Assembly: GCA_023819375.1 (NCBI GenBank)
Contig: JAMWDI010000006.1
Location: 45,384 to 109,383 of the forward strand
Source: Candidatus Omnitrophota bacterium
GTDB taxonomy: Bacteria > Ratteibacteria > UBA8468 > B48-G9 > JAFGKM01
Length of the DNA stretch: 64,000 nucleotides
Direction of reading: 5' to 3'
Shown here: positions 1 through 64,000 of the stretch, piece by piece
Layout of the letters: each line of letters begins with the position of its first letter
Numbering within the stretch: the first letter of the stretch is position 1
The notes under the pieces: model-generated
Seen by the model: the letters and a program-made list of their open reading frames with translations, nothing else
Told to the model about the DNA's origin: nothing
Database searches by the model: none
Translations under genes and position numbers: made by a program

Positions 1-1202
1 GGTTCTCTATTTGAAAGAAGGTATATTTTAGGATTAAAGCCCCAAACAATAATTTTATCATCTTTTTTTGTGTTTTTTTCAATATAATCAATAATTTCTG
101 AATATTTTTGAATTTCAAATTCTTTTTTCCATTCTCTGTTTTTTATAAAACAAATCCATCTTTTGTAATAATCCAGTCCGTGCCAATAAAATACTGATTG
201 AAGTATAGAAAAAAATATCAAAATATTTAAAATTTTCGTTTTTTCTTGTTTACTTATAAAATTCCCATATCCAATTATTCCTACAATAATTGATAAAGTT
301 AAAAATGGAACATAATGATGTGGAAATGGAAGTCCATGAATAGCACCCCATAAAAAAGTAATAAACAATAAAATAAGAAGGTCTTTTACTTTTTCATTTT
401 TATTTCTGAAGAAGTTTATCCCAAATATTAAAAGAAAAGGATTCAAAAAGTAAATCCTTGTGATCATAGGGAAAATAAAATATATTTTTTTGATAACATT
501 AACACTAGAAGTTAGAAAAAGTGGATATTTTATATTCCATTCAATCCATTCATAAATTATATTTTTTTGAAATAGGTATGCAAGAAAACTTATAAAAGGG
601 ATAAAGCAAAACACAAATCCTACAATGGTTTTGGTCAGATTTTTAGTTTTTAAAAATACTAAAAAAACAAAAGAAAAAATTAACAATATACCAAACTGTT
701 TTAAAAAAAGAGAAAGGCCAACTAAAATACTTGATAGAAAAATTGAAAAGTAATTCTGAGAAAAAAGAATCAAAAACCAGGAAAGTAATACGAGAAAAAC
801 AATAATAAATTCTGGCCCTTTATGAACGTCTACTGGATAAAAAAGAGTACTTAAAACAGGATAAAAAATTAAAGAAAAAAAAGATGCTTTTTTATTTGAA
901 TATTTTTCAACAATTTTAAATATCAAAAAAGTATTTACAAAAAGGATAAAAAGATAAAAAAGATGAACTGCTAAAAGATAGTTTTCTTTAAAAATTTTTA
1001 AAAAGAAATAATAAATATATCCAAGGCCGAATCCTTTATTTTCAAATATTTCTCTGTATATCTGTCTTCCTTTTGAAATTTTGTAAGCAACAAGCGCATA
1101 TTCTGGTTCATCAACATTTGAGAAATAAGGAAAAATGTAAGGAATTCTAAAGATAAGAGTGAGTAAAAATGAACTAATAAAATAAAAAAAATTTCTTTTC
1201 AT
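1..1202 (-). CDS. GT39/ArnT-like membrane glycosyltransferase (3' end beyond window)
   Basis: The reverse strand is open from an ATG at 1202 to the window edge, about 400 codons, so the C-terminus is missing. The translation begins MKRNFFYFISSFLLTLIF and soon carries an acidic loop (NVDEPEYALVAYKISKGRQIYREIFENK) typical of the first periplasmic loop of GT39/PMT-like transferases. Many hydrophobic segments follow. Near the cut end it has IIVWGFNPKIYLLSNRE, also common in this family. These enzymes move a sugar from a polyprenyl-phosphate donor to a lipid, protein or glycan outside the membrane; the acceptor here is unknown. It lies 2 nt after a GT2 gene and resembles the proteins at 5731 and 8098. 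Confidence 0.8.
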   Translation of the reverse strand, partial: MKRNFFYFISSFLLTLIFRIPYIFPYFSNVDEPEYALVAYKISKGRQIYREIFENKGFGLGYIYYFFLKIFKENYLLAVHLFYLFILFVNTFLIFKIVEKYSNKKASFFSLIFYPVLSTLFYPVDVHKGPEFIIVFLVLLSWFLILFSQNYFSIFLSSILVGLSLFLKQFGILLIFSFVFLVFLKTKNLTKTIVGFVFCFIPFISFLAYLFQKNIIYEWIEWNIKYPLFLTSSVNVIKKIYFIFPMITRIYFLNPFLLIFGINFFRNKNEKVKDLLILLFITFLWGAIHGLPFPHHYVPFLTLSIIVGIIGYGNFISKQEKTKILNILIFFSILQSVFYWHGLDYYKRWICFIKNREWKKEFEIQKYSEIIDYIEKNTKKDDKIIVWGFNPKIYLLSNRE

Positions 1203-1204
1203 TC

Positions 1205-1882
1205 TTAATCAATAAATTTATATTTTATCAAAGTCCATATTGCTTCAATTCCATCTTTCCATCTTATCTTTTTCCCTTCTCTTATTGATCTTGGATTGTA
1301 ACTTATAGGAACTTCATAAATTTTATATCCCCTTTTTCTTAATTTTGCTGTTAATTCCTGACAAAACTCAAATCTTTTACATTTCAAATTAATCCTATCT
1401 AAAATTTCTTTTTTAACCATCTTATAACAAGTAGGAGCATCTGTTAATTTGGTTCCATAAAGTAAATTTGTTAAAAAAGTAACCAATTTCCCTCCATAAT
1501 GGAAAACAAATGAAGATTTTTTATTTTTTCCAAGAATTCTTGAACCAAAAACTACATCTACTTTTTTTTCTTTTATAAATTCAATCATTTTTAACCAGTC
1601 AAATGGATTATATTCCAAATCAGCATCCTGTATTACCACAATATCTCCTGTAATATGTTTAAGCCCTTCTCTTATAGCAGTCCCCTTCCCTTCGTTTTTT
1701 TCTTTGAAGATAATCTTTATTCTTTCATCATTAATACTTTGTAAAATTTCTTTTGTTCCATCTGTACTTCCGTCGTCAACTATTATTATTTCTTTTTCAA
1801 CAGGAACTTCCAGAACCTTTTTTAAAATTTTTAAAATAGTTCTTTTTTCATTATAAACCGGAATGATAACACTTAATTTCAT
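1205..1882 (-). CDS. GT2 family glycosyltransferase, dolichyl/polyprenyl-phosphate sugar synthase-like
   Basis: A 225-aa cytoplasmic GT-A fold enzyme. It opens with MKLSVIIPVYNEKRTI, has the nucleotide-binding DDGSTDGT segment and a DAD metal-binding motif (VVIQDADLEYNP), and ends with a region typical of DPM1-like synthases (ELTAKLRKRGYKIYEVPISYNPR). Such enzymes load a sugar from a nucleotide donor onto polyprenyl phosphate, making the donor used by GT39 transferases. That fits its position between two GT39 genes. There are no C-terminal membrane helices, so it is the soluble type. Family assignment is firm; the sugar cannot be read from sequence. Confidence 0.9.
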   Translation of the reverse strand: MKLSVIIPVYNEKRTILKILKKVLEVPVEKEIIIVDDGSTDGTKEILQSINDERIKIIFKEKNEGKGTAIREGLKHITGDIVVIQDADLEYNPFDWLKMIEFIKEKKVDVVFGSRILGKNKKSSFVFHYGGKLVTFLTNLLYGTKLTDAPTCYKMVKKEILDRINLKCKRFEFCQELTAKLRKRGYKIYEVPISYNPRSIREGKKIRWKDGIEAIWTLIKYKFID

Positions 1883-1937
1883 TTTTCAATTAAAATTTGT
1901 TCTCCTAAGGAAATTATAAAGTGAATACAAATTAATA

Positions 1938-3137
1938 TCAAGAAATTTTCAAATAAGTGTTAGGTCTAAAAAATTTCTTAAACAAATCTAATGTATAAAA
2001 AAAACCATGAACAGAAAAAATTATATAAAATGGTTCAATTGGTAATCTGTATCTTATTGATGCAAGGTAAATCATATGAAATACTGTAAAAATAAAAATC
2101 AGTATATGTAAAAAATTTGCTTTTGAATTTTTGAATGAAACAAAAAAGCCGATTATAAAAAATGGTAAAAGAATCCCAAAGGATGAAATACTTATAATTC
2201 TGTATAAAATTTTTTCTTCAAACTCTGGAGCATTGGGGACAATATTCCAAAATCTTTTAAATTTATTTTTAAGTAGATATAAAAATCTTTTCGGGTTTTT
2301 TTTAATTACTTCTATTGTCATTTTATATAAGAGTTTATCTCTTGTAATTTCTTCAATTTGATGTATATTTTGGGGGAAATAAGAACAGGGACCTCCATCT
2401 GAAAAAGGATTATTTCCTTCCCAGAAAACCCATCCACCCATAGTTGTTCCTGGAATAAATTTTTTAAAAATTTTGTAATTTCTAATTATCCATGGTGATA
2501 AAACTATGCAAAATCCGATAACAAGAAAAAAGACCTTTCTGAATTTTAATTTTAGATTTTCTTTTAAAAATAACAATTTTAAAATTACAAAAGGAATAAA
2601 AATTTGAAAGGTTGGTCTTGTTAGTCCAGCAACTCCACTTATAACTCCTGCTTTTAAAGATATTATTCCGTTTGTATCACTCAATTTTATTAGATAAAAA
2701 ATGCTTAAAACAACAAAAAAAAGAAAGAAAGTTTCTGTTAACAAAAAACCATTATAAAAAATGAAAAAAGGATAAAAAGAAGAAATTATGGCAGAAAGTG
2801 TTCCCTCTTTTTTTCCAAAAATTTCCTTTGAGATTTGGTAAATTATGTAAACTGTAAAAGTTGAAATTAAACTCTGAAAAATTCTTATATGTAGAAAATT
2901 AAACTTTAAATAAAATAAAATACTTAAAATTAAAGGATATAAAGGTGGCCTAAAACTTTTAAAATTCTCATTTACAATTAAACCCTTTCCTGACAGAAAA
3001 TTTTTAACCATTTTTAGATATTCAAACTCGTCATCAAAATAAAGATAGTTTTTCAAATAAAAGACAAAGGAAATCCTCAAAATAAAACTAAACGATAAAA
3101 TAAAAACTAAAAATTTTCTTTCAGATATTCTTTCCAT
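1938..3137 (-). CDS. GT39/ArnT-like membrane glycosyltransferase
   Basis: A 399-aa multi-spanning membrane protein. After the first helix comes a loop with acidic residues (YFDDEFEYLKMVKNFLSGKGLI) followed by FRPPLYPLILSIL, the usual GT39 arrangement of catalytic acidic loop, GxG region and RPPLYP. The C-terminal part has further helices and YLASIRYRLPIEPF, a common end motif. Its 5' end overlaps the deacetylase gene by 31 nt, so the two are probably co-transcribed and translationally coupled. Likely role: transfer of a polyprenyl-linked sugar onto a surface glycan or protein. The acceptor is unknown. Confidence 0.85.
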   Translation of the reverse strand: MERISERKFLVFILSFSFILRISFVFYLKNYLYFDDEFEYLKMVKNFLSGKGLIVNENFKSFRPPLYPLILSILFYLKFNFLHIRIFQSLISTFTVYIIYQISKEIFGKKEGTLSAIISSFYPFFIFYNGFLLTETFFLFFVVLSIFYLIKLSDTNGIISLKAGVISGVAGLTRPTFQIFIPFVILKLLFLKENLKLKFRKVFFLVIGFCIVLSPWIIRNYKIFKKFIPGTTMGGWVFWEGNNPFSDGGPCSYFPQNIHQIEEITRDKLLYKMTIEVIKKNPKRFLYLLKNKFKRFWNIVPNAPEFEEKILYRIISISSFGILLPFFIIGFFVSFKNSKANFLHILIFIFTVFHMIYLASIRYRLPIEPFYIIFSVHGFFYTLDLFKKFFRPNTYLKIS

Positions 3138-3799
3138 ATTTTAAATTTAAAAATTAAAAAATTATTATGTCCATAAATTCCGACTCTTTTAATCGTAAAA
3201 TTGGAATAATAAGTTCTTCTAAATCTTTTAGGTGTCACAAAGGCCTTTTTATAACCACTTTTCTTTACAATTTCTTCTATTTTTTTATTGAATTCTCCAT
3301 AAGGATAACAAAAGAATTTTACTTCTTTTCCAAGTTTATCTTCTATCATTTTTTTAGAGTTTATTATCTCTTCTTTTATTTTCTCTTCCGATAGTAAAGT
3401 GAGATGTGGATGTGTTAAAGTGTGAGAACCAAATTCTACACCATTTTTAGCCATATCAAAAATTTCTTTCCAGTTTAAAAATCTATCCTTTTCCACACTT
3501 TTGTAACGAAGAAAGATTTTATCTGTATTGATATAATTTACTACCAAAAAAATCAGTGGTTTTATATTCAATTTTTCCAGAAATTCATAAGCAAACCAAT
3601 AATTGTCTGCAAAACCATCATCAAAAGTTAAAAGGACTTTTTTTCTAATTTCATTTCCTGTTGATATATATTCATCTGCTTTTAAAAATTTAAATTTTTT
3701 AAAAATTAAATACTCTATTTGTTTTTTAAACTCTTCAATATTTACTGTAAGCGCATCACTCTTATACCAAGGATTAACTCTATGATATGAAAGTACCAT
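3107..3799 (-). CDS. Polysaccharide deacetylase (NodB/CE4 family)
   Basis: A 230-aa protein with the CE4 signatures: MVLSYHRV near the start, LTFDDGFADN (motif 1, with the metal-binding and catalytic aspartates), FGSHTLTHPHLT (motif 2, zinc histidines) and FCYPYGEFN (motif 3). The family removes N-acetyl or O-acetyl groups from chitin-like, peptidoglycan or exopolysaccharide chains. There is no clear signal peptide, so it may act on a cytoplasmic or membrane-associated intermediate, or the start may be misplaced. Surrounded by glycosyltransferases, it probably trims acetyl groups from the glycan made by this cluster. Confidence 0.9.
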   Translation of the reverse strand: MVLSYHRVNPWYKSDALTVNIEEFKKQIEYLIFKKFKFLKADEYISTGNEIRKKVLLTFDDGFADNYWFAYEFLEKLNIKPLIFLVVNYINTDKIFLRYKSVEKDRFLNWKEIFDMAKNGVEFGSHTLTHPHLTLLSEEKIKEEIINSKKMIEDKLGKEVKFFCYPYGEFNKKIEEIVKKSGYKKAFVTPKRFRRTYYSNFTIKRVGIYGHNNFLIFKFKIWKEYLKENF

Positions 3800-3808
3800 T
3801 TTTTGTTT

Positions 3809-4543
3809 TCAAAATTTTATTCTTTTAAATTTATATCTTAAAATAAGTAGAATCATTTTTAAGCCAAGAAAAAATGCCTTTCTCATACTTCCTGTGACAG
3901 AAGATTTTCCAACTCTTGGTTTATAGTTAACAGGGATTTCTATAAATTTTGTTCCAGTTTTTATAACAAGTAGCGTTATTTCAGGCCCAAAATGTTCTTT
4001 ACCGACAGTAAAATGATTTTTTATTTTTTCATATAAGGGTCTTTTAATAAGTCTCATTGTACAACCAACATCTGTTAAAGTTGTTGTATTGTAAAGAAAT
4101 TCCATTAATTTTGCAACAGCCCAATTACCCCATTTTAAAAAGAAATTCATATTTGCTCCTTTCCAGATAAGTTCTCTCGTTGTTCTTGTTCCCAAAACAT
4201 AATCAAAATCATCGCTATAAGCAAGAAGTTTAATAACATCCCTACCTTCAAATGTTCCATCTGGTTCCGAAATAATTAAATAATCTCCAGTTGCTTCAGA
4301 AAGTCCTTTTTGAATGGCAAAACCATATCCCTGTTTTTTTTCATAAACAAGACGTGCCTTTGTCTTTTTTACTTCTTCATCAGTTCCTTCAACTGCATTA
4401 TTGTTTACAACAACTATTTCATCAACATAACCAGATGCAAAAAAATCTTCTATTGCCTGCCTTATGGAATCCTTTTCATTGTATGTTGGAAATATTACCG
4501 ATACTTTTTTATTTTTCCACATTTTTTTTAAAAAATAAAACAC
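3809..4543 (-). CDS. GT2 family glycosyltransferase
   Basis: A 244-aa GT-A enzyme. The N-terminus KKVSVIFPTYNEKDSIRQAI and the segment GDYLIISEPDGTFEGRDV (acidic metal site as EPDG) place it in the polyprenyl-phosphate sugar synthase branch of GT2. The later GCTMRLIKRPLYEKI and EIPVNYKPRVGKSSVTG are also typical of this group. It overlaps the preceding GT39 gene by 35 nt, repeating the GT39 plus GT2 pairing seen at 1205-3137. Likely role: charging a lipid carrier for the neighbouring GT39 enzyme. Sugar identity is unknown. Confidence 0.88.
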   Translation of the reverse strand: MFYFLKKMWKNKKVSVIFPTYNEKDSIRQAIEDFFASGYVDEIVVVNNNAVEGTDEEVKKTKARLVYEKKQGYGFAIQKGLSEATGDYLIISEPDGTFEGRDVIKLLAYSDDFDYVLGTRTTRELIWKGANMNFFLKWGNWAVAKLMEFLYNTTTLTDVGCTMRLIKRPLYEKIKNHFTVGKEHFGPEITLLVIKTGTKFIEIPVNYKPRVGKSSVTGSMRKAFFLGLKMILLILRYKFKRIKF

Positions 4544-5714
4544 TAAAAATTATTAGAAATGGTGATAAAGGTTCTCTATATCTTATTACTGTTTTAAAAA
4601 AGAGTATTATCGGTAAAGACCAACCAATTATTAAAAAGTATATAAATAAAAATTTGCGCCAAATTTTAATATTTTTTAATAATCCTGCAAATCCAAAAAA
4701 AATTAAGGGAGTATATGTTAAAAAGCCGATTATAACATGATAGGTTTTGTAATTTTCTCCAGGCCCAGAAAAAGTATGAGGGTATAATCTCCAGTATCTT
4801 TTAAATCTATCAAAAATTAGTTTAAGATACGTTTTAGGATTATTAAGAATAAAATTTTTTGCTTCTTTATAAAGAGCGTTATTTATTTCTATTTCACTTA
4901 AGCCCTCAAATTTTTTAAAGTATTCTAATGGCGGATTCCAATAACCAGAAGGTTCATTTAAAGAATTAGAATTGTTTGCTATATAACATACTATACCACC
5001 CTCAGTTGAGGTAATCAAAAATTTTTTAAAGATTTTATAATTTCTAATACCCCATGGAGATATAACTAAAAGGCATGGTATCGTAATTAGAAGGTAATTT
5101 TTTAAGAATTTTTCTCTGTAAAATAAAATAAAATATATGAAAAGGAAAATCAAAAGTATTAAAAATAAACTTCTTGTTAATATACCAAATCCTAAAAAAA
5201 TTCCACTAATAAAATAATAAAAAATATTGCTATTCTTTTCTCCAAGCATCAAAAAAAATGTAAATCCGCACATTAAAAATATTTCAAGGGTTACAGGAGC
5301 AAGATAACCAGTCCAAAAAATAGATGGTGGATAAATTGAGAACAGTAAAGCAGATAAAAGCCCAGTTCTTTTATCAATAAGTGTTATTCCAAGGAAATAT
5401 ATAAGAATACAAGTTAAAGAACTTAAAATTGCCAGTCCTATTTTGGCGGCAAAATAATTATGTCCAAAAATTTTGTAAATAATCGCTAAAAATAAAGGAA
5501 AACCTGGGCTTCTCCATGCATAAAATCTCGGCCCATCAGGAAAATATGGATTATTTACCCAATATCCTTGTCCTGATGCAATTTTCCATCCAAGTTCATC
5601 CCACCAGTCACCCCAGACATCAACGTTATTGTTAAGTGTTAAAATAAAACCAATTCTTAAAACTAAAGCCCACAAAAAAATTAGAAACAGATATTTTTCA
5701 TAAGTTTTTTTCAT
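4509..5714 (-). CDS. GT39/ArnT-like membrane glycosyltransferase
   Basis: About 401 aa from the ATG at 5714 (MKKTYEKYLFLIFLWAL). A longer reading to 5771 exists, but it runs into the divergent gene at 5731 and adds only 19 unlikely residues, so I chose 5714. The first loop VDVWGDWWDELGWKIASGQGYW, the following FPDGPRFYAWRSPGFPLFLA and about ten hydrophobic segments match the GT39 layout. The late RYREPLSPFLIIF is the usual end motif. It is the first gene of the leftward glycan block. No Shine-Dalgarno sequence is visible; a TATAAT on the reverse strand (5730-5725) ends 10 nt upstream of the ATG. Confidence 0.85.
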   Translation of the reverse strand: MKKTYEKYLFLIFLWALVLRIGFILTLNNNVDVWGDWWDELGWKIASGQGYWVNNPYFPDGPRFYAWRSPGFPLFLAIIYKIFGHNYFAAKIGLAILSSLTCILIYFLGITLIDKRTGLLSALLFSIYPPSIFWTGYLAPVTLEIFLMCGFTFFLMLGEKNSNIFYYFISGIFLGFGILTRSLFLILLIFLFIYFILFYREKFLKNYLLITIPCLLVISPWGIRNYKIFKKFLITSTEGGIVCYIANNSNSLNEPSGYWNPPLEYFKKFEGLSEIEINNALYKEAKNFILNNPKTYLKLIFDRFKRYWRLYPHTFSGPGENYKTYHVIIGFLTYTPLIFFGFAGLLKNIKIWRKFLFIYFLIIGWSLPIILFFKTVIRYREPLSPFLIIFSVLFFKKNVEK

Positions 5715-5724
5715 GTTAATATAA

Positions 5725-5732
5725 ATTATAAT
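5725..5732. promoter_or_regulatory. Bidirectional TATAAT-like -10 box between divergent glycan operons
   Basis: The 16-nt gap between the divergent starts at 5714 and 5731 holds the palindrome ATTATAAT. On the reverse strand it reads TATAAT about 10 nt before the leftward ATG. On the forward strand the same bases overlap the rightward ATG, so the forward gene must use another promoter or a later start. I see no good -35 box in either direction. Confidence 0.35.
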
Positions 5733-7113
5733 GTTTATTGAAAAAAAAATAAATTTTAGATTGTTAAACAAGTTTCTAATCCCAATTTTCGGGATTTATT
5801 TTTTTCTAATTGTTCCATCAACATTACCAAATTTTTATCCAATGTTTATTGATTCTGGAACTTATGGATATGTTGCTCAACAAATTAACAAAGGGAAGTT
5901 ATTGTATAAAGAAATATTTGAAATAAAGTTACCTGGAATTTATTATATTTACGCTTTTTTATTCAAAATATTTACAGATTCAAGATGGGTGCTTTATTTT
6001 GTTGACTTAATCCATAATTTCTTAATTTTATTTTTTATTTATCTAATTTTTAAAAGAGAAAATTTAATTGATTACTATTGGCTTTTTTCAATATTTTTTA
6101 TAACTTGTCTTCGTGTTTATCCTTCATATTGTGATGGCAATCTGAATGAACACTGGTATTTATTCTTCTTTTTACTTTTTTATTATTTAATTAATTCAGA
6201 GAAAAACAAAATAAAAGAATTAATTGCTGGGTTTTCTTTTTCTTATCTTTTTTTCCTGAAACAAAATTTTATTTTTTTGAATATTCCTTTGATTTATTTT
6301 TTCCGAAAAAAAATGAAAAATTATTTTTTTATTCTTGGATTTCTTCCTATGACTTTATTTTTCCTTTACATTATAATTAAAAGTTGGCCTGAATCATTAA
6401 AAGCAATTTTTCTTTTTCCCTTGAGAAGGTCAGGAGAAGAAAAAATGTCTTTAATTTTAAAACTCAAAACTGGAATAATTTATGGTCCCTTTTTGCAGTT
6501 TTTAATTCTTTTTATTTTAAGTTGTATTAAAAATAGTAAAATAAAAAGATTTATCATTTTACAAGGTCTAATTCTTCTTTTTATAACATTTTTTCTTCCT
6601 CTTTTTTATATACATTATTTAGTTCTTCTCCTTATATTGACAATCCCCTCTTTTACAATTATTGGAAAAGAATATCCGAAATATTTTTGCTTTTTTTTGT
6701 TGTTTTTTTTAATCTTTCCACCCTTTAAATTTATAAAAATAAGATTTAAACATTCTTTTAAAGCCCTTAGACTTACTCTTGTTGAAAAAGATTTAAGATT
6801 AGCATCACCTCCTATGGCTTTTACAATAATCAAATATCTTAAAGAAAATGAAAAATTTATAATGATACCTTCATATCCAGAAATTTACTTTATGACTAAA
6901 ACTGAGTCTCCTTATAGATTTTTTCTTTTAGATGATCTTGTATCTAAATTTTTCAAAGAAGAGTTTAAAAAAATGATAAAAGAAAGACCGCCTGATTACG
7001 TTTATCTTGAAAAAGAAGTTTCCTATTTTGAGAAGGTTTTTTATTTAGATAGAAGAGAATATGAATTAAAACAAATTGACGAAAATTTATTTAAATTTAA
7101 AATTTTACGATAA
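5731..7113 (+). CDS. GT39-like multi-membrane glycosyltransferase, paralogue of the gene at 8098
   Basis: 460 aa, strongly hydrophobic with about ten predicted helices. After the first helix come FIDSGTYGYVAQQINKG and then LPGIYYIYAF, the acidic loop and Pro-Gly-Tyr region of GT39-like proteins. A soluble C-terminal part contains FIMIPSYPEIYFMTKTES. The 8098 product shares nearly the same motifs in the same order, including QQxNKGK, YKE and FKIF-DSRW. Donor and acceptor are unknown. No Shine-Dalgarno sequence is visible. It starts a rightward group of three genes separated by 4-5 nt. Confidence 0.8.
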   Translation: MFIEKKINFRLLNKFLIPIFGIYFFLIVPSTLPNFYPMFIDSGTYGYVAQQINKGKLLYKEIFEIKLPGIYYIYAFLFKIFTDSRWVLYFVDLIHNFLILFFIYLIFKRENLIDYYWLFSIFFITCLRVYPSYCDGNLNEHWYLFFFLLFYYLINSEKNKIKELIAGFSFSYLFFLKQNFIFLNIPLIYFFRKKMKNYFFILGFLPMTLFFLYIIIKSWPESLKAIFLFPLRRSGEEKMSLILKLKTGIIYGPFLQFLILFILSCIKNSKIKRFIILQGLILLFITFFLPLFYIHYLVLLLILTIPSFTIIGKEYPKYFCFFLLFFLIFPPFKFIKIRFKHSFKALRLTLVEKDLRLASPPMAFTIIKYLKENEKFIMIPSYPEIYFMTKTESPYRFFLLDDLVSKFFKEEFKKMIKERPPDYVYLEKEVSYFEKVFYLDRREYELKQIDENLFKFKILR

Positions 7114-7118
7114 ACAAA

Positions 7119-8093
7119 ATGGGGCAAAAATTTTATTTTGGATTTTCTGATTATCTTTTACTTGAGGTTGCAAATATTAATTTTTATCAATTACATTTTG
7201 ATGCTGAAAGCATAGTAAGAGGTTACAAAAAATTAAAAGAAATTGCTGAGGAACTCAATATAGAACCACCTATTCCACGGATGGCCGGTTTTGCTTATTC
7301 ACACATTGCTTCACTTGGTGCAAAAATTGAATTTCCAATTGATGGAGAACCAAAACCGTTTCCTTTAATAAAAAATATTGAAGATATTGATAATTTAAAA
7401 GAACCTGAAGATTATTTGAGTGCATCTTTAATACAGAAAAAACTAAAAACATTATCAGAACTAAAGAGAATTGTTCCTGAAACTCCAAATACAATTGGAC
7501 ATTTATTTGAAGGGCCTATAACAACAGCAGTTTTGCTTATGGGACAGGATTTTTTTATCCTTGTTTACGATAATCCAAAAAAGGCGCATAAATTACTTAA
7601 ATTTTGTGTAAGAAGTGCTTTAAATTATTCAAAATGTATATTAAATTATTTTGGAGAAGAGTTGAAAGAAGGTCCAAAAGGAATTCCTGATGATTTTGCA
7701 GGTATTTTACACCCAAAACTTTTTCCTGAATTTGTTTTGCCTTACTGGGAAGAGATGTATGAAAGATTAAAGGCAACCGAAAGACATTTACATAGTGAAC
7801 TATTAAGAGAAGAACACTTAAAATTTCTAAAAGATGTGAAAATTGATGTTTTTGATCCTTCTGCAGACCAGTATTTAAATGGAGAAATTTTGTTAAAGAA
7901 ATGTCCTTGTAAATTTACTTTAAGAATTCAATCTTGGGAAATTTTCAATCTATCTGCAGATGAACTTGAAAAATTATATATAAAACTTGCAAGTTATAAA
8001 CCTATCTCTATAAATTTTTATTTAGATAGATTGATTGACTTACCTAAGATAAAAAGACTATTGAAAATAGCAAGAGAATTAGAGAAAAATTAA
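7119..8093 (+). CDS. Uroporphyrinogen decarboxylase (URO-D) family protein, possibly a methyltransferase
   Basis: 324 aa. Segments typical of the URO-D superfamily are GFAYSHIASLGAKIEF, ...IEDIDNLKEPED, the middle GPITTAVLLMGQDFFILVYDNPKKAHKLL, and DDFAGILHPKLFPEFVLPYWEEMYERL. The family includes heme-pathway decarboxylases and corrinoid-dependent methyltransferases such as MtaA and MtbA. The latter branch is more likely because the protein is divergent and no heme genes are near, but no zinc motif can be assigned with certainty. It sits between two membrane transferase paralogues, an odd place for either role. A carbohydrate or methyl-transfer task in the glycan cluster is only inference. 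Confidence 0.72.
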   Translation: MGQKFYFGFSDYLLLEVANINFYQLHFDAESIVRGYKKLKEIAEELNIEPPIPRMAGFAYSHIASLGAKIEFPIDGEPKPFPLIKNIEDIDNLKEPEDYLSASLIQKKLKTLSELKRIVPETPNTIGHLFEGPITTAVLLMGQDFFILVYDNPKKAHKLLKFCVRSALNYSKCILNYFGEELKEGPKGIPDDFAGILHPKLFPEFVLPYWEEMYERLKATERHLHSELLREEHLKFLKDVKIDVFDPSADQYLNGEILLKKCPCKFTLRIQSWEIFNLSADELEKLYIKLASYKPISINFYLDRLIDLPKIKRLLKIARELEKN

Positions 8094-8097
8094 ATAT

Positions 8098-9504
8098 ATG
8101 AAAATAAAAATTGAACATTTTTTTAGTTTTTTGTCCATCATTTATTTTTTAATTGTTTCTTTTCCTCATATTCCTACCTATAATAATATGTCTATTGATA
8201 GTGGTATTTATGCATATATTGGTCAACAGGTAAATAAAGGCAAAATTTTGTATAAAGAGGTCTGGGATTATAAATTTCCTGCCATCTATTACATATATGC
8301 ATTTCTTTTTAAAATTTTCCCAGATTCAAGATGGACATTATATTTTACAGATGTTTTTATTCATGTATGTATGTTAATCTTAATATTTTTAATTTTGAAA
8401 ATTTTTGAAAAAAGAGATTATTTCTGGATAATTTCTTTTCTCTTTACCACAACTTACAGAATTTATCCTTGTTTTAGTGGGGGCAATTTAGCAGAACATT
8501 TCTTTTTATTTATATCTTTTATTTCTTTATATTTATTATTTAAAAAACCTACAAAATTTTTTGATTTTACTCTTGGCAATTGTTTTGTCTGGATGTTAAT
8601 GTTCAAACAACCTTATATTTTGATTGTGTTAATAATATTCTTATTTTTTAAAGATAGAATTTTAAAGGGCGAAAAAAAATTCTTCTTTTGTGGTTTTCTA
8701 TTATCCTTTTTATTCTTTATTTGTGTGTTTTTAAAAGGAGCCCCTGAAAGTTTCGAAACGGTGACATTTCCTTTTAAAGTTACAAAAGAGAGTAATTTTA
8801 TAACTTTAAATACTTTGAAAAACTTTTTAAATAACCTTGAGTATAAAATAAGGATAATTTTATTTGTTGGTCCAGGAAAGCAAGTCCTATTATTTTTACC
8901 TATTTTTTTCTTTGTAAAAGATAGATTAAAATTTCTCTTTTTTTCTTTATTCCTTTCTTTGCTATTTATTTATTTGACAACTTTCGCTTTGTACGCACAT
9001 TATATACTTTTATTAAACATTTTAATTTTATTAGGGAGTATTATCTTGATAAAAAATTATCCAAAAAAATTTGCTTTATTTTTCCTTATTTTATTTACTT
9101 TATGGCCATTAACATTAATTAAAAAAAGGTTTATACATTCCTATAATGCCTTTTATAAATTTTTTGTTTTGAAAGACCACAGAATAAGAGTATATCCAAT
9201 TGTTTTTACTGTTGCAAAATATATTAAACCTAATGAAACTCTTTTTATGATACCTGATTATTGTGAAGTTTATTTTATATTGAAAATTGAAAGTCCTTGG
9301 CGATTTTGTGGAATTGGACAAGGAATCCCAAATTATCCAAAATTTAAAAATGAATTAAAAAAACTTATTAGAGAAAAACCTCCTGATTATTTTTATCTTG
9401 AGATTTCAATTAAAGAATTTGAAAATATTTTTGATCTTAAACCAAGTGAATATAAGTTAACTTTTCTTGAAAACAATCTTTATAAATTTAAAATTTTAAA
9501 ATAA
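8098..9504 (+). CDS. GT39-like multi-membrane glycosyltransferase, paralogue of the gene at 5731
   Basis: 468 aa with about ten hydrophobic helices. The first loop reads SIDSGIYAYIGQQVNKG, followed by FPAIYYIYAFLFKIFPDSRW, aligning closely with the 5731 product. The C-terminal ETLFMIPDYCEVYFILKIESPWRF again matches its partner. It is likely a duplicated polyprenyl-sugar transferase. It follows the URO-D-like gene by 4 nt without an obvious ribosome binding site. Its last 25 nt overlap the end of the convergent GT4 gene, leaving no room for a terminator between the two operons. Confidence 0.8.
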   Translation: MKIKIEHFFSFLSIIYFLIVSFPHIPTYNNMSIDSGIYAYIGQQVNKGKILYKEVWDYKFPAIYYIYAFLFKIFPDSRWTLYFTDVFIHVCMLILIFLILKIFEKRDYFWIISFLFTTTYRIYPCFSGGNLAEHFFLFISFISLYLLFKKPTKFFDFTLGNCFVWMLMFKQPYILIVLIIFLFFKDRILKGEKKFFFCGFLLSFLFFICVFLKGAPESFETVTFPFKVTKESNFITLNTLKNFLNNLEYKIRIILFVGPGKQVLLFLPIFFFVKDRLKFLFFSLFLSLLFIYLTTFALYAHYILLLNILILLGSIILIKNYPKKFALFFLILFTLWPLTLIKKRFIHSYNAFYKFFVLKDHRIRVYPIVFTVAKYIKPNETLFMIPDYCEVYFILKIESPWRFCGIGQGIPNYPKFKNELKKLIREKPPDYFYLEISIKEFENIFDLKPSEYKLTFLENNLYKFKILK

Positions 9505-10637
9505 AAATTTTGATAATTTTCAATCATTTTTTCTACTGAAAAATTTTTCTTTACTAATAAGTAATTTTTCTCACCCATACTCTTGCAAATTTCAGGATTT
9601 TGAAGTAAAAACAAAATTTTCTTTGAAATATCTTCTATATCTTTTGGTTTAACAAGAAATCCATTTATTCCATCATCTATTATTTCTTTTCCTCCACCAT
9701 ATTCAGAGCATATTACAGGCTTTTTACATGCCATTCCTTCAAGGATTAAATTTGGCATACCTTCCCATAAAGAAATAAGAACAATTATATCTGAAATTTT
9801 TATTAATTTTGGTAAATCTTGTCTAAAACCTGTAAATATAATATCCTTTTCCAATCCTAAATTTTGAATTAATCTCTCAAGTTTTCCTCTTTCAGGTCCT
9901 TCCCCTACTATCAAGAATTTTACTTCTTCAAATTCTTCTTTAACCCTTTTGCTAACATATAAAAAGGTTTCTAAATTTTTCTCAAATGACAATCTACCGC
10001 CAGTAAGAACTATTTTTTCATTCTCAATTCCAAATTCTTTTTTCAAATCATCAAATTCTATTTCGTCTTTCTCATATTTTTCTATTTCAATTCCATTATA
10101 TATAACATCTACTTTTTCAATACTTGCATTTAACCTCTTTAAATAAATGTTTTTAACTTCCTCTGAATTACAGACAATTTTTTTTGTAAATTTTAATAAA
10201 ATTTTATCTATAAAGAGATGATACCATTTCTTCCATAAATCAAGACTCCTTTCAGAAGCAATTATGACAGGGATTTTACATATAATTCCTGCAATTCTAC
10301 CCCAGAAATTTGAAGTAAACATAAATGTGTGTAAAATGTTTGGTTTTTCTCTTTTAAGTATTTTTATTAATCGGAAAAGAATAAAAAGATCAAATTTATA
10401 TTTTTTTTCCAGAATATAAAGTTTTGTTATTTTTTTAAAATCTTCTTTCATTCTTCCGCTTCTTAAAGAAATTAAAACAGTTTCAAAAATTTTCTTATCT
10501 AGATTTTTAATTAATAAATAAAGTTGTTTTTCTGCTCCACCAATTTGGAGAGTTCCTATAACAAAGCAAATTTTAATTTTCTTTGATGGATGAAATTTTA
10601 TTTTGTCCTGCCCAGTTATACCACTTTTCAATATCAT
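9480..10637 (-). CDS. GT4 family glycosyltransferase
   Basis: About 385 aa from the ATG at 10637. A TTG at 10649 would add four residues, and the true start could be later because the domain begins only at KIKICFVIGTLQIGGAEKQLYLL. GT-B fold: an N-terminal acceptor domain with GGAEKQ, then a donor domain with VLTGGRLSFEKNLETFL and the retaining E-x7-E motif in SLWEGMPNLILEGMACKKPVI. It is the last gene of the leftward flippase operon and its start overlaps the HEAT-repeat gene by about 65 nt. It adds one sugar during repeat-unit assembly; the donor is unknown. Confidence 0.88.
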   Translation of the reverse strand: MILKSGITGQDKIKFHPSKKIKICFVIGTLQIGGAEKQLYLLIKNLDKKIFETVLISLRSGRMKEDFKKITKLYILEKKYKFDLFILFRLIKILKREKPNILHTFMFTSNFWGRIAGIICKIPVIIASERSLDLWKKWYHLFIDKILLKFTKKIVCNSEEVKNIYLKRLNASIEKVDVIYNGIEIEKYEKDEIEFDDLKKEFGIENEKIVLTGGRLSFEKNLETFLYVSKRVKEEFEEVKFLIVGEGPERGKLERLIQNLGLEKDIIFTGFRQDLPKLIKISDIIVLISLWEGMPNLILEGMACKKPVICSEYGGGKEIIDDGINGFLVKPKDIEDISKKILFLLQNPEICKSMGEKNYLLVKKNFSVEKMIENYQNFYFKILNL

Positions 10638-11754
10638 ATCCCAAATCAATACCTGTTATTTTTTTTAATGATTCTCTTGCAATTTTTTTAAGTTCGTAAT
10701 TTTCACTTTTTAATAAATTAATCAATGAATAAATAGCTCTTTTGTCTCTAATTTCACCAAGAGCATAGGCAGAATATTCTCTGATGAGTAAGTGGTATCT
10801 GTCATTCAAATTTGATATAAGTGGCAATGTTGCTCTTTTATCTTTAAAAACTGCAAGGGCTTTTATTGCTTCAAGTTTTACTTCTATTTGTTTATCATAA
10901 ATTAAATTCAAAATTGGTTCAAAAAATCTTACATTATTAAATTCACAGGCAGATTTAATACTTGCAATTTTTACATACCAGTTTGAATCATTTAGCAATT
11001 CTATTAAACAAGAAATTGTTCTGGGATTTTTTATTTTTCCAAAAGTTTCAGCGATCTCTTTTCTTACAAAATTATTCTTATCATTGACAAGTGGAATTAA
11101 TTTTTCAACATCAACATTTTCTTTTATTTCCCCTATTGACCAAATTGCATATTTTCTTATTTCCCAATTTTTATCTTTCAAACATTCATAAAGATAAGGA
11201 AGAGATTTTTTGATTTTATTTTGTCCAAAATAAATTATTATTTTTATTTTTGTGTTATCATCTTGATTTTTGACAAAATTTATTAAAAAATCTATTTCAT
11301 CTTCATGTTTTGCCAAAATCATAAGGGCTTTTTCTCTAATTTCTGAATCTTCAGTATTTATTAAATTTTCAAGAGTTTTTATTCCATTTTTATCGTTCAT
11401 TTCGTCTACTAACTCAATCATTTTTAATTTTTTCTTTTTTGAAACTTCTGGATCATTTAGTTTTTCAAAAATATATGGTAGTATGTCAGGACCAATTTTT
11501 AACAACGTTTTCTTACTTTCCTCTGAAGGAGTTGTTTTTCCTAAATTTTTATCTGCTATAACTGTTTCATCGTCAAGAATATCTAAAAGATAAGGAATAC
11601 TTTCTCTTATTTCACATTTAAAGTTTCTTAATCTATAAGCAGAGAGGGCTTTTTTTAAAGCATTGTTTGATTTTAAATTTTCAATTTCTATTTGTAGTTC
11701 TTGTGAAAATAAAACTGAAAGAATTGAAAAGAAAATTAAAAAATATTTTCTCAT
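10573..11754 (-). CDS. Exported HEAT-repeat protein
   Basis: 393 aa from the ATG at 11754, preceded by a good AGAAGGAG ribosome site. A longer reading to 11841 would run into asnB and bury the signal peptide. MRKYFLIFFSILSVLFSQ is a typical signal peptide. The rest is a chain of roughly 30-residue helical repeats (for example LPYLYECLKDKNWEIRKYAIWSIGEIK and TISCLIELLNDSNWYVKIASIKSAC) typical of HEAT/PBS-lyase-type repeats, with no catalytic motif. It is probably a periplasmic scaffold. Its place between asnB and a GT4 gene suggests a role in glycan assembly or export, but this is inferred from position only. Confidence 0.8.
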   Translation of the reverse strand: MRKYFLIFFSILSVLFSQELQIEIENLKSNNALKKALSAYRLRNFKCEIRESIPYLLDILDDETVIADKNLGKTTPSEESKKTLLKIGPDILPYIFEKLNDPEVSKKKKLKMIELVDEMNDKNGIKTLENLINTEDSEIREKALMILAKHEDEIDFLINFVKNQDDNTKIKIIIYFGQNKIKKSLPYLYECLKDKNWEIRKYAIWSIGEIKENVDVEKLIPLVNDKNNFVRKEIAETFGKIKNPRTISCLIELLNDSNWYVKIASIKSACEFNNVRFFEPILNLIYDKQIEVKLEAIKALAVFKDKRATLPLISNLNDRYHLLIREYSAYALGEIRDKRAIYSLINLLKSENYELKKIARESLKKITGIDLGYDIEKWYNWAGQNKISSIKEN

Positions 11755-11770
11755 TTTTTTTCTCCTTCTC

Positions 11771-13660
11771 TTAATTAATTTTATAAATTTTTCTCCATAA
11801 TTCAAAAACAAGAATAAGAAATAATCTTGCCGAATGATCAACTTTTCCTTCTATGTGCTCATCAATTATATTTTTTACAATTTTAAAATCAAATAAATCC
11901 AGTTTGTTAAATTCATTATCTAAAAGAATTTCTTTTAAATAATTTCTTAATTCCTCCCTAAACCATTTTCCAAGAGGAACACCAAATCCCATTTTTTTTC
12001 TTTTCAAAATTTCCTCTGGTAAGAAATTTTTTAGTTTTTCTTTCAATATATATTTACTAATATTTCTTCTTAATTTCAAATCTGCAGGAAAAGTTGAAAT
12101 AAGTTCTATAAATTCTGTATCCAAAAATGGACTTCTTCCTTCAATAGAATTTGACATGCAGGCAATATCCATTTTAACAAGTAGAACTTCTGGAAGATAA
12201 AGATTAAAATCGCAAAAAATCATTTTTTCAAGCAAATCCCAGTTGTTTGTTTTTTCCCATAATTTCTCTGTTATTTCAAATGAATTATAATTTTTAAGTA
12301 TATTTTTGAAATTCTTACTATACAATTTTTGTTTCCATTCGGGCGAAAAAGATGTTAAACGCCTTGAATAGGCAAAACAAAAACCATTATCATCTGCTTC
12401 TTGTAGCCATTTTAAGATACGAGAAATCAAGGAATAGGGTTTCCAATCATAAATTTTCTTGATTAATATTTTAGTATTTTTGTTAAGTGTCCCAGATATT
12501 TTGAAAATTTTATATAATTTTTCAAGTAATTTTGTTTGATAATATCTTGGATATCCTGCAAAATTTTCATCTCCCCCATCTCCATTAAGTGCAACTTTAA
12601 CATATTTGCTTGTTTGTTGTGCTATATAGTAAGTTGGAATCATTGAAGAATCACCAAATGGTTCATTATAATACCAAACAAGTTTTGGCAATATTTCTAT
12701 AATATTGGGTTTAACAACAAATTCATAATGTTCTGTTTTAAATTTTTCTGCCACAATTCTCGCATATTTTAATTCATTAAAGTTCTTGACATCAAAACCA
12801 ACAGAAAATGTTTTTATGGGCTGACTTGATAAATTACTTATAATTCCAACAATAGTTGAAGAGTCAATTCCTCCTGATAAAAAGGCACCAATTGGGACAT
12901 CTGCTATCATTCTTATTTTTGTTGCTTCTTTTAATTTTTCCCATAAAAGTTCTTTATATTCATTTTCATTTCTTAAATATAGTTTCTTATTAAAATCAAT
13001 TTCCCAATACTTTTTTATTTTTATTTCTCCGTTTCTGTATATTAAATAATGGGCAGGCTGTAATTTTTTAATGTTTTCAAATATAGTTTTTGGTGATGGT
13101 ATTGCTTGATATGTAAAAAAATTATCAATGGCCTTAAAGTCAATCTTTTTTTCAATTTCTGGAACTTGCAGTAAACCTTTAATTTCAGAAGCAAAATAAA
13201 AATTTCCATTTTTGATTGTATAAACAAGAGGTTTTTTTCCAAGACGGTCTCTTGCAAGGAATAAAATTTTGTTTCTTTTGTCCCATATCGCAAAAGCAAA
13301 CATCCCTCTTAGATAATTTAAACAATTCTCCTTTTCTTCTTCATAAAGATGAACAATGACTTCATTATCTGATTTTGTTTGGAAAATATGTCCATTTTTT
13401 TCGAGATTTTTTCTTAAATCAATAAAATTGTATATTTCACCATTACAAACTAAAATCAAACTCTTATCTTCATTAAATAATGGTTGTTTTCCTGTTTCTA
13501 AGTCAATTATACTTAATCTCTTATGTCCTAATCCAACATTTTCTTCAAAAAAATAACCTTCTTCATCTGGCCCCCTATAATTCATAATTTCAATCATTTT
13601 TTTTAATTCTTCAATTTTTACCTTTTCTGCTTTTTTAATTATTCCAACTATTGCACACAT
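11771..13660 (-). CDS. asnB: Asparagine synthetase (glutamine-hydrolysing)-like amidotransferase
   Basis: 629 aa. The N-terminal nucleophile cysteine follows the initiator Met (MCAIVGI). The class II glutaminase domain covers roughly 1-200, with NYRGPDEEG and CNGEIYNF. The synthetase domain has the ATP pyrophosphatase loop LSGGIDSS at about 261-268. All expected motifs are intact. AsnB makes asparagine from aspartate, but homologues inside polysaccharide loci are thought to amidate sugar acids or other acceptors. Here it is flanked by glycosyltransferases, its start overlaps the stop of the upstream GT4 gene by 1 nt, and so a glycan role is likely though not provable. The symbol names the family. 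Confidence 0.9.
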   Translation of the reverse strand: MCAIVGIIKKAEKVKIEELKKMIEIMNYRGPDEEGYFFEENVGLGHKRLSIIDLETGKQPLFNEDKSLILVCNGEIYNFIDLRKNLEKNGHIFQTKSDNEVIVHLYEEEKENCLNYLRGMFAFAIWDKRNKILFLARDRLGKKPLVYTIKNGNFYFASEIKGLLQVPEIEKKIDFKAIDNFFTYQAIPSPKTIFENIKKLQPAHYLIYRNGEIKIKKYWEIDFNKKLYLRNENEYKELLWEKLKEATKIRMIADVPIGAFLSGGIDSSTIVGIISNLSSQPIKTFSVGFDVKNFNELKYARIVAEKFKTEHYEFVVKPNIIEILPKLVWYYNEPFGDSSMIPTYYIAQQTSKYVKVALNGDGGDENFAGYPRYYQTKLLEKLYKIFKISGTLNKNTKILIKKIYDWKPYSLISRILKWLQEADDNGFCFAYSRRLTSFSPEWKQKLYSKNFKNILKNYNSFEITEKLWEKTNNWDLLEKMIFCDFNLYLPEVLLVKMDIACMSNSIEGRSPFLDTEFIELISTFPADLKLRRNISKYILKEKLKNFLPEEILKRKKMGFGVPLGKWFREELRNYLKEILLDNEFNKLDLFDFKIVKNIIDEHIEGKVDHSARLFLILVFELWRKIYKIN

Positions 13661-14802
13661 TATTTAAGTACCTCTTTATAAATATTTAAAATACACCTAA
13701 TACAGTTTTCCCATGTAAAAATTTTACTTCTTTTTACACCTTTTTCTCTTAAATCTTCTTTTAAATTATCATTTTTTAAAATATTGAATATTTTGTCAAC
13801 TGCGTCATCTCTCTCAAATGGATTTACATAAATACCAGCATCCTGAACTATTTCAGGTAAAGAAGAAATATTTGAAACAATAACAGGGGCTCCACAACTC
13901 ATTGCTTCAACTACTGGAAGTCCAAAGCCTTCATAGAGTGAGAGAAAAATAAAAATTTCAGCACCAGAATAAAAATAAGGCATATCTTCTTTTGGAATTT
14001 CAGAAAAACAATAAACATGTTCTGAAATGTTCTTTTCCATTGCAAGTTTCAAAATATCTTTTTTTAAATAGTTAGTTCCAACAATTATTACAAGTTTTTC
14101 CTCAATTTTCTTTTCTTTTAAAATTTTGTAAATATCAAATAAAAATGGGATATTTTTCCTTTTTATAGAAGTTGCAACTGTTAAGATATATCTTTCATAA
14201 CTAAAATATTTTTTCAGTTTTTCAAAAGCATATTTCTTTTCAATTGGTCTGAAAACTTTGTGATTTACTCCCAAATAAACAACTTTTATTCTTTCTTCTG
14301 GAAGTTTATAAATTTCCATTATATCTTTTTTGGTTGAAAAAGAAGGGACTATGATTATATCACTTCTTATTGCTGAACTCTTTATTTCAGAATACCATTT
14401 TTCTTTATAAACTTCTGGCATAATTTCAAAAGATAAATCATAAATTGTATAAATTGTTTTAATTTTTTTAAACAAAGGAAGATATGTTGCAGAAATTCCA
14501 TGATAGATTGAAATTTTTTCTCTTTTTAATAATGTTTCAATAAAGGGGATTTTAAATTTTTCTTCTACAATTTTTATGAATTTTTTAGGAAATGGTAAAA
14601 TTTTTAAAGAAAAATTATTAGATTCTGGAATCTGAATATTTTTTATTCTTTTCCAATAATTTTTTAAAAAAAAACCAAAAATTAAATATTCATTTTCTTT
14701 ATCAATTGAACTTAAAGTATCCAAAAGTTCCGGAAGTAGATAATAAATCCCACCTTTTTCTGTTGAACTCAAACCGATACCAGCATCTATACATATTTTC
14801 AT
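13660..14802 (-). CDS. GT4 family glycosyltransferase
   Basis: 380 aa, GT-B fold. The N-terminus MKICIDAGIGLSSTEKGGIYYLLPEL is typical of mannosyl- or rhamnosyltransferase-like GT4 proteins. The donor domain shows ILTVATSIKRKNIPFLFD and the E-x7-E motif within SLYEGFGLPVVEAMSCGAPVI. Its start overlaps gmd by 4 nt and its stop overlaps asnB by 1 nt, so it is tightly coupled inside the operon. It closely resembles the product at 15782, suggesting duplication and successive addition of related sugars. Given gmd next door, a GDP-hexose donor is plausible but unproven. Confidence 0.9.
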   Translation of the reverse strand: MKICIDAGIGLSSTEKGGIYYLLPELLDTLSSIDKENEYLIFGFFLKNYWKRIKNIQIPESNNFSLKILPFPKKFIKIVEEKFKIPFIETLLKREKISIYHGISATYLPLFKKIKTIYTIYDLSFEIMPEVYKEKWYSEIKSSAIRSDIIIVPSFSTKKDIMEIYKLPEERIKVVYLGVNHKVFRPIEKKYAFEKLKKYFSYERYILTVATSIKRKNIPFLFDIYKILKEKKIEEKLVIIVGTNYLKKDILKLAMEKNISEHVYCFSEIPKEDMPYFYSGAEIFIFLSLYEGFGLPVVEAMSCGAPVIVSNISSLPEIVQDAGIYVNPFERDDAVDKIFNILKNDNLKEDLREKGVKRSKIFTWENCIRCILNIYKEVLK

Positions 14803-15785
14803 TTTTTAATTTTTAATTCAAGTTCTTTTAAATCATTTTCAACCATTATTCTCACAAGTTCTTCAAATTTCACCTTTGGTTGCCATCCAAGTTTGGTTTT
14901 TATTTTTGTAATATTGCCCCTTAATTCATAAACTTCTGCAGGTCTAAAAAGAGTTTTATCAATTTCAACATATTTTTCCCAATTTAGGTTAACTATTTTA
15001 AATGCAAGTTCTACAAATTCTTTAACTGAATGAGTTTCTCCAGTTGCAATTACATAATCTTCTGGTTTTTCCTGCTGTAACATTAAATACATTGCTTCAA
15101 CATATTCAGGAGCATAGCCCCAGTCTCTTTTTGCTTCAAGATTTCCAAGTTTTATTTTATCTAAAAGCCCCAATTTGATCATAGCAACACCTCTTGAAAT
15201 TTTCCTTGTAACAAATTCAAAACCTCTTCTTGGAGATTCATGATTAAAACAAATACCACTACAAGCAAACATATTATATGCTTCCCTATAGTTTTTTGTA
15301 AAATAATATCCAACAACTTTTGAAATACCATAAGGAGATCTTGGATTAAAAGGTGTATTTTCATTTTGTGGCGTTTCAATTGCCATTCCAAACATTTCAC
15401 TTGATGCAGCAAAATAAAATTTACAATCTGGTTTTCTATTTTTTAAAGCAGAAAGAATATAAATTGTTCCATTTATATTTGTATTTAAAGTTGAAAATTC
15501 ATCTTCAAAGGAATAACTTACAAAACTTTGTGCTGCAAGATGATAACATTCATCAGGTTTAACTTTTTCAACTATGTTATATATACTTGCATAACTTTCA
15601 AGAGAACCACAATGAAGATGAATTTTATCAACTATATGTCTTATTCTCCATAATCTATGCTCAGGATCTTCAAAAGCCACTCTCCTTACTATTCCATGGA
15701 CTTCATATCCCTTTTCAAGCAATAATTCAGCAAGATATGAACCATCCTGACCCGTAATTCCAGTTATTAATGCCCTTTTTTTCAT
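14799..15785 (-). CDS. gmd: GDP-mannose 4,6-dehydratase
   Basis: 328 aa, extended short-chain dehydrogenase. The NADP-binding motif GITGQDGSYLAELLLEKGYEVHG opens the protein. YHLAAQSFVSYSFEDE, the catalytic YGISK tyrosine-lysine pair and FNHESPRRGFEFVTRKI are hallmarks of GMD. It converts GDP-D-mannose to GDP-4-keto-6-deoxymannose, the precursor of GDP-fucose, GDP-rhamnose or GDP-perosamine. None of the finishing enzymes (fucose synthase, RMD or PerA) is in this window. It overlaps both neighbours by 4 nt and clearly belongs to the glycan operon. Confidence 0.95.
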   Translation of the reverse strand: MKKRALITGITGQDGSYLAELLLEKGYEVHGIVRRVAFEDPEHRLWRIRHIVDKIHLHCGSLESYASIYNIVEKVKPDECYHLAAQSFVSYSFEDEFSTLNTNINGTIYILSALKNRKPDCKFYFAASSEMFGMAIETPQNENTPFNPRSPYGISKVVGYYFTKNYREAYNMFACSGICFNHESPRRGFEFVTRKISRGVAMIKLGLLDKIKLGNLEAKRDWGYAPEYVEAMYLMLQQEKPEDYVIATGETHSVKEFVELAFKIVNLNWEKYVEIDKTLFRPAEVYELRGNITKIKTKLGWQPKVKFEELVRIMVENDLKELELKIKK

Positions 15786-16933
15786 ACTACCTCCTTTTTT
15801 AACCTCTTATAAATTTCTAATGTCTCTTTAGCGGTCTTTTCCCAACTAAATAATTTTGCTCTTTCCAGTCCCTTATTTATTAATTCATTCCTTAATTCAA
15901 CATTTGTTAAAATTTTTTCTATAGCATAAACTATCTCTTCTATATTGTAAGGGTTGACTAAAATACCAGCATTACCTGCAACTTCCGGTAAAGAGGAAAT
16001 GTTTGAAGTGATGACTGGAACTCCACAGGCCATTGCTTCAATTACTGGTAATCCAAATCCTTCATATAAAGATGGATATACAAAGACTTCACATCCATTA
16101 TAAAGATAAGGCATTTCATAAATTGGAACATATCCTGTAAGTATTATATCTTTTGTTATTTTTTCAGGGATTTCAGCCATTTTTTTGTAAAAAATTTCTG
16201 ATTTCCAACCAATCTGACCACAAATGACAAGTTGCAATTCAGGAATTTTATTTTTTATTAAAATAAAAGCGTCAATCAATCTTATTATATTTTTTCTTGG
16301 TTCAATTGTTCCAACAAAAAGTAAATATTTTTTTGTAATTCCATATTTCTTTTTTACATTTTCTATTTTTTCTTTATCTTCTAATTTTTTATAAATTTCA
16401 GATGGAGCAAGATAGACAACATCTATTTTTTCAGAATTTAATTTGAAATAGTTTATAAGGTCATTTTTTGTTGAAAAAGAATCTGCAATAATTTTATCAA
16501 CTCTTTTAACTGCTCTTAAAATAATAAATTTAAATTTTTCATAATGTAAGGGTAAAAACCAATCAGGATTAATTAAAGGTGTTATATCATGTATAGTAAT
16601 GACTTGTTTTCCTAAAATATTGACTGGTGAAAAGGGGTGCAAAGTATGAATTATATCAAATTTCCCATGGTAAAATTCTATTGGTATAAATGTCTGAACT
16701 GTATAATTATAAATTTTATTTGAAAAGAACTTAATACTTACCTTAAAATTTTTCTGCTTGAATTCTTCTTTAATTTTTTTCATTTCTTTATATTTCTTTA
16801 TCGAAACTGCATAAAGAATATAAAAATTTTCAGTATCAATTTTGCTTAAATTTTTCAAAAGATTATAAGAATACCAACCAATCCCTGCTTTTTTGTTCCA
16901 TGCTAAAGGAGTAATGTCAATTCCTATCTTCAT
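15782..16933 (-). CDS. GT4 family glycosyltransferase
   Basis: 383 aa GT-B enzyme. It starts MKIGIDITPLAWNKKAGIGWYSYNLLKNL. The donor domain has LLFVGTIEPRKNIIRLIDAF and YPSLYEGFGLPVIEAMACGVPVITSNISSLPEVAGNAG, the standard retaining GT4 motifs with E-x7-E. It is similar to the protein at 13660. It overlaps gmd by 4 nt and lies 2 nt after the nucleotidyltransferase gene. The likely task is adding a mannose-like or 6-deoxyhexose residue to the lipid-linked repeat unit. The exact sugar is not readable. Confidence 0.9.
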   Translation of the reverse strand: MKIGIDITPLAWNKKAGIGWYSYNLLKNLSKIDTENFYILYAVSIKKYKEMKKIKEEFKQKNFKVSIKFFSNKIYNYTVQTFIPIEFYHGKFDIIHTLHPFSPVNILGKQVITIHDITPLINPDWFLPLHYEKFKFIILRAVKRVDKIIADSFSTKNDLINYFKLNSEKIDVVYLAPSEIYKKLEDKEKIENVKKKYGITKKYLLFVGTIEPRKNIIRLIDAFILIKNKIPELQLVICGQIGWKSEIFYKKMAEIPEKITKDIILTGYVPIYEMPYLYNGCEVFVYPSLYEGFGLPVIEAMACGVPVITSNISSLPEVAGNAGILVNPYNIEEIVYAIEKILTNVELRNELINKGLERAKLFSWEKTAKETLEIYKRLKKEVV

Positions 16934-16935
16934 TT

Positions 16936-17634
16936 TTAGAAATATTTTTCACAAATATCTATATCTTCTCTAAAATTTATATTTATATAAAATCCTTCAA
17001 AAATTACTGGACTTATAAATTCTCCCCCATCAATCATCTTTTGAATTACATCTGTTATTTCAATTTCATTTCTTAGAGGAGATGGTGGTGTTATTTTAAT
17101 ATAATCAAAAACAACTCTATCAAAGAAATAAAAACCCATTCCACATAAATTGTTGACAATATGTTTTGGTTTTTCTACAACCTTAATAACTTTTTTATTT
17201 TTTATTTCAACTGAGTAACTCTTTTTTATATCTTCAGGATTATCTGTTTTCCAAACTCCTATACCTTGTTTCATGTTTTTGGGAAAAATAAAATTTCCCT
17301 TGCATAGACAATCTCCTAAGACAACTATGAATTTTTTATTTACATAATCTTCAACAAGGGAAACCGCATGACCAATTCCTTTTAATTCTTTTTGTTCAAC
17401 AAACTCGCTTTTGATATTTAGGGTTTTAACATATTCAATTATTTTTTCTTTTTTGTAACCTACAACAAAAATAAATTTATCTGTTATATTTTTCCAATAA
17501 TCAATAATATAATAAAGAATAGGTTTATTTTTTATCAAGATCATGCTTTTGGGTAAATCTGGTTCGTTTAATCGAAGTCCTTTCCCTGCACATAAAACTA
17601 CACATTTCAAATCTTCTTTAAAAAATTTTTCCAT
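16936..17634 (-). CDS. Sugar-phosphate nucleotidyltransferase
   Basis: 232 aa from the ATG at 17634, which has AAGGG upstream and lies just after the stop of the previous gene; a reading to 17661 would overlap that gene needlessly. VVLCAGKGLRLNEPDLPKSMILIKNKPILYYIIDYW is the nucleotide-binding signature of the glucose-1-phosphate uridylyl/thymidylyltransferase family, with GxGxR and PK. FIVVLGDCLCKGNF holds the metal-binding aspartate and VVEKPKHIVNNL follows. It makes an NDP-sugar for the cluster. The base and sugar are uncertain. Confidence 0.85.
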   Translation of the reverse strand: MEKFFKEDLKCVVLCAGKGLRLNEPDLPKSMILIKNKPILYYIIDYWKNITDKFIFVVGYKKEKIIEYVKTLNIKSEFVEQKELKGIGHAVSLVEDYVNKKFIVVLGDCLCKGNFIFPKNMKQGIGVWKTDNPEDIKKSYSVEIKNKKVIKVVEKPKHIVNNLCGMGFYFFDRVVFDYIKITPPSPLRNEIEITDVIQKMIDGGEFISPVIFEGFYININFREDIDICEKYF

Positions 17635-17635
17635 T

Positions 17636-18901
17636 TTAGTTTTTCCCTTTATAAAATTCAATAATTTTACTTATATTTTTTTCATTATCCCATATTTCTT
17701 TTGCTTTTTTAAATGCATTTTCTCCAAATTTTTTTACAAGTTCATTATTTTTTAACAATATCTTTATTTTTTCAGCGAACTCATAAATATTTTGAGGTTC
17801 ACAAAGAAAGCCTTCTTTTCCATCTTCTATAAATTCTTTAATTCCTCCTATTCTACTTGCTACAATCGCTTTTTTATTAAACATACTTTCAACAAGAACG
17901 ACAGGAGACATATTTTCCCACTGTTCAGGAATTACAACTACTTTTGATTCTTTAAAATATTTTTTAATTTCTTGATGATGTAATTTCCCTTTAATTACAA
18001 CATTCTCGCTTAAATTTTTATCTTTTATCATTTTAAAAATATTTTCAACATATTTTTTTTCAACATTTTCAATTTCTCCAATTACATATAAAAGAACATC
18101 TGGAATTTCTTTTTTTATATTACTTAATGCTTCAATCAAAATATGAAGTCCTTTTCTGTATTGAATCCATCCTATATAAAGTAATATATTTCCTTTTGGT
18201 AAATCATATGGTTCATCTTTAAACTCCTCAAATATTTGAGGAATAACTTTTGATTTTCTTATTGAAAGGCCATATTCTCTACCAATTTTTAAGGAAGAGT
18301 TTGATAAGAAAATGTATCCATCTATTTTTTTTAGAAAGAAGTTGAAAAATTTTTTTCTTAAAGGTAAAAATATTCTAAATCTAAATTGGATTTTAAAACA
18401 CTTGAAACAATAAATACTGTTATATTTTTTACAGATATTATTGTTTAAATCAATCAATGTTTCATTCGGGCAGAAAAACCAATAATCATAAATAGATAGA
18501 AAAGATTTTATTTTGTAAAGTTTAACCCATATTAAGGGTGCAAATGAAATTTTTTTAAAATTGTGAAAATGAACAATTTCTGGTTTTATTTTTTTAAGAA
18601 TTTTCCTTGATTTTAAAAAGACAATTATATCAAAAGGAAAAATTATTTTGAAAAAATCAAAATTGCTTAAAATCCTGTTTTTTAAACTTTTAGGCTTTTT
18701 AAAGTCAATATAATTGTAAATTGTTTTTGTAACAAAAACATTTTTCTCTAAAATCTTATTTTTTGTTGGTGGTGTTATAAGATAATAATTTTTTATTTTA
18801 TTTTTCTCTAATTCTTTAACCAACCTCATAGTTGCAATTTCTGCACCACCATAAAAGTCATGATAATCAGGATGAAAGTCAACTATGTGTAAAATTTTCA
18901 T
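17636..18901 (-). CDS. GT4 family glycosyltransferase
   Basis: 421 aa. MKILHIVDFHPDYHDFYGGAEIATMRLVKEL has the GGAE motif of GT4 acceptor domains. The donor domain reads LLYIGWIQYRKGLHILIEALSNI, later followed by PEQWENMSPVVLVESMFNKKAIVASRIGGIKEFI. The second glutamate of E-x7-E is clear; the first lies in EQWENMSP, a variant of the usual EGFG. Mid-protein cysteines (PNETLIDLNNNICKKYNSIYCFKCFK) form a small Cys cluster often seen in this GT4 branch. It overlaps the radical SAM gene by 4 nt. Donor and acceptor are unknown. Confidence 0.88.
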   Translation of the reverse strand: MKILHIVDFHPDYHDFYGGAEIATMRLVKELEKNKIKNYYLITPPTKNKILEKNVFVTKTIYNYIDFKKPKSLKNRILSNFDFFKIIFPFDIIVFLKSRKILKKIKPEIVHFHNFKKISFAPLIWVKLYKIKSFLSIYDYWFFCPNETLIDLNNNICKKYNSIYCFKCFKIQFRFRIFLPLRKKFFNFFLKKIDGYIFLSNSSLKIGREYGLSIRKSKVIPQIFEEFKDEPYDLPKGNILLYIGWIQYRKGLHILIEALSNIKKEIPDVLLYVIGEIENVEKKYVENIFKMIKDKNLSENVVIKGKLHHQEIKKYFKESKVVVIPEQWENMSPVVLVESMFNKKAIVASRIGGIKEFIEDGKEGFLCEPQNIYEFAEKIKILLKNNELVKKFGENAFKKAKEIWDNEKNISKIIEFYKGKN

Positions 18902-20037
18902 TTTATATATTCTTTTATCTTTTTAAAAATTTTTTTTGCTATTGAAATTTTATAAGGCCTCATATCTGATGTCATTTTGTATATTTTTTCTTGTAAATCT
19001 TTTGAATATGTATCTGCTATTGGCTTTGCTTTTTCTCCATAAAATAAAGAGTCATATTGCATTTGTTTATCAAAAGGAACATAATAAGAAAAATGAGCAT
19101 TTATTCCTATTTGTTTTGCCCATTCTAAACTTTTTAAGTCCTTTTCATATGATGAACCGGGTAAACCTATAATGAAAAATCCATTAACACTATCAAAATA
19201 TTTTTTAGCAATCAAAACCGCTTTTTCAATATCTTTACTTGTTTCTCCTTTTTTAATAAATTTTAAAATTTCGTCATCAATACTTTCTATTCCAAAACTT
19301 ATATGAGTACATCCTGCTTCTTTTAAAGCAATTGCCACTTCTTCATCAAATCTATCTGCTCTTAAACCATTGGCACAACTCCATTTTAAATTTAAGTTTT
19401 TAACAAGTTCACAAAATTTTATAACTCTTTTTTTGTCTACATTAAAGCAGTCGTCAAGAATTGAAAAAGATTTTATATTCCACTTTTCTTTTGCTAATTT
19501 AAGTTCCTCATAACAATTTTCTGGACTTCTAGTCAGATATTTTTTATTTCTGCTTACACAATAGATACACTGATAAGGACATCCCTGAGAGGTCATTATA
19601 GCATAATTCCATACACCTTTTTGCCAGTTTTTGAGAAATATCGGAAAAGAATCAAAGAGTTCATAATTTGGAAAAGGTAGTTGGTCTGAAAAGGGTATAT
19701 TTATTTCTATTTTTTCATCAAAATTAATATAGGGATAACAACATTGAACTTCAATTATTCCAGATACAGACTTTATTTTTGCTTCAGGATATTTTTTCTT
19801 ATATTTTTCAGCAATTTTCCTTGCTTCACTATATGTTCTTGATTGAATAGAAATACCAACTGTATCTGCTTTTATTTTTAAGTATCTATTTTTGGGTTTG
19901 GGTAAAGTATTTAAATCAATTATTCTACAATTTAAAATAGTTCCAATATAAGCAATTCCAATATTGGGTATATCAAAATTTACTCCTGCATAAGGATTAA
20001 TCAAAATTATGTTTTTATATTTTATCGGATATTCCAT
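18898..20037 (-). CDS. Radical SAM protein with reduced B12-binding-like N-terminus
   Basis: 379 aa from the ATG at 20037 (MEYPIKYKNIILINPY); a reading to 20082 lies wholly inside the upstream gene. The 4Fe-4S/SAM motif CPYQCIYC places cysteines near 153, 157 and 160. The following FSILDDCFNVDKKRV and HISFGIESIDDEILKFIKKG are typical of B12-binding-type radical SAM proteins. The N-terminal 120 residues look like a shortened cobalamin domain (DTVGISIQSRTYSEARKIAEKYKKKYP), but no DxHxxG cobalamin motif is present, so B12 binding is doubtful. Substrate unknown. It overlaps the second radical SAM gene by 23 nt, within a glycan operon. Confidence 0.85.
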   Translation of the reverse strand: MEYPIKYKNIILINPYAGVNFDIPNIGIAYIGTILNCRIIDLNTLPKPKNRYLKIKADTVGISIQSRTYSEARKIAEKYKKKYPEAKIKSVSGIIEVQCCYPYINFDEKIEINIPFSDQLPFPNYELFDSFPIFLKNWQKGVWNYAIMTSQGCPYQCIYCVSRNKKYLTRSPENCYEELKLAKEKWNIKSFSILDDCFNVDKKRVIKFCELVKNLNLKWSCANGLRADRFDEEVAIALKEAGCTHISFGIESIDDEILKFIKKGETSKDIEKAVLIAKKYFDSVNGFFIIGLPGSSYEKDLKSLEWAKQIGINAHFSYYVPFDKQMQYDSLFYGEKAKPIADTYSKDLQEKIYKMTSDMRPYKISIAKKIFKKIKEYIK

Positions 20038-21235
20038 ATTTTTCTTCTCTATCAATTGTATTATATGCTCTACACCCTGCACATAGAATTGGAACTTTTT
20101 CTCTTTTTTTTACAATCATCTTTCTAAATTCTATATATCTCTTTGAATACCATATTTCTTTAAAAGGTTTTTCAAAAATGTTGCCTAAAGCATATTTTTT
20201 TAAAAAATCTCTTTTATTAGACATTAAAACTGCACAACAAGGCATTACATATCCGCCCATCATAATATAGGGTTCCTGCCAAGCAATGCAATTATGCATT
20301 GGTTGTAAATTTTTAGGATGTGTTGGATGAACAAATGAAATATTCATTCCAAGTTTTTTTGCTTTTTTTATTGTCAATTTTATTAATTCATCAGGTATTT
20401 TAGGCAAAAAAAGATGTTCAATTTCTGGAAAATAAAGTAATCCTGTAAATTCAATTCTACTTCCTGGACCCAATAAATTTTTATTTAATGAATATACAAG
20501 TTCAACAAAATCTGGCATTTCGTGAACATTTAATTTATTAACTATATATCTAAAATAAACTTCTGGAATTGGAGATTTATATTCTTTTTTTAATTTTAAA
20601 AATGTTTTAATGTTGTTTAAGGTTTTTTCAAAATTACAACCAATTTTTATTTTTTCATAAGTTTCTTTTGTTGCTGCATCAATTGAAATATAGATTGTGT
20701 CTACTCCAAGTTCTATAAGTTTTTTAGAAATATTTTCATCAATTAAATCAAAACTATCAACTAATGCAACAAAAATATCTCTCTTTTTTAAATATTCAAT
20801 CATTTTTAAATAATCTTTATTCAAAAAAGCATCACCTTCACCTGTTAAATTAACCCATTTTAATTTTGGAAAATTTGAAATGATTTTTTTAAATTCTTCA
20901 AAACTTAAATCTTTGTTTGGTTCTTTCCAATAGGTATGTTCACAGATTAAACATTTCTTATTACATTTTGTTGTAATTTCAATTTCTAAGACTTGTGGAT
21001 AGCCTATTATTTCAGGGATTAAATTGGGATATAATTTTAAAATTGGAAGAAAGATTGAACCTATCCAATTGCCAGTCCCTTCTCCACCAGCAAAAACAAA
21101 AAATTTTGTCCATAGAAATTTATATAATCCTCTAATACCCCTTTTTCTTAAAATATAAAAGATAATTTTTTTGTAATTGAACAAATTGAAGATTGGAGTT
21201 ATTATAAGTTCTAAATTTTTAAAAATTTTTTTCAT
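20015..21235 (-). CDS. Radical SAM protein with SPASM-like C-terminus
   Basis: 406 aa. EIEITTKCNKKCLICEHTYW carries the CxxxCxxC cluster at about 91, 95 and 98, with LSFEEFKKIISNFPKLKWVNLTGEGDAFLNKDYLKMI after it, as in SPASM/twitch proteins. The C-terminal part has MPCCAVLMSNK, then GNIFEKPFKEIW and PILCAGC, cysteines that could hold an auxiliary cluster. The family modifies peptides, sugars and cofactors. It overlaps the flippase gene by 17 nt and the next radical SAM gene by 23 nt. Together they suggest an unusual chemical step on the surface polymer, which is inference. Confidence 0.85.
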   Translation of the reverse strand: MKKIFKNLELIITPIFNLFNYKKIIFYILRKRGIRGLYKFLWTKFFVFAGGEGTGNWIGSIFLPILKLYPNLIPEIIGYPQVLEIEITTKCNKKCLICEHTYWKEPNKDLSFEEFKKIISNFPKLKWVNLTGEGDAFLNKDYLKMIEYLKKRDIFVALVDSFDLIDENISKKLIELGVDTIYISIDAATKETYEKIKIGCNFEKTLNNIKTFLKLKKEYKSPIPEVYFRYIVNKLNVHEMPDFVELVYSLNKNLLGPGSRIEFTGLLYFPEIEHLFLPKIPDELIKLTIKKAKKLGMNISFVHPTHPKNLQPMHNCIAWQEPYIMMGGYVMPCCAVLMSNKRDFLKKYALGNIFEKPFKEIWYSKRYIEFRKMIVKKREKVPILCAGCRAYNTIDREEKYGISDKI

Positions 21236-22709
21236 TTTTAATCATTTCCTTAATCCAATTTGTTTTTAAGACTAACCCAAAATAGACAATGCAGCAAAAG
21301 ATTACTTCAATAAATAAAAGATAAATATTCTTGTTAAAAAATTTAAAACTATTTATTAACCATACAATTAAAAAAAGCAAACTACTTCCCATCAATGGAA
21401 CAAAAATAGAGTTTTTAAAAGTAAAAGAAAAGTTTATTTTTAGAATTTTATGAAAAATCCACAGTAAATATGAAGTGCTGAGGCTAATGGAAATTAATGT
21501 GGCAATTATCACACCAACAAAACCTATAATTTTTATTAAAACGTATGTAAGGACTATATTTAAAATACTTTGAAATACACTGGCATACATTTGATATTCT
21601 GGCTTTTCTATACCTACTAAAATTGCAGTTAAATTTGAAGAAAGTAAAGTTATTAAAAAAATTAAACTGAATAATCTTAAAACAATAATTGAATTTTCAT
21701 ATCCAGGCCCAACCCATACATTTATTATTAAAGGAGCAGCTGCAGTTATAAAAAACATAATTGGAAAGGCAAAAGTTGAAACATATTTCAATCCATATGT
21801 ATGTAATTTTATTAATTTCCCCTTTTCATTTAATGCTTTCAATTCTGCTGATGCAGGTACAATTGCCGAATTTAAAACTCTTATCATACTTGCAAGTTTT
21901 TCAGGTATAGTATATCCGATCTGATAAATTCCAACAAGGCCTACATTTAAAAAGTGCGATATGAAAAATTTATCCGTTTGATATGTTATAACTTCTTCAA
22001 TTGTAGTTAGCCATCTTTTAATCCCAAATTTACTCAATTTTTTTAACATGTTTTTTTCAAAGTTTAAAAAATTCATTTCAACTTCAGGAAATATTTTAAA
22101 AACAAAATAGATATATATTAAACTTCCAATTGAGTATACAAGAAAATTATTAAGCATCAATCCTTTTATTCCCCAGTTATTTTTTATAAAGAAGATAACA
22201 CCTAAAGCGTGTAGAGATGTGAGAAATATTGTAATTTTCCCTGTGATATCCATTCTTTGAAATCCCCTTATGCAACTTTGAAAAAGATTAAAGATGTTAG
22301 AAAATCCTACATAAATAATTGTCCATTTAAAAAGGAATTGAGTATCATCTTTAAATTCCTGTGGTATTTTTAGAATTTTTATTAAATAGGAAGGAGAAAA
22401 AAAAGCAAGTGGTAACAGAATTAAAAATATAATGAAATAAAAAAATAAACCAGATTTTATTACATAATTTATGTTGTCTATCTCATTTTTTGTCTTATAT
22501 TCTGCAATATATCTTTCAAAGGACTGCCCTATACCAAAATCAATAAGAGAAAAATATCCTGTTATCAATGTAATTAAAGACCATATACCATATCTATTTA
22601 CTCCAAGATTTTTTAGAACAAAAGGAACAAGGAAAAATCCTAAAATAGCAGAATACCCATAACTTATAAGATTGTAGATTGTGTTTCTTATAATTTTTTC
22701 TTTTAACAT
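21219..22709 (-). CDS. Polysaccharide flippase (Wzx/MVF-type)
   Basis: 496 aa, about twelve to fourteen hydrophobic helices. The start MLKEKIIRNTIYNLISYGYSAILGFFLVPFVLKNLGVNRYGIWSLITLI is characteristic of the oligosaccharide flippase family (PF01943/PF13440 type). It moves lipid-linked repeat units across the inner membrane. It is the first gene of the leftward glycan operon. No Shine-Dalgarno sequence precedes the ATG, and the predicted transcription start is about 5 nt upstream, so the transcript may be leaderless. The start codon touches the operator described at 22709-22749. Named by family only, since wzx genes vary greatly. Confidence 0.9.
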   Translation of the reverse strand: MLKEKIIRNTIYNLISYGYSAILGFFLVPFVLKNLGVNRYGIWSLITLITGYFSLIDFGIGQSFERYIAEYKTKNEIDNINYVIKSGLFFYFIIFLILLPLAFFSPSYLIKILKIPQEFKDDTQFLFKWTIIYVGFSNIFNLFQSCIRGFQRMDITGKITIFLTSLHALGVIFFIKNNWGIKGLMLNNFLVYSIGSLIYIYFVFKIFPEVEMNFLNFEKNMLKKLSKFGIKRWLTTIEEVITYQTDKFFISHFLNVGLVGIYQIGYTIPEKLASMIRVLNSAIVPASAELKALNEKGKLIKLHTYGLKYVSTFAFPIMFFITAAAPLIINVWVGPGYENSIIVLRLFSLIFLITLLSSNLTAILVGIEKPEYQMYASVFQSILNIVLTYVLIKIIGFVGVIIATLISISLSTSYLLWIFHKILKINFSFTFKNSIFVPLMGSSLLFLIVWLINSFKFFNKNIYLLFIEVIFCCIVYFGLVLKTNWIKEMIKNEKNF

Positions 22710-22749
22710 TTGTTTAATTTATTTTAAACAAATTAAACAATTTTGTCAA
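22709..22749 (-). promoter_or_regulatory. Sigma70 promoter with overlapping inverted-repeat operator for the glycan operon
   Basis: On the reverse strand TTGACA (22749-22744) is followed after 17 nt by TAAAAT (22726-22721). A perfect 9-bp inverted repeat, TTTGTTTAA with TTAAACAAA (22709-22717 and 22724-22732, 6-nt spacer), covers the -10 box. A further TTAAACAA half-site lies at 22733-22740 between the boxes. A bound regulator would block RNA polymerase. The same half-sites occur in front of the adjacent regulator gene. Confidence 0.75.
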
Positions 22750-22758
22750 CAAAAAATT

Positions 22759-23241
22759 TTATTTTGAGGAAATTATTGTAGAATAACTTTGCAAATATTT
22801 AAGGTTTTTAGAAAAAAACTCAAGTTTATCTGTTAGTTTTTCAATTTCTTTTATTTTGTTTTTTATTAATTTTTCATTTTTTACCTTTTCAATATTTTTC
22901 TTTATTTCTTTCAGATATTTTCTGATTTCATTTATTCTTTTTAGAAGTCCTGTTTGTAATTTATTTATTATAATTCCTTCTATATCTTCATTTGCTTTAT
23001 ATAGTGGTCTTGTATGTCCCCTTTTCCAGACTTTTTCAACTGCATTCCAATCTTCAAGTTTTTTTAGATTTATACTTACATTACCCTTACTAATTCCAAG
23101 TTCTTTCGTTATTTGGGAAGGAGAAAGAGGTTTTGAATTTAAATATAAAAGAGCATAAATTTGACAGGTTGTTCTATTAAGTCCCAATCCTTCTCCTATG
23201 TTTCCAGCCAGTTCTATCAGTTTTTCTTTTATTTTATCCAT
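22759..23241 (-). CDS. GbsR/MarR-like winged-helix transcriptional regulator
   Basis: 160 aa. The segment ICQ-like LNRTTCQIYALLYLNSKPLSPSQITKELGISKGNVSINLKKLEDWNAVEKVWKRGHTRPLYKA is a winged helix-turn-helix of the GbsR type (recognition helix around ISKGNVSINLKKL). The C-terminal third is a charged, likely coiled-coil dimerisation helix (RINEIRKYLKEIKKNIEKVK). GbsR homologues often sit beside exopolysaccharide or solute genes. Its promoter carries the same operator half-sites as the downstream flippase operon, so autoregulation plus control of the glycan operon is likely. The start at 23241 has no Shine-Dalgarno sequence. The effector is unknown. Confidence 0.85.
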   Translation of the reverse strand: MDKIKEKLIELAGNIGEGLGLNRTTCQIYALLYLNSKPLSPSQITKELGISKGNVSINLKKLEDWNAVEKVWKRGHTRPLYKANEDIEGIIINKLQTGLLKRINEIRKYLKEIKKNIEKVKNEKLIKNKIKEIEKLTDKLEFFSKNLKYLQSYSTIISSK

Positions 23242-23244
23242 TTT

Positions 23245-23290
23245 GTTTAACTTGTTTTATATATTTTAAACTTTTGAAAAGAAAAATCAA
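23245..23290 (-). promoter_or_regulatory. Promoter and autoregulatory operator of the GbsR-like gene
   Basis: Reverse strand: TTGATT (23290-23285) and TAAAAT (23268-23263), 16 nt apart. The -10 box overlaps GTTTAA-N6-TAAAAC (23271-23254), one mismatch from the GTTTAA-N6-TTAAAC palindrome of the flippase promoter, and a third half-site TTAAAC follows (23250-23245). The -35 box overlaps the end of aroE. Confidence 0.65.
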
Positions 23291-24150
23291 TATTTAAATT
23301 TAGAAAATTCTTGTAAGGATTTCTTCATTATGTCAACCGGTGCTTTTTTCCCAGTCCATATTTCAAATGATATTGCTCCTTGATAGACAAGCATTGAAAG
23401 TCCATCAAGATGTGGAATTTTTAAATTTTCTGCAATTTTTAAAAGTTCAGTTTTTCTGTTATAAACAATATCATAAACAAATTTCACCTTTTCTATATTT
23501 TTTTTGTCTATAAGAAGCGTATCTCCTTCTTTCATCCCAACAGAGGTAGTATTTATTAATATGTCAATACTTTCCCATATCTTTTTTTCGTTTCTTTTTT
23601 CAAATTCAATTATTTCAACCTTTTGAAAATTAAGTTTTCTCTGAATGTGTTCTTTAAGTTTAACAGCATTCTCAAAAGTTCTATTTGTAATAAAAATTGA
23701 ATTAACTTTTTTAGAAATAAGTGAACCACAAATTGCATATGCACTACCACCTGCTCCAATAATAAAAATGTTTTTGTTTTCAGGATCAAATTTCCCATCT
23801 TCTATTAAAGACCTTATAAAGCCATCTCCATCAGTTGTATATCCTTTTAACTTTCCATCTAAATTATGAATAGTATTAACAACTTCAAGTATTTTGCTCG
23901 TTTCATCAAGTTCATCTATATATTTAATGATTTCTTTTTTATGAGGAATTGTTACATTCACACCTATCCAGTTGAAAACTTTTATTGCTTCTACTGCTGT
24001 TTTTAAATTTTCTGGTTTGACTTCAAATGGTAGATAAACAAAGTCAATTCCAAGATATTCAAAAGCAGAATTCTGGAAGATTGGAGAAAGAGTATGGGTC
24101 ACAGGATATCCAAAAACTCCTGTAATTTTTGTTGTACCTTTAATTTTCAT
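23287..24150 (-). CDS. aroE: Shikimate dehydrogenase (NADP+)
   Basis: 287 aa, normal for AroE. The substrate-binding motif FGYPVTHTLSPIFQNSAF, the catalytic lysine in NVTIPHKKEII, the NADP loop IIGAGGSAYAICGSLI and the C-terminal DGLSMLVYQGAISFEIWTG are all present. It reduces 3-dehydroshikimate to shikimate in aromatic amino acid and chorismate synthesis. It stands alone among shikimate genes here and is followed by the GbsR-like regulator, whose -35 box overlaps its stop. The divergent parA gene lies 99 nt away. Confidence 0.95.
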   Translation of the reverse strand: MKIKGTTKITGVFGYPVTHTLSPIFQNSAFEYLGIDFVYLPFEVKPENLKTAVEAIKVFNWIGVNVTIPHKKEIIKYIDELDETSKILEVVNTIHNLDGKLKGYTTDGDGFIRSLIEDGKFDPENKNIFIIGAGGSAYAICGSLISKKVNSIFITNRTFENAVKLKEHIQRKLNFQKVEIIEFEKRNEKKIWESIDILINTTSVGMKEGDTLLIDKKNIEKVKFVYDIVYNRKTELLKIAENLKIPHLDGLSMLVYQGAISFEIWTGKKAPVDIMKKSLQEFSKFKY

Positions 24151-24195
24151 TTTTCAATTATTTTACCATAATTTTCTTAAGGACTAAATTTTTAT

Positions 24196-24223
24196 TTGAC
24201 ATTTTATATTTGTGTTTTAAAAT
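24196..24223 (+). promoter_or_regulatory. Sigma70-type promoter of parA
   Basis: TTGACA (24196-24201) and TAAAAT (24218-24223) are 16 nt apart. Downstream, GAAGTTA occurs twice with 8-nt spacing (24232-24238 and 24240-24246), overlapping the AGGAAG ribosome site of parA. These short direct repeats could be an operator for the partner protein. Confidence 0.65.
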
Positions 24224-24249
24224 TAAATTAAGAAGTTAGGAAGTTAAAA

Positions 24250-25017
24250 ATGAGGAAAATTGCAGTTATAAATCAAAAAGGTGGATCAGGAAAAACTACA
24301 ACAGTTGTAAATATAGGATATTATCTTGCAAAAGCAGACAGAAAAGTTTTGTTAATCGATCTTGATCCTCAATCTCATACAACAATACATCTTGGTTTTG
24401 ATCCACCGGAAATTAAAAAATCTCTTTATGATTTGCTTGTTAATCAAACTCCTTTGAATGAGGTTTTAAAGCAAACAAATTATAAAAATCTTGATTTGAT
24501 TCCTTCAAGAATTGAACTGGCAAGTGCTGAAATTGAACTTGTAAATGAAGTTGGAAGGGAAATAATATTGAAGAAAATACTTGAAAAAAATAGAGTAAGG
24601 TATGATTATGTAATAATGGATTGCCCTCCTTCTCTTGGGCTTTTGACTTTAAATGCTTTAACGACTGCAAAAGAAATTTTTATTCCAATTCAAGCTGAAT
24701 TTTTTGCTCTTGAAGGTTTAACTAAACTATTTCAAACAATAAAAATTGTAAAAGAAAGATTAAATTCAGATCTTGAAATTACAGGGATTATAATTACTAT
24801 GTATGATAAGAGGAAAAATATATGTAGAGATGTAGAAAAGAAGGTTGAAGAATATTTCAAGGATAAAGTTTTTAAAACAAGAATAAGAGAAAATGTTCGT
24901 TTGGCAGAAGCACCAAGTTATGGAAAAGCAATAGGTGATTTTGATCCAGGTAGTTATGGGGCTGAAGATTATGAAAATTTAGTAAAAGAAATTTTAAAAC
25001 AGGAGAATAAAAAATGA
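24250..25017 (+). CDS. parA: ParA/Soj-type chromosome partitioning ATPase
   Basis: 255 aa. The deviant Walker A motif KGGSGKTT at about 10-17, the A' motif LLIDLDPQSHTT, and the Walker B-like YVIMDCPPSLGLLTLNAL are all present. No N-terminal DNA-binding domain, so it is the small Soj-like type. The ATP-bound dimer coats DNA and moves ParB-bound cargo. A consensus promoter and AGGAAG ribosome site precede it. It overlaps the next gene by 4 nt, where a ParB with an HTH domain is usually found, but the partner here is different. MinD-like or other roles are less likely given the DPQSHTT motif. Confidence 0.93.
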   Translation: MRKIAVINQKGGSGKTTTVVNIGYYLAKADRKVLLIDLDPQSHTTIHLGFDPPEIKKSLYDLLVNQTPLNEVLKQTNYKNLDLIPSRIELASAEIELVNEVGREIILKKILEKNRVRYDYVIMDCPPSLGLLTLNALTTAKEIFIPIQAEFFALEGLTKLFQTIKIVKERLNSDLEITGIIITMYDKRKNICRDVEKKVEEYFKDKVFKTRIRENVRLAEAPSYGKAIGDFDPGSYGAEDYENLVKEILKQENKK

Positions 25018-25388
25018 GAAAAACAGGTTTAGGTAAGGATCCATTAAGTTGGATTAATTCAACAATTATAACTGACAAAGAAAGTGAAGAAGAAAAAAAG
25101 GAAGAAATAATTGCAGTAAAAAAAGATGTTGTTAAAATCCCTAAATTTCAAACTTTTGAAGTCAGGTTGACAACACTTTTAAGAGAGGACCAACTTGAAT
25201 TTCTTGAAAAACTTATTAGGGATATTCATAAAAATAGAGAACCTCAATATAGAAAAGAAAGAATAACCAAAAATACTTTAATAAGGGTTTTTATAGATGC
25301 TTTTCGGAATGTAAAATTTGATATTAAAAATATACCTGATGAAGAGACATTACTTGAAAGAGTTCTTGAAAAAGTTATAAGGGATTAA
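25014..25388 (+). CDS. Small ParA-partner protein with ribbon-helix-helix-like domain
   Basis: 124 aa, no close named family recognised. The N-terminus is short, with an acidic stretch (KESEEEKKEE) that may be disordered. Residues about 46-97 look like a ribbon-helix-helix fold: a strand (TFEVRLT), a helix (EDQLEFLEKLIRDIH), and RITKNTLIRVFIDAF as the second helix, like plasmid ParG or Arc-type proteins. It lacks the ParB nuclease-like and HTH domains. Its start overlaps parA by 4 nt, so co-translation is expected. Likely role: centromere-binding partner or repressor for ParA. Confidence in the fold is moderate. Confidence 0.7.
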   Translation: MRKTGLGKDPLSWINSTIITDKESEEEKKEEIIAVKKDVVKIPKFQTFEVRLTTLLREDQLEFLEKLIRDIHKNREPQYRKERITKNTLIRVFIDAFRNVKFDIKNIPDEETLLERVLEKVIRD

Positions 25389-26989
25389 AATTCTATTTGC
25401 TTTCCTTTTTCTGCTGATTCAATAGTTTTTTCTATAATTCCAATTATATTTCTTGCAATTTGTATATCTATTTCAAGATCTTCTCCAAACAATAAATGGT
25501 CTGCGACATTGTTGTAAAATCTAAAAGTTTCTGATTTATGTGGTTGAACAATTTTTTCTGAAATTACACCGTTTTCATATTCATAGACTTTTATTATATC
25601 TGTCTCTAAAATTCCGCCTTTTTCACCAAGAATTCTCCATTTTGGTTTTGGAACTGAAGCAATAGTTGAAATCTGGATATCGGCAACTTCTCCATTTTCA
25701 AAAGTAATTAAACTTTTTATTTCATCTTCATTTGAAAAATTAAGCCAATTTCTTTTATGGATAATTCCATACACATTTTTAATTTTTGATGGAATAAGCA
25801 ATAAAAGCCAGTATAGAAAATGGGCTCCCCAATCATAAAATAATCCCCCCGAAATATTTTTTTCGCTTCTCCACCACTCTCTTGGCATTCCATAATTACC
25901 CATGAATATTTCAACATTAAAAATTTTCCCTATTATACCTTTTTTTACAATCTTCTCAATGGTAAGGAAATCCCCATCCCATCTTCTATTGTGAAAAACT
26001 GTTAACATTAAATTTTTTCTATTTGCAGTTTCAATCATTTCATCCGCTTCTTTTAATGTTAAACACATTGGTTTTTCTACAACAACATTTTTGCCAGAAT
26101 TAAGAGAAGTGACAGTAAGATTTTTATGAGTATTATGGGGTGTTATTATTACAACAAGTTCTGTTTCTTTATCGTTAAGAAATTCATTTAAATCAGTATA
26201 TGTTCTACTTTCAGGAAAATCTTTTTTTGCCTGTTCAACTCTTTCCTTATTTATGTCATAAAAAGCAACAGTTTTTAAACCGTAGGTTGAGTTTATAAGT
26301 TCTGCGTGATATTTACCCATCCCAAAAGCGGGTCCATATCCAATTATTCCACATTTTATTTCTCTTTCCTGTTTTTCATTTTTTATTATCCAGTTAATGC
26401 CTCTTTTTATAACTTTAAGAATATCTTTATTTTTAAAAGTTTCAAGTGAATGCCCTGGAGAAAAATAAAATATTCTTCCATTTTCATAATTTTTAATATA
26501 GCCAAGGGGTAAAATTTTGCCTTGCCAGTAACCTTCAAATAAAATTTGTGTGTTATCTGATGTAATATCAAGGAAATAGAATTCATCCTGAATTAAAGTT
26601 GAAGGTATTCTTCTGTTAATAAAGTGAGAATTGTTGGATTTTAATTCATATTCAAAAACAGGGCTATGAGACAAAAACTTACAACCTAAAATTTCTTGAA
26701 GTTTTTGATTTTCTTTAAAACAGATTATTGAAGAATGAAGAATAAATAATCCCCCTCCATTTTTCAAATATTTTATTAGATTTTCTTCTACGTTTTTGTT
26801 TAATTTTGTAAATTTTTGAGGCTCAGTATAAATTAATATTCCATCAAAATTAAAAATTTCTCCATTTTCAATTACTTTTTCTTCTTCAATTATTGATAAG
26901 TCACACATTTTAGAAGTTTCCTTTATAATATTTACAAATTCTTCATAGGGATGAAGATTTCCACCAATTAAAATTAGTATTTTTTTCAT
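25385..26989 (-). CDS. ThuA-like domain fused to Gfo/Idh/MocA oxidoreductase
   Basis: 534 aa, well over the usual length of either family. Residues 1-205 resemble ThuA/trehalose-utilisation glutamine-amidotransferase-like domains (MKKILILIGGNLHPYEEF, LIKYLKNGGGLFILHSS, GRIFYFSPGHS). From about 210 a Rossmann NAD(P) domain starts (CGIIGYGPAFGMGKYHAEL), with VVEKPMCLTLKEADEMI carrying the EKP catalytic lysine and GGLFYDWGAHFLYWL. Gfo/Idh proteins oxidise or epimerise sugars. The fused protein probably acts on a carbohydrate, but the substrate is unknown. A strong AGGAGG ribosome site precedes 26989. It ends 4 nt into the convergent RHH gene. Confidence 0.85.
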   Translation of the reverse strand: MKKILILIGGNLHPYEEFVNIIKETSKMCDLSIIEEEKVIENGEIFNFDGILIYTEPQKFTKLNKNVEENLIKYLKNGGGLFILHSSIICFKENQKLQEILGCKFLSHSPVFEYELKSNNSHFINRRIPSTLIQDEFYFLDITSDNTQILFEGYWQGKILPLGYIKNYENGRIFYFSPGHSLETFKNKDILKVIKRGINWIIKNEKQEREIKCGIIGYGPAFGMGKYHAELINSTYGLKTVAFYDINKERVEQAKKDFPESRTYTDLNEFLNDKETELVVIITPHNTHKNLTVTSLNSGKNVVVEKPMCLTLKEADEMIETANRKNLMLTVFHNRRWDGDFLTIEKIVKKGIIGKIFNVEIFMGNYGMPREWWRSEKNISGGLFYDWGAHFLYWLLLLIPSKIKNVYGIIHKRNWLNFSNEDEIKSLITFENGEVADIQISTIASVPKPKWRILGEKGGILETDIIKVYEYENGVISEKIVQPHKSETFRFYNNVADHLLFGEDLEIDIQIARNIIGIIEKTIESAEKGKQIEF

Positions 26990-26992
26990 CTT

Positions 26993-27021
26993 TTACAACC
27001 TCCTTTCTGTTGATGTATAAT
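26993..27021 (+). promoter_or_regulatory. Promoter of apbE
   Basis: TTACAA (26993-26998) and TATAAT (27016-27021), spaced 17 nt. The predicted transcription start is about 7 nt before the ATG at 27035 and no Shine-Dalgarno sequence intervenes, so the message may be nearly leaderless. Confidence 0.65.
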
Positions 27022-27034
27022 TTAGCAAAAAACT

Positions 27035-28021
27035 ATGAAAAATACAAAATTTTTTACACTTTTTTTAATTTTCATTAAAACAAGTTTACTTCAAACCACT
27101 ACTTTTGTTGAAAAAACTGAATTTTTGCTTGGAACTATATTTGAAATAAAAATTGAGAAAGTAAAAAATGATCAAAAAATTCTTGATCAAACCGTTGAAT
27201 TTATAAGGGAAATGGAAAATAAATTTAGTGTTTTTAAACGGGATAGCGAAGTTTCAAAGTTAAATAAATTGAAAAAATATAAAGTTTCGGAAGATGTTTT
27301 AGAAGTTATAAAGAAAGCAATTGAAATTTCAAAATTGACAGATGGTGCTTTTGATATAACCTGTAAACCGTTAATAGATTTATATAAATTGAAAAGTAAA
27401 AAAAATCAATTGCCAGATGAAAAAGAAATAAAAAGGGTTTTAAAGAACATTGGATGGGAAAAAATTAAAATTTCAGAAAAGGAGGTTATTTTAGAAAAAG
27501 AAATGGAAATTGACCTTGGCGGAATAGCAAAAGGTTATATAGTAGATAGAGTTGTAGAATTTTTAAAAAATAAAGGAATTAAAAATGGACTTGTAAATGC
27601 AGGAGGAGATATATACTGCTGGGGAAAAAATCCTGAAGGAGAGGAATGGAAAATAGGGATTGAAAATCCTTTTAAAGAAGGTGAAATTATTGCAATTTTC
27701 AGTATTACAGATAGAGGAATAGCAACAAGTGGAAATTATAAAAGGTTCTATAAGGTCAAAAATTTAAAAATAGGGCATATTGTAAATCCAATAACAGGTA
27801 ATATAGTTTTTAATTCACCTGTAAGTGTTACTGTTATAGGGCCTAATTGTACGGAAGCAGATGGATTGGCAACTGGAATTTTTGTTCTTGGAGTAAGTAA
27901 AAGTTTAAAATTAATGAATAAATTGAAAAATTTTGAATATTTTATAATAGACAGAAACGGTAAAATTTACATGTCTCCAAATTTTCCAGTTTTTCAAAAA
28001 AGTTCTGGATCAAATAAATAG
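27035..28021 (+). CDS. apbE: FAD:protein FMN transferase (ApbE)
   Basis: 328 aa. A signal peptide-like start (MKNTKFFTLFLIFIKTSLLQ) indicates export; no lipobox cysteine is present. Family motifs are EMENKFSVFKRDSEVSKLN, TDGAFDITCKPL, DLGGIAKGYIVDRV, LVNAGGDIYCWG and IATSGNYKRF. A late GPNCTEADGLATGIFVLG carries the Ca/Mg-binding residues. It attaches FMN to a threonine of Rnf, Nqr or related flavoproteins; the target is not in this window. Its last 28 nt overlap the convergent lysA gene. Confidence 0.93.
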   Translation: MKNTKFFTLFLIFIKTSLLQTTTFVEKTEFLLGTIFEIKIEKVKNDQKILDQTVEFIREMENKFSVFKRDSEVSKLNKLKKYKVSEDVLEVIKKAIEISKLTDGAFDITCKPLIDLYKLKSKKNQLPDEKEIKRVLKNIGWEKIKISEKEVILEKEMEIDLGGIAKGYIVDRVVEFLKNKGIKNGLVNAGGDIYCWGKNPEGEEWKIGIENPFKEGEIIAIFSITDRGIATSGNYKRFYKVKNLKIGHIVNPITGNIVFNSPVSVTVIGPNCTEADGLATGIFVLGVSKSLKLMNKLKNFEYFIIDRNGKIYMSPNFPVFQKSSGSNK

Positions 28022-29256
28022 GAATAACTTTCTCTTTTTCTTATTAATTTTAAATTTTTACCATTCACAAGGACTTCAGGGGTTCTCAATCTTGTATTAT
28101 AATTTGAGGACATTGAAAATCCATAAGCCCCAGCACTCATTATTACAATGTAATCACCACTTTTAATGTTTTCTGGAAAATCTCTATCTTTTCCCAGATA
28201 GTCACCTGTTTCACATATAGGACCAACTATATCAAATTTTAAAGTTTTTCCATTCTTTAAATTAACAGGGTATATAAGATGATAACTATTATAGAGAGAA
28301 GGTCTTATAAGGTCATTCATTCCAGCGTCAACAATTATGAAATTTTTTGTTTTTCTCTTTTTAATATATAGAATTTTTGATATTAAAACTCCTGAATTGC
28401 CAACTATAAATCTTCCAGGTTCAAGTATTACTGTTTTTAAATTAAAGTTTTTAAGGCTTTCTTTTATTTTCTTTCCAAATTCCTCAATATCCTGTATTTT
28501 GTCTGAATAAGTATAAGGAATTCCAAATCCTCCACCAATATCGAGTATTTCTGGTTTAAAATTATTTTTTTGACAGAATTTTTTAATAGTTTCAATTCCT
28601 TTAATATATGGTTCTACTTCTTTAATTTGAGAACCAAGATGAAAATGTATTCCTTTAATTTGAACAAAATTAAATTTTTTCTTCAAAATATTACCTGCTG
28701 TTTCAATATCAATTCCAAATTTGTTTTCAATTTTTGAAGTTTTTATATAGTGATGAGTATCAACGTCTATATTAAGATTCAGTCTTATATTTACATTTAC
28801 TTTCTTTTGGTATTTTTTGCCTAATTTTTCAATAATATATAACTCATCTTCATTTTCCACATTAATACAGAAAATATTCTTCTTTATAGCAAATTCAATT
28901 TCACTTTCTTTCTTCCCAACACCAGCAAAAACAATATCACATGGTGAAAAACCAGCCAGAATTGCTTTTCTAATTTCTCCTTCAGAAACGACATCTGCTC
29001 CAAGACCATTTTCTTTCATTATTTTTAATATATGAATATTAGAATTTGACTTTACTGAAAAACATATTTTAGCAGGAATTTCTGAAAAAGCATTTTTTAT
29101 TTTTTTTATTTGGTTTAGTAAAAAATTGTAACTGTAAACATAAACAGGAGTTCCAAATTTAATCGCTATTTTTTCGCCTTCAACTTCTTCAACATAGAAC
29201 TTTTTCTTTTTAAAACTAAAATAGGGATAGAAAAATTCTTTAAATTTTCCCTCCAT
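27994..29256 (-). CDS. lysA: Diaminopimelate decarboxylase
   Basis: 420 aa, usual length. PLP lysine in KICFSVKSNSNIHIL, substrate and cofactor motifs in HFHLGSQIKEVEPYIKG, LDIGGGFGIPY, LEPGRFIVGNSGVLI and the C-terminal GPICETGDYLGKDR with SAGAYGFSMSSNYN. It makes L-lysine from meso-diaminopimelate. The start at 29256 has AAAGGAG upstream and all of the N-terminal fold, so it is well supported. Even so it begins 91 nt before the end of argH in another frame. The 3' end overlaps apbE. Confidence 0.95.
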   Translation of the reverse strand: MEGKFKEFFYPYFSFKKKKFYVEEVEGEKIAIKFGTPVYVYSYNFLLNQIKKIKNAFSEIPAKICFSVKSNSNIHILKIMKENGLGADVVSEGEIRKAILAGFSPCDIVFAGVGKKESEIEFAIKKNIFCINVENEDELYIIEKLGKKYQKKVNVNIRLNLNIDVDTHHYIKTSKIENKFGIDIETAGNILKKKFNFVQIKGIHFHLGSQIKEVEPYIKGIETIKKFCQKNNFKPEILDIGGGFGIPYTYSDKIQDIEEFGKKIKESLKNFNLKTVILEPGRFIVGNSGVLISKILYIKKRKTKNFIIVDAGMNDLIRPSLYNSYHLIYPVNLKNGKTLKFDIVGPICETGDYLGKDRDFPENIKSGDYIVIMSAGAYGFSMSSNYNTRLRTPEVLVNGKNLKLIRKRESYSYLFDPELF

Positions 29257-30605
29257 CTTTCAATCTCCTTTTTGACATTTTCTATTGAGGTTCCTCCAAA
29301 TGATGTTTTTAAGTTTGCAGACTTTTCAAAATTAAGCAGATTAAAAATGTCTTCTTCAAACTCTTTAGAAAATTTTTTAAATTCTTTTAGAGAAAGAGAA
29401 AATAAATCCTTTTTATTCTTAATACAATAATTGACAATTTCACCAACAATTTTGTGGGCTTTTCTAAAAGGGATTTTCTTTTTTACAAGATATTCTGCAA
29501 TGTCTGTAGCAAGCGTAAAAGAAGATATAGAATTCTTTATTTTTTCAGTATTAAATTTAATGTTTTTAATAACCTTTGAAAGAATATTTAATGAAGATAT
29601 TAAAATTTCAATTGTTTCAAATAGTGGTTTTTTATCTTCCTGCAAATCACGATTATAAGAGAATGGCAAACTTTTAAGAGTGCAAAGGATACCAGTTAGA
29701 TTTCCTATTGAGATACCTGTTTTCCCTCTTATTAATTCAAGAATGTCAGGATTTTTTTTATGTGGCATTAGACTGGAGCCAGTACATAAATTGTCTGGCA
29801 AATTGATAAATTCTATTTCATCCATATTCCATATTATTAAATCTTCAGAAAAACTTGATAAATGAATTAAAGTTAATACACAGTTAAATAAAGTTTCAAG
29901 TAGAAAATCTCTATCCGAAACAGTATCTAAACTATTTCTTGTGATTTTAGGGAAATTCAATAGTTCTGCAACATATTTTCTGTCTATATTTAAGGTTGTT
30001 CCAGAACAGGCTCCAACTCCAAGGGGTAAAATATTAACTCTTTCATATGTTGAAAAAAATCTTTCTTTGTCTCTTTCAAGTTTTTCAATATATGAAAGAA
30101 GATAATGAGAAATTAATACAACTTGACTCTGTTTTAAATGGGTATATGCTGGAATTAATTTATCAATATATTGCTCGCTTTTTTCAAGTAATGCTTTTTG
30201 AACATTTATAATTCCCTTGATGATTGAAATAATAGCATCCCTCAAATATAATCTTTCGTCAAGAGCAATTTGGTCATTTCTGGATCTTGCAGTATGAAGT
30301 TTTTCACCAACATCCCCTTTTATTTCAATTAATCGTCTTTCTATTGCTGTATGTATATCTTCATCAGTTTTTTTAATTTCAAATATATTTTTCTTAATTT
30401 CATTTTCAATTATTTTCAAACCATCAATAATTTCTTTTTCTTCCTCTTTCGTTAATAAACCAACTTTTGCAAGCATTTTTGTATGTGCAATGCTTCCTTT
30501 GATATCGTAAAAAGCAAGTTTTTTATCTATATCAATTGATTTTGTAAACTCTATAACTTCATTTAAAATCTCATCTTTAAATCTTCCTTCCCACATATAT
30601 TTCAT
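29166..30605 (-). CDS. argH: Argininosuccinate lyase
   Basis: 479 aa. It has RSRNDQIALDERLYLRD near 110, THLKQSQVVLISHYLLSY, and the fumarase-superfamily signature GSSLMPHKKNPDILELIRG. It splits argininosuccinate to arginine and fumarate. The usual end is near NVKKEIERWRENL, but the frame continues for about 24 basic residues (NFSIPILVLKRKSSMLKKLKAKK) encoded by the start of lysA. AGAGGT precedes the ATG at 30605. The catalytic core is intact; the tail is unusual. Confidence 0.94.
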   Translation of the reverse strand: MKYMWEGRFKDEILNEVIEFTKSIDIDKKLAFYDIKGSIAHTKMLAKVGLLTKEEEKEIIDGLKIIENEIKKNIFEIKKTDEDIHTAIERRLIEIKGDVGEKLHTARSRNDQIALDERLYLRDAIISIIKGIINVQKALLEKSEQYIDKLIPAYTHLKQSQVVLISHYLLSYIEKLERDKERFFSTYERVNILPLGVGACSGTTLNIDRKYVAELLNFPKITRNSLDTVSDRDFLLETLFNCVLTLIHLSSFSEDLIIWNMDEIEFINLPDNLCTGSSLMPHKKNPDILELIRGKTGISIGNLTGILCTLKSLPFSYNRDLQEDKKPLFETIEILISSLNILSKVIKNIKFNTEKIKNSISSFTLATDIAEYLVKKKIPFRKAHKIVGEIVNYCIKNKKDLFSLSLKEFKKFSKEFEEDIFNLLNFEKSANLKTSFGGTSIENVKKEIERWRENLKNFSIPILVLKRKSSMLKKLKAKK

Positions 30606-30625
30606 TTTTTACCTCTTGTTTTTTT

Positions 30626-30654
30626 ATTTTATCAAAAGTATTATAATAAATCAA
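30626..30654 (-). promoter_or_regulatory. Promoter of argH-lysA
   Basis: Reverse strand TTGATT (30654-30649) and TAAAAT (30631-30626) are 17 nt apart. The site overlaps the divergent topA -10 element, so the two directions may compete. Confidence 0.5.
30642..30647 (+). promoter_or_regulatory. Probable -10 box of topA
   Basis: A consensus TATAAT lies 30 nt before the topA ATG and upstream of its GGAAGGAG ribosome site. No convincing -35 box is seen, only T-rich sequence. Confidence 0.45.
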
Positions 30655-30676
30655 AAGAGGAAGGAGTAATTTTGTC

Positions 30677-32548
30677 ATGAGAAAAAATTTAATAATAGTT
30701 GAATCGCCTACAAAAGCGAAAACAATCGGTGGGATTCTTGGTAAAGAATATATTGTTTTTGCTACAATGGGACATATAAGGGATTTACCTGAAAATGAAT
30801 TTGGGGTTGATATAGAGAATAATTTTGCTCCAAAATATATAATTATTCCTGGTAAAATGAAAATTGTTAAGCAACTTAAAAAACTTGCTGAAAATTCAAA
30901 AGATATTTATCTTGCAACAGATGAAGATAGAGAAGGAGAAGCAATTGCTTGGCATACGCTGTGTTTGCTTAATAAAGATATTGATGAGGTAAAAAGAGTT
31001 GCTTTCCATGAAATAGTTCCTGAAGCAGTTAAATCTGCATTTAAAAATCCAAGAAAAATTTCTTTAGAACTTGTAAATTCCCAGCAGGCAAGGAGAATAC
31101 TTGATAGAATAGTCGGTTATACAATAAGTCCATTACTTGGTAAACACCTTGAAGTTGGCCTTTCTGCAGGAAGAGTTCAATCAGTTGCCTTAAAGTTGAT
31201 AGTTGAAAGAGAAAAAGATATAGAAAATTTTGTTCCTGAGATTTACTGGGTTATTAAATGTGAAGTTGAAAAGGAAGGGCATAAAGTTATTTTTAATTTA
31301 GTAAAAATAAGTGATAAAGTAATTGAGAGAATAAAAGAAAAAGATGTTGTAGAGGAAATTTTAGAAAAATTAAAAAAAGAAAAGTTAATTGTAATTGAAA
31401 AAAAAGAAATTATTAAAAATGTAAATCCTCTACCTCCTTTTATAACAAGTACTTTACAACAAGAAGCAATTAATATTTTAAATTTTTCTTCTTCAAAAAC
31501 GATGTTTATCGCCCAACAGCTTTATGAGGGAATTGAAATTGAAGGGAAAAATATAGGTCTTATAACTTATATGAGAACAGATTCACCAAACGTTTCTAAA
31601 TTTGCTCAAAATCAAGCATTGAAATTTATAAAAGAAAATTTTGGTGATGATTATCTTCCAGAAAAGCCAAATATTTATTTTTCAACATCTCCTATATCAC
31701 AGGAAGCACATGAGGCAATAAGACCCACTTCTGTTTATAGAACACCAGAAAAAATTAGGAAATATTTGACAACTGACCAATTCAAATTATATGAACTTAT
31801 ATGGAGAAGATTTATAGCAAGTCAGATGAAATACGCAGTTATAAAAAATTTAAAGATTTTAGCAAAAAATGATATATATGTATTTGAAACAGAAGGAAAT
31901 TTTGTAATTTTTGATGGTTTTTTGAAACTCTGGCCATTAAAGATTGAAAAAGGTAATGAAATTATTGAAAAATTTGAAGAGAAAGAAATTCTTAACGTTA
32001 AAAGATATTTTAAAGAAGAAAAAGAAACGAAACCACCTCAAAGATATACTGAAAGTTCATTGATAAAAACTCTTGAAAAATATGGAATAGGTAGACCTTC
32101 AACTTATGCTCCAATAATTTCAACTTTATTTGGGAGAAAATATATTAAAAAGGAAAAAAAATTTCTTGTTCCTTTGAAAATGGGAAGAATAGTTTATGAG
32201 ATTTTAAACAAATTTTTTCCTGATATAATAGAGATAGATTTTACGGCTAAAATGGAAGAGAATCTTGATAAGATTGCGAATGGAGAAAAAGACTGGATTG
32301 ATGTTTTAAGGGAATTTTATAGTAAGTTTAAAATAACACTTGACAGAGCCAATGAGTTGATAAATAGGGATGTTTTGAATGAAATTATTCTTGAAGATAA
32401 AAAATGTCCACTTTGTGGACAAAAATTGACTATAAGAAAAAGTAAGTATGGGGTTTTTGTTGGATGTTTAAATTATCCCAGTTGTAAATATAAAGAGGAG
32501 ATAAAAGAAAATGTTAATAATTCCAGCAATAGATTTAAAAAAAGGTGA
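30677..32548 (+). CDS. topA: DNA topoisomerase I (type IA)
   Basis: 623 aa, shorter than E. coli TopA because it has one C-terminal zinc finger. The Toprim domain opens with IIVESPTKAKTIGGIL and has ATDEDREGEAIAWH. The active-site tyrosine is in LITYMRTDSPNVS, and YGIGRPSTYAPIISTL follows. The C-terminal zinc finger is KKCPLCGQKLTIRKSKYGVFVGCLNYPSC. It relaxes negative supercoils. The GGAAGGAG ribosome site supports the ATG at 30677. The last 38 nt overlap hisA in another frame, so hisA translation is probably coupled to it. Confidence 0.96.
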   Translation: MRKNLIIVESPTKAKTIGGILGKEYIVFATMGHIRDLPENEFGVDIENNFAPKYIIIPGKMKIVKQLKKLAENSKDIYLATDEDREGEAIAWHTLCLLNKDIDEVKRVAFHEIVPEAVKSAFKNPRKISLELVNSQQARRILDRIVGYTISPLLGKHLEVGLSAGRVQSVALKLIVEREKDIENFVPEIYWVIKCEVEKEGHKVIFNLVKISDKVIERIKEKDVVEEILEKLKKEKLIVIEKKEIIKNVNPLPPFITSTLQQEAINILNFSSSKTMFIAQQLYEGIEIEGKNIGLITYMRTDSPNVSKFAQNQALKFIKENFGDDYLPEKPNIYFSTSPISQEAHEAIRPTSVYRTPEKIRKYLTTDQFKLYELIWRRFIASQMKYAVIKNLKILAKNDIYVFETEGNFVIFDGFLKLWPLKIEKGNEIIEKFEEKEILNVKRYFKEEKETKPPQRYTESSLIKTLEKYGIGRPSTYAPIISTLFGRKYIKKEKKFLVPLKMGRIVYEILNKFFPDIIEIDFTAKMEENLDKIANGEKDWIDVLREFYSKFKITLDRANELINRDVLNEIILEDKKCPLCGQKLTIRKSKYGVFVGCLNYPSCKYKEEIKENVNNSSNRFKKR

Positions 32549-33371
32549 TATTGTTCGTCTTTACAAAGGCAGGTTTGATAAAGTCTCTTATTATGACGTT
32601 GAGATTGAAAAACTTGTAAAAGAATATCTTAAAGCAGGAGCAAAAAGATTACATATAGTTCTTTTATATGGAGCCAAAAAAGGTGAAATAGGTAAGGAAG
32701 AATTAGAAAAGATAAGAAAGATACTTGAAATAAGAAAGATTAATAATAGAGAAGATTGTGAAATTCAACTGGGTGGTGGAATAAGAGAAAAGACTCAGAT
32801 AGATAGTTTTTTTAATCTTGGCATAAATTATTTGATTATTGGAACTGCCTTCTTAATTCCGTTGGCTTTAAGTGAAGGATACAGCTTGCAGGATATAAAA
32901 TTTTTTTATCAAAGAAGTGGGAAAAATTTTGATTTTGAAAAAGAGGTACCAAATTTTGAATTGATGGAATGGCTTGATTCTTCAGTGAAAGAAAAGATAA
33001 TAATTTCAGTTGACTATTATAAAGACGAAGTTGCCCTTAGTGGATGGGAAGTAACTATACCTTTAAAACCATCTTTTGTAATCAAAAAATTTCTTGAAAG
33101 AGGTTTTAAAAGGTTTCTTATAACAAGTATTGAAAGTGATGGAACACTTGAAGGAATTGATTTAAATAATCTTAATAGAATTATGAAAGAAATTTATGAT
33201 TGTAAAGAAAAAATAAAAGAAATAATCGTTGCAGGTGGTATTTCAAAAGAAGAAGATCTAATTCTTTTAAATTCTTTAAAACACAAACCAACTGGAGTTG
33301 TTATTGGAAAAGCACTTTATCAAAAAAAATTGAATTTAGAAGATGTTATCAAAAAATATCAAAATATTTAA
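32511..33371 (+). CDS. hisA: HisA-family isomerase, long and divergent form
   Basis: 286 aa (HisA is usually about 240). The (beta/alpha)8 barrel opens MLIIPAIDLKKGDIVRLYKG with the catalytic Asp8. Phosphate sites QLGGGIR and VAGGISKEED are present, as are the second catalytic aspartate in IISVDYYKD (about 168) and TSIESDGTLEG. Two oddities: the usual VDLDGA strand reads LLYGA near 51-55, losing its conserved aspartates, and about 25-30 extra residues lie near 118-150. HisA isomerises ProFAR to PRFAR in histidine synthesis. hisI occurs far away at 50474; no other his genes are here. Confidence 0.88.
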   Translation: MLIIPAIDLKKGDIVRLYKGRFDKVSYYDVEIEKLVKEYLKAGAKRLHIVLLYGAKKGEIGKEELEKIRKILEIRKINNREDCEIQLGGGIREKTQIDSFFNLGINYLIIGTAFLIPLALSEGYSLQDIKFFYQRSGKNFDFEKEVPNFELMEWLDSSVKEKIIISVDYYKDEVALSGWEVTIPLKPSFVIKKFLERGFKRFLITSIESDGTLEGIDLNNLNRIMKEIYDCKEKIKEIIVAGGISKEEDLILLNSLKHKPTGVVIGKALYQKKLNLEDVIKKYQNI

Positions 33372-33918
33372 GAGTTTAATTTTATTTTTGTTGTTTATTT
33401 TTTGCAACTGTTATTCTCAATTTAATGCCATTGTAACTCCTCTGATAAATAGGGAATATGCAGATAAACTTTTAAATAGTATAAAAAATGCTCAAAAATC
33501 AATATATGTGATTATGTTTCAGACAGGTTATTATCCTGAATATCCCGAAAGTTTTTCCAATTTAATTTTAAATGAACTTATTAATGCTGTAAAAAGAAAA
33601 GTTAAAGTTGAAGTAGTTTTGGAACAGGGAACAAAAAATTCTGTGAAGGAAAAAAATTTGAAAACAGGAAAATATCTTGCAGAAAATGGAGTTATAGTTT
33701 ATTTTGATGATGAAAGAAAAACTACGCACGCAAAACTTGTTGTTATTGATGAAAAACTTGTATTTATCGGAAGTCATAACTGGAATTATTATGCTCTTGA
33801 AAAAAATAATGAAATAAGTGTTTTAATTGAATCGTCACAAACTGCTCAATTTTTTGTAAATTATTTTAATAAACTAAAGAAAAGTTGTAAATTGTTTAAA
33901 TTGGAGAAGAACTTTTAA
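33343..33918 (+). CDS. Secreted phospholipase D-family (Nuc-like) nuclease
   Basis: 191 aa. A signal peptide (LILFLLFIFCNCYSQ) is followed by a single PLD-type domain. One HKD motif is clear: THAKLVVIDEKLVFIGSHNW (H-x-K-x4-D), about 128-147, as in the single-motif bacterial endonucleases Nuc and KorC-like proteins, which act as dimers. A role in extracellular DNA breakdown or uptake is likely; phospholipase action is the alternative. The start overlaps hisA by 29 nt and lacks a strong ribosome site. It ends 3 nt from convergent purA. Confidence 0.85.
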   Translation: MLSKNIKIFKSLILFLLFIFCNCYSQFNAIVTPLINREYADKLLNSIKNAQKSIYVIMFQTGYYPEYPESFSNLILNELINAVKRKVKVEVVLEQGTKNSVKEKNLKTGKYLAENGVIVYFDDERKTTHAKLVVIDEKLVFIGSHNWNYYALEKNNEISVLIESSQTAQFFVNYFNKLKKSCKLFKLEKNF

Positions 33919-33921
33919 ATT

Positions 33922-36269
<2,348 letters not shown>

Positions 36270-36773
36270 TTATTCTTCCAGTTTAAAATTCTTATATTTT
36301 TTTAAGTAATTTATTACTCCACCTTCTCTTATGATTTCTATCAAAAATTTTGGAATTTTTGAACTTGAAATTTCCTTATTTTTTGTTATGTTGATTATTT
36401 TCCCTTCCTCAAGATGTATTTCAATTTCATCACCATTTTCAATTTCGTCAGTATTGGTTTCTATCAAAACCAATCCGTTATTAATACCATTTCTATAAAA
36501 GATTCTTGCAAAACTTTTAGCAATTACTGCAGGAATCCCTGCATATTTAATTACTAAAGGGGCTTGCTCTCTGCTACTTCCACAACCAAAATTTTTCCCT
36601 GCAACAATAAAATCTCCTTTTTGAACTTTTTTATAAAATTCAGGATCTATATCTTCCATTAAATGTTTTGCAAGTTCATTCATATCAAGTGTTTTAAATT
36701 TATATTTTCCTGAAATTATATAATCAGTATTTATGTTGTCTCCAAATTTATGAGATCTTCCTTTTAAAATCAT
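36270..36773 (-). CDS. leuD: LeuD-type hydro-lyase small subunit (IPMI/homoaconitase family)
   Basis: 167 aa from the ATG at 36773 (a longer reading to 36827 adds 18 unlikely residues; AAAGGG lies upstream of 36773). It is the swivel domain of aconitase-like enzymes: [14 protein letters not shown], then [52 protein letters not shown]. The specificity loop after NTDYII reads YKFKT, unlike the YLVYT or YLRT loops described for archaeal IPMI/homoaconitase. The partner large subunit is not here. Paired with an isocitrate-type dehydrogenase, it may serve citrate rather than leucine metabolism. The symbol names the family. Confidence 0.8.
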
Positions 36774-36828
36774 AGTTAAAACCCTTTTTGCCCAATTATT
36801 TTTATCATAGTTTTTCAAAAAAATCAAA

Positions 36829-36857
36829 TTGAAAATTCAAGTTAAAAAATATATAAT
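36829..36857 (+). promoter_or_regulatory. Promoter of the PIG-L gene
   Basis: TTGAAA (36829-36834) and TATAAT (36852-36857) are exactly 17 nt apart, close to consensus. AGGAGGT (36870-36876) follows before the ATG at 36881. Confidence 0.75.
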
Positions 36858-36880
36858 TTTTTCATGAAAAGGAGGTGATT

Positions 36881-37579
36881 ATGAGAATACTTGCAATAGG
36901 AGCACATCCGGATGATCTTGAAATTTTATGTGGTGGGACACTGGCAAAATATGCAAAAATGGGACATAAAATATTTATGGCACATTTATGTAATGGAAAT
37001 ATGGGAGGAAAAGATATCTCTCCTGAAGAACTTGCTGAGATAAGAGATAAAGAAGCCAAAAAATCAGCAAGTTTAATAGGGGCTGAAGTTCTTGGACCGA
37101 TTGCAGGAGATCTTGATTTGTACAATACAAAAGAAATGAGAATAGAAGTAATAGATATAATAAGATATGCTAAACCAGATATAATTATTACTCATTCTCC
37201 AGATGACTATATGCCAGACCATACAATAACAGGAACACTTGTATTTGAAGCAGCATTTACTGCAACTTTACCAAATTATAAAACAAAATATCCTGCTCAT
37301 GAACTTATAACTCCAATATTTTACATGGATACACTGGTTGGATTGAAATTTCAACCAACTCATTATGTTGATATAACTGAATTTTTTGAAATAAAGAAAC
37401 AAATGCTTTTATGTCATGAAAGTCAATACAAATGGATAAAAGGGCATCATTTGTCAGATCCTATTAATTTAATAGAAACAATGTCAAAATTTAGAGGTCT
37501 TCAATGTGGTGTTCTTTATGCAGAAGCATTTAGAATGGAAACTGTTTGGGGAAGAGTAAAACCGACTGAATTAATATAA
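36881..37579 (+). CDS. PIG-L/LmbE family deacetylase
   Basis: 232 aa from the ATG at 36881, which has AGGAGG placed ideally; a GTG at 36875 lies inside that site and is rejected. The metal-binding AHPDD motif is in LAIGAHPDDLEILCGGTLAKYAKMGHKI, with HSPDDYMPDHTITG holding the third ligand histidine. These zinc enzymes remove N-acetyl groups from GlcNAc-type substrates such as bacillithiol or mycothiol precursors or glycolipids. It stands alone behind its own strong promoter. Its last 9 nt overlap the convergent ceramidase-like gene. Confidence 0.92.
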   Translation: MRILAIGAHPDDLEILCGGTLAKYAKMGHKIFMAHLCNGNMGGKDISPEELAEIRDKEAKKSASLIGAEVLGPIAGDLDLYNTKEMRIEVIDIIRYAKPDIIITHSPDDYMPDHTITGTLVFEAAFTATLPNYKTKYPAHELITPIFYMDTLVGLKFQPTHYVDITEFFEIKKQMLLCHESQYKWIKGHHLSDPINLIETMSKFRGLQCGVLYAEAFRMETVWGRVKPTELI

Positions 37580-38917
37580 ATTTTTAATTGTATTTAAAAT
37601 TAAATCTTCGGAATCTTCGCTAACTTTACAAGCAAGAGGTAATGTTTCATAACTTGAATTTATTCCTATTGCTTCAGAAACGCGAACTTCATCAAAATTT
37701 GGTTTAATTTCAAGGTTTTTTTTGTGTTGTAAAAATGCTTCCTTAGTTGGAATATAACCAATATGAAAATTTGAATTTTGGGCAATAATTATATTTTCAA
37801 AGGGTAAACTTTCTCTTATTTTTTTACCAATTCCTGTGAAAATTTCTCCAGGTAATGTTAAAAGGCATAACTTTTTTTCTATTGAAAATCCATTTAAATA
37901 TAAGTTCCACTTTTTTCCTTTAAGTTTTTTCATATTTATAATGGAAAGTGCTATAAGATATTTTAAAGTGTCCTTAGGAATTTTTGATTTTAAAATCTTT
38001 TTGGCTTTCTCAACGTCTTCTTTGCTATAATTATAATGATGAAGAATAAATTTTTTAAAAAAGGGAGATATTTTTTCATATTTTTGAAAATCAATATTTT
38101 CGAGCACCTTTCTTAATCCTTGGAATAGTTTTTCTGCTATTATATTTTTGATTTCGCTTGTCCTGGTTTTTTCATCTTTTGGATTGATATGATTTATATC
38201 TCCACTTGGACCATTAAGAACTAAAACATTACATTTGAATTCACGTTCAATTTTTTCTCTTAAAGTACCAGGCCAATCAGCAGATATTAAATTTCCTCCT
38301 ATTGTATCTGGATGAAGAGCAAAGTTTAAAATAAATCCTGTATATCTTTCTTTATCCCTGAAAGAAATAACATATAAAGTATCGTCAACATCACCTACAC
38401 TTTTAATTATATTTTCTTTTTGAGTAAATGGATTTGTAATAACTCTTCCATCCTTCATTAAATATCTTCTATTGAAAGCAATTCCTTCTACTTTTGTTCT
38501 TCCTATACCCATTTCTACTTCTTTTCTGTTTTTATATGCTATTTTTATACTTCCTGCTATATAAAAAGGTAAAATTTCTAAGTAAGAATTTTCTACATAG
38601 AAATTTTTTGTAAATATTGAGTTTTTGGATTTTGTTGGCAGGGGTCCTGTATGAGTATGAGTTGCATGTATTGAAATATTTTGTGGATTTATTTTTATCT
38701 CTTTTGTAATAATTTCTTTGACTTTTTTAACTATTTGTTGGTCAATCCATATTAAATCACATGAAACAAGTGCAAATAAATTTTTTCCATCATCAATTAC
38801 TAAAGAAGTGGCATAGAGTTCATCCAATATTCCCTCTGCTCTTCTATCAATAAAATATCCAACAAGAGAAAAACCAACTGGGGGAGTTATACAAACTTTT
38901 CCAAAACCAACTTTCAT
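37571..38917 (-). CDS. Neutral ceramidase-like protein
   Basis: 448 aa. MKVGFGKVCITPPVGFSLVGY and ISIHATHTHTGP (about 82-91, with likely zinc histidines) match the N-terminal domain of neutral/alkaline ceramidases. The hydrolase nucleophile is usually Ser in a GDVSPN loop, but here the loop reads GPSGDINHINPK, with Asn at the Ser position (about 242). No signal peptide is visible, while true ceramidases are secreted. It is therefore probably a relative with another activity or none on ceramide. It starts 2 nt after the Gfo/Idh gene, which suggests a shared carbohydrate-related pathway. Confidence 0.8.
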   Translation of the reverse strand: MKVGFGKVCITPPVGFSLVGYFIDRRAEGILDELYATSLVIDDGKNLFALVSCDLIWIDQQIVKKVKEIITKEIKINPQNISIHATHTHTGPLPTKSKNSIFTKNFYVENSYLEILPFYIAGSIKIAYKNRKEVEMGIGRTKVEGIAFNRRYLMKDGRVITNPFTQKENIIKSVGDVDDTLYVISFRDKERYTGFILNFALHPDTIGGNLISADWPGTLREKIEREFKCNVLVLNGPSGDINHINPKDEKTRTSEIKNIIAEKLFQGLRKVLENIDFQKYEKISPFFKKFILHHYNYSKEDVEKAKKILKSKIPKDTLKYLIALSIINMKKLKGKKWNLYLNGFSIEKKLCLLTLPGEIFTGIGKKIRESLPFENIIIAQNSNFHIGYIPTKEAFLQHKKNLEIKPNFDEVRVSEAIGINSSYETLPLACKVSEDSEDLILNTIKNLY

Positions 38918-38919
38918 TT

Positions 38920-39837
38920 TCAGTCTTCTTTTAATTCAGATAATTCAACTACTCTTTTTTCTTTTTCGCTTATTAATGCACATTCCATAAATTTCATTAT
39001 TTCAAGTGTTTCCTTAGGATCAACAGGTGGAATTCCTGTTTTAAAAAATTCAATTATTTCTTTAAGGAGTTGAGAATAAATAGGAATTTCTGTTGAATAA
39101 GTGACTTGATATATTTTCTTTTCAGCAAATACAGTTGCACCATAACTGTGGGGACCTTTTCTCGTACCTCTAACAGTTCCAATTTTATTTCCTTCCCAGA
39201 CACCTACAACAAAATGGAAATCCTCTGTTTTTTCACAGTAAACTTTTGTACATCCCTTTCCCATAAAAGTATATAGGATTTCAACACCATGTATTCCATA
39301 CCAGAATAAACCTGGATTGGTTGGGTCAAGTGAACACGGAGAAAAAGCATCACATCCAAGAACTTCTCCACGTTCTATATCCTCTTTAACTTTTTTGATG
39401 TTATAGTCAAATCTTAAAGATGAAGAAGAAAATACAGGACAATTATATTTTTCTGCCATTTTATAAATTTTTAGTGCATTAGAATAATTTTCAGCAAGAG
39501 GTTTATCTATAAATAGTGGTTTTCCAGCCTTTATAACTGGTTCTGCTTCTTTAAGATGTCTTCTCCCATCTACGCTTTCAAGTAAAACTGCATCAACTTT
39601 TTCAAGTAGTTCCTCAATAGAGTTTACAATTTCAATATTATATTTTTCAATAAGTTCTTTTTTATATCCCTCAACTCTTGAATAACTTGCATAAAGGTCT
39701 GGACTAAAAGAGGGATATCCAGCAACTATTTTTCCTCCTTTTATATGAAATGGATCGTTTTCATCATTTAAAAGTTTTGTAAAAGCAACAACATGTGAAG
39801 TATCAAATCCAATAATTCCAATTTTGAACTCATTCAT
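38920..39837 (-). CDS. Gfo/Idh/MocA family oxidoreductase
   Basis: 305 aa. The Rossmann start is IGIIGFDTSHVVAFTKLL, a variant without the usual GxGxxG glycines. The catalytic-lysine motif is PLFIDKPLAENYSNALKIYKMAEKYNCPVFSSSSLRF. The C-terminal sheet has GPHSYGATVFAEKK and PVDPKETLEIMKFMECALISEKEKRVVEL. It is shorter than the standard 340-380 aa. Likely a sugar dehydrogenase-type protein; substrate unknown. Its start overlaps rluD by 8 nt and its stop is 2 nt from the ceramidase-like gene. Confidence 0.86.
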   Translation of the reverse strand: MNEFKIGIIGFDTSHVVAFTKLLNDENDPFHIKGGKIVAGYPSFSPDLYASYSRVEGYKKELIEKYNIEIVNSIEELLEKVDAVLLESVDGRRHLKEAEPVIKAGKPLFIDKPLAENYSNALKIYKMAEKYNCPVFSSSSLRFDYNIKKVKEDIERGEVLGCDAFSPCSLDPTNPGLFWYGIHGVEILYTFMGKGCTKVYCEKTEDFHFVVGVWEGNKIGTVRGTRKGPHSYGATVFAEKKIYQVTYSTEIPIYSQLLKEIIEFFKTGIPPVDPKETLEIMKFMECALISEKEKRVVELSELKED

Positions 39838-40762
39838 TTTTATCCTCCATTTTTAGTGCTTTAATTATATTTTCATTTTTTATATTTGTCAAAAAAGAAA
39901 TGAAATGTTGAGGAAGTGGAGCAATGAATTCAAGTTTATTTTTTGTTTTTGGATGAATAATCGTTAACTTATAAGAATGTAAATATAATTTAGTTTTTTC
40001 TGCTTTTTCTCCATATTTTAAATCTCCTATAATAGGATACCCTAAATAAGAGAGAGTTAAACGAATTTGATGGGTTCTTCCAGTAATTGGTTTTATTTTT
40101 AAAAGAGTATAATCATCTATATATTTTTCAACTTCAATTTCTGTCAATGCATCTTTGCCTTTTAAATAATGTACTTTCATTTTTGTTGGATTTTCCTTAT
40201 CTGGAGATATTTTGAACTCTACAGTTTTCTTTTTTTCAGGAAATTTCCCTCTTACAATTGCATAATATTCTTTTTTAATAATTCTATTTCTGAATTGTTC
40301 AATTAAAGACCAGTAACTAAAATCATTTTTAGCAAATATTATAACTCCACTTGTTTCCTTATCCAGACGATGAACAACACCAGGTCTATAGGGATAACCA
40401 ATATTTGAAAGTTTTGTATGATAAAGAAGATGATTAATTAATGTCCCTGATTTTATTTTTGGAGTTGGATGTGTTAATATTCCAGAGGGTTTATTTACGA
40501 CAATTATATCTTCATCTTCATAAAGTATGTCAATTTCTCCTTTTTCTGGTTTTATAGTTTCATTTTCTTTCAAATCTTCTTCAAAAATTTTTATTAGGTC
40601 ATTTTTTTTAAGAAGATAAGAGGGTTCAACAGATTTTTCATTTACCAAGATTTTTCCTTCTTTTATAAGATTCTTTATTTTTTCTCTTGAAAATTTAATT
40701 TCCTTTTTTAAAAACTTGTCCAATCTAATTCTTACTTCATTTTCATATTTAATTTCTTTCAT
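39830..40762 (-). CDS. rluD: RluA-family pseudouridine synthase, RluD-like
   Basis: 310 aa. An N-terminal S4 RNA-binding domain (RIRLDKFLKKEIKFSREKIKNLIKEGKILVNEKSVEPSYLLKKND) precedes the catalytic domain. The active-site aspartate is in RPGVVHRLDKETSGVIIFAKND, and GRTHQIRLTLSYLGYPIIGDLKYG follows. It isomerises uridines in 23S rRNA (helix 69 in the RluD case). The exact rRNA site cannot be told from sequence. It lies 19 nt after the acyl-CoA dehydrogenase and appears to be part of the same operon. Confidence 0.93.
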   Translation of the reverse strand: MKEIKYENEVRIRLDKFLKKEIKFSREKIKNLIKEGKILVNEKSVEPSYLLKKNDLIKIFEEDLKENETIKPEKGEIDILYEDEDIIVVNKPSGILTHPTPKIKSGTLINHLLYHTKLSNIGYPYRPGVVHRLDKETSGVIIFAKNDFSYWSLIEQFRNRIIKKEYYAIVRGKFPEKKKTVEFKISPDKENPTKMKVHYLKGKDALTEIEVEKYIDDYTLLKIKPITGRTHQIRLTLSYLGYPIIGDLKYGEKAEKTKLYLHSYKLTIIHPKTKNKLEFIAPLPQHFISFLTNIKNENIIKALKMEDKNE

Positions 40763-40781
40763 TATTTTTGGAAGTGAAAAA

Positions 40782-41942
40782 TTAGGGTTGCCTTTTTGTT
40801 AGTTCTTTTATAAGTTCAAGAGCAATAATATTCCTTTGAATTTGATTTGTTCCTTCATAGATTTGTGTAATTTTGGCATCCCTAAACATTTTTTCTACTG
40901 GATATTCTTTCATATATCCATATCCGCCAAATATTTGAATTGCATCAGTTGTTACTTTCATCGCTACATCAGAAGCAAAAAGTTTACACATTGCTGATTC
41001 TTTTGAGAATTCTTTAACCCCACTGTCAATCATTTTTGCTGTTTGATATATTAAACATCTTGCTGCTTCAATATAAGTTGCCATGTCTGCCAGCATATGA
41101 CTTACTGCCTGAAAAGAAATAATTGTTTGCCCAAATTGTTTTCTTGTGTGAGCATATTTTAGAGCCTCTTCAAAGGCTCCTTGAGCAATTCCAAGTGCCT
41201 GTGCCGCTACCCCTGGCCTTGAGGTATCAAAATTTTTTAAAGTTATCAAAAATCCCATTCCTTCTTTACCTAAAACATTTTCCTTTGGAACTTTACAGTT
41301 TTCAAATATTAATTCTCTTGTTGCAGATGCTCTTATCCCAAGTTTTTTTTCCTTTTTTCCAAAGGCAAATCCTTCCATTCCTTTTTCAAGGATAAAAGCA
41401 GTTGCTCCACGAGGCCCTTTTGTTTTGTCTGTTGAAGCAATAACTACATAAATTTCCGCTTCTCCACCATTTGTTATCCACTGTTTAGTTCCATTTAAAA
41501 TATAATAGTCACCATTTTTTCTAGCAGTTGTATTTAAATTTGTTATATCGCTTCCTGCTTCTGGTTCTGTAACAGCAAATGCAGCAAGTTTTTCCCCTTT
41601 TGCAATGGGTGGCAAATATTTTCTTTTTTGTTCTTCATTGCCAAAAAGTATGATTGGAAAAGCACCAAGGGCAGTTCCAGCATAAGCAAGAGCAATACCT
41701 GCACAAACTCTGCTGAGTTCCTCTATTACAAGACATAATTCAAAAACCCCACATCCAAGTCCACCATATTCTGAAGGTATAAAAACGCCAAATAGGTCGG
41801 CTTTTGCAAGTTCTTCTACTATATCCCAAGGGAAAATTTCTTTTTCGTCATATTCTGCTCTTTTAGGTTTTATTTTCTCTTCTGCAATTTTTCTTGCCAA
41901 TTCTTTAATCATTTTTTGTTCTTCTGTCAAGAAATATTCCAT
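40782..41942 (-). CDS. Acyl-CoA dehydrogenase family protein
   Basis: 386 aa from the ATG at 41942, where AGGTGG gives a good ribosome site; a reading to 41960 is less likely. It has AFAVTEPEAGSDITNLNTTARK (FAD/substrate loop), YILNGTKQWITNGGEAE, and YEGTNQIQRNIIALEL with the catalytic glutamate. ACADs make trans-2-enoyl-CoA with FAD and pass electrons to ETF. ETF genes are not seen here. It follows fabF directly, where an enoyl-ACP reductase would be expected; no FabI, FabK, FabV or FabZ is seen in the operon. Confidence 0.93.
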   Translation of the reverse strand: MEYFLTEEQKMIKELARKIAEEKIKPKRAEYDEKEIFPWDIVEELAKADLFGVFIPSEYGGLGCGVFELCLVIEELSRVCAGIALAYAGTALGAFPIILFGNEEQKRKYLPPIAKGEKLAAFAVTEPEAGSDITNLNTTARKNGDYYILNGTKQWITNGGEAEIYVVIASTDKTKGPRGATAFILEKGMEGFAFGKKEKKLGIRASATRELIFENCKVPKENVLGKEGMGFLITLKNFDTSRPGVAAQALGIAQGAFEEALKYAHTRKQFGQTIISFQAVSHMLADMATYIEAARCLIYQTAKMIDSGVKEFSKESAMCKLFASDVAMKVTTDAIQIFGGYGYMKEYPVEKMFRDAKITQIYEGTNQIQRNIIALELIKELTKRQP

Positions 41943-41949
41943 TTGCCAC

Positions 41950-43185
41950 CTACCCTTCAAATTTTTTTAAAACAACAGTTACATTATGACCACCAAATCC
42001 AAAAGAATTGGAAATGGCAATCTTTACTTCTTTTTCTCTTGCTACATTTGGAACATAATCAAGATCACATTCAGGATCTGGATATTCATAATTGATTGTA
42101 GGAGGTATAATTCCAGTTTTTAATGTAAGAACAGTAGAAACAAATTCAACTGCTCCTGCTGCTCCCAATAAATGACCTATCATTGATTTTATTGAACTTA
42201 TAGGTATTTTATAAGCCCTTTCTCCAAAAAGTCTTTTTATTGCAAGGGTTTCGCTTTTATCATTTAATGGTGTACTTGTTCCATGTGCATTTATATAATC
42301 AACATCTTCTGGATTTACTTTGGCATCTAAAAGAGCATATTTCATAGATAAATATGCGCCGAAGCCATCTGGATCAGGTGCGGTTATATGATAGGCATCA
42401 CAACTCATTCCAGCACCAAGAAATTCACAATATATTTTTGCATCTCTCTTTTTTGCATGGTCTAAAGATTCAAGAACTACAACTCCTGCTCCTTCTCCCA
42501 TAACGAAACCATCTCTTTCTCTATCAAATGGTCTTGATGCTTTTTGAGGTTCATTGTTTCTTCTTGAAAGTGCTTTCATTGAACAGAAACCTGCAAGACC
42601 GAGAGGTGTTATACACGATTCAGTTCCACCAGCAATTATTACATCAGCGACACCACTTCTTATTAAATTAAGTGATATGGCTAATGCATGGGCTCCTGAT
42701 GCACAAGCACTGACGGTACAGAAATTTACACCTTTAAACCCGTATAAAATGCTGATTTGTCCTGAAGCTATATCAGGAATTAACATGGGAATTAAAAAAG
42801 GAGAAACTCTATCAGGACCATTTTCAAGTAAGATTTTATGTTGTTGTTCAATTACTCTTAAACCACCAATTCCTGCACCTATGATTACACCCACTTTTTC
42901 TTTTTCTTCTTCTGTAAATTCAATTCCACTATCTTTTATTGCTTCTTCTGTGGCCTTTAAAGCAAATTGAACAAATAAATCCATCTTTCTTTTTTCTTTA
43001 GGATGAACATTTTCAAGTTGGAAATTTTTGACTTCTGCTCCTATTTGAGTGTCATAAGAGGATGCATCAAAAGATTTAATTTTATCAACGCCACTTACAC
43101 CATTAATTAAATTTTCCCAACTTGTTTTAACATCATTCCCAATAGGTGTTACAAGCCCAATTCCAGTAACAACAACTTTTTTCAT
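41950..43185 (-). CDS. fabF: Beta-ketoacyl-ACP synthase II
   Basis: 411 aa. [27 protein letters not shown] opens it. The nucleophile cysteine lies in [22 protein letters not shown], with the His-His pair in [14 protein letters not shown] and [31 protein letters not shown] (as [11 protein letters not shown]) is conserved. It elongates acyl-ACP with malonyl-ACP. It overlaps acpP by 4 nt. Confidence 0.97.
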
Positions 43186-43427
43186 TGCAATTTTTTCTTT
43201 TCAATATAGTCAATTGCATCTTTAACAGTTTTTATTTTTTCTGCATCTTCATCTGGAATTTCAAGACCAAATTTTTCTTCAAAATCCATTACAAGTTCAA
43301 CTGTATCAAGCGAATCTGCACCAAGGTCTTCAACAAAAGATGACTCTTCTTTAATTTGAGAGGGATTTACTCCCAACTTTTCAACTATAATATCTTTTAC
43401 TATTTTTGCTATTTCTTCTCTTGTCAT
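43182..43427 (-). CDS. acpP: Acyl carrier protein
   Basis: 81 aa from the ATG at 43427, which sits behind a strong AAAGGAGGGG site; a longer frame to 43460 runs into fabG. The phosphopantetheine serine is in [29 protein letters not shown]. The protein is acidic and the right size. It carries acyl chains for the flanking fab enzymes. Stop overlaps fabF by 4 nt. Confidence 0.97.
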
Positions 43428-43440
43428 ATCCCCTCCTTTT

Positions 43441-44172
43441 TTACATAACAAGTCCTCCATCTATTCTAATAACCTGTCCTGTAATATAATTTGCGTTTTC
43501 TGAAGCCAAAAAATAAACAAGTTCTGCTACTTCTTCTGGTTTTCCAAATCTTCCAAGTGGAATTGATTTTAACATTTCTTCTTTAATTTTTTCTGGTAAA
43601 TTTTCTGTCATTTTTGTGACTATATATCCTGGTGCTACTGCATTTACATTTATTCCTCCTCTTGCAAATTCTTTGGCACAAGTTTTTGTCAAAGCAATAA
43701 GTCCTGCTTTTGAAGCAGAATAATTTGCCTGCCCTATGTTTCCAATTTCACCTATTATTGAAGCAATGTTTATTATTTTTCCACTTTTTTGTTTATACAT
43801 AATTTGACCTATTATTTTACTACATAAAAAGGCACCTTTCAAGTTCACATTGAGAACATCATCCCAGTCCTTCTCAGTCATTCTAAAAATAAGTTTATCT
43901 CTTGTAATTCCTGCATTATTTATAAGAACGTCTATTTTTCCCCATTTATTAATGATCTCTTTACTTCCTTTTTCTATTTCTTCCTCTTTTGTTATGTCTA
44001 TTTTTCTTGAGATTAACTCTATTCCCTTATTTTTTAAAAAACTTTCAAATTCTTCGTCAATAATAATATCCCATAAAACAAGTTTTGCTTTATCATTTCC
44101 AAATTTAAGTGAAAGTGATTTTCCGATACCACCAAAAGCACCTGTAATAAGAACAACTTTATTTTCAAACAT
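43441..44172 (-). CDS. fabG: 3-oxoacyl-ACP reductase
   Basis: 243 aa short-chain dehydrogenase. NADPH motif [49 protein letters not shown], catalytic serine, tyrosine and lysine in [29 protein letters not shown], and [19 protein letters not shown] are all intact. It reduces 3-ketoacyl-ACP to 3-hydroxyacyl-ACP. Start and fabD stop overlap by 1 nt. Confidence 0.95.
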
Positions 44173-45101
44173 TATTTTTCCTCCTTTTTTAAAAATGAAA
44201 TAAAAGTTTCAAGTGTTATGGGATTTTCTATGTTAAATGAAGGTATATTTGGAACAATCGTTTCAACAATTTTTTTAAGAACATTTTTAGGCCCAATTTC
44301 TACAAAACAATCTATTCCATCATTTTTCATATTTTCAATCGTTTCAACCCATCTTACAGATGAATACAATTGCCTTAATAAATTTTCTTTTATTTCTTCT
44401 TTATCAACAGTTTTTTTCCCAGAAAAATTCATATAAACTGGAAATTTAGGATTTTTAAAATTTATTTTTTTAATTTCTTCCTCCAAAAGTTCAGAACCTT
44501 CTTTCATAAATTTTGTATGAAATGGTCCACTAACTTTTAAAAAAATTGATTTTATTTGTTTTTCTCTTAGAAAATTATAAAGTTTTTCAAGTTCCTCTTT
44601 TTTTCCTCCAACAACTATTTGAGTGTAGGAATTTATATTTGAGATTTCAACATCATAATTTTTTATTATTTCTTCAACATTTTTTAGTGATATCCCAACA
44701 ATTGCTAATAAGGAACCATTTATTTTTTCCGAAATAGAATTCATAATTTCTGCTCTTCTTTTTACAAGATAGAAACCCTCTTCAATTGTAAAAACATTAC
44801 TTACACATAAAGCAGTATATTCTCCTAAACTATGTCCTGCAACACTTTCTGGTATTATTTCCGTTTTCGTAAAAAAATATTTCCATAATATTAAACTTAT
44901 ACCAAAAATTGCTGGCTGACAGTAAATTGTTCTTGTTAATTCTTCAAGAGGGCCATTAAATATTTTTTCAATTAAAGGTAAATCTGTTATTTTTTCCCCA
45001 ATTTTAAGGATTTCAAAATATTCACTATTTTCTTCTATTATTTCCTTGCCCATACCAACATATTGAGAACCTTGACCAGGGAAAAGAAGTCCTATTTTCA
45101 C
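44172..45101 (-). CDS. fabD: Malonyl-CoA:ACP transacylase
   Basis: 309 aa from a GTG at 45101. This GTG overlaps the fabH stop (GTGA) and has AAGGTGG upstream, so it is preferred to the ATG at 45131 inside fabH. GLLFPGQGSQYVGMG and the catalytic serine in VAGHSLGEYTALCVSNVF are typical; the catalytic His lies in SGPFHTKFM. It loads malonyl groups onto ACP. Confidence 0.95.
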   Translation of the reverse strand: MKIGLLFPGQGSQYVGMGKEIIEENSEYFEILKIGEKITDLPLIEKIFNGPLEELTRTIYCQPAIFGISLILWKYFFTKTEIIPESVAGHSLGEYTALCVSNVFTIEEGFYLVKRRAEIMNSISEKINGSLLAIVGISLKNVEEIIKNYDVEISNINSYTQIVVGGKKEELEKLYNFLREKQIKSIFLKVSGPFHTKFMKEGSELLEEEIKKINFKNPKFPVYMNFSGKKTVDKEEIKENLLRQLYSSVRWVETIENMKNDGIDCFVEIGPKNVLKKIVETIVPNIPSFNIENPITLETFISFLKKEEK

Positions 45102-46078
45102 TTTACCCACCTTATTAAATTTGAAGCCCATGTAAGGCCTGCGCCAAAAGCAACAAGAATTATTAAATCTCCTTTTTTAATTTTTCCAGATTTTACTGCC
45201 TCATCAAGTGCAACAGGGACACATGCTGCTGACATATTTCCATATTTTTCAATATTTATAAAAAATTTTTCTAAAGGAATATCCAAATTTTTTGCAACAC
45301 CGGCTATTATTCTTAAATTTGCCTGATGAGGAATAATAAGAGAAATATCTTCCTTTTTTAAATTGTTTTTTTCAAGAATTTTTAAGACTGCTTCACTCAT
45401 AGAATGAATTGCTATTTTGAAAAGTGTTGATCCTTCCATTTTCATAAAATTCATTCTTTTTTCTATCACTTCAAAAGAAGACGATTTTAAAGAACCTCCC
45501 CCAGGGGTATATAATAAATTACCATAACTTCCATTAGATGCAAGATAAGAATCAAGAATTCCTTCTTCTTTTGAATAACTAATAATTGCTGCTCCTGCTC
45601 CATCACCTAATAAAACACAAGTGCTTCTATCCGTATAATCAGTTAATCTACTCATACATTCAGAAGCGATAACAAGACCATTTTTATATCCACAGCCTAA
45701 AATTAAACCTTTTGCAATTTCAAGACCATAAATAAATCCAGAGCACGCTGCTTGAAAATCAAAAGCAGGTATATTTTCAAGTCCCAATTTTTTTTGAATT
45801 ATACAAGCAGTTGAAGGAAAATACATGTCAGCAGTTATTGTGGCACAAATTATAAAATCAATATCTTCCTTTTTAATTCCTGAGTCAGCAATTGCTCTTA
45901 AAGATGCTTCAACACCCAAATCAGAAGATGCTTTACCTTTTGGACATATTCTTCTTTCTTTAATACCAGTTCTTGTAATTATCCATTCATCACTTGTATC
46001 TACCATCATTTCCATGTCTCTATTTGTTAATTTTATTTCTGGTAAATATGAACCTGTACCAGTTATTGCAACACCCAT
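45098..46078 (-). CDS. fabH: Beta-ketoacyl-ACP synthase III
   Basis: 326 aa. VAITGTGSYLPE and WIITRTGIKERRI at the start. Catalytic cysteine in AFDFQAACSGFIYGLEIAKGL, with histidine in LIIPHQANLRII and asparagine in KYGNMSAACVPVALDEA. It starts fatty acid chains from acyl-CoA and malonyl-ACP. Start overlaps plsX by 16 nt. Confidence 0.96.
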   Translation of the reverse strand: MGVAITGTGSYLPEIKLTNRDMEMMVDTSDEWIITRTGIKERRICPKGKASSDLGVEASLRAIADSGIKKEDIDFIICATITADMYFPSTACIIQKKLGLENIPAFDFQAACSGFIYGLEIAKGLILGCGYKNGLVIASECMSRLTDYTDRSTCVLLGDGAGAAIISYSKEEGILDSYLASNGSYGNLLYTPGGGSLKSSSFEVIEKRMNFMKMEGSTLFKIAIHSMSEAVLKILEKNNLKKEDISLIIPHQANLRIIAGVAKNLDIPLEKFFINIEKYGNMSAACVPVALDEAVKSGKIKKGDLIILVAFGAGLTWASNLIRWVK

Positions 46079-47052
46079 TTTTTTTCTTTTATTTTTTCAA
46101 TTAAATTAGAGATGACAATTTTTTCTCCAAGTTTTATTGCATTGTAAATTGCCCTTGGAGAACTTCTCCCATGACTTATAATAACATTCCCATTAACGCC
46201 GAGAAGAATACCACCACCATATTCAGCATAATCTGCTTTTCTGACAAAATTTTTAAGATTTTTATTTATAAGAAAGAATCCTAATTTACCAATAAAATTT
46301 TTTCTAAGTTCTTTCATTAGTATAGTTCTAAATGATCTTGTTATTCCTTCAGAAGTTTTTAAAACAACATTTCCAGTAAAACCATCAGTTATAATTACAT
46401 CTGCTTTCCCTGAAAACAACTCATGCCCTTCTATATTCCCTATGAAATTTAGTTTACTTTCCTTTAATAATTTATAAGTTTGTTTTCTCAGTTCATCTCC
46501 TTTGCTTTCCTCTTCTCCTACATTTAAAAGTGCCACCTTTGGATTTTTAATATTGAAAACTGACTCTGCATATATAGATCCCAATATACTTGATTGAAAA
46601 AGATGGGTCGGTTTTGGATTAACATTTGCACCTGCATCTATAAATACAGTAAATCCACCAAGAATATTTGGAAATAAAACTCCTATGGATGGTCTCTCAA
46701 TTCCTTCTATCATTCCAAGTTCTGCAATTGCTATTGAAACAAAAGCAGCAGTATTACCTGCACTTAAAGAAAAGTCAACTTTTTCTTCTTTTAAAAATTT
46801 AATTGCAATTTTCATTGTTGTGTTTCTTTTTAATAGATTTGAAGAGACTTTTTCATCCATAGCAACAAAATCGTCGCAATCAACAATTTCAATAAAAGTA
46901 AAATTTTTTTTTAATAATTTTTCTATTTTACTTTTTTGCCCTATAAGAAATATCTTAAAATTCTTGTCCTTAATTAGTTCTAAACTTTTGACTGGTGAAA
47001 AAGGAGCATTATCACCACCCATGGCATCTATAGCAAGTTTAATTACTCTCAT
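46063..47052 (-). CDS. plsX: Phosphate acyltransferase
   Basis: 329 aa. LAIDAMGGDNAPFSPVKSLEL, FSLSAGNTAAFVSIA, FIDAGANVNPKPTHLFQSSILGSIYAE and VITDGFTGNVVLKTSEG are hallmarks. It makes acyl phosphate from acyl-ACP for PlsY in phospholipid synthesis. It overlaps rpmF by 4 nt, the widespread rpmF-plsX-fabH order. Confidence 0.96.
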   Translation of the reverse strand: MRVIKLAIDAMGGDNAPFSPVKSLELIKDKNFKIFLIGQKSKIEKLLKKNFTFIEIVDCDDFVAMDEKVSSNLLKRNTTMKIAIKFLKEEKVDFSLSAGNTAAFVSIAIAELGMIEGIERPSIGVLFPNILGGFTVFIDAGANVNPKPTHLFQSSILGSIYAESVFNIKNPKVALLNVGEEESKGDELRKQTYKLLKESKLNFIGNIEGHELFSGKADVIITDGFTGNVVLKTSEGITRSFRTILMKELRKNFIGKLGFFLINKNLKNFVRKADYAEYGGGILLGVNGNVIISHGRSSPRAIYNAIKLGEKIVISNLIEKIKEKKWVLQ

Positions 47053-47234
47053 TTTTTGCTTTCAATTTTTAAAACTTCTATTCCTTTATAATAACCACAT
47101 ACACTGCAAACAAAATGAGGTAATTTCAGAGAACCACAATTAGAGCATTTGCTTAAAGGAACATTTTTTATTTTTTTGCTACTTCTTCTCTTAGCAGTTC
47201 TACTTTTTGAATGTTTTCTTTTAGGGTTTGGCAT
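47049..47234 (-). CDS. rpmF: 50S ribosomal protein L32
   Basis: 61 aa, basic. MPNPKRKHSKSRTAKRRS is the family start. Two CxxC pairs (CSNCGSLKLPHFVCSVCGYY) form a zinc-binding version. It joins the large subunit near the peptidyl-transferase region. The start overlaps coaD by 14 nt. Confidence 0.97.
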   Translation of the reverse strand: MPNPKRKHSKSRTAKRRSSKKIKNVPLSKCSNCGSLKLPHFVCSVCGYYKGIEVLKIESKK

Positions 47235-47721
47235 TTTTTCCTCCTTGAAATTTTTTTCTTAAAGCCTCCTCAACATTTTTAGGAACAAAACAAGAAAGAG
47301 GACCATTTAGTTTTGCTATTTCTTTCACCATTGAGGAACTTATATAGAAAAATTCTTCTCTTGGCATCAAAAAAATCGTCTCTATATCTTTATCAAGTTT
47401 TCTATTTGTCAAAACCATTTGAAACTCATAATCAAAGTCACTTATGGCCCTTAATCCTCTTATAACAATTTTAATATTTTTTTTCTTTAAGTATTCAACA
47501 AGAAGCCCATCAAAACTTTCAACTTTTATTCTTTTATTATTTTTAAAAACTTCTTTAATAAGTTCTACTCTTTCTTCAACACTAAATAAAAAATCTTTTC
47601 TTGGAAAGCCACTTACCGCTATAATAGTTTCATCTAAAATTTTTAAACTTCTTTCAACTACATCAATATGTCCATATGTTATCGGATCAAAAGTTCCAGG
47701 ATATACACCAATTTTTTTCAT
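47221..47721 (-). CDS. coaD: Phosphopantetheine adenylyltransferase
   Basis: 166 aa. The T/HxGH nucleotidyl motif is in GVYPGTFDPITYGHIDVVERSL, and IVIRGLRAISDFDYEFQMVLTNRKL and EEFFYISSSMVKEIAKLNG follow. It makes dephospho-CoA from phosphopantetheine. The start overlaps rsmD by 4 nt. Confidence 0.97.
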   Translation of the reverse strand: MKKIGVYPGTFDPITYGHIDVVERSLKILDETIIAVSGFPRKDFLFSVEERVELIKEVFKNNKRIKVESFDGLLVEYLKKKNIKIVIRGLRAISDFDYEFQMVLTNRKLDKDIETIFLMPREEFFYISSSMVKEIAKLNGPLSCFVPKNVEEALRKKFQGGKNAKP

Positions 47722-48269
47722 TTTATTCTCCTCATATAGGTTAAAGAAGTTTTTCCATATTTTCTTTCTTTTATTTTTTCTAAACCCTCAACTACAGGAA
47801 TTTCTTTTTTATAACTATGTTCAATAACTATAATTCCTCTTTTTTTTAAAACATTTAATTTTACTATTTTTTTCATTATTCTTTCAAGTTTTGAAATCGG
47901 AAATTCATATGGTGGATCTCCTATTATTAAATCGTATTTGAAATTTTCTAATTTTTCAATTTCATACTCACAATCACCTTTGATAATTTCACATTTTTTT
48001 TCCAAACCAAGATTAGAAATATTTTTTTTAATAACCTCTATCGCTTTTTTTTCTTTTTCAATAAAAATTACTTTTTTTGCTCCATGACTAAGTGCTTCTA
48101 TCCCTAAAATTCCACATCCTGCAAATAATTCTATAACTTTTTTATTTACTATCCAACTTCTTAAAGTATCAAAAATTGCTTTTCTTACAATATCTTTTGT
48201 TGGTCTTACATCTTTATTTTTTATAAATTCAACTTTTCTTCCCTTATAGATGCCACTGATAATTTTCAT
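47718..48269 (-). CDS. rsmD: 16S rRNA (guanine966-N2)-methyltransferase
   Basis: 183 aa. MKIISGIYKGRKVEF and RPTKDIVRKAIFDTL begin the protein; SAM motif VIELFAGCGILGIEALSHGAKKVIFIEKEKKA and catalytic DPPYEFP (LIIGDPPYEF) are present. It methylates G966 of 16S rRNA. rsmD next to coaD is a common bacterial arrangement. Confidence 0.94.
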   Translation of the reverse strand: MKIISGIYKGRKVEFIKNKDVRPTKDIVRKAIFDTLRSWIVNKKVIELFAGCGILGIEALSHGAKKVIFIEKEKKAIEVIKKNISNLGLEKKCEIIKGDCEYEIEKLENFKYDLIIGDPPYEFPISKLERIMKKIVKLNVLKKRGIIVIEHSYKKEIPVVEGLEKIKERKYGKTSLTYMRRIK

Positions 48270-49153
48270 ATCTTGAGACGAGAAGAACTTTTTTCAATCC
48301 AATCAATAACAATAGCAGAAGCAATAAAAATGGAAGAATAAGTTCCAAAAATAAATCCAATCATAAGACAAAAAGCAAAATTATGTAATGTTTCACCACC
48401 AAAAAGGAAAATTGTAAACACAACAAAAAGTGTAGTTAAAACAGTAAGAAGAGTTCTGCTTAATGTTTCATTTATACTCTTGTTAAATACAGATAGATAA
48501 TCAGTACTTCGTGTTTTTCTAATATTTTCTCTTATTCTATCAAAAATAACAACAGTATCATTGACAGAATATCCTACGATTGTCAGTAGACCTGCAATTA
48601 TCATTCCATCTATTTGTTTGCCAGTTAGAATTAATACTGACAAAACAATCAAAATATCGTGAAATACTGCAATTGTTGCTCCAACAGCAAATTTAAATTC
48701 AAATCTTATAGTTAAATAAATAAGAATACCTATTAAACCAATTAAAAATGCTTTAAGTGCTTTCTTTCTTAAAGTAATACTCATAGAAGGTGAAATTACA
48801 GATTTTCCTTTTACTGTAAAAGTATCACCAAATTTTTCTTTTAATTTTTGTATAACAATGTCAGAAGTTTTTGAAGGTAAACGCATTAGGTAGTTTTTCT
48901 TTGTAGTTCCCAATTCTTGAACAGTAAATGAGCCAATTTTTATTTCCGAAATTAATTTTCTCAAAGTTACAATATCTATCTTTTCTTTAAATTCTATATT
49001 TATCAAATCACCACCAACAAAATCAACTCCAAAGTTTTTTTCTCCCTTAATTATTAAAAAAATCAGGCCAATAATAATTAGCGAAGTAGAAAAAACATAA
49101 AAAATTTTTCTTTTACTTAAAAAATCAAAATTTGTATTTTTTATAAGTTCCAT
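48266..49153 (-). CDS. secF: Protein translocase subunit SecF
   Basis: 295 aa. One N-terminal helix, a periplasmic domain starting NFGVDFVGGDLINIEF, then five helices. The RND-type TM4 motif VGYSVNDTVVIFDRIRENIRK is intact. It works with SecD to drive Sec export with the proton motive force. Start is 1 nt after the secD stop. Confidence 0.96.
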   Translation of the reverse strand: MELIKNTNFDFLSKRKIFYVFSTSLIIIGLIFLIIKGEKNFGVDFVGGDLINIEFKEKIDIVTLRKLISEIKIGSFTVQELGTTKKNYLMRLPSKTSDIVIQKLKEKFGDTFTVKGKSVISPSMSITLRKKALKAFLIGLIGILIYLTIRFEFKFAVGATIAVFHDILIVLSVLILTGKQIDGMIIAGLLTIVGYSVNDTVVIFDRIRENIRKTRSTDYLSVFNKSINETLSRTLLTVLTTLFVVFTIFLFGGETLHNFAFCLMIGFIFGTYSSIFIASAIVIDWIEKSSSRLKI

Positions 49154-49154
49154 T

Positions 49155-50477
49155 TTATATCCTCAATCTTTCAATTTTTCTATTTATTATTATCCAGTCA
49201 ACTATTGTTTTAGTTACAAATACTGCTGTAAATAAATTGGCAATAATACCTATACTTAAAGTTAATCCAAATCCTTTAATAGGTCCTTCACCAAATGTGA
49301 ATAAAATCAAGCCAGTTATTAAAGTTGTTATATTTGAATCAATTATGGCACTCCATGCTTTATAATACCCAGCGTCAACACTTGCCTTAGGAGATTTTCC
49401 TGACTTTAATTCTTCTCTTATTCTTTCAAATATCAATATATTTGCATCAACTGCCATGCCACATGTCAAAGCAATACCTGCTATTCCAGGTAAAGTTAAA
49501 ACACCTTTTATTGCACATATTACTCCAATTAGAATTAAAATGTTTAATGCAAGTGCAAAATCTGCAAGTAAACCAAAATAGAGATAATAAAAAATCATAA
49601 ATATAACAACTATTATTGCTCCATATAAGGATGCTTTAACTCCTTTTTGTATATACTCTTTTCCAAGAGTTGGTCCAATGATTTCTTGATAAATGATATT
49701 TAATTTTGCAGGTAGTGCTCCAGATCTTAAAACTATTGCAAGTTCTTTAGCTTCTGCTAAAGTAAATTTTCCTGTAATAACTGCTTTTCCTTCTGGAATT
49801 CTTTCTTTTATTTGGGGAGTACTTTTGACAACTCCATCCAAAACAATAGCGAGTCTTTTTCCAATATTTTTTGCTGTAACTTCTTCAAAAATTTTTGCTC
49901 CTTCTTTGTCAAAGATTAAATTTACATCAGGAAAACCAGTTCTATCATATCCAACATAAGCATCTACAATATATTTTCCAGTTATTTCAGGCTCTTTTTT
50001 TAAAAGTAGTGGATAAGTTTCTCTATAGATTCCTCTTTCATCTTTTTCTTTCATATAAACCAATTCATATCCTTCTGGAATATTACCACTTAAAGCCTGC
50101 TTGTATAAATTTTCATTTTCTTCTACAAGTTTAAATTCAAGTAAAGCAGTTTGTCCAATAATTTCTATTGCTTTTTCAGGATTTTGAACACCGGGTAAAT
50201 CTACAACTATTCTATCTATTCCTTCTTTTTGTATTATTGGTTCAGCAACTCCAAGAGCATCTATCCTGTTTCTTATTATTTCAAGGGCCCTTTCTGTTAA
50301 ATCTGAAGTCAATTTTGCATCTACATTTTTTTCTTTTTCTATTTCAAGAACAATATGAACTCCACCCTGCAAATCTAACCCTTTTTTAATTTTTTTCTCT
50401 GGTGGATAAATAGAGTAAATACATAATCCTATTACAGCCAGAATTACTCCAAATTTAATTAAAAATTCCCTTTTCAT
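49155..50477 (-). CDS. secD: Protein translocase subunit SecD
   Basis: 440 aa, the compact version without the longer P1 segment of E. coli SecD (615 aa). [17 protein letters not shown] begins the periplasmic domain, then [21 protein letters not shown] and the C-terminal TM motif [36 protein letters not shown]. It pairs with SecF. Start overlaps hisI by 4 nt. Confidence 0.96.
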
Positions 50478-50851
50478 TTATATACTTCCTTAGGTTCAAA
50501 TATTTTTTCTTTAACGATTTTAACCTCTCCATTTTCATATTTTCTAAAAAAACAAGTATAATAACCTTGATGACATGCACCACCCTTTTGATCTACTTTA
50601 AAAAGTAAAGTATCTCCATCGCAGTCAATGTAAATTTCTTTAACATACTGGAAATTACCAGATTCTTCACCTTTAAGCCATAATTTTTTTCTGCTTCTGC
50701 TGTAATAAAACATTTTACCTGTTTGTAAAGTTTTTTCTATCGCTTCTTTATTCATCCACGCAACCATCAAAACATTTCCATTCATATCTTGAATGACTGC
50801 TGTTACTAAACCTTTTTCATCAAACTTAATTAAATTGAAAAATTTTTCCAT
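50474..50851 (-). CDS. hisI: Phosphoribosyl-AMP cyclohydrolase
   Basis: 125 aa from the ATG at 50851; a reading to 50881 crosses the divergent gene. [89 protein letters not shown] has the zinc cysteine and metal-binding aspartates ([13 protein letters not shown]). It opens the ring of PR-AMP in histidine synthesis. No hisE fusion. First gene of the secD-fab operon. Confidence 0.96.
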
Positions 50852-50862
50852 TTTACTATAAT
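50835..50862 (+). promoter_or_regulatory. Promoter of the MGMT-type gene
   Basis: TTGAAA (50835-50840) and TATAAT (50857-50862), spacer 16 nt. The -10 box ends 7 nt before the ATG at 50870, so transcription would begin at or next to the A of ATG, giving a leaderless mRNA. The -35 box lies in the start of hisI. Confidence 0.65.
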
Positions 50863-50869
50863 TTAAATA

Positions 50870-51142
50870 ATGAGAAAACAAAATAAAAATACCATAAAAA
50901 AAAAATTATGGCAAGTTTTATTAAAAATTCCAATAGGTCAGACAAAAAGTTATTCAGAAATAAGTAAAAAACTTGGATTAGAAAAAAAAGTAAGATTTAT
51001 TTCTAAACTTTTAAAAGAAAACCCTTATCCTATATCAATTCCTTGTCATAGAGTTATTCATAAAAATGGAAAAATAGGAAAATATCTTTATGGTTCTGAT
51101 TTTAAAAAGTTTTTGATTGAATGGGAGAAATTCTTTGTTTAA
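50870..51142 (+). CDS. Minimal MGMT/ATL-type alkyltransferase domain protein
   Basis: 90 aa: only the C-terminal DNA-binding and active-site domain of O6-alkylguanine alkyltransferase, without the usual N-terminal domain. [18 protein letters not shown] is the helix-turn-helix and [19 protein letters not shown] contains the alkyl acceptor cysteine (about 59) in PCHRV. Because the Cys is present it is not a typical ATL, where it is replaced. Activity toward O6-methylguanine is likely but a short form could have other roles. No Shine-Dalgarno sequence precedes it. Confidence 0.85.
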
Positions 51143-51169
51143 AAAAATTTCATATACTGAGATTGAAAA

Positions 51170-51178
51170 TGATATAAT
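51170..51178 (+). promoter_or_regulatory. Extended -10 promoter of the acs operon
   Basis: TGATATAAT (51170-51178) is an extended -10 element. Only a weak -35 (TTCATA, 51149-51154) precedes it. A strong ribosome site AAAGGGAGG follows before the ATG at 51208. Confidence 0.6.
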
Positions 51179-51207
51179 TAAAACAATGAAGAAAGGGAGG
51201 GAAAAAA

Positions 51208-52536
51208 ATGGCTTTAAAACCACTTGATATATTTAAATATCTACCTAAAACAAATTGTAAAGAATGTGGATATCCTACATGTCTTGCATTTGCAATGCAA
51301 ATAGCAATAGGAAAAGCAGACCTTTCTCAATGTCCATATGTAAGTGAAGAAGCAAAACAACAACTTGCAAGTGAAAGTGCTCCTCCTATTAAAACAATAA
51401 CAGTTGGAAATAAAGAAAAAATCAATCTTGGTGGTGAAACAGTTTTATACAGGCATGAAAAAACATTTTATAATCCACCTGGAATTGGAGTTTTAATTAC
51501 TGAAGATATGGAAGATGCTGAAATTGAGAATGAAATTAAAAATATTGTAGAATTCAAATATGAGCGTGTAGGAGTTGTTATGAAAGGAGAATTTATAGGT
51601 ATTCAAGATAAGGGAAAAGGAAGATTTATTGAATTAGTAAATAAATGTTACCAAACAGGAAAAAATTTAATATTAATAAGCGATAATGTTCAAAATTTAC
51701 AACAAAGTTTAGATTTATGTAAAGATGTAAAACCAATAATTTTTCCTAACGATACTAAAGATGAAATTTTAAAACTTGTAAAAGAATTTAGCCTTCCTGT
51801 TGTTGTAAAAGGAGAAAATTTAGATGAATTGGCTCAAAAAGTTGATAAAATTAAAAATTATGGAATTGAGGAAATTATTTTATATCCAGAAAATAAAAAT
51901 ATAAAGGAAATTTTTAAAAACATTGTTTTAATAAGAAGAGCCGCTATACTGAGAAGAATCAAAAATTTTGGTTTTCCTGTATTGACAATTCCTGCTTTTC
52001 TAACTGATAACTATTTAGAAGAAGGTATTTATGCAGGTATTTTTATAGCAAAATATGGAAGTATTATTCTTCTTTCAAAAATAAGAGGTGAAATCCTTTT
52101 TCCTCTTCTTATAGAAAGACTAAATATATTCACCGATCCACAGAGACCAATGACTACTCCAGAGGGTATTTATGAAATTGGAAAAGTAAATGAGAATTCG
52201 CCAGTTTTTGTTACAACTAATTTTTCATTAACATATTTTATTGTTTCTAGTGAAATAGAAAATTCTAAAATTCCTGCTTATTTACTTATTCAGGATACTG
52301 AAGGTTTATCAGTATTAACTGCTTGGGCAGCAGATAAGTTTAATGCAGAAACAATTGCTAATCTTGTTAAGAAAACAAAAATTGGTGAAAAAGTCAAAAA
52401 GAAAGTTTTAATAATTCCTGGGGTTGTTGCTCAAATATATGGAGAATTAGAAGAGGAACTACCTGATTGGAAAATTATTTTGGGGCCAAGAGAAGCATCT
52501 CATATTCCAACATTTTTGAAAAGCGTAGAACTTTAA
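51208..52536 (+). CDS. acsC: Corrinoid iron-sulfur protein large subunit of acetyl-CoA synthase (AcsC/CdhE)
   Basis: 442 aa. The N-terminal 4Fe-4S site NCKECGYPTCLAFAMQIAIGKADLSQC has cysteines near 17, 20, 25 and 42. A TIM-barrel-like middle and a C-terminal corrinoid domain follow (DTEGLSVLTAWAADKFNAETIA, then LIIPGVVAQIYGELEEELPDWKIILGPREASHIPTFLK). It accepts a methyl group from methyl-THF on cobalamin and passes it to acetyl-CoA synthase in the Wood-Ljungdahl pathway. acsE follows. AcsB and AcsD are not in this window. The out-of-frame ATG at 51187 lies in the leader. Confidence 0.93.
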   Translation: MALKPLDIFKYLPKTNCKECGYPTCLAFAMQIAIGKADLSQCPYVSEEAKQQLASESAPPIKTITVGNKEKINLGGETVLYRHEKTFYNPPGIGVLITEDMEDAEIENEIKNIVEFKYERVGVVMKGEFIGIQDKGKGRFIELVNKCYQTGKNLILISDNVQNLQQSLDLCKDVKPIIFPNDTKDEILKLVKEFSLPVVVKGENLDELAQKVDKIKNYGIEEIILYPENKNIKEIFKNIVLIRRAAILRRIKNFGFPVLTIPAFLTDNYLEEGIYAGIFIAKYGSIILLSKIRGEILFPLLIERLNIFTDPQRPMTTPEGIYEIGKVNENSPVFVTTNFSLTYFIVSSEIENSKIPAYLLIQDTEGLSVLTAWAADKFNAETIANLVKKTKIGEKVKKKVLIIPGVVAQIYGELEEELPDWKIILGPREASHIPTFLKSVEL

Positions 52537-52547
52537 GGGGGGTGACA

Positions 52548-53423
52548 ATGATTTTAATAGGTGAAAATATAAATATAATGAATAAAAAAATAAAGTTTGC
52601 AATGGTTGAAAGAAAAAAAGAGATTATTCAAAAAATTGCAATTGAAAGTAAAGAAAATGGAATGAATTTTCTTGACATAAATATTGGTCCTGCAAGAAAA
52701 GATGGCCCATTTTTGATGGAATGGATTATAAAAATAATTAGAGAAGTTTGCGATTTACCTCTTTCATTAGATACCACAAATATAGAAGCAATTAAAGTTG
52801 GTCTTGAAATGGAGGGAGAAAGAGCAATGATAAATTCTATTCAGGCAACAGAAGAACGTATGGAAGAACTTTTGCCTTTCGTGAAAAAATATAACTGTAA
52901 ATTTATAGGTTTACTTCTTAGTAAAGAAGGAATGCCGAGAGATGAAAATGAAAGAGGAGCGATAGCAGCAAATTTTCTTGCTAAAATTGATGAATATGGA
53001 ATATCTCATTCTTTGGTTTATTTTGACCCCATAGTTCTTCCTGTTAGATTTCAGCAAGAACAGGTTGTTGCAGTTATTGAGTTCATGAAAATGTTTAAGG
53101 AACTTTTTCCAGATTGTAATTCAACCTGTGGGCTTTCAAATGTTTCTAATGGAGCATTAAACGAATTAAGAGGATTGATAAATAGAACTTATCTTGTTAT
53201 GCTTTGGAAATATGGGTTAAGTAGTGCTATTGTGGATGCTTATGATAAAGAACTAATTGCTATTATTAAAGGAGAAAAAGAAAATATTAAAAATTTGATA
53301 TGGAAGGCAATGGATAATGAAATAGATTTGAAAGGGCTTTCTGAAGAAGAAAGGAATTATGTTAAAACAGTTTATATTCTCCAAGGGAAATCAATATATT
53401 CTGATTCATATTTAAAACTTTAA
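52548..53423 (+). CDS. acsE: Methyltetrahydrofolate:corrinoid iron-sulfur protein methyltransferase (AcsE)
   Basis: 291 aa from the ATG at 52548, which has the ribosome site AAGGGGGGTGA; a reading from 52467 lies in acsC. The pterin-binding barrel starts MILIGENINIMNKKI with GMNFLDINIGPARKDGP, PLSLDTTNIEAIKVGL, DPIVLPVRFQQEQVV and CNSTCGLSNVSNGALNELRGLINRTYLVML, the MeTr pattern. It moves the methyl group from methyl-THF to the AcsC cobalt. Placement right after acsC confirms it. Confidence 0.94.
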   Translation: MILIGENINIMNKKIKFAMVERKKEIIQKIAIESKENGMNFLDINIGPARKDGPFLMEWIIKIIREVCDLPLSLDTTNIEAIKVGLEMEGERAMINSIQATEERMEELLPFVKKYNCKFIGLLLSKEGMPRDENERGAIAANFLAKIDEYGISHSLVYFDPIVLPVRFQQEQVVAVIEFMKMFKELFPDCNSTCGLSNVSNGALNELRGLINRTYLVMLWKYGLSSAIVDAYDKELIAIIKGEKENIKNLIWKAMDNEIDLKGLSEEERNYVKTVYILQGKSIYSDSYLKL

Positions 53424-53426
53424 AAA

Positions 53427-53987
53427 ATGGAAAAAGGATATTTAGAAGTTTTTGAAGAAACATGGGAAAAAACTAAAAATTTAATTGAGAAAGGATTTAT
53501 TAAAAATATTAAAATTGAAAATAATAGAATCATTCTCCCTTATCTTGATAAAAAGGTTGAAATTGATCTTAAAACTAAAAAATTCAATCCTGAAGTAAGC
53601 GAAAAAGAAAAAATTTTAATACTTCATTACATTTGCAAAAATAAAGACACATTTTCGGATGAGTTAATTACTTTTAAAAATCTTATAAATGGAAATTTTT
53701 ACTTCCCTTCAATTTATTCTCGAGTTTATGTTCCCTTAATAGAGAAATATAGAGAAAAACCTGAAAATTTTATAGAGAAAATGTTGGAAATTGGGGGCAT
53801 AAAAATTTCTGAAAATATTATAAAAATAAATGTTTTTCCAAACGTTTTTTTTATTTTTGAAGTTATACCTGCAGATGATGAATTTCCATTTGATTTAAAA
53901 ATCTACTTTAATAAAAGAGCAAGTGACATTTTTGAAATAGAAGACCTTGTGATAATAGGAGAAATAATAGTTTCAAAAATTGTATAA
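53427..53987 (+). CDS. DUF3786-like protein, Wood-Ljungdahl-associated
   Basis: 186 aa, soluble, no catalytic motif known to me. The middle part ILILHYICKNKDTFSDELITFKNLINGNFYFPSIYSRVYVPLIEKYREKPENFIEKMLEIGG and the late PADDEFPFDLKIYFNKRASDIFEIEDLVIIGEIIVSKI resemble DUF3786 proteins, which are often found by acs or corrinoid methyltransferase genes. It begins 3 nt after acsE, without a ribosome site, so coupled translation is likely. Function not established; a role in the corrinoid protein's handling is inference from position. Confidence 0.7.
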   Translation: MEKGYLEVFEETWEKTKNLIEKGFIKNIKIENNRIILPYLDKKVEIDLKTKKFNPEVSEKEKILILHYICKNKDTFSDELITFKNLINGNFYFPSIYSRVYVPLIEKYREKPENFIEKMLEIGGIKISENIIKINVFPNVFFIFEVIPADDEFPFDLKIYFNKRASDIFEIEDLVIIGEIIVSKIV

Positions 53988-54005
53988 AAAAAAGGGGGGG
54001 TGAGA

Positions 54006-54251
54006 ATGGTTGAAATTTACAAGGATAGAATAGAGGGCCTTTATTGTAAATGTACTAAAGGAGAAATAGCAGTTTTTAAAATTGGAGAAGATAAGATTAA
54101 ATGTATCTACTGTGGGAATGAAATAAGATGTAAACCACCTATAGAATTTGTCTGGAAAGAAAGATGTGCTAATTGTGAAGGTAAAATGTCTACTTTTATA
54201 ATTGATTCAACTGGTTTAAAAATCTGTTCAAGGTGCGGTTTAACAAGATAA
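54006..54251 (+). CDS. Small tandem zinc-ribbon protein
   Basis: 81 aa from the ATG at 54006, behind a G7-containing ribosome site. Cysteine pairs occur as CKC, CIYC, CANC and CSRC, arranged as two zinc ribbons or rubredoxin-like knuckles: YCKCTKGEIAVFKIGEDKIKCIYC and RCANCEGKMSTFIIDSTGLKICSRCG. No named family recognised. It follows the DUF3786 gene in the acs operon, so a metal or corrinoid-protein maturation role is possible. The last 145 nt are also read on the opposite strand by lysE; the Cys spacing argues this gene is real. Confidence 0.7.
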   Translation: MVEIYKDRIEGLYCKCTKGEIAVFKIGEDKIKCIYCGNEIRCKPPIEFVWKERCANCEGKMSTFIIDSTGLKICSRCGLTR

Positions 54252-54874
54252 AATTTTTTAAAATTAATTAAAAATATCCCAAATCCTATCAGAAAAATAC
54301 CAAGAAGAAGTGATAGGTATTTTAAATATTTTTCTTCAATAAATTTTTTACTTTTATAAAAAAAGTAAGAAACAAACGTATACCACAGAAAATCTGATAG
54401 AATATGGCCTGTAAAAAATAAAAAAACTCCAAAAAATTTATAAGTTAAAGCAATGGATAAATAAGCACTTCCTACAGTTGTCCACCAAACAGTCCAGTAA
54501 GGATTACTTAAACTTATAAAAATACCTTTAAAAATCAGTTGATAATTTTTTCCAATAGTAGAATTTTTTTGCCTTTCAAAGTTTATTTTTTGAGGCGAAA
54601 TGATAGTAGTAATTCCCATATATATTAAAAAAAACCCCCCAATTATATACAAATAATTTTGAACAAATTCCCTTTTTAAAAATCTTCCAAATCCCAAAAT
54701 TAAAAAAATTACCATAAAAAATTCCAGAATAGAATGTCCTGCGATTATAATAGGTCCAGCCTTATAATTTTTCTTTATTGTTTCTTCAAGAGTAATTGCA
54801 AGAAGTGGACCGGGGCTTATAGCACCTGAAAGTCCAATTATGAAAGAAGTTAAAAAAATTAAATGTAAAGGCAT
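54107..54874 (-). CDS. LysE/RhtB-family amino-acid exporter with C-terminal extension
   Basis: 255 aa from the ATG at 54874 (a TTG at 54889 would overlap rsmE). Six helices; FLTSFIIGLSGAISPGPLLAITLEETIKKNYKAG is the LysE-family start and ISLSNPYWTVWWTTVG the conserved SNP motif. Such proteins export amino acids or homoserine lactones. Typical members end near LIGFGIFLINF; here about 50 hydrophilic residues follow, lying antisense to the zinc-ribbon gene. Both other frames have stop codons within 20 nt of the expected end, so the tail may come from a frameshift in the A5 run (54270-54274, T5 on the coding strand). Confidence 0.85.
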   Translation of the reverse strand: MPLHLIFLTSFIIGLSGAISPGPLLAITLEETIKKNYKAGPIIIAGHSILEFFMVIFLILGFGRFLKREFVQNYLYIIGGFFLIYMGITTIISPQKINFERQKNSTIGKNYQLIFKGIFISLSNPYWTVWWTTVGSAYLSIALTYKFFGVFLFFTGHILSDFLWYTFVSYFFYKSKKFIEEKYLKYLSLLLGIFLIGFGIFLINFKKFYLVKPHLEQIFKPVESIIKVDILPSQLAHLSFQTNSIGGLHLISFPQ

Positions 54875-54875
54875 T

Positions 54876-55628
54876 TTATAGATTTTCAAATTCGTAAACT
54901 AAAATAGCAATAGCAACTGTACTTGCTGTTTCAACTTTTAAAATCCTTTTACCAAGTGAAACACTGATATATCCGTTTCTTTTTGCTAATTCTATTTCTT
55001 CTTCATCAAAACCACCTTCTGGACCAATAAAAACATTTATTTTTTTATTATAGATATCTTCTTTCTTCAAATTTTTTACAAAATCTTTTATAGTTATTTC
55101 CCTTTCGCCCTCCCAGAATATAATTCCAATATCTTTTTTTTCTTCCATTATGCAATTGTCAAATTTCAAAGGTTTTGCAATTTCAGGAATAAATGTTCTT
55201 CCTGAAACTTTTGATGCCTCTTCCGCTATTTTAATCCATCTTTTAATTTTATTATCAATCTTTTCTTCTGATATTTTTACTATGACTCTTTTACTTATAA
55301 CTGGTATTATTTTTTTAACTCCTAATTGAGTAGTTTCTCTTATAATAAATTCAAATTTTTCTCCTTTAGGTAATGACTGAAATAAATTTAAGGTAAAATT
55401 TAATTCAGGAGTATAAATCTGTTCTTCTTCAATTACTTCTCCTATTACTTCTCTTTTTCCAACATCAAAGATTTTTATTTTATATTCTCTTCCGCTTCCG
55501 TCAAAACCTTTAAATAGATCATTTTTACTTAATTTTAATACATTCTTTAAATAATGATAGGTTTCTCCTCTAATCAAAAATTTATTTTTTATTTTTAAGC
55601 AATCATTTCCCAGATAAATTCTTCTCAT
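54876..55628 (-). CDS. rsmE: 16S rRNA (uracil1498-N3)-methyltransferase
   Basis: 250 aa SPOUT-class enzyme. MRRIYLGND with a PUA-like N-terminus, KGEKFEFIIRETTQLGVKKIIPVISKR, EEASKVSGRTFIPEI, FIGPEGGFDEEEIELAKRNGYISVSLGKRILKVETASTVAIAIL with the knot. It methylates U1498. Its stop lies 1 nt before the lysE start. Confidence 0.95.
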   Translation of the reverse strand: MRRIYLGNDCLKIKNKFLIRGETYHYLKNVLKLSKNDLFKGFDGSGREYKIKIFDVGKREVIGEVIEEEQIYTPELNFTLNLFQSLPKGEKFEFIIRETTQLGVKKIIPVISKRVIVKISEEKIDNKIKRWIKIAEEASKVSGRTFIPEIAKPLKFDNCIMEEKKDIGIIFWEGEREITIKDFVKNLKKEDIYNKKINVFIGPEGGFDEEEIELAKRNGYISVSLGKRILKVETASTVAIAILVYEFENL

Positions 55629-55631
55629 GTT

Positions 55632-56435
55632 TTACTCTATTTTTATTTTATTCCAAATATAACTGAATACTTCTGTTGATGGTTTATCAAATACAATGTC
55701 AGAAATATTTTCATAAAAACTTTTTTCTGTATTTATTTCTACAATTTTTGCTCCTGTTTTTTTTGCAAGATAAGGTAAATTTGAAGCAGGCTTTACAATT
55801 CCTGAAGTTCCAATAATTATAAACAAATCGCTTTTTCTACTTTCTTCCTCTGCTTTTTCAAATTCTTTTTCAGGTAATAATTCTCCAAAAAAGATAATAT
55901 TTGGTCTTCTTCTTCCTCCACAATTACACTTTATAAAATTGGAGATATGTTTTATTAAAGCCCTCCTACTTTTTAAATTTTTTAACTCTTCAATAAATTT
56001 TATTAATTTTTCTTTTTCTAAAACTTCAATTTTATGACATTTTTTGCATTCCCATCTATAAATATTTCCGTGTAATTCAATGACATTTTTACTTCCTGCT
56101 TCTTGATGAAGATTGTCTATGTTTTGGGTAATAATAGTTTTTATATATCCTCTTCTCTCAAGTTCAGCAAGGGTTAAATGAGAAATGTTGGGTTTTGAAT
56201 TCAAAATAGAAGAAGTAAAATCATAAATGAAATTAACTACTTTGAAAGGAGAAATTAAAAATTGAGAGATCAAGCCAGGTAAAGTACCGAAAATTTCTGG
56301 AGAGTATTTTTCCCATAGACCATTTTTACCACGAAATTGTGGTATCCCACTTTCTGTTGAAATTCCTGCTCCTGTAAAGACAACAGAATACTTTGAATTT
56401 AAGATTAAATTAAAAAAAAATTCAAAATTATCCAT
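55632..56435 (-). CDS. Sir2-family NAD-dependent protein deacetylase
   Basis: 267 aa. NAD motif VVFTGAGISTESGIPQFRGKNGLWE, catalytic histidine in TQNIDNLHQEAGSKNVIELHGN, zinc cysteines in WECKKC and KCNCGG, and IGTSGIVKPASNLPYLAKKTGAKIVEIN. It deacylates protein lysines; CobB-like by size. Start overlaps the sugar-isomerase-like gene by 8 nt. Confidence 0.94.
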   Translation of the reverse strand: MDNFEFFFNLILNSKYSVVFTGAGISTESGIPQFRGKNGLWEKYSPEIFGTLPGLISQFLISPFKVVNFIYDFTSSILNSKPNISHLTLAELERRGYIKTIITQNIDNLHQEAGSKNVIELHGNIYRWECKKCHKIEVLEKEKLIKFIEELKNLKSRRALIKHISNFIKCNCGGRRRPNIIFFGELLPEKEFEKAEEESRKSDLFIIIGTSGIVKPASNLPYLAKKTGAKIVEINTEKSFYENISDIVFDKPSTEVFSYIWNKIKIE

Positions 56436-57549
56436 AAAGAGATTTAAAAATTTTAAAACTTTCCGAAACTAAATCCCTCATAATATCCTCAACCTTATCT
56501 GTTTCTCTATTAATTAAATACTCCAATATTTCCTTCATATTCATATTTTGAGCAACAATTTCGCAACTTTCCCAGGCCAGAATACTTCTTATAACTCTCT
56601 CAATTGCTTTTTCTTCATTATCATAAGGGCGTGCCTGTATATCATGACCTCTCCATCTATCATATCCTGCTTCCTGTATCAATCTGGCTGTAACTATATT
56701 CATTCCATTTATTCTTGCACCATAATCAATGTCAAACTTTCCGGGACCGCCAAATATTATTCCGTCATTGTATCCCTGACTATTTATATGCATATGAACG
56801 ATCATTTTATTATCAATTTCTTCAACTGTGTCATAAATGTGGTCAAGTCCTATCATTTCAGAATGGCCAAATTCTTTATTTATCCCTTTTTTTTCTAAAT
56901 TTAATCCATATTCTTCATTTAATTTTTTCCATAATAAAATTGCACTTGCAACTGTTGGAATTAACATTGCAGGATGTCCTTCATTTGGCTTTGGTTCAAT
57001 TGCAAAATATAATTTTCCACCCTTTTTCTCTTCATATTGACAAAGTTTAACAATACTTTCTTTTAAATTTTCATACATTTTTTTAATAAAAGGAGTTAAA
57101 ATATCATATCCCCACGATCCATTCCATAGAACAAAACTTGGCTCCTTATTGTTTAAAAATACATCTTTCATTTCATATCCAATATCAATGGTTTTTATCC
57201 CAAATTCTTCTGCTTTTTTTCTTTCATTAGGATCTAAAGATGCAATACCTCCATAAGCAAAATAAGAATGTGCTCCTGGCGTAATTAAGGCGAGATATAT
57301 ATTATTTTCTTTCATAACAGAAACGACATCCTTAACATTTTTTTCATTTATCTCTGTATCATAATGCAATTCAATTCCAATAACAATATTTTCAGGCAAT
57401 CTTGTTTTAATTTTTTCTGCAATAAGTTTTATAAAATCAACTGTATCAAATTTATCAGAAGTCCATGAAGGTCTTATATTTGATGGAACAAAACCTCCTT
57501 TTCCTGGATTAAAAGTCCATCTACAAATTGAATGATATGATTTTTTCAT
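56428..57549 (-). CDS. Xylose isomerase-like TIM-barrel protein
   Basis: 373 aa from the ATG at 57549 with AGGAGG 10 nt upstream; a reading to 57627 enters gnd. YHSICRWTFNPGKGGFVPSNIRPSW starts it; LYFAIEPKPNEGHPAMLIPTVASAIL contains the EPKP metal motif of XylA, with FGHSEMIGLDHI and DIDYGARINGMNI as likely further metal segments and GHDIQARPYDNEEKAIERVI near the end. It is an aldose-ketose isomerase or related enzyme; pentose or hexose is not clear. It sits just after gnd, suggesting sugar phosphate or pentose supply. The gap before its ATG is a perfect palindrome. Confidence 0.82.
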   Translation of the reverse strand: MKKSYHSICRWTFNPGKGGFVPSNIRPSWTSDKFDTVDFIKLIAEKIKTRLPENIVIGIELHYDTEINEKNVKDVVSVMKENNIYLALITPGAHSYFAYGGIASLDPNERKKAEEFGIKTIDIGYEMKDVFLNNKEPSFVLWNGSWGYDILTPFIKKMYENLKESIVKLCQYEEKKGGKLYFAIEPKPNEGHPAMLIPTVASAILLWKKLNEEYGLNLEKKGINKEFGHSEMIGLDHIYDTVEEIDNKMIVHMHINSQGYNDGIIFGGPGKFDIDYGARINGMNIVTARLIQEAGYDRWRGHDIQARPYDNEEKAIERVIRSILAWESCEIVAQNMNMKEILEYLINRETDKVEDIMRDLVSESFKIFKSLYG

Positions 57550-57562
57550 GAGGACCGTCCTC
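57550..57562 (-). promoter_or_regulatory. Perfect palindrome at the gnd stop / isomerase start
   Basis: The 13 nt between the gnd TAG (57565-57563) and the ATG at 57549 read GAGGACGGTCCTC on the coding strand: a perfect 6-bp inverted repeat around one base. It contains most of the AGGAGG ribosome site. It could be a DNA operator or a small hairpin hiding the ribosome site. Confidence 0.6.
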
Positions 57563-59053
57563 CTATTTTTCTTTTTCGGGTCTTCCTTCAACAAGCCATT
57601 CTGTATGAAACTCTCTTTCTTTACCATCTTCTGTCTTCAAAATTTCCGGATTATCTATACTTTTCAATTTAAAATATCCATGCGCCCCAAAATAATCCCT
57701 TTGTAATGCACTCACCTGTGCTGAATACATAACTGGACTTGTTATCTGTAAAATATAATCATAGGAATTTGCAAATGCAGGTACTGGAACACCTGCTTTA
57801 TGGGCAATTTCAATAAATTTTGCAAGTTTTTTAATATTTTTTATTACAAATTCTGAAAAACTTTTATCAACAAGAAGATTTGGAAGTTCCGGATTTTCTT
57901 TATATGCTCTTGTTATTTCATCAAGGAATTGGGCTCTTATTATACAGCCAGCACGCCATATTTTTGCAATTTCCCCAAGTTTTAAATCCCATTTATAATA
58001 ATCACTCGCTGCTTTTAAAAGCGCAAGTCCTTGAGCATATGAAGAAATTTTTGCAATATATAAAGCATCATGAGCAATTTTTATTATATTTTTCTTTGTT
58101 CCTTTAAATTTTTCTTTAACATCTAATTTCAACATAGAAGAAACTTTCAATCTTATCTCTTTATCTTGAGACATTTCTCTTGAAAAAACAGCAGATGCAA
58201 TTGTAGGAACGGGCACAAGCAGTTCAAGAGCACTCTGAACAGTCCAAGTTCCAGTTCCTTTCATTCTTGTTATGTCTGCAACAATATCAACAAGATATTC
58301 TTTTGGATTTTGTTTATGTTTTTCTTTCATTAAATCTCCTGTAATTTGGATTAAATAACTTCTTAAAATGTCATTTTCTTCATTCCACTGATTCATTATT
58401 TCTCCTATTTCTTCTGAATTCATACCAAATCCATTTTTGAAAAACCAGCAACATTCACCAATCAATTGCATATCACCATATTCAATTCCATTATGAACCA
58501 TTTTTACATAATGTCCTGCTCCATCTGGTCCAATGAAAGTAACACAAGGTTCTCCATCATATGCTTTTGCAGATATTTTTTTAAACATTTCTTCAACAAG
58601 TTTATAACCTTCAAAGTGACCCCCAGGCATAATAGCAGGTCCTTTTAAAGCACCTTCCTCTCCTCCAGACACTCCTGTTCCTATAAATAAAATTCCTTTT
58701 TCAGTTAAATCTTTGTATCTTCTTATTGTATCTTTAAAAAATGAATTGCCACCATCTATAATTAAATCGCCTTTATCAAGTAAAGGAACAAGTTTTGAAA
58801 TAAAATCATCAACTGGTTGTCCTTCTTTTACCATAAGCATAATCCTTCTTGGTCTTTCGAGATTTGCAACAAAATCAGAGAGTTCATAAGTTGGTATTAT
58901 ATTTTTACCCTTTCCCTGCGTCTCCACAAATGCCTTGGTCTTTTCCCCTGTTCTATTATAAACACAAACAGTATAACCATTCCTCTCAAAATTAAGTGCA
59001 AGATTTCTACCCATAACCTCCATTCCAATTATTCCAATATCACCTTTTTTCAT
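57563..59053 (-). CDS. gnd: 6-phosphogluconate dehydrogenase (decarboxylating)
   Basis: 496 aa, full length. NADP motif IGIIGMEVMGRNLALNFERNGYTVCVYNRT, catalytic region IIDGGNSFFKDTIRR, GTGVSGGEEGALKGPAIMPGG, VKMVHNGIEYGDMQLIGECCWFF and RDYFGAHGYF near the end. It produces ribulose 5-phosphate and NADPH. AAAGGAGG precedes the ATG. First gene of a leftward operon. Confidence 0.97.
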   Translation of the reverse strand: MKKGDIGIIGMEVMGRNLALNFERNGYTVCVYNRTGEKTKAFVETQGKGKNIIPTYELSDFVANLERPRRIMLMVKEGQPVDDFISKLVPLLDKGDLIIDGGNSFFKDTIRRYKDLTEKGILFIGTGVSGGEEGALKGPAIMPGGHFEGYKLVEEMFKKISAKAYDGEPCVTFIGPDGAGHYVKMVHNGIEYGDMQLIGECCWFFKNGFGMNSEEIGEIMNQWNEENDILRSYLIQITGDLMKEKHKQNPKEYLVDIVADITRMKGTGTWTVQSALELLVPVPTIASAVFSREMSQDKEIRLKVSSMLKLDVKEKFKGTKKNIIKIAHDALYIAKISSYAQGLALLKAASDYYKWDLKLGEIAKIWRAGCIIRAQFLDEITRAYKENPELPNLLVDKSFSEFVIKNIKKLAKFIEIAHKAGVPVPAFANSYDYILQITSPVMYSAQVSALQRDYFGAHGYFKLKSIDNPEILKTEDGKEREFHTEWLVEGRPEKEK

Positions 59054-59073
59054 ATTACCTCCTTTTTAACCAA

Positions 59074-59102
59074 ATTATATCCTCAAATTCTGACAAAATC
59101 AA
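59074..59102 (-). promoter_or_regulatory. Promoter of the gnd operon
   Basis: Reverse strand TTGATT (59102-59097) and TATAAT (59079-59074), spacer exactly 17 nt, followed by the AAAGGAGG ribosome site. Confidence 0.7.
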
Positions 59103-59123
59103 CCTCTAAAAATAAAATTCCAC

Positions 59124-59129
59124 TTGACA
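59124..59129 (+). promoter_or_regulatory. -35 box upstream of the LacI-family gene
   Basis: Consensus TTGACA, 61 nt before the regulator ATG. The matching -10 is weak: TCAATA (59148-59153) at 18 nt, or AATAAT (59150-59155) at 20 nt. The tandem repeats at 59157-59183 lie just downstream. Confidence 0.45.
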
Positions 59130-59156
59130 GAAATTTAAGGTTATGTTTCAATAATA

Positions 59157-59183
59157 ATAAAACGGTTAATATAAAACGGTTAA
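59157..59183 (+). repeat. Two tandem 13-bp direct repeats before the LacI-family start
   Basis: ATAAAACGGTTAA occurs at 59157-59169 and again at 59171-59183, one base apart (14-bp period). The second copy ends 1 nt before the ATG at 59185. The CG-containing core in an otherwise A+T-rich region, next to a LacI-type gene, suggests an operator for autoregulation. Confidence 0.7.
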
Positions 59184-59184
59184 A

Positions 59185-60180
59185 ATGAAAAGAATAACTA
59201 TAAAGGATATTGCGAAAAAGGTAGGTGTATCTCCTGCAGTTGTTTCAGTTGTTTTAAATGGCAAGAAAAATGAAAGAATATTTGTAAGTGATGAGAAAAG
59301 GAAAAAGATAATTGAGATTGCAAAGAGGGAAAAATATTTTCCAAATAGATATGCAAGGGCTCTTGCAACAGGAAAGACATATACGATTGGAGTAATAATT
59401 AACCATCTTGAACCATATTCATCTTATTTATTAGAAAACTTACAGAAATATGCTTTAAAGAAGGAATATGAAATAATACCTTATTTGATAGAGGATAAAA
59501 TTGAGAAAGAAAGAAAAATTTTTGAAAAGATTTCATATGGAAATACAGATGGAGTAATAATTACAAGTTTTTTAAATAAACCAGAGGAATATTTAAATTA
59601 TGCCAAATTATACAAAATGAAAATATTATCAATTACTCCACCTATTGGAAATCTACCTTGTGTTTATTTTGATGAAAAACTTGCAGGAAAACTTGCTGCT
59701 GAACATTTAATAAAGACAGGATGTAAGAGATTATGTGTTGCTGGTGGATATAAAGATTCACCAAGATTTAAAGGTTTTATTGAATATGCTAAAAAATTTG
59801 GACTAAAAGTTATAGAAATTATAGATGATAAAGTTAGGGGATATTTTGAAGACGGATTTTTGATTGCAAAAAGAATATTGAATTTAGAAGAACTACCTGA
59901 TGGAATTTTTGCATTTAATGATACAATTGCCGGAATACTCATTTCAGAGTTCAATAAAAAGGGGATAAAAATTCCTGATGATGTTTCAATTATAGGATGT
60001 GATAATACTCAGTTGTGTTACTATACAACTCCAAATTTAACAAGTATTGAGATAAAAACAAAAGAGAGAGCAAAGATTGCAATTGATATGATAATAGACA
60101 TAATTGAAGGAAAAGAAATAAAAAAGAAAAAAATTATTTTGAAGCCAAAATTGATTATAAGAGACTCAACAAAAAGATGA
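59185..60180 (+). CDS. LacI-family transcriptional regulator
   Basis: 331 aa. The N-terminal HTH KRITIKDIAKKVGVSPAVVSVVLNGKKNERIFVSDEKRKKI is the family signature; the effector domain has YTIGVIINHLEPYSSYLL, DGVIITSFLNKPEEYLNYA, GCKRLCVAGGYKDSPRFKGF and DGIFAFNDTIAGILISEFNKKGIKIPDDVSIIGCDNT. It probably senses a sugar. Tandem 13-bp repeats sit before its start codon, and gnd diverges from it, so it may control itself and the gnd operon or the secreted carbohydrate genes downstream. No Shine-Dalgarno sequence. Confidence 0.92.
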   Translation: MKRITIKDIAKKVGVSPAVVSVVLNGKKNERIFVSDEKRKKIIEIAKREKYFPNRYARALATGKTYTIGVIINHLEPYSSYLLENLQKYALKKEYEIIPYLIEDKIEKERKIFEKISYGNTDGVIITSFLNKPEEYLNYAKLYKMKILSITPPIGNLPCVYFDEKLAGKLAAEHLIKTGCKRLCVAGGYKDSPRFKGFIEYAKKFGLKVIEIIDDKVRGYFEDGFLIAKRILNLEELPDGIFAFNDTIAGILISEFNKKGIKIPDDVSIIGCDNTQLCYYTTPNLTSIEIKTKERAKIAIDMIIDIIEGKEIKKKKIILKPKLIIRDSTKR

Positions 60181-60220
60181 AAAAAAAGTTATTGGAAAGT
60201 TATAAAAAAAGGGGGAGATT

Positions 60221-60868
60221 ATGAAAAAAAATATAAGGTCTGGTTTTACATTAATAGAATTGCTTGTTGTGGTAGCAATCATTGCTATTCTTGCAGCGAT
60301 GCTTTTGCCAGCATTAAATAAAGCAAGAGAAAAAGCAAGATCCGCTGTATGTATGAATAATTTAAAACAGATAGGTATTGCTCTTTTAATGTATGTAGAA
60401 GATTATGATGGCTATTTACCAACAGCCAGAGTAGGAATGACCAGTAATACCTGGTTTTCTTTGATATCAAGAATTACTTACATATGGATTGGCTATACAT
60501 CTTGGTATCCAAAGACACCTGCTATTCCTTTTAACTTTTGGAGATGCCCTTCTGCCGAGAAAAGAAAAGAAACATATGATTGGTATCCTTTTTATAAAGT
60601 TAGTTATACATGGAATAATTCTGCAAATTACAAAAAAGTAAATAGATGTCCAAATGCTTCAAAAGCACCTGTCATTTATGATGGTAAGTCTCTTTATGGA
60701 ACTGGATATTACGGATACTCAGACCTTAGGACATATGCAGCACCAAAAAGACATCTTGAAGGAATGAATTTACTTTTTCTTGATGGACATGTTGAGTGGT
60801 ATCCTGATTATTCCTGGCCAAGAACAGGTTCAGGAAGTAAATATGCAGGTTTTATATGGACGTGGTAA
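60221..60868 (+). CDS. Type II secretion/type IV pilin-like pseudopilin
   Basis: 215 aa. The class III signal is [34 protein letters not shown], with cleavage after Gly8 and Glu5 of the mature protein. The following [26 protein letters not shown] and the late [23 protein letters not shown] are the pattern of PVC-type pseudopilins with an H-x-DG-type C-terminus. Such genes occur in many copies in these genomes and lie near sugar-utilisation genes. A strong AGGGGGAG site precedes the ATG. The assembly machinery is not here. Confidence 0.9.
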
Positions 60869-60871
60869 AAG

Positions 60872-63013
60872 ATGAAGCAAATTATGAAGATAAAATTTTT
60901 GTTTTTTTTATTTGTAGTTGGACTTTTTTCAGAAAACTACTACATAAAAAATGTATTGGATGAAAGATTTGTCCTAAAACCAAGTGAGATTAAAAGTATA
61001 ACATTTTTTGATAACAAAAAAGTTGGTTCAAATATTTTATTATATGTAAAAGGTAGAATAATAGTAGAAAATAAGGGATTTGGCGAGCATTGTTTAAGTT
61101 TAGATATTAATGGTAGAAAATTGGAGAATTTTATAAATAAAACAGAAATATTAAAGGATATTGCTTTTCCCGAAAATAACACTTTTTTTTATTCCTTTGA
61201 TAAAAAAGCCTTCTTTTTGAAATATGACTCTGATTATTTACCATATAATTCCTCTTTTTTGGATGATCCTTATAATTGTTCTTTTTACTTACAAAATGCT
61301 AATATAAAATGGAATAGATATGAATTTGTAAATTATTACTACACTTACGTTTTTGATATAACGAATTTTGTAAAGTTGGGAAAAAATGTTATTAATTTGA
61401 AAAATTTAAATTCTGAATACTCAATAGAATTGGAATGTTGTATTAAAAAATTGAGTCATCCAATTATTTTATACACACATGAACCTGATAGATTGATTTT
61501 CCCTTTCACTTTTCCTTCTATTGAAGATTTGAGAGAAAATTTAATTTTAACAGGAGAGGTAACACCTGGAACTTATATTTCTTTAGTTTTAACCATTAAA
61601 AATTTAGAGGAAAAAGATTTGAATTTTGATATTAATTTTGAAAACTTAATCAACGAAAGTCAGGAAAAGTTTAAAATAGGAAGAGATAAAATTGAAATAA
61701 AAATTTTAAATTATGTTTCTTTAAAGCCGGTATGGAGAAATTTAGAGTTTATAGAAAATAAAGAAATTTTATTTCCTGATAAATTAGAACCATCAAAATT
61801 TATAAATTTAGCAGAGAAACAAGCAAAGACTATATGGATAAATGTGTATGTCCCAGATAATATAAGTTGTGGTAAATTTAAGGGAAAATTAAATCTTAAG
61901 TCAGAAAAGTATAATTTTGATATACCTGTTTTTATTGATATTTTACCTTTTAAACTTTCTAAAAAAGAAATTATCTGGGGTTTATGGGTTAATAACCTTC
62001 CCGGAAGATTTGATGAGATAACATATAAAAAAATAGAAGATTTAAAAAATCATGGGATAAATTCAGTTACAATGGATCCGTGGATTTGTCCTGTCAAGAT
62101 AGTTAAGGAAGGAGAAGATATAAAAATTGATTTAGAAGGACTTGAAAAAGCAATGGAATTATACAGCAGAAATGAAATTAATATAAAAGGTCCCATTCCT
62201 TACGGTGTTTTAGTTTCAAGTCCTCTTTTTGATCAAATAAAAAATATTGCTCAAAGTGGAATAGACGAAGAAAATTTCTTTAAGGTTTTAGAAGAAGTTT
62301 TAAAAAAAATCATGGAAATTTCCGAAAAATATAAAATAAATTTGTATTTTCATCCTATAGACGAACCAGATGTTCATCCAAATACAATAAAGGATTTTGA
62401 GAAAATCTGTAAATTAATCAAAAAAATTGAAGGTGCAAAAATTTGGAGCAATCTTACTCCTTCTGGAATGAAAAAATACATAAATTTAGTTGATATAAAC
62501 TGTTCTCCTTTATATCCCTTGTTAAATGCTTATAGAGGACTTGACTTTCAAAATTTCTTTTTTCCTGAATGGGGAATTATAGATAAAGATTGGATCAGGA
62601 AAAATATAAAAAATGCTTATATTCAGGTAAGAAGCAAGACACCCCACTTAAACAGGTTATATTATGGCTTTATGGCTTGGTATTTAAATCTTGATTCAAT
62701 TTGGGGGTTTGCTTATTTCTGGAATGAAAAAGAAGGTTGGTATGTGGCATATCCAATTTTAGATAAAGATGGTCATATTTTTTCAACGATAGGATGGGAA
62801 ATGTTGAGGGAAGGAATTTATGATTATAAATATTTAAAAACTCTTGAAGAACTACTGGAGTTAAAATTTGGAACTGAAGAGGCGAGGTCTTACATAATTA
62901 AAAATATCCTTCCTACATTTGAAGAATTGAGTACTCTTTCAAATGAAGATTTCTGGAATTTGAGAAAAAAAATAATAAATGAGATAGTTAAATTATTGAG
63001 AGAACAAAAATGA
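60872..63013 (+). CDS. Secreted DUF4091/GH123-like glycosidase-type protein
   Basis: 713 aa. Signal peptide IMKIKFLFFLFVVGLFSE. The N-terminal half is beta-rich without known motifs. From about 365 a barrel begins (EIIWGLWVNNLPGRFDEITYKKIEDLKNHGINSVTM), and NLYFHPIDEPDVHPNTIKDFEKICKLIKK has an acidic pair that may be catalytic. The end contains GWYVAYPILDKDGHIFSTIGWEMLREGIYDYKYLKTLEELL, the DUF4091 signature of GH123-like proteins. A glycosidase activity on amino sugars is possible, not certain. It starts 3 nt after the pilin gene and overlaps the next gene by 4 nt. Confidence 0.8.
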   Translation: MKQIMKIKFLFFLFVVGLFSENYYIKNVLDERFVLKPSEIKSITFFDNKKVGSNILLYVKGRIIVENKGFGEHCLSLDINGRKLENFINKTEILKDIAFPENNTFFYSFDKKAFFLKYDSDYLPYNSSFLDDPYNCSFYLQNANIKWNRYEFVNYYYTYVFDITNFVKLGKNVINLKNLNSEYSIELECCIKKLSHPIILYTHEPDRLIFPFTFPSIEDLRENLILTGEVTPGTYISLVLTIKNLEEKDLNFDINFENLINESQEKFKIGRDKIEIKILNYVSLKPVWRNLEFIENKEILFPDKLEPSKFINLAEKQAKTIWINVYVPDNISCGKFKGKLNLKSEKYNFDIPVFIDILPFKLSKKEIIWGLWVNNLPGRFDEITYKKIEDLKNHGINSVTMDPWICPVKIVKEGEDIKIDLEGLEKAMELYSRNEINIKGPIPYGVLVSSPLFDQIKNIAQSGIDEENFFKVLEEVLKKIMEISEKYKINLYFHPIDEPDVHPNTIKDFEKICKLIKKIEGAKIWSNLTPSGMKKYINLVDINCSPLYPLLNAYRGLDFQNFFFPEWGIIDKDWIRKNIKNAYIQVRSKTPHLNRLYYGFMAWYLNLDSIWGFAYFWNEKEGWYVAYPILDKDGHIFSTIGWEMLREGIYDYKYLKTLEELLELKFGTEEARSYIIKNILPTFEELSTLSNEDFWNLRKKIINEIVKLLREQK

Positions 63014-63804
63014 AAAAAATTTTTTTATTTATTTTTTTTGTCCTTAATTTCTTGCTACATTCTGATATAAATATAGTTAAAGAATTTCAGATCCCTTATA
63101 AAGTTTCTGTAGGCTCATTCTTTCAGCATTATGGTAGGAAGTTTGATAATGATTTGATTCAATATAAAGTTTACAGTGTAAAAGATAATATTCTTTTTGA
63201 TAAAAATAGGAAAGAAGTTGGAAGAATAGAAAAAAAAGAAAATTTTTTTATTATTTTGGATGATAGAGAAATAAAAGTAAAAGAGATTTTAAATGATTTG
63301 GTTATAGATGAAAAGGGAGAAAATATAGGGAAATTTAAAAAAGACATTAATGGAAACATTTATAGTTTTGTTCTTATTGTTAACGAAAATGGAGATTTTT
63401 TTGAAAGAAAAGGTCTTTTAATAGATGGGAAGGACTGGTATGCTCCCAGAAATGGTTTATGCTATGTGTTTTGGAGAGTTCCTGTTGAAGAATCTTTTGT
63501 AACTGTAGAGTTTAATTTAGATAAATTGTTCAAAGTAAATAGAATAATTGTAAGAGGACAAAATTTAACTGGGATGTATGGGGTTAGTAAAGTTAAAATA
63601 TATGGAAGCAAAGATGGAATAATTTTTAATGAATTGAAAAAAATAGACGAAATTGTCCAACCTACAACTGGAAAATGGTTTGTTGAAATTCCTGATTTAA
63701 ATATAGATGTTAAGTTTTTAAGAATAACTGTTTTTGCAAAACAGGATAAATACTTAGATTTAACAGAATGTGAAATTTGGGGAGAAAAGAAAGAAGAGGA
63801 TTAA
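63010..63804 (+). CDS. Secreted protein with discoidin (F5/8C)-like C-terminal domain
   Basis: 264 aa. Signal peptide KKIFLFIFFVLNFLLHSD. Residues about 40-120 are beta-rich and unrecognised. The C-terminal 130 residues (FITVEFNLDKLFKVNRIIVRGQNLTGMYGVSKVKIYGSKDGIIFNEL in part, ending FLRITVFAKQDKYLDLTECEIWGE) resemble galactose/discoidin-type carbohydrate-binding domains. It overlaps the DUF4091 gene by 4 nt and probably acts outside the cell in the same glycan degradation. No catalytic residues seen. Confidence 0.65.
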   Translation: MKKIFLFIFFVLNFLLHSDINIVKEFQIPYKVSVGSFFQHYGRKFDNDLIQYKVYSVKDNILFDKNRKEVGRIEKKENFFIILDDREIKVKEILNDLVIDEKGENIGKFKKDINGNIYSFVLIVNENGDFFERKGLLIDGKDWYAPRNGLCYVFWRVPVEESFVTVEFNLDKLFKVNRIIVRGQNLTGMYGVSKVKIYGSKDGIIFNELKKIDEIVQPTTGKWFVEIPDLNIDVKFLRITVFAKQDKYLDLTECEIWGEKKEED

Positions 63805-63807
63805 AAT

Positions 63808-64000
63808 ATGGAGAAAAGATTACTAATATTTTTGATTTTAATCTATTCTCTTTTTTCTTACAGTATAGATATTAAAACAATTCCAACTGCTGATGGACTT
63901 GGGATATTTAAAGCAACGATTGATACACAGAATATGGAAGTTGTAATAAATTGTTCTTCAGGTGCAAGGATTGAAAAATTAATTGATAAAAAGACAGGAA
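63808..64000 (+). CDS. Secreted protein, 5' part only (cut by window end)
   Basis: The frame opens at the ATG at 63808, 3 nt after the previous stop, and is open to the window edge (about 64 codons). MEKRLLIFLILIYSLFS is a signal peptide. The next residues (SIDIKTIPTADGLGIFKATIDTQNMEVVINCSSGARIEKLIDKKTG) are beta-rich and not assignable to a family. It continues the operon of secreted carbohydrate-related proteins. Confidence 0.7.
   Translation, partial: MEKRLLIFLILIYSLFSYSIDIKTIPTADGLGIFKATIDTQNMEVVINCSSGARIEKLIDKKTG

Follow-up and report, generated by a model that had tools for sequence, protein, structure and literature searches.

What do two radical SAM proteins, encoded by overlapping genes, contribute to a polysaccharide operon of a Candidatus Omnitrophota bacterium? 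The genes lie on the minus strand of the window, i.e., the whole 64,000-nucleotide stretch of DNA that was analyzed. Gene B (20015..21235) encodes a radical SAM protein of 406 residues with a C-terminal SPASM/twitch-type auxiliary-cluster domain, and gene A (18898..20037) encodes a short, B12-class-derived radical SAM protein of 379 residues, counted from the ATG at 20037. Both open reading frames are intact, and from this ATG they overlap by exactly 23 nt (20015-20037), as the initial annotation had stated. An alternative start of A, a GTG at 20082 obtained mechanically, would extend the overlap with B to 68 nt.

All other genes of the operon are on the same strand. The first encodes a Wzx-type flippase (21219..22709; Pfam Polysacc_synt), and a MarR/GbsR-type regulator (22759..23241) stands at the head of the locus. 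A is followed by a GT4 glycosyltransferase, GT4a (17636..18901; Pfam Glycos_transf_1), with an overlap of 4 nt, and by NTPT (16936..17661; Pfam NTP_transferase), an RmlA/GalU-like sugar-1-phosphate nucleotidylyltransferase for which an internal ATG is a likelier start than the annotated TTG. Then come the glycosyltransferase GT4b (15782..16933), the GDP-mannose 4,6-dehydratase gmd (14799..15785; TIGR01472, 419 bits against a cut-off of 415), the glycosyltransferase GT4c (13660..14802), an asparagine-synthetase-like amidotransferase, asnB (11771..13660), a HEAT-repeat-like protein recognized from its sequence (10573..11841), and a further glycosyltransferase, GT4d (9480..10649). The pair of radical SAM genes had been described as lying between a flippase and glycosyltransferases, next to an asparagine-synthetase-like gene; the flippase is immediately upstream and glycosyltransferases are downstream, but the asparagine-synthetase-like gene is separated from A by five other genes.

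Adjacency alone says little in this genome. With 28 Radical_SAM matches in 1.73 Mb, about 0.5-0.7 adjacent pairs are expected by chance, which would favor the view of A and B as incidental neighbors. We regard that view as refuted, with a negligible chance of being correct, because the same two families occur together at 17 of 19 loci across phyla; it is this conservation that makes the pair real. The 19 loci, the window included, are those recovered in a survey of the A family, and they span at least nine named phyla: Actinomycetota, Margulisbacteria, Nitrospirota, Omnitrophota, Eremiobacterota/Vulcanimicrobiota, Elusimicrobiota, Planctomycetota, TA06, and Thermodesulfobacteriota. GT4a and NTPT are each present at 16 of them, and most of the loci that miss a member of this four-gene set are contig ends. 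One locus (L040) has no GT4a, and at another (L043) A, GT4a and NTPT are found outside any obvious glycan cluster, with no B seen in the stretch searched. The order of the four genes is shuffled between loci, while the set is kept together. In 386 genomes, A was detected in 6 and B in 9, and all 6 genomes with A are among the 9 with B; the probability of such nesting by chance is ~2e-11, if the genomes are independent. The divergence of A tracks that of GT4a (Mantel r 0.66, p 0.0002) and that of B (r 0.48, p 0.001), whereas B and NTPT are uncorrelated (r -0.04). Where B occurs without A, NTPT is retained (3/3 loci). Of the 109 neighbors that lie no more than 8 kb away, 26 are additional radical SAM proteins and the rest are mostly glycosyltransferase families; GT4b-like neighbors are seen at many A loci. 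Searches of a plasmid collection returned only generic matches, at 21-26% identity, and the open-access literature on radical SAM enzymes in surface-polysaccharide clusters yielded nothing on such a module.

The locus is hypervariable behind its conserved MarR-type regulator. gmd is 87% identical in another member of the host family, and gmd and asnB, like GT4c and GT4d, count among the backbone glycan genes of that family rather than among the genes of the module; the HEAT-repeat-like gene is operon context. The flippase has no match at E 1e-40 in the other genomes of the host family and is itself a variable part of the context. We thus rejected Wzx, gmd and asnB as partners of the module. 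The initial annotation had called the pair a candidate for an undescribed biosynthetic system and had proposed a neighborhood survey for exactly these three homologues. The constant partners turned out to be one GT4 glycosyltransferase and one nucleotidylyltransferase instead; what stands is that the pair is conserved with glycan genes and that neither A nor B matches a curated NCBIfam family above cut-off. Nor are the homologues found mostly without glycan genes, and the two proteins do not belong to a known family with an unrelated substrate. A role in defense was also considered and rejected, as PADLOC matches are weak and generic only (pVip, 49 bits), and the score against the viperin family NF038283 is 35 bits where its curated cut-off is 180.

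A contains a Radical_SAM domain (80 bits; Pfam cut-off 29.5), and its CxxxCxxC motif (residues 153-160; 19558..19581) is invariant in 19 A sequences, which form a discrete monophyletic family of short radical SAM proteins. Its N-terminus is not a complete B12-binding Rossmann domain. The match to the B12-binding Pfam profile is partial (positions 8-84 of 121) and below cut-off (19.4 against 32.1 bits), and the back half of that domain (GGPH...GEGE, ~45 residues) is absent from every aligned member. In an alignment with full-length relatives, its place is taken by a CCY motif (residues 99-101; 19735..19743) that is invariant in 19/19 A sequences, and whose cysteine pair is specific to A. Judged from these alignments, A is a cobalamin-domain-truncated descendant of B12-class radical SAM enzymes, the broad class to which the HpnJ and BchE families belong. 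In the predicted structure (pLDDT 89.7) the shortened N-terminus keeps four parallel strands. The nearest full-length proteins (L030-L032) likewise adjoin GT4 genes. The lack of a DxHxxG motif in A had been mentioned in the initial annotation, but as a sign of unusual chemistry it is uninformative: DxHxxG is absent from every full-length B12-class protein checked in these loci, barring one chance C-terminal match, and class-1 cobalamin radical SAM enzymes bind cobalamin without a histidine ligand (PMC13331322).

Most of what is known about sugar chemistry by radical SAM enzymes comes from antibiotic biosynthesis, and one of the enzymes concerned, AprD4, has a B12-class architecture that works without cobalamin. 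AprD4 is the nearest known structure to A by three measures, i.e., VIA-align (Z 28.6, rmsd 3.7 over 343 residues; next 23.3), Foldseek (TMq 0.71; next 0.62) and a profile search of PDB sequences (1e-18), although the set of solved structures is small, so that 'nearest' is biased toward well-studied enzymes. The predicted model of A thus has an AprD4-like overall fold. The two proteins share only ~20% identity, however, and unlike A, AprD4 has a CxxxCxxxC motif and an N-terminal part that is ~55 residues longer, and acts with a partner reductase, AprD3, in antibiotic synthesis (the apramycin pathway). A scores 51.2 bits against the AprD4 family NF033070, whose curated cut-off is 500. AprD4 itself is a radical SAM 1,2-diol dehydratase that catalyzes C3' deoxygenation of an amino-sugar substrate (PMC5461906).

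B combines a Radical_SAM domain (59 bits; cut-off 29.5) with a SPASM domain (50 bits; residues 317-388). Its CxxxCxxC motif (residues 91-98; 20942..20965), followed by EHTYW, is invariant in 17 B sequences. After this core only Cys316, Cys334, Cys385 and Cys388 are invariant in the same sequences (20072..20290). That is, the seven-cysteine SPASM pattern for two auxiliary clusters is not present in B, and the cysteines suffice for one cluster, as in the twitch domain of BtrN, which is also the first match of the B profile in the PDB (2e-14). B therefore resembles the carbohydrate enzymes BtrN, NeoN and HygY in its four invariant post-core cysteines and single auxiliary cluster; it differs from them in its low identity, its glycan-locus setting, a basic helical N-terminal extension, and the lack of a conserved spare cysteine between the core and the auxiliary cluster. 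The extension (54-106 residues; helical in a model with pLDDT 82.7) is mostly but not uniformly amphipathic in a hydrophobic-moment test, hinting at membrane contact. By fold, B is closest to DesII, a nucleotide-sugar radical lyase (VIA-align Z 23.0, rmsd 4.1, 306 residues aligned), but at low identity and tied with the peptide maturases SuiB and SkfB, so the fold cannot tell sugar from peptide enzymes. The best NCBIfam match, the tungsten-enzyme maturase TIGR04317, reaches 136 of the 380 bits of its cut-off, and no tungsten enzyme is among the genes examined near B.

That tie with SuiB and SkfB, and the frequent action of SPASM/twitch enzymes on peptides, could be taken to mean that A and B are RiPP-type peptide or protein modifiers present in glycan loci by happenstance. 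This appears rather improbable, and a RiPP system proper was rejected for want of a precursor and an RRE: the core genes overlap and leave no space for a precursor gene, small ORFs are shared only by close anammox relatives and by no other loci, a Pfam scan found no RRE/PqqD-like domain in B, whose N-terminal extension is helical, and the constant partners are NTPT and GT4a. Somewhat less remote, yet unlikely, is that A remains a cobalamin-dependent C-methyltransferase or rearrangement enzyme akin to HpnJ or GenK, its four-stranded Rossmann domain still holding cobalamin. Its B12-class descent and four parallel strands would fit, given that class-2 cobalamin radical SAM enzymes have four-stranded domains (PMC13331322), and HpnJ (TIGR03471) is its best NCBIfam match; this match amounts to 106.7 bits against a cut-off of 577.6, however, and the loss of the GGPH...GEGE half from all aligned members, like the sub-threshold Pfam match, argues against the idea.

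More probable, though still rather unlikely, is that A is a radical epimerase in which a cysteine of the CCY motif donates the hydrogen atom, with B either a dehydrogenase or lyase partner or acting independently. To our knowledge, the radical SAM sugar epimerases described are twitch-type and have no B12-class origin, which counts against this assignment. In its favor are the invariance and A-specificity of the cysteine pair, and the fact that two A-less loci (L075, L076) carry an epimerase-type SDR beside B and NTPT. The best match of this SDR is CDP-tyvelose 2-epimerase (the L075 copy at E 7e-52), and a nucleotide-sugar gene of this kind is found at none of the A loci. A precedent for the donor is NeoN, in which Cys249 donates a hydrogen atom (PMC10991966).

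The interpretation we prefer, and consider reasonably probable, is that B, A, GT4a and NTPT constitute a mobile sugar-tailoring module for the surface glycan. What the analysis establishes is that the genes are kept together, which families A and B represent, that A is truncated, and which motifs and predicted folds the two have; that the substrate is a sugar, in which order the steps run and which reactions take place is our inference. NTPT would convert a sugar phosphate into a nucleotide sugar. B and A would then modify the sugar ring by hydrogen-atom abstraction, either on the nucleotide sugar or on a lipid-linked glycan; most likely, B would act like BtrN or DesII and oxidize or open a C-OH position, and A would either remove a hydroxyl, as AprD4 does, or invert a center with a cysteine of the CC motif. 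The product would be attached by GT4a to the nascent surface glycan, for export by the flippase. The outcome is probably an unusual sugar, made by radical chemistry that needs no oxygen, and the surface polymer would carry an uncommon modification, as initially proposed. A bolder and more speculative form of this proposal is that A founds a class of cobalamin-free, CCY-type radical enzymes, dehydratases or epimerases of sugars, that together with B make a deoxy or otherwise uncommon sugar for surface glycans without the need for oxygen, and that the genes form a cassette exchanged between the glycan loci of different phyla.

If this is correct, a conserved two-enzyme radical module in surface-glycan loci would extend such chemistry to the making of cell-surface polymers, in mostly uncultured phyla of which many are anoxic. 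The module is also a small, testable enzyme set. A in particular shows a B12-class enzyme that has naturally lost half of its cobalamin domain and acquired an invariant cysteine pair, and it bears on how such enzymes change their chemistry. With regard to mobility, A and B have a GC3 of 0.14, which falls inside the range of the window; the idea that base composition betrays a recent horizontal import was therefore rejected, and the genes, if imported, have ameliorated.

The two overlapping radical SAM (rSAM) genes of the window, here called A and B, lie in a polysaccharide operon. B (20015-21235, minus strand; 406 aa, Radical_SAM and SPASM) is preceded on the same strand by a Wzx-type flippase (21219-22709), and overlaps A (18898-20037, minus strand; 379 aa, Radical_SAM plus a B12-binding match that is partial and below threshold) by 23 nt, given an ATG start of A at 20037. 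The next two genes on this strand encode GT4a (17636-18901), a glycosyltransferase of family GT4, and NTPT (16936-17661), which is a sugar-1-phosphate nucleotidylyltransferase; they are followed by GT4b, gmd, GT4c, an asparagine-synthetase-like amidotransferase, a HEAT-repeat-like protein and GT4d. From the flippase through GT4d, a single strand is used throughout and overlaps are short. No NCBIfam model matched A or B at or above its cut-off. The glycan operon has at its far end a gene judged by eye to be uroporphyrinogen-decarboxylase-like (7119-8093), next to a membrane GT-like gene.

With 28 Radical_SAM matches in the 1.73-Mb host genome, a single adjacent pair is unremarkable by itself, and conservation is thus the test. 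Among 61 relatives, both A and B were found in one other genome only, G031 (same class, different family), where they are adjacent, in the same order, and overlap by 4 nt; this genome shares the contig with a MAG labelled candidate division TA06. In a wider sample of 386 genomes, A occurs in 6 and B in 9, and every A genome falls within the B set; under independence the chance of such nesting is ~2e-11, a figure weakened by relatedness and transfer. When 84,980 species genomes were scanned with the A alignment, by a pattern-based method whose count is a lower bound, 17 true members (40-68% identity) were recovered, separated by a gap from generic rSAM proteins at ~30% identity.

HMMs of the A, B, GT4a and NTPT families were run against all loci; because most members were included in the models, the score gap counts and the absolute score does not. 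The scores are clearly bimodal for all four families, with members at or above 467 bits for A (next best, 246), 369 for B (209), 361 for GT4a (164) and 238 for NTPT (106). The 19 A loci, mostly MAG-derived like the other loci and in some cases reaching contig edges, include B in 17, GT4a in 16 and NTPT in 16. Two stretches (L046, L047) end at A or just past it, and that of L050 just past a B-like paralogue; NTPT is replaced in L049 by a CMP-NeuA-type cytidylyltransferase, L040 is without GT4a, and B was not found within 3.5 kb upstream in L043. The A-GT4a-NTPT set of L043 (3564-6691, a Brocadiaceae MAG) is not within any obvious glycan cluster. The orders B-A-GT4a-NTPT, A-GT4a-NTPT-B and NTPT-B-A-GT4a all occur, and that the set stays together while its order shuffles argues for functional coupling. 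Co-divergence was seen for A with GT4a (r 0.66), A with B (r 0.48) and NTPT with GT4a (r 0.55), and not for B with NTPT. The open-access literature, to which this statement is confined, yielded nothing on such a module.

Aligned to full-length relatives, A is missing ~45 residues of the cobalamin domain (the GGPH...GEGE segment), and carries D[VI]QCCYPY in their place, with CCY invariant in 19 A sequences. The family is monophyletic (support 100/100); its nearest full-length proteins (L030-L032), whose exact branching is weakly supported, are encoded by genes that likewise adjoin GT4 genes. The structure models were built from alignments of 19 A and 17 B sequences. That of A (pLDDT 89.7) comprises a radical SAM barrel and four parallel N-terminal strands, and its top match among solved structures is AprD4 (Z 28.6, rmsd 3.7, 343 residues; next MgmA, 23.3), which Foldseek and a sequence-profile search (E 1e-18) also rank first. 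Together with the reductase AprD3, this radical SAM diol dehydratase deoxygenates paromamine (PMC5461906). A falls outside the curated AprD4 family (51 bits versus a cut-off of 500). Class-1 cobalamin rSAM enzymes need no His ligand, and some cobalamin rSAM proteins have no more than four strands (PMC13331322). Thus, the absence of DxHxxG in A says little, and loss of cobalamin is likely but unproven.

B has invariant cysteines at 91, 95 and 98, then at 316, 334, 385 and 388. It lacks the seven-cysteine SPASM set; its post-core cysteines suffice for one auxiliary cluster, as in the twitch protein BtrN, which is also its top profile match in the PDB (E 2e-14). In the fold search DesII, SuiB and SkfB fall within one Z unit, and the fold therefore cannot decide between sugar and peptide. 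The carbohydrate rSAM epimerase NeoN uses a cysteine as hydrogen donor (PMC10991966). The lack of an invariant spare cysteine in B tilts the reading towards a dehydrogenase or lyase. The basic, mostly amphipathic N-terminal extension of B may contact the membrane.

Three genomes (L075-L077) carry B without A, and all three keep NTPT. In L075 (8375-9415) and L076 (11717-12745) a CDP-tyvelose-2-epimerase-like SDR lies near B and NTPT (closest match of the L075 protein, CDP-tyvelose 2-epimerase, E 7e-52); it was found in none of the A loci. Its usual catalytic Tyr is apparently His (PLHASK). NTPT and SDR beside an A-less B point to nucleotide-sugar chemistry for B, and these two cases suggest that A and the SDR may fill similar roles.

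Partner genes and nearest folds make a sugar the probable substrate. NTPT would form a nucleotide sugar, whose ring B and A would remodel by hydrogen-atom abstraction. B would probably oxidise it or carry out an elimination, and A would remove a hydroxyl or invert a centre; GT4a would then move the product into a lipid-linked unit for export by the flippase. Alternatively, A might catalyse cobalamin-dependent methylation or a CC-dependent epimerisation. Peptide modification by the pair, with which the fold of B would be compatible, is the least supported reading, since a precursor, an RRE domain and a conserved small ORF were all looked for and none was found.

In the host lineage, a MarR-type regulator (22759-23241) and the rest of the parA-parB-aroE-MarR run (23287-25388) are syntenic in same-genus genomes (L092, L093, L094). 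The genes after the regulator differ, with names given by eye: ABC-transporter-type glycan genes in G003 and G005 and a GT39-like gene in G001. The glycan locus is hypervariable, and this run forms its border. Two A loci (L036, L047) and the A-relative locus L031 likewise begin with related MarR genes. In family members, homologues of gmd, GT4c, GT4d and asnB recur (identity up to 87%), and the flippase and module do not. Thus, the surface-glycan locus is variable but conserved in its distal part, and the flippase and radical module have been placed into it. Their base composition is no different from that of the host.

B is adjoined by additional full-length rSAM genes of the B12 class, which form recurrent clades of their own (types CHNSW and CANDH), at L025:1296-2660, L035:1226-2593, L038:7566-8945 and L047:2734-4956, and at L037:13173-14630 and L044:7378-8868. 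These are accessory enzymes, and the window has none. In the Desulfobulbaceae loci L049 (6847-9141) and L050 (11315-12385) a tandem SPASM paralogue adjoins B, near a NeuA-like and a NeuB-like gene, respectively. A Nitrospirota MAG (L041:1936-17040) combines the module with a dense run of radical SAM genes.

Follow-up and report, generated by a model that had tools for sequence, protein, structure and literature searches.

A GbsR-family regulator predicted to repress its own gene and an adjacent surface-glycan operon through a shared palindrome over the -10 boxes

We analysed a window of 64,000 nt (contig JAMWDI010000006.1, positions 45384-109383) from a 1.73-Mb genome, hereafter G000. We consider it highly probable that a 160-aa GbsR-family protein encoded in this window represses its own gene and the adjacent 11-gene glycan operon via a shared palindrome lying over the -10 boxes of both promoters. 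The shared operator was conserved at the regulator promoter in three families of the phylum and at the glycan-operon promoters of sister species. The nearest relatives of G000 include hot-spring MAGs labelled Candidatus Omnitrophota. The analysis provides a sequence-level regulon and an exact predicted operator for uncultured Omnitrophota-labelled bacteria, whose regulation is little known.

Genetic organization of the regulator locus

The reverse strand carries, in this order, aroE (23287-24150), the regulator gene, a 49-bp gap and 11 abutting or overlapping genes extending from 22709 to 9480 (Table 1). This operon of about 13 kb encodes a flippase, two radical SAM proteins, four glycosyltransferases, a nucleotidyltransferase, a GDP-mannose 4,6-dehydratase (gmd), an amidotransferase and a HEAT-repeat protein. 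Its product is presumably a surface glycan.

Table 1. Features of the regulator locus and the glycan operon, in window coordinates
Feature	Position	Strand	Remarks
Regulator promoter TTGATT-16-TAAAAT	23263..23290	-	-35 overlaps the end of aroE
Predicted regulator operator GTTTAAAATATATAAAAC	23254..23271	-	one mismatch; over the -10 box; second R1 match; conserved upstream of orthologs
Third half-site TTAAAC, regulator promoter	23245..23250	-	9 bp downstream of the palindrome; kept within the genus
GbsR/MarR-family regulator, 160 aa	22759..23241	-	winged helix and two long C-terminal helices
Third half-site GTTTAA, flippase promoter	22733..22738	-	9 bp upstream of the palindrome, direct orientation
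Sigma-70-type flippase-operon promoter TTGACA-17-TAAAAT	22721..22749	-	-35 22749-22744, -10 22726-22721; near-leaderless, ATG 22709
Predicted glycan-operon operator ATTTGTTTAA-N6-TTAAACAAAT	22708..22733	-	perfect 10-bp arms over the -10 box; best R1 match of the genome
Wzx-type flippase (Polysacc_synt)	21219..22709	-	first operon gene; PF01943 1.3e-17
Radical SAM/SPASM protein	20015..21235	-	
Radical SAM protein, HpnJ-like	18898..20082	-	TIGR03471 below cut-off
Glycosyltransferase, GT4-like	17636..18901	-	
Sugar-1-phosphate nucleotidyltransferase	16936..17661	-	PF00483 1.4e-16
Glycosyltransferase	15782..16933	-	
GDP-mannose 4,6-dehydratase (gmd)	14799..15785	-	TIGR01472 1.3e-125, above cut-off
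Glycosyltransferase	13660..14802	-	
Asparagine-synthase-like amidotransferase	11771..13660	-	
HEAT-repeat protein	10573..11841	-	
Glycosyltransferase	9480..10649	-	final gene of the tightly packed operon; ORFs overlap or abut

The initial annotation had described, at both the flippase and the regulator promoter, a GTTTAA-N6-TTAAAC palindrome laid over the -10 box (with one mismatch in the regulator copy) together with a third half-site, and all of these elements can be read directly from the sequence. The core 18-mer of the flippase operator, GTTTAAAATAAATTAAAC, is an exact palindrome at 22712-22729. Its extended arms had been given as a perfect 9-bp repeat; the repeat is indeed perfect, but it is 10 bp long and runs into the start codon. 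At both promoters the palindrome lies over the -10 box in almost equal register, and each gene begins only a few bases from it. As a sigma-70 match (11/12), the flippase promoter ranked in the top three of the 15.5 kb scanned, and the position of its third half-site is also used in six other genomes (G002, G003, G005, G007, G009 and G010). The -35 hexamer of the regulator promoter is weak, and sister species do not keep TTGATT. At both promoters (22700-22750 and 23240-23300), only a few bases separate the likely transcription start from the ATG and there is no Shine-Dalgarno sequence, as expected of near-leaderless mRNAs; aroE is similar.

Identity of the regulator

The 160-aa protein matched MarR_2 (PF12802) with an E-value of 5.2e-10 and 39.8 bits against a curated cut-off of 27, and this winged helix-turn-helix places it in the MarR superfamily. 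The CudC/GbsR model NF047500 covered residues 2-159 (E 4.5e-15) with a score under the 218-bit equivalog cut-off, indicating that the regulator is not a CudC equivalog. Mj223 (1ku9), the template of GbsR models, matched over profile positions 1-150 with an E-value of 8.6e-28. In the AlphaFold2 monomer model (pLDDT 91), the winged helix is followed by long helices at residues 87-117 and 123-145, and a Foldseek search with this predicted structure returned 1ku9 as the top match. The homology to GbsR, CudC and Mj223 thus spans the full regulator beyond the winged helix, in agreement with the GbsR/MarR-like identity first proposed for it. By sequence and predicted fold, the protein is an Mj223-like member of the GbsR family and no ortholog of the choline sensor. 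No osmoprotectant synthesis or uptake genes were found as its neighbours or targets at the window locus, where the predicted targets are glycan genes.

Of the 35 genomes of the phylum, 21 have an ortholog of the regulator. In all ortholog families except f5, the recognition helix, SK[GA]N[VI]S[IL]N, hardly varies, in line with a constant operator.

Proposed repression and comparison with known GbsR-type systems

In the proposed mechanism, a dimer of the GbsR-family protein would bind the GTTTAA-N6-TTAAAC palindrome over the -10 box of both promoters, and a second dimer may occupy the third half-site, at a distance of 9 bp. The bound dimer would exclude RNA polymerase from the regulator and flippase promoters. 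An effector would release the dimer and the glycan operon would be transcribed; a rising level of the regulator would then close a negative feedback loop. We infer direct binding, the involvement of an effector, and repression rather than activation.

GbsR, OpcR, OpuAR, CydE and CioR are all repressors (PMC6207618, PMC7396694, PMC11837568). Some members of the MarR superfamily do activate transcription (PMC6207618), and three half-sites might allow two binding modes. It is nevertheless improbable that the regulator, bound to this operator, acts as an activator of the glycan operon, alone or combined with repression of its own gene. The register of the palindrome over the -10 box is almost equal at the two promoters, and the GbsR-family members characterised in the cited literature are repressors. 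Furthermore, the flippase promoter has a consensus -35; its near-consensus TTGACA/TAAAAT hexamers at the normal 17-bp spacing indicate a promoter that needs a block and not activation.

The predicted repressor belongs to the same family as GbsR of Bacillus subtilis, which controls gbsAB and opuB, and would resemble it as a dimeric repressor with an A+T-rich inverted-repeat operator that controls neighbouring operons. However, GbsR acts as a roadblock from operators downstream of the transcription start, with half-sites 4 bp apart and choline as inducer (PMC7396694, PMC6207618), whereas the operator predicted here lies over the -10 box, has half-sites 6 bp apart and serves glycan genes. OpcR of B. 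subtilis (opuB, opuC) is also a GbsR-family protein that sterically blocks RNA polymerase at the promoter, as proposed for the window regulator, but it blocks the -35 region, which its operator overlaps (PMC7396694), and its targets are osmoprotectant transporters. CioR and CydE, which act on cytochrome bd operons, are GbsR-type regulators that head their own operon and are direct autorepressors (PMC11837568); their target is respiratory, with no glycan cluster. Mj223 (PDB 1ku9) is the closest solved structure both by sequence and by fold, but it is archaeal.

Of 179 GbsR proteins surveyed in 2018, 80 fell into a heterogeneous group, and polysaccharides went unmentioned (PMC6207618). No link between GbsR proteins and polysaccharides was found in the literature searched, and the role predicted here, repressor of an exchangeable glycan locus, is unrecorded in the literature found. 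Such a role would supply a biological function for some of the unassigned GbsR proteins.

Genome-wide occurrence of the palindrome

Palindromes with at most one mismatch occurred six times in the window and 1.81 +/- 1.24 times in shuffled sequence, and 0 of 100 shuffles reached six. By itself this enrichment is modest, and the operator was therefore tested by cross-genome comparison. Counting exact palindromes alone was uninformative: there are two places in 1.73 Mb, and a reversed control pattern matched more often. One place is the flippase promoter and the other is intragenic, within a HAD-like plus AIR-synthase-like ORF (L001:1501-1518, equal to G000:C8:29540-29557). The counterpart of the latter in G003 (L081) retains the palindrome, also within coding sequence.

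The initial annotation had proposed a whole-genome motif scan. We scanned G000 with R1, a 46-bp sequence-only profile derived from 14 sites, none of them from G000; the genomes are draft MAGs and the R1 E-values are rough. This foreign-site profile gave its best score in the genome to the flippase promoter (E 1.2e-7, 32.7 bits), followed by the regulator promoter (E 9.7e-4, 20.3 bits). The third match (15.8 bits, E 0.025), a one-mismatch palindrome at 14456-14473, falls within one of the operon's glycosyltransferase genes and is probably a chance occurrence. The weak R1 matches of G000 (E 0.03-0.07) and those of G001, G002, G003 and G009 are located away from glycan genes and were not taken as operators.

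Conservation of the operator in related genomes

Across the phylum, each R1 match with an E-value below 1e-3 stood before the regulator or at a glycan-cluster promoter, although many of these sites went into R1 and match by construction. The sites independent of the building of R1 are both G000 sites, the G002 wzm site, the G007 flippase site, the G018 regulator start, the G024 site and the second G025 site. No match below 1e-3 was found in the 26 outgroup genomes, which include several A+T-rich ones; the best was 0.0013. This promoter bias and the excess over shuffled sequence speak against the refuting outcome named in the first reading of the locus, and the comparison of the two promoters in related genomes, also proposed there, found the operator conserved at both kinds of promoter.

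The element lies upstream of most regulator orthologs, for example as TTGACA-N14-GTTTAAAACATATTAAAC in family f2, and the family f5 regulator promoters read TTGACA-N14-GTTTAAAATAGATTAAAC. Among orthologs of 35-77% protein identity, some of them from loci at 45-61% GC, the regulator promoter keeps the A+T-rich palindrome over the -10 box, and each of the 19 sites compared matched at 4-6 of the outer six dyad positions. Given that TAAAAT forms part of the palindrome and that the window is locally about 25% GC, one could suppose that there is no operator and that the promoter hexamers alone are conserved in A+T-rich DNA, with accidental symmetry. We regard this as barely credible. The symmetry extends beyond the hexamers, with GT to the left and TTAAAC to the right, and is kept there also in the GC-rich loci; together with the outgroup scan this largely refutes chance and promoter-only conservation.

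The operator is placed before the regulator, before the first gene of the cluster, or at both. In G009 and G010 it is present at the downstream operon only, with no copy at the regulator; as judged from operator placement, autoregulation is not universal. In G001, no site was found ahead of the glycosyltransferase gene downstream of the regulator. The half-site has diverged to ATGAAC in family f3 (G017 and G019), which R1 misses. In G025 (L064:11040-11130) and G024 (L065:4650-4740), the second operator lies just downstream of the -10 box of a cytidylyltransferase gene, and not over it, a roadblock-like placement.

A site was present but no regulator was found in G024 (completeness 86%) and at the truncated loci of G004 and G018. 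These cases would fit a different transcription factor that uses the palindrome to control both genes, the regulator being a bystander. This is very unlikely, since sites below 1e-3 occur only at the regulator gene or in glycan clusters, and all of them except those of G024 and G002 are on a contig that carries, or is broken at, the regulator; in G002 the regulator is on another contig. Neither the regulator nor an R1 match below 1e-3 was found in family f4, and these joint absences also argue for the GbsR-family protein as the factor that uses the operator. Autoregulated MarR genes usually sit at the head of their cluster, a place that this regulator gene also takes. In G028, a family f4 genome in which the regulator was not found, a repeated TTAGTCTAAAATAGA unit gave a weak R1 match (E 0.0015, L076:1835-1880).

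Conserved control region and exchanged glycan genes

The regulator stands at the head of a polysaccharide cluster in every genome with enough assembled downstream flank. The genes behind it include a Wzm/Wzt exporter in G003, G005, G010 and G020 (in G002 on a separate contig), a flippase in G000, G007, G017, G019, G029 and G031, gmd in G009, G016, G021 and G022, and a sugar-acid type cluster in G025. The glycan operon of some genomes begins with the regulator gene itself, with a single operator for both; in others, including G000, the operon carries a separate copy.

The 43-bp flippase promoter shares 93% identity with the Wzm/Wzt promoters of G002, G003 and G005, whereas the 60-bp flanks were 28-52% identical. 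Ten relatives from the genus and family were searched for the G000 flippase at 1e-8 and gave no match, and Wzm, looked for in G000, was absent. Given that the promoter is kept while the sister species lack the flippase and G000 lacks Wzm, the conservation belongs to the control region. At the sequence level, the control element is retained while the genes behind it change. In G031, which belongs to another family, a flippase and two radical SAM genes follow the regulator in the same order as in G000 (43, 40 and 57% identity, respectively), and homologs of later G000 operon genes stand behind Wzm/Wzt in G020. In addition, seven contigs (in G002, G003 (C96), G004, G012, G013, G018 and G026) end within 700 bp of the regulator on its glycan side, where 1.5 would be expected (Poisson P 9e-4); no contig ends that close on the opposite side. 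This pile-up suggests strain-variable glycan loci.

A broader reading, which we put forward tentatively and rate at a little under an even chance, is that the regulator and the 43-bp operator-promoter form a fixed cap, and that species and strains of the phylum exchange whole cassettes for glycan export and synthesis behind it: Wzx in G000, Wzm/Wzt in its sisters, and gmd or cytidylyltransferase elsewhere. If true, there would be a phylum-wide GbsR class dedicated to keeping newly acquired surface-glycan loci under one switch. With the switch retained and the cargo swapped, surface-glycan diversity could be gained without loss of expression control. UpxY proteins, the NusG-like antiterminators encoded by the locus-specific first genes of exchangeable capsule polysaccharide loci in Bacteroides, are alike in being the product of a locus-specific head gene; they differ as antiterminators from the promoter-binding repressor predicted in the window.

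Two further genes were seen next to the regulator in sister genomes. In G003, the regulator and wzm are separated by a gene for a coiled-coil protein (L028:1644-2543) whose tandem repeats are about 14 residues long (QLTVAQQKTEERIN). G005 has an inserted AAA ATPase gene (L027:3681-4955) that separates aroE from the regulator.
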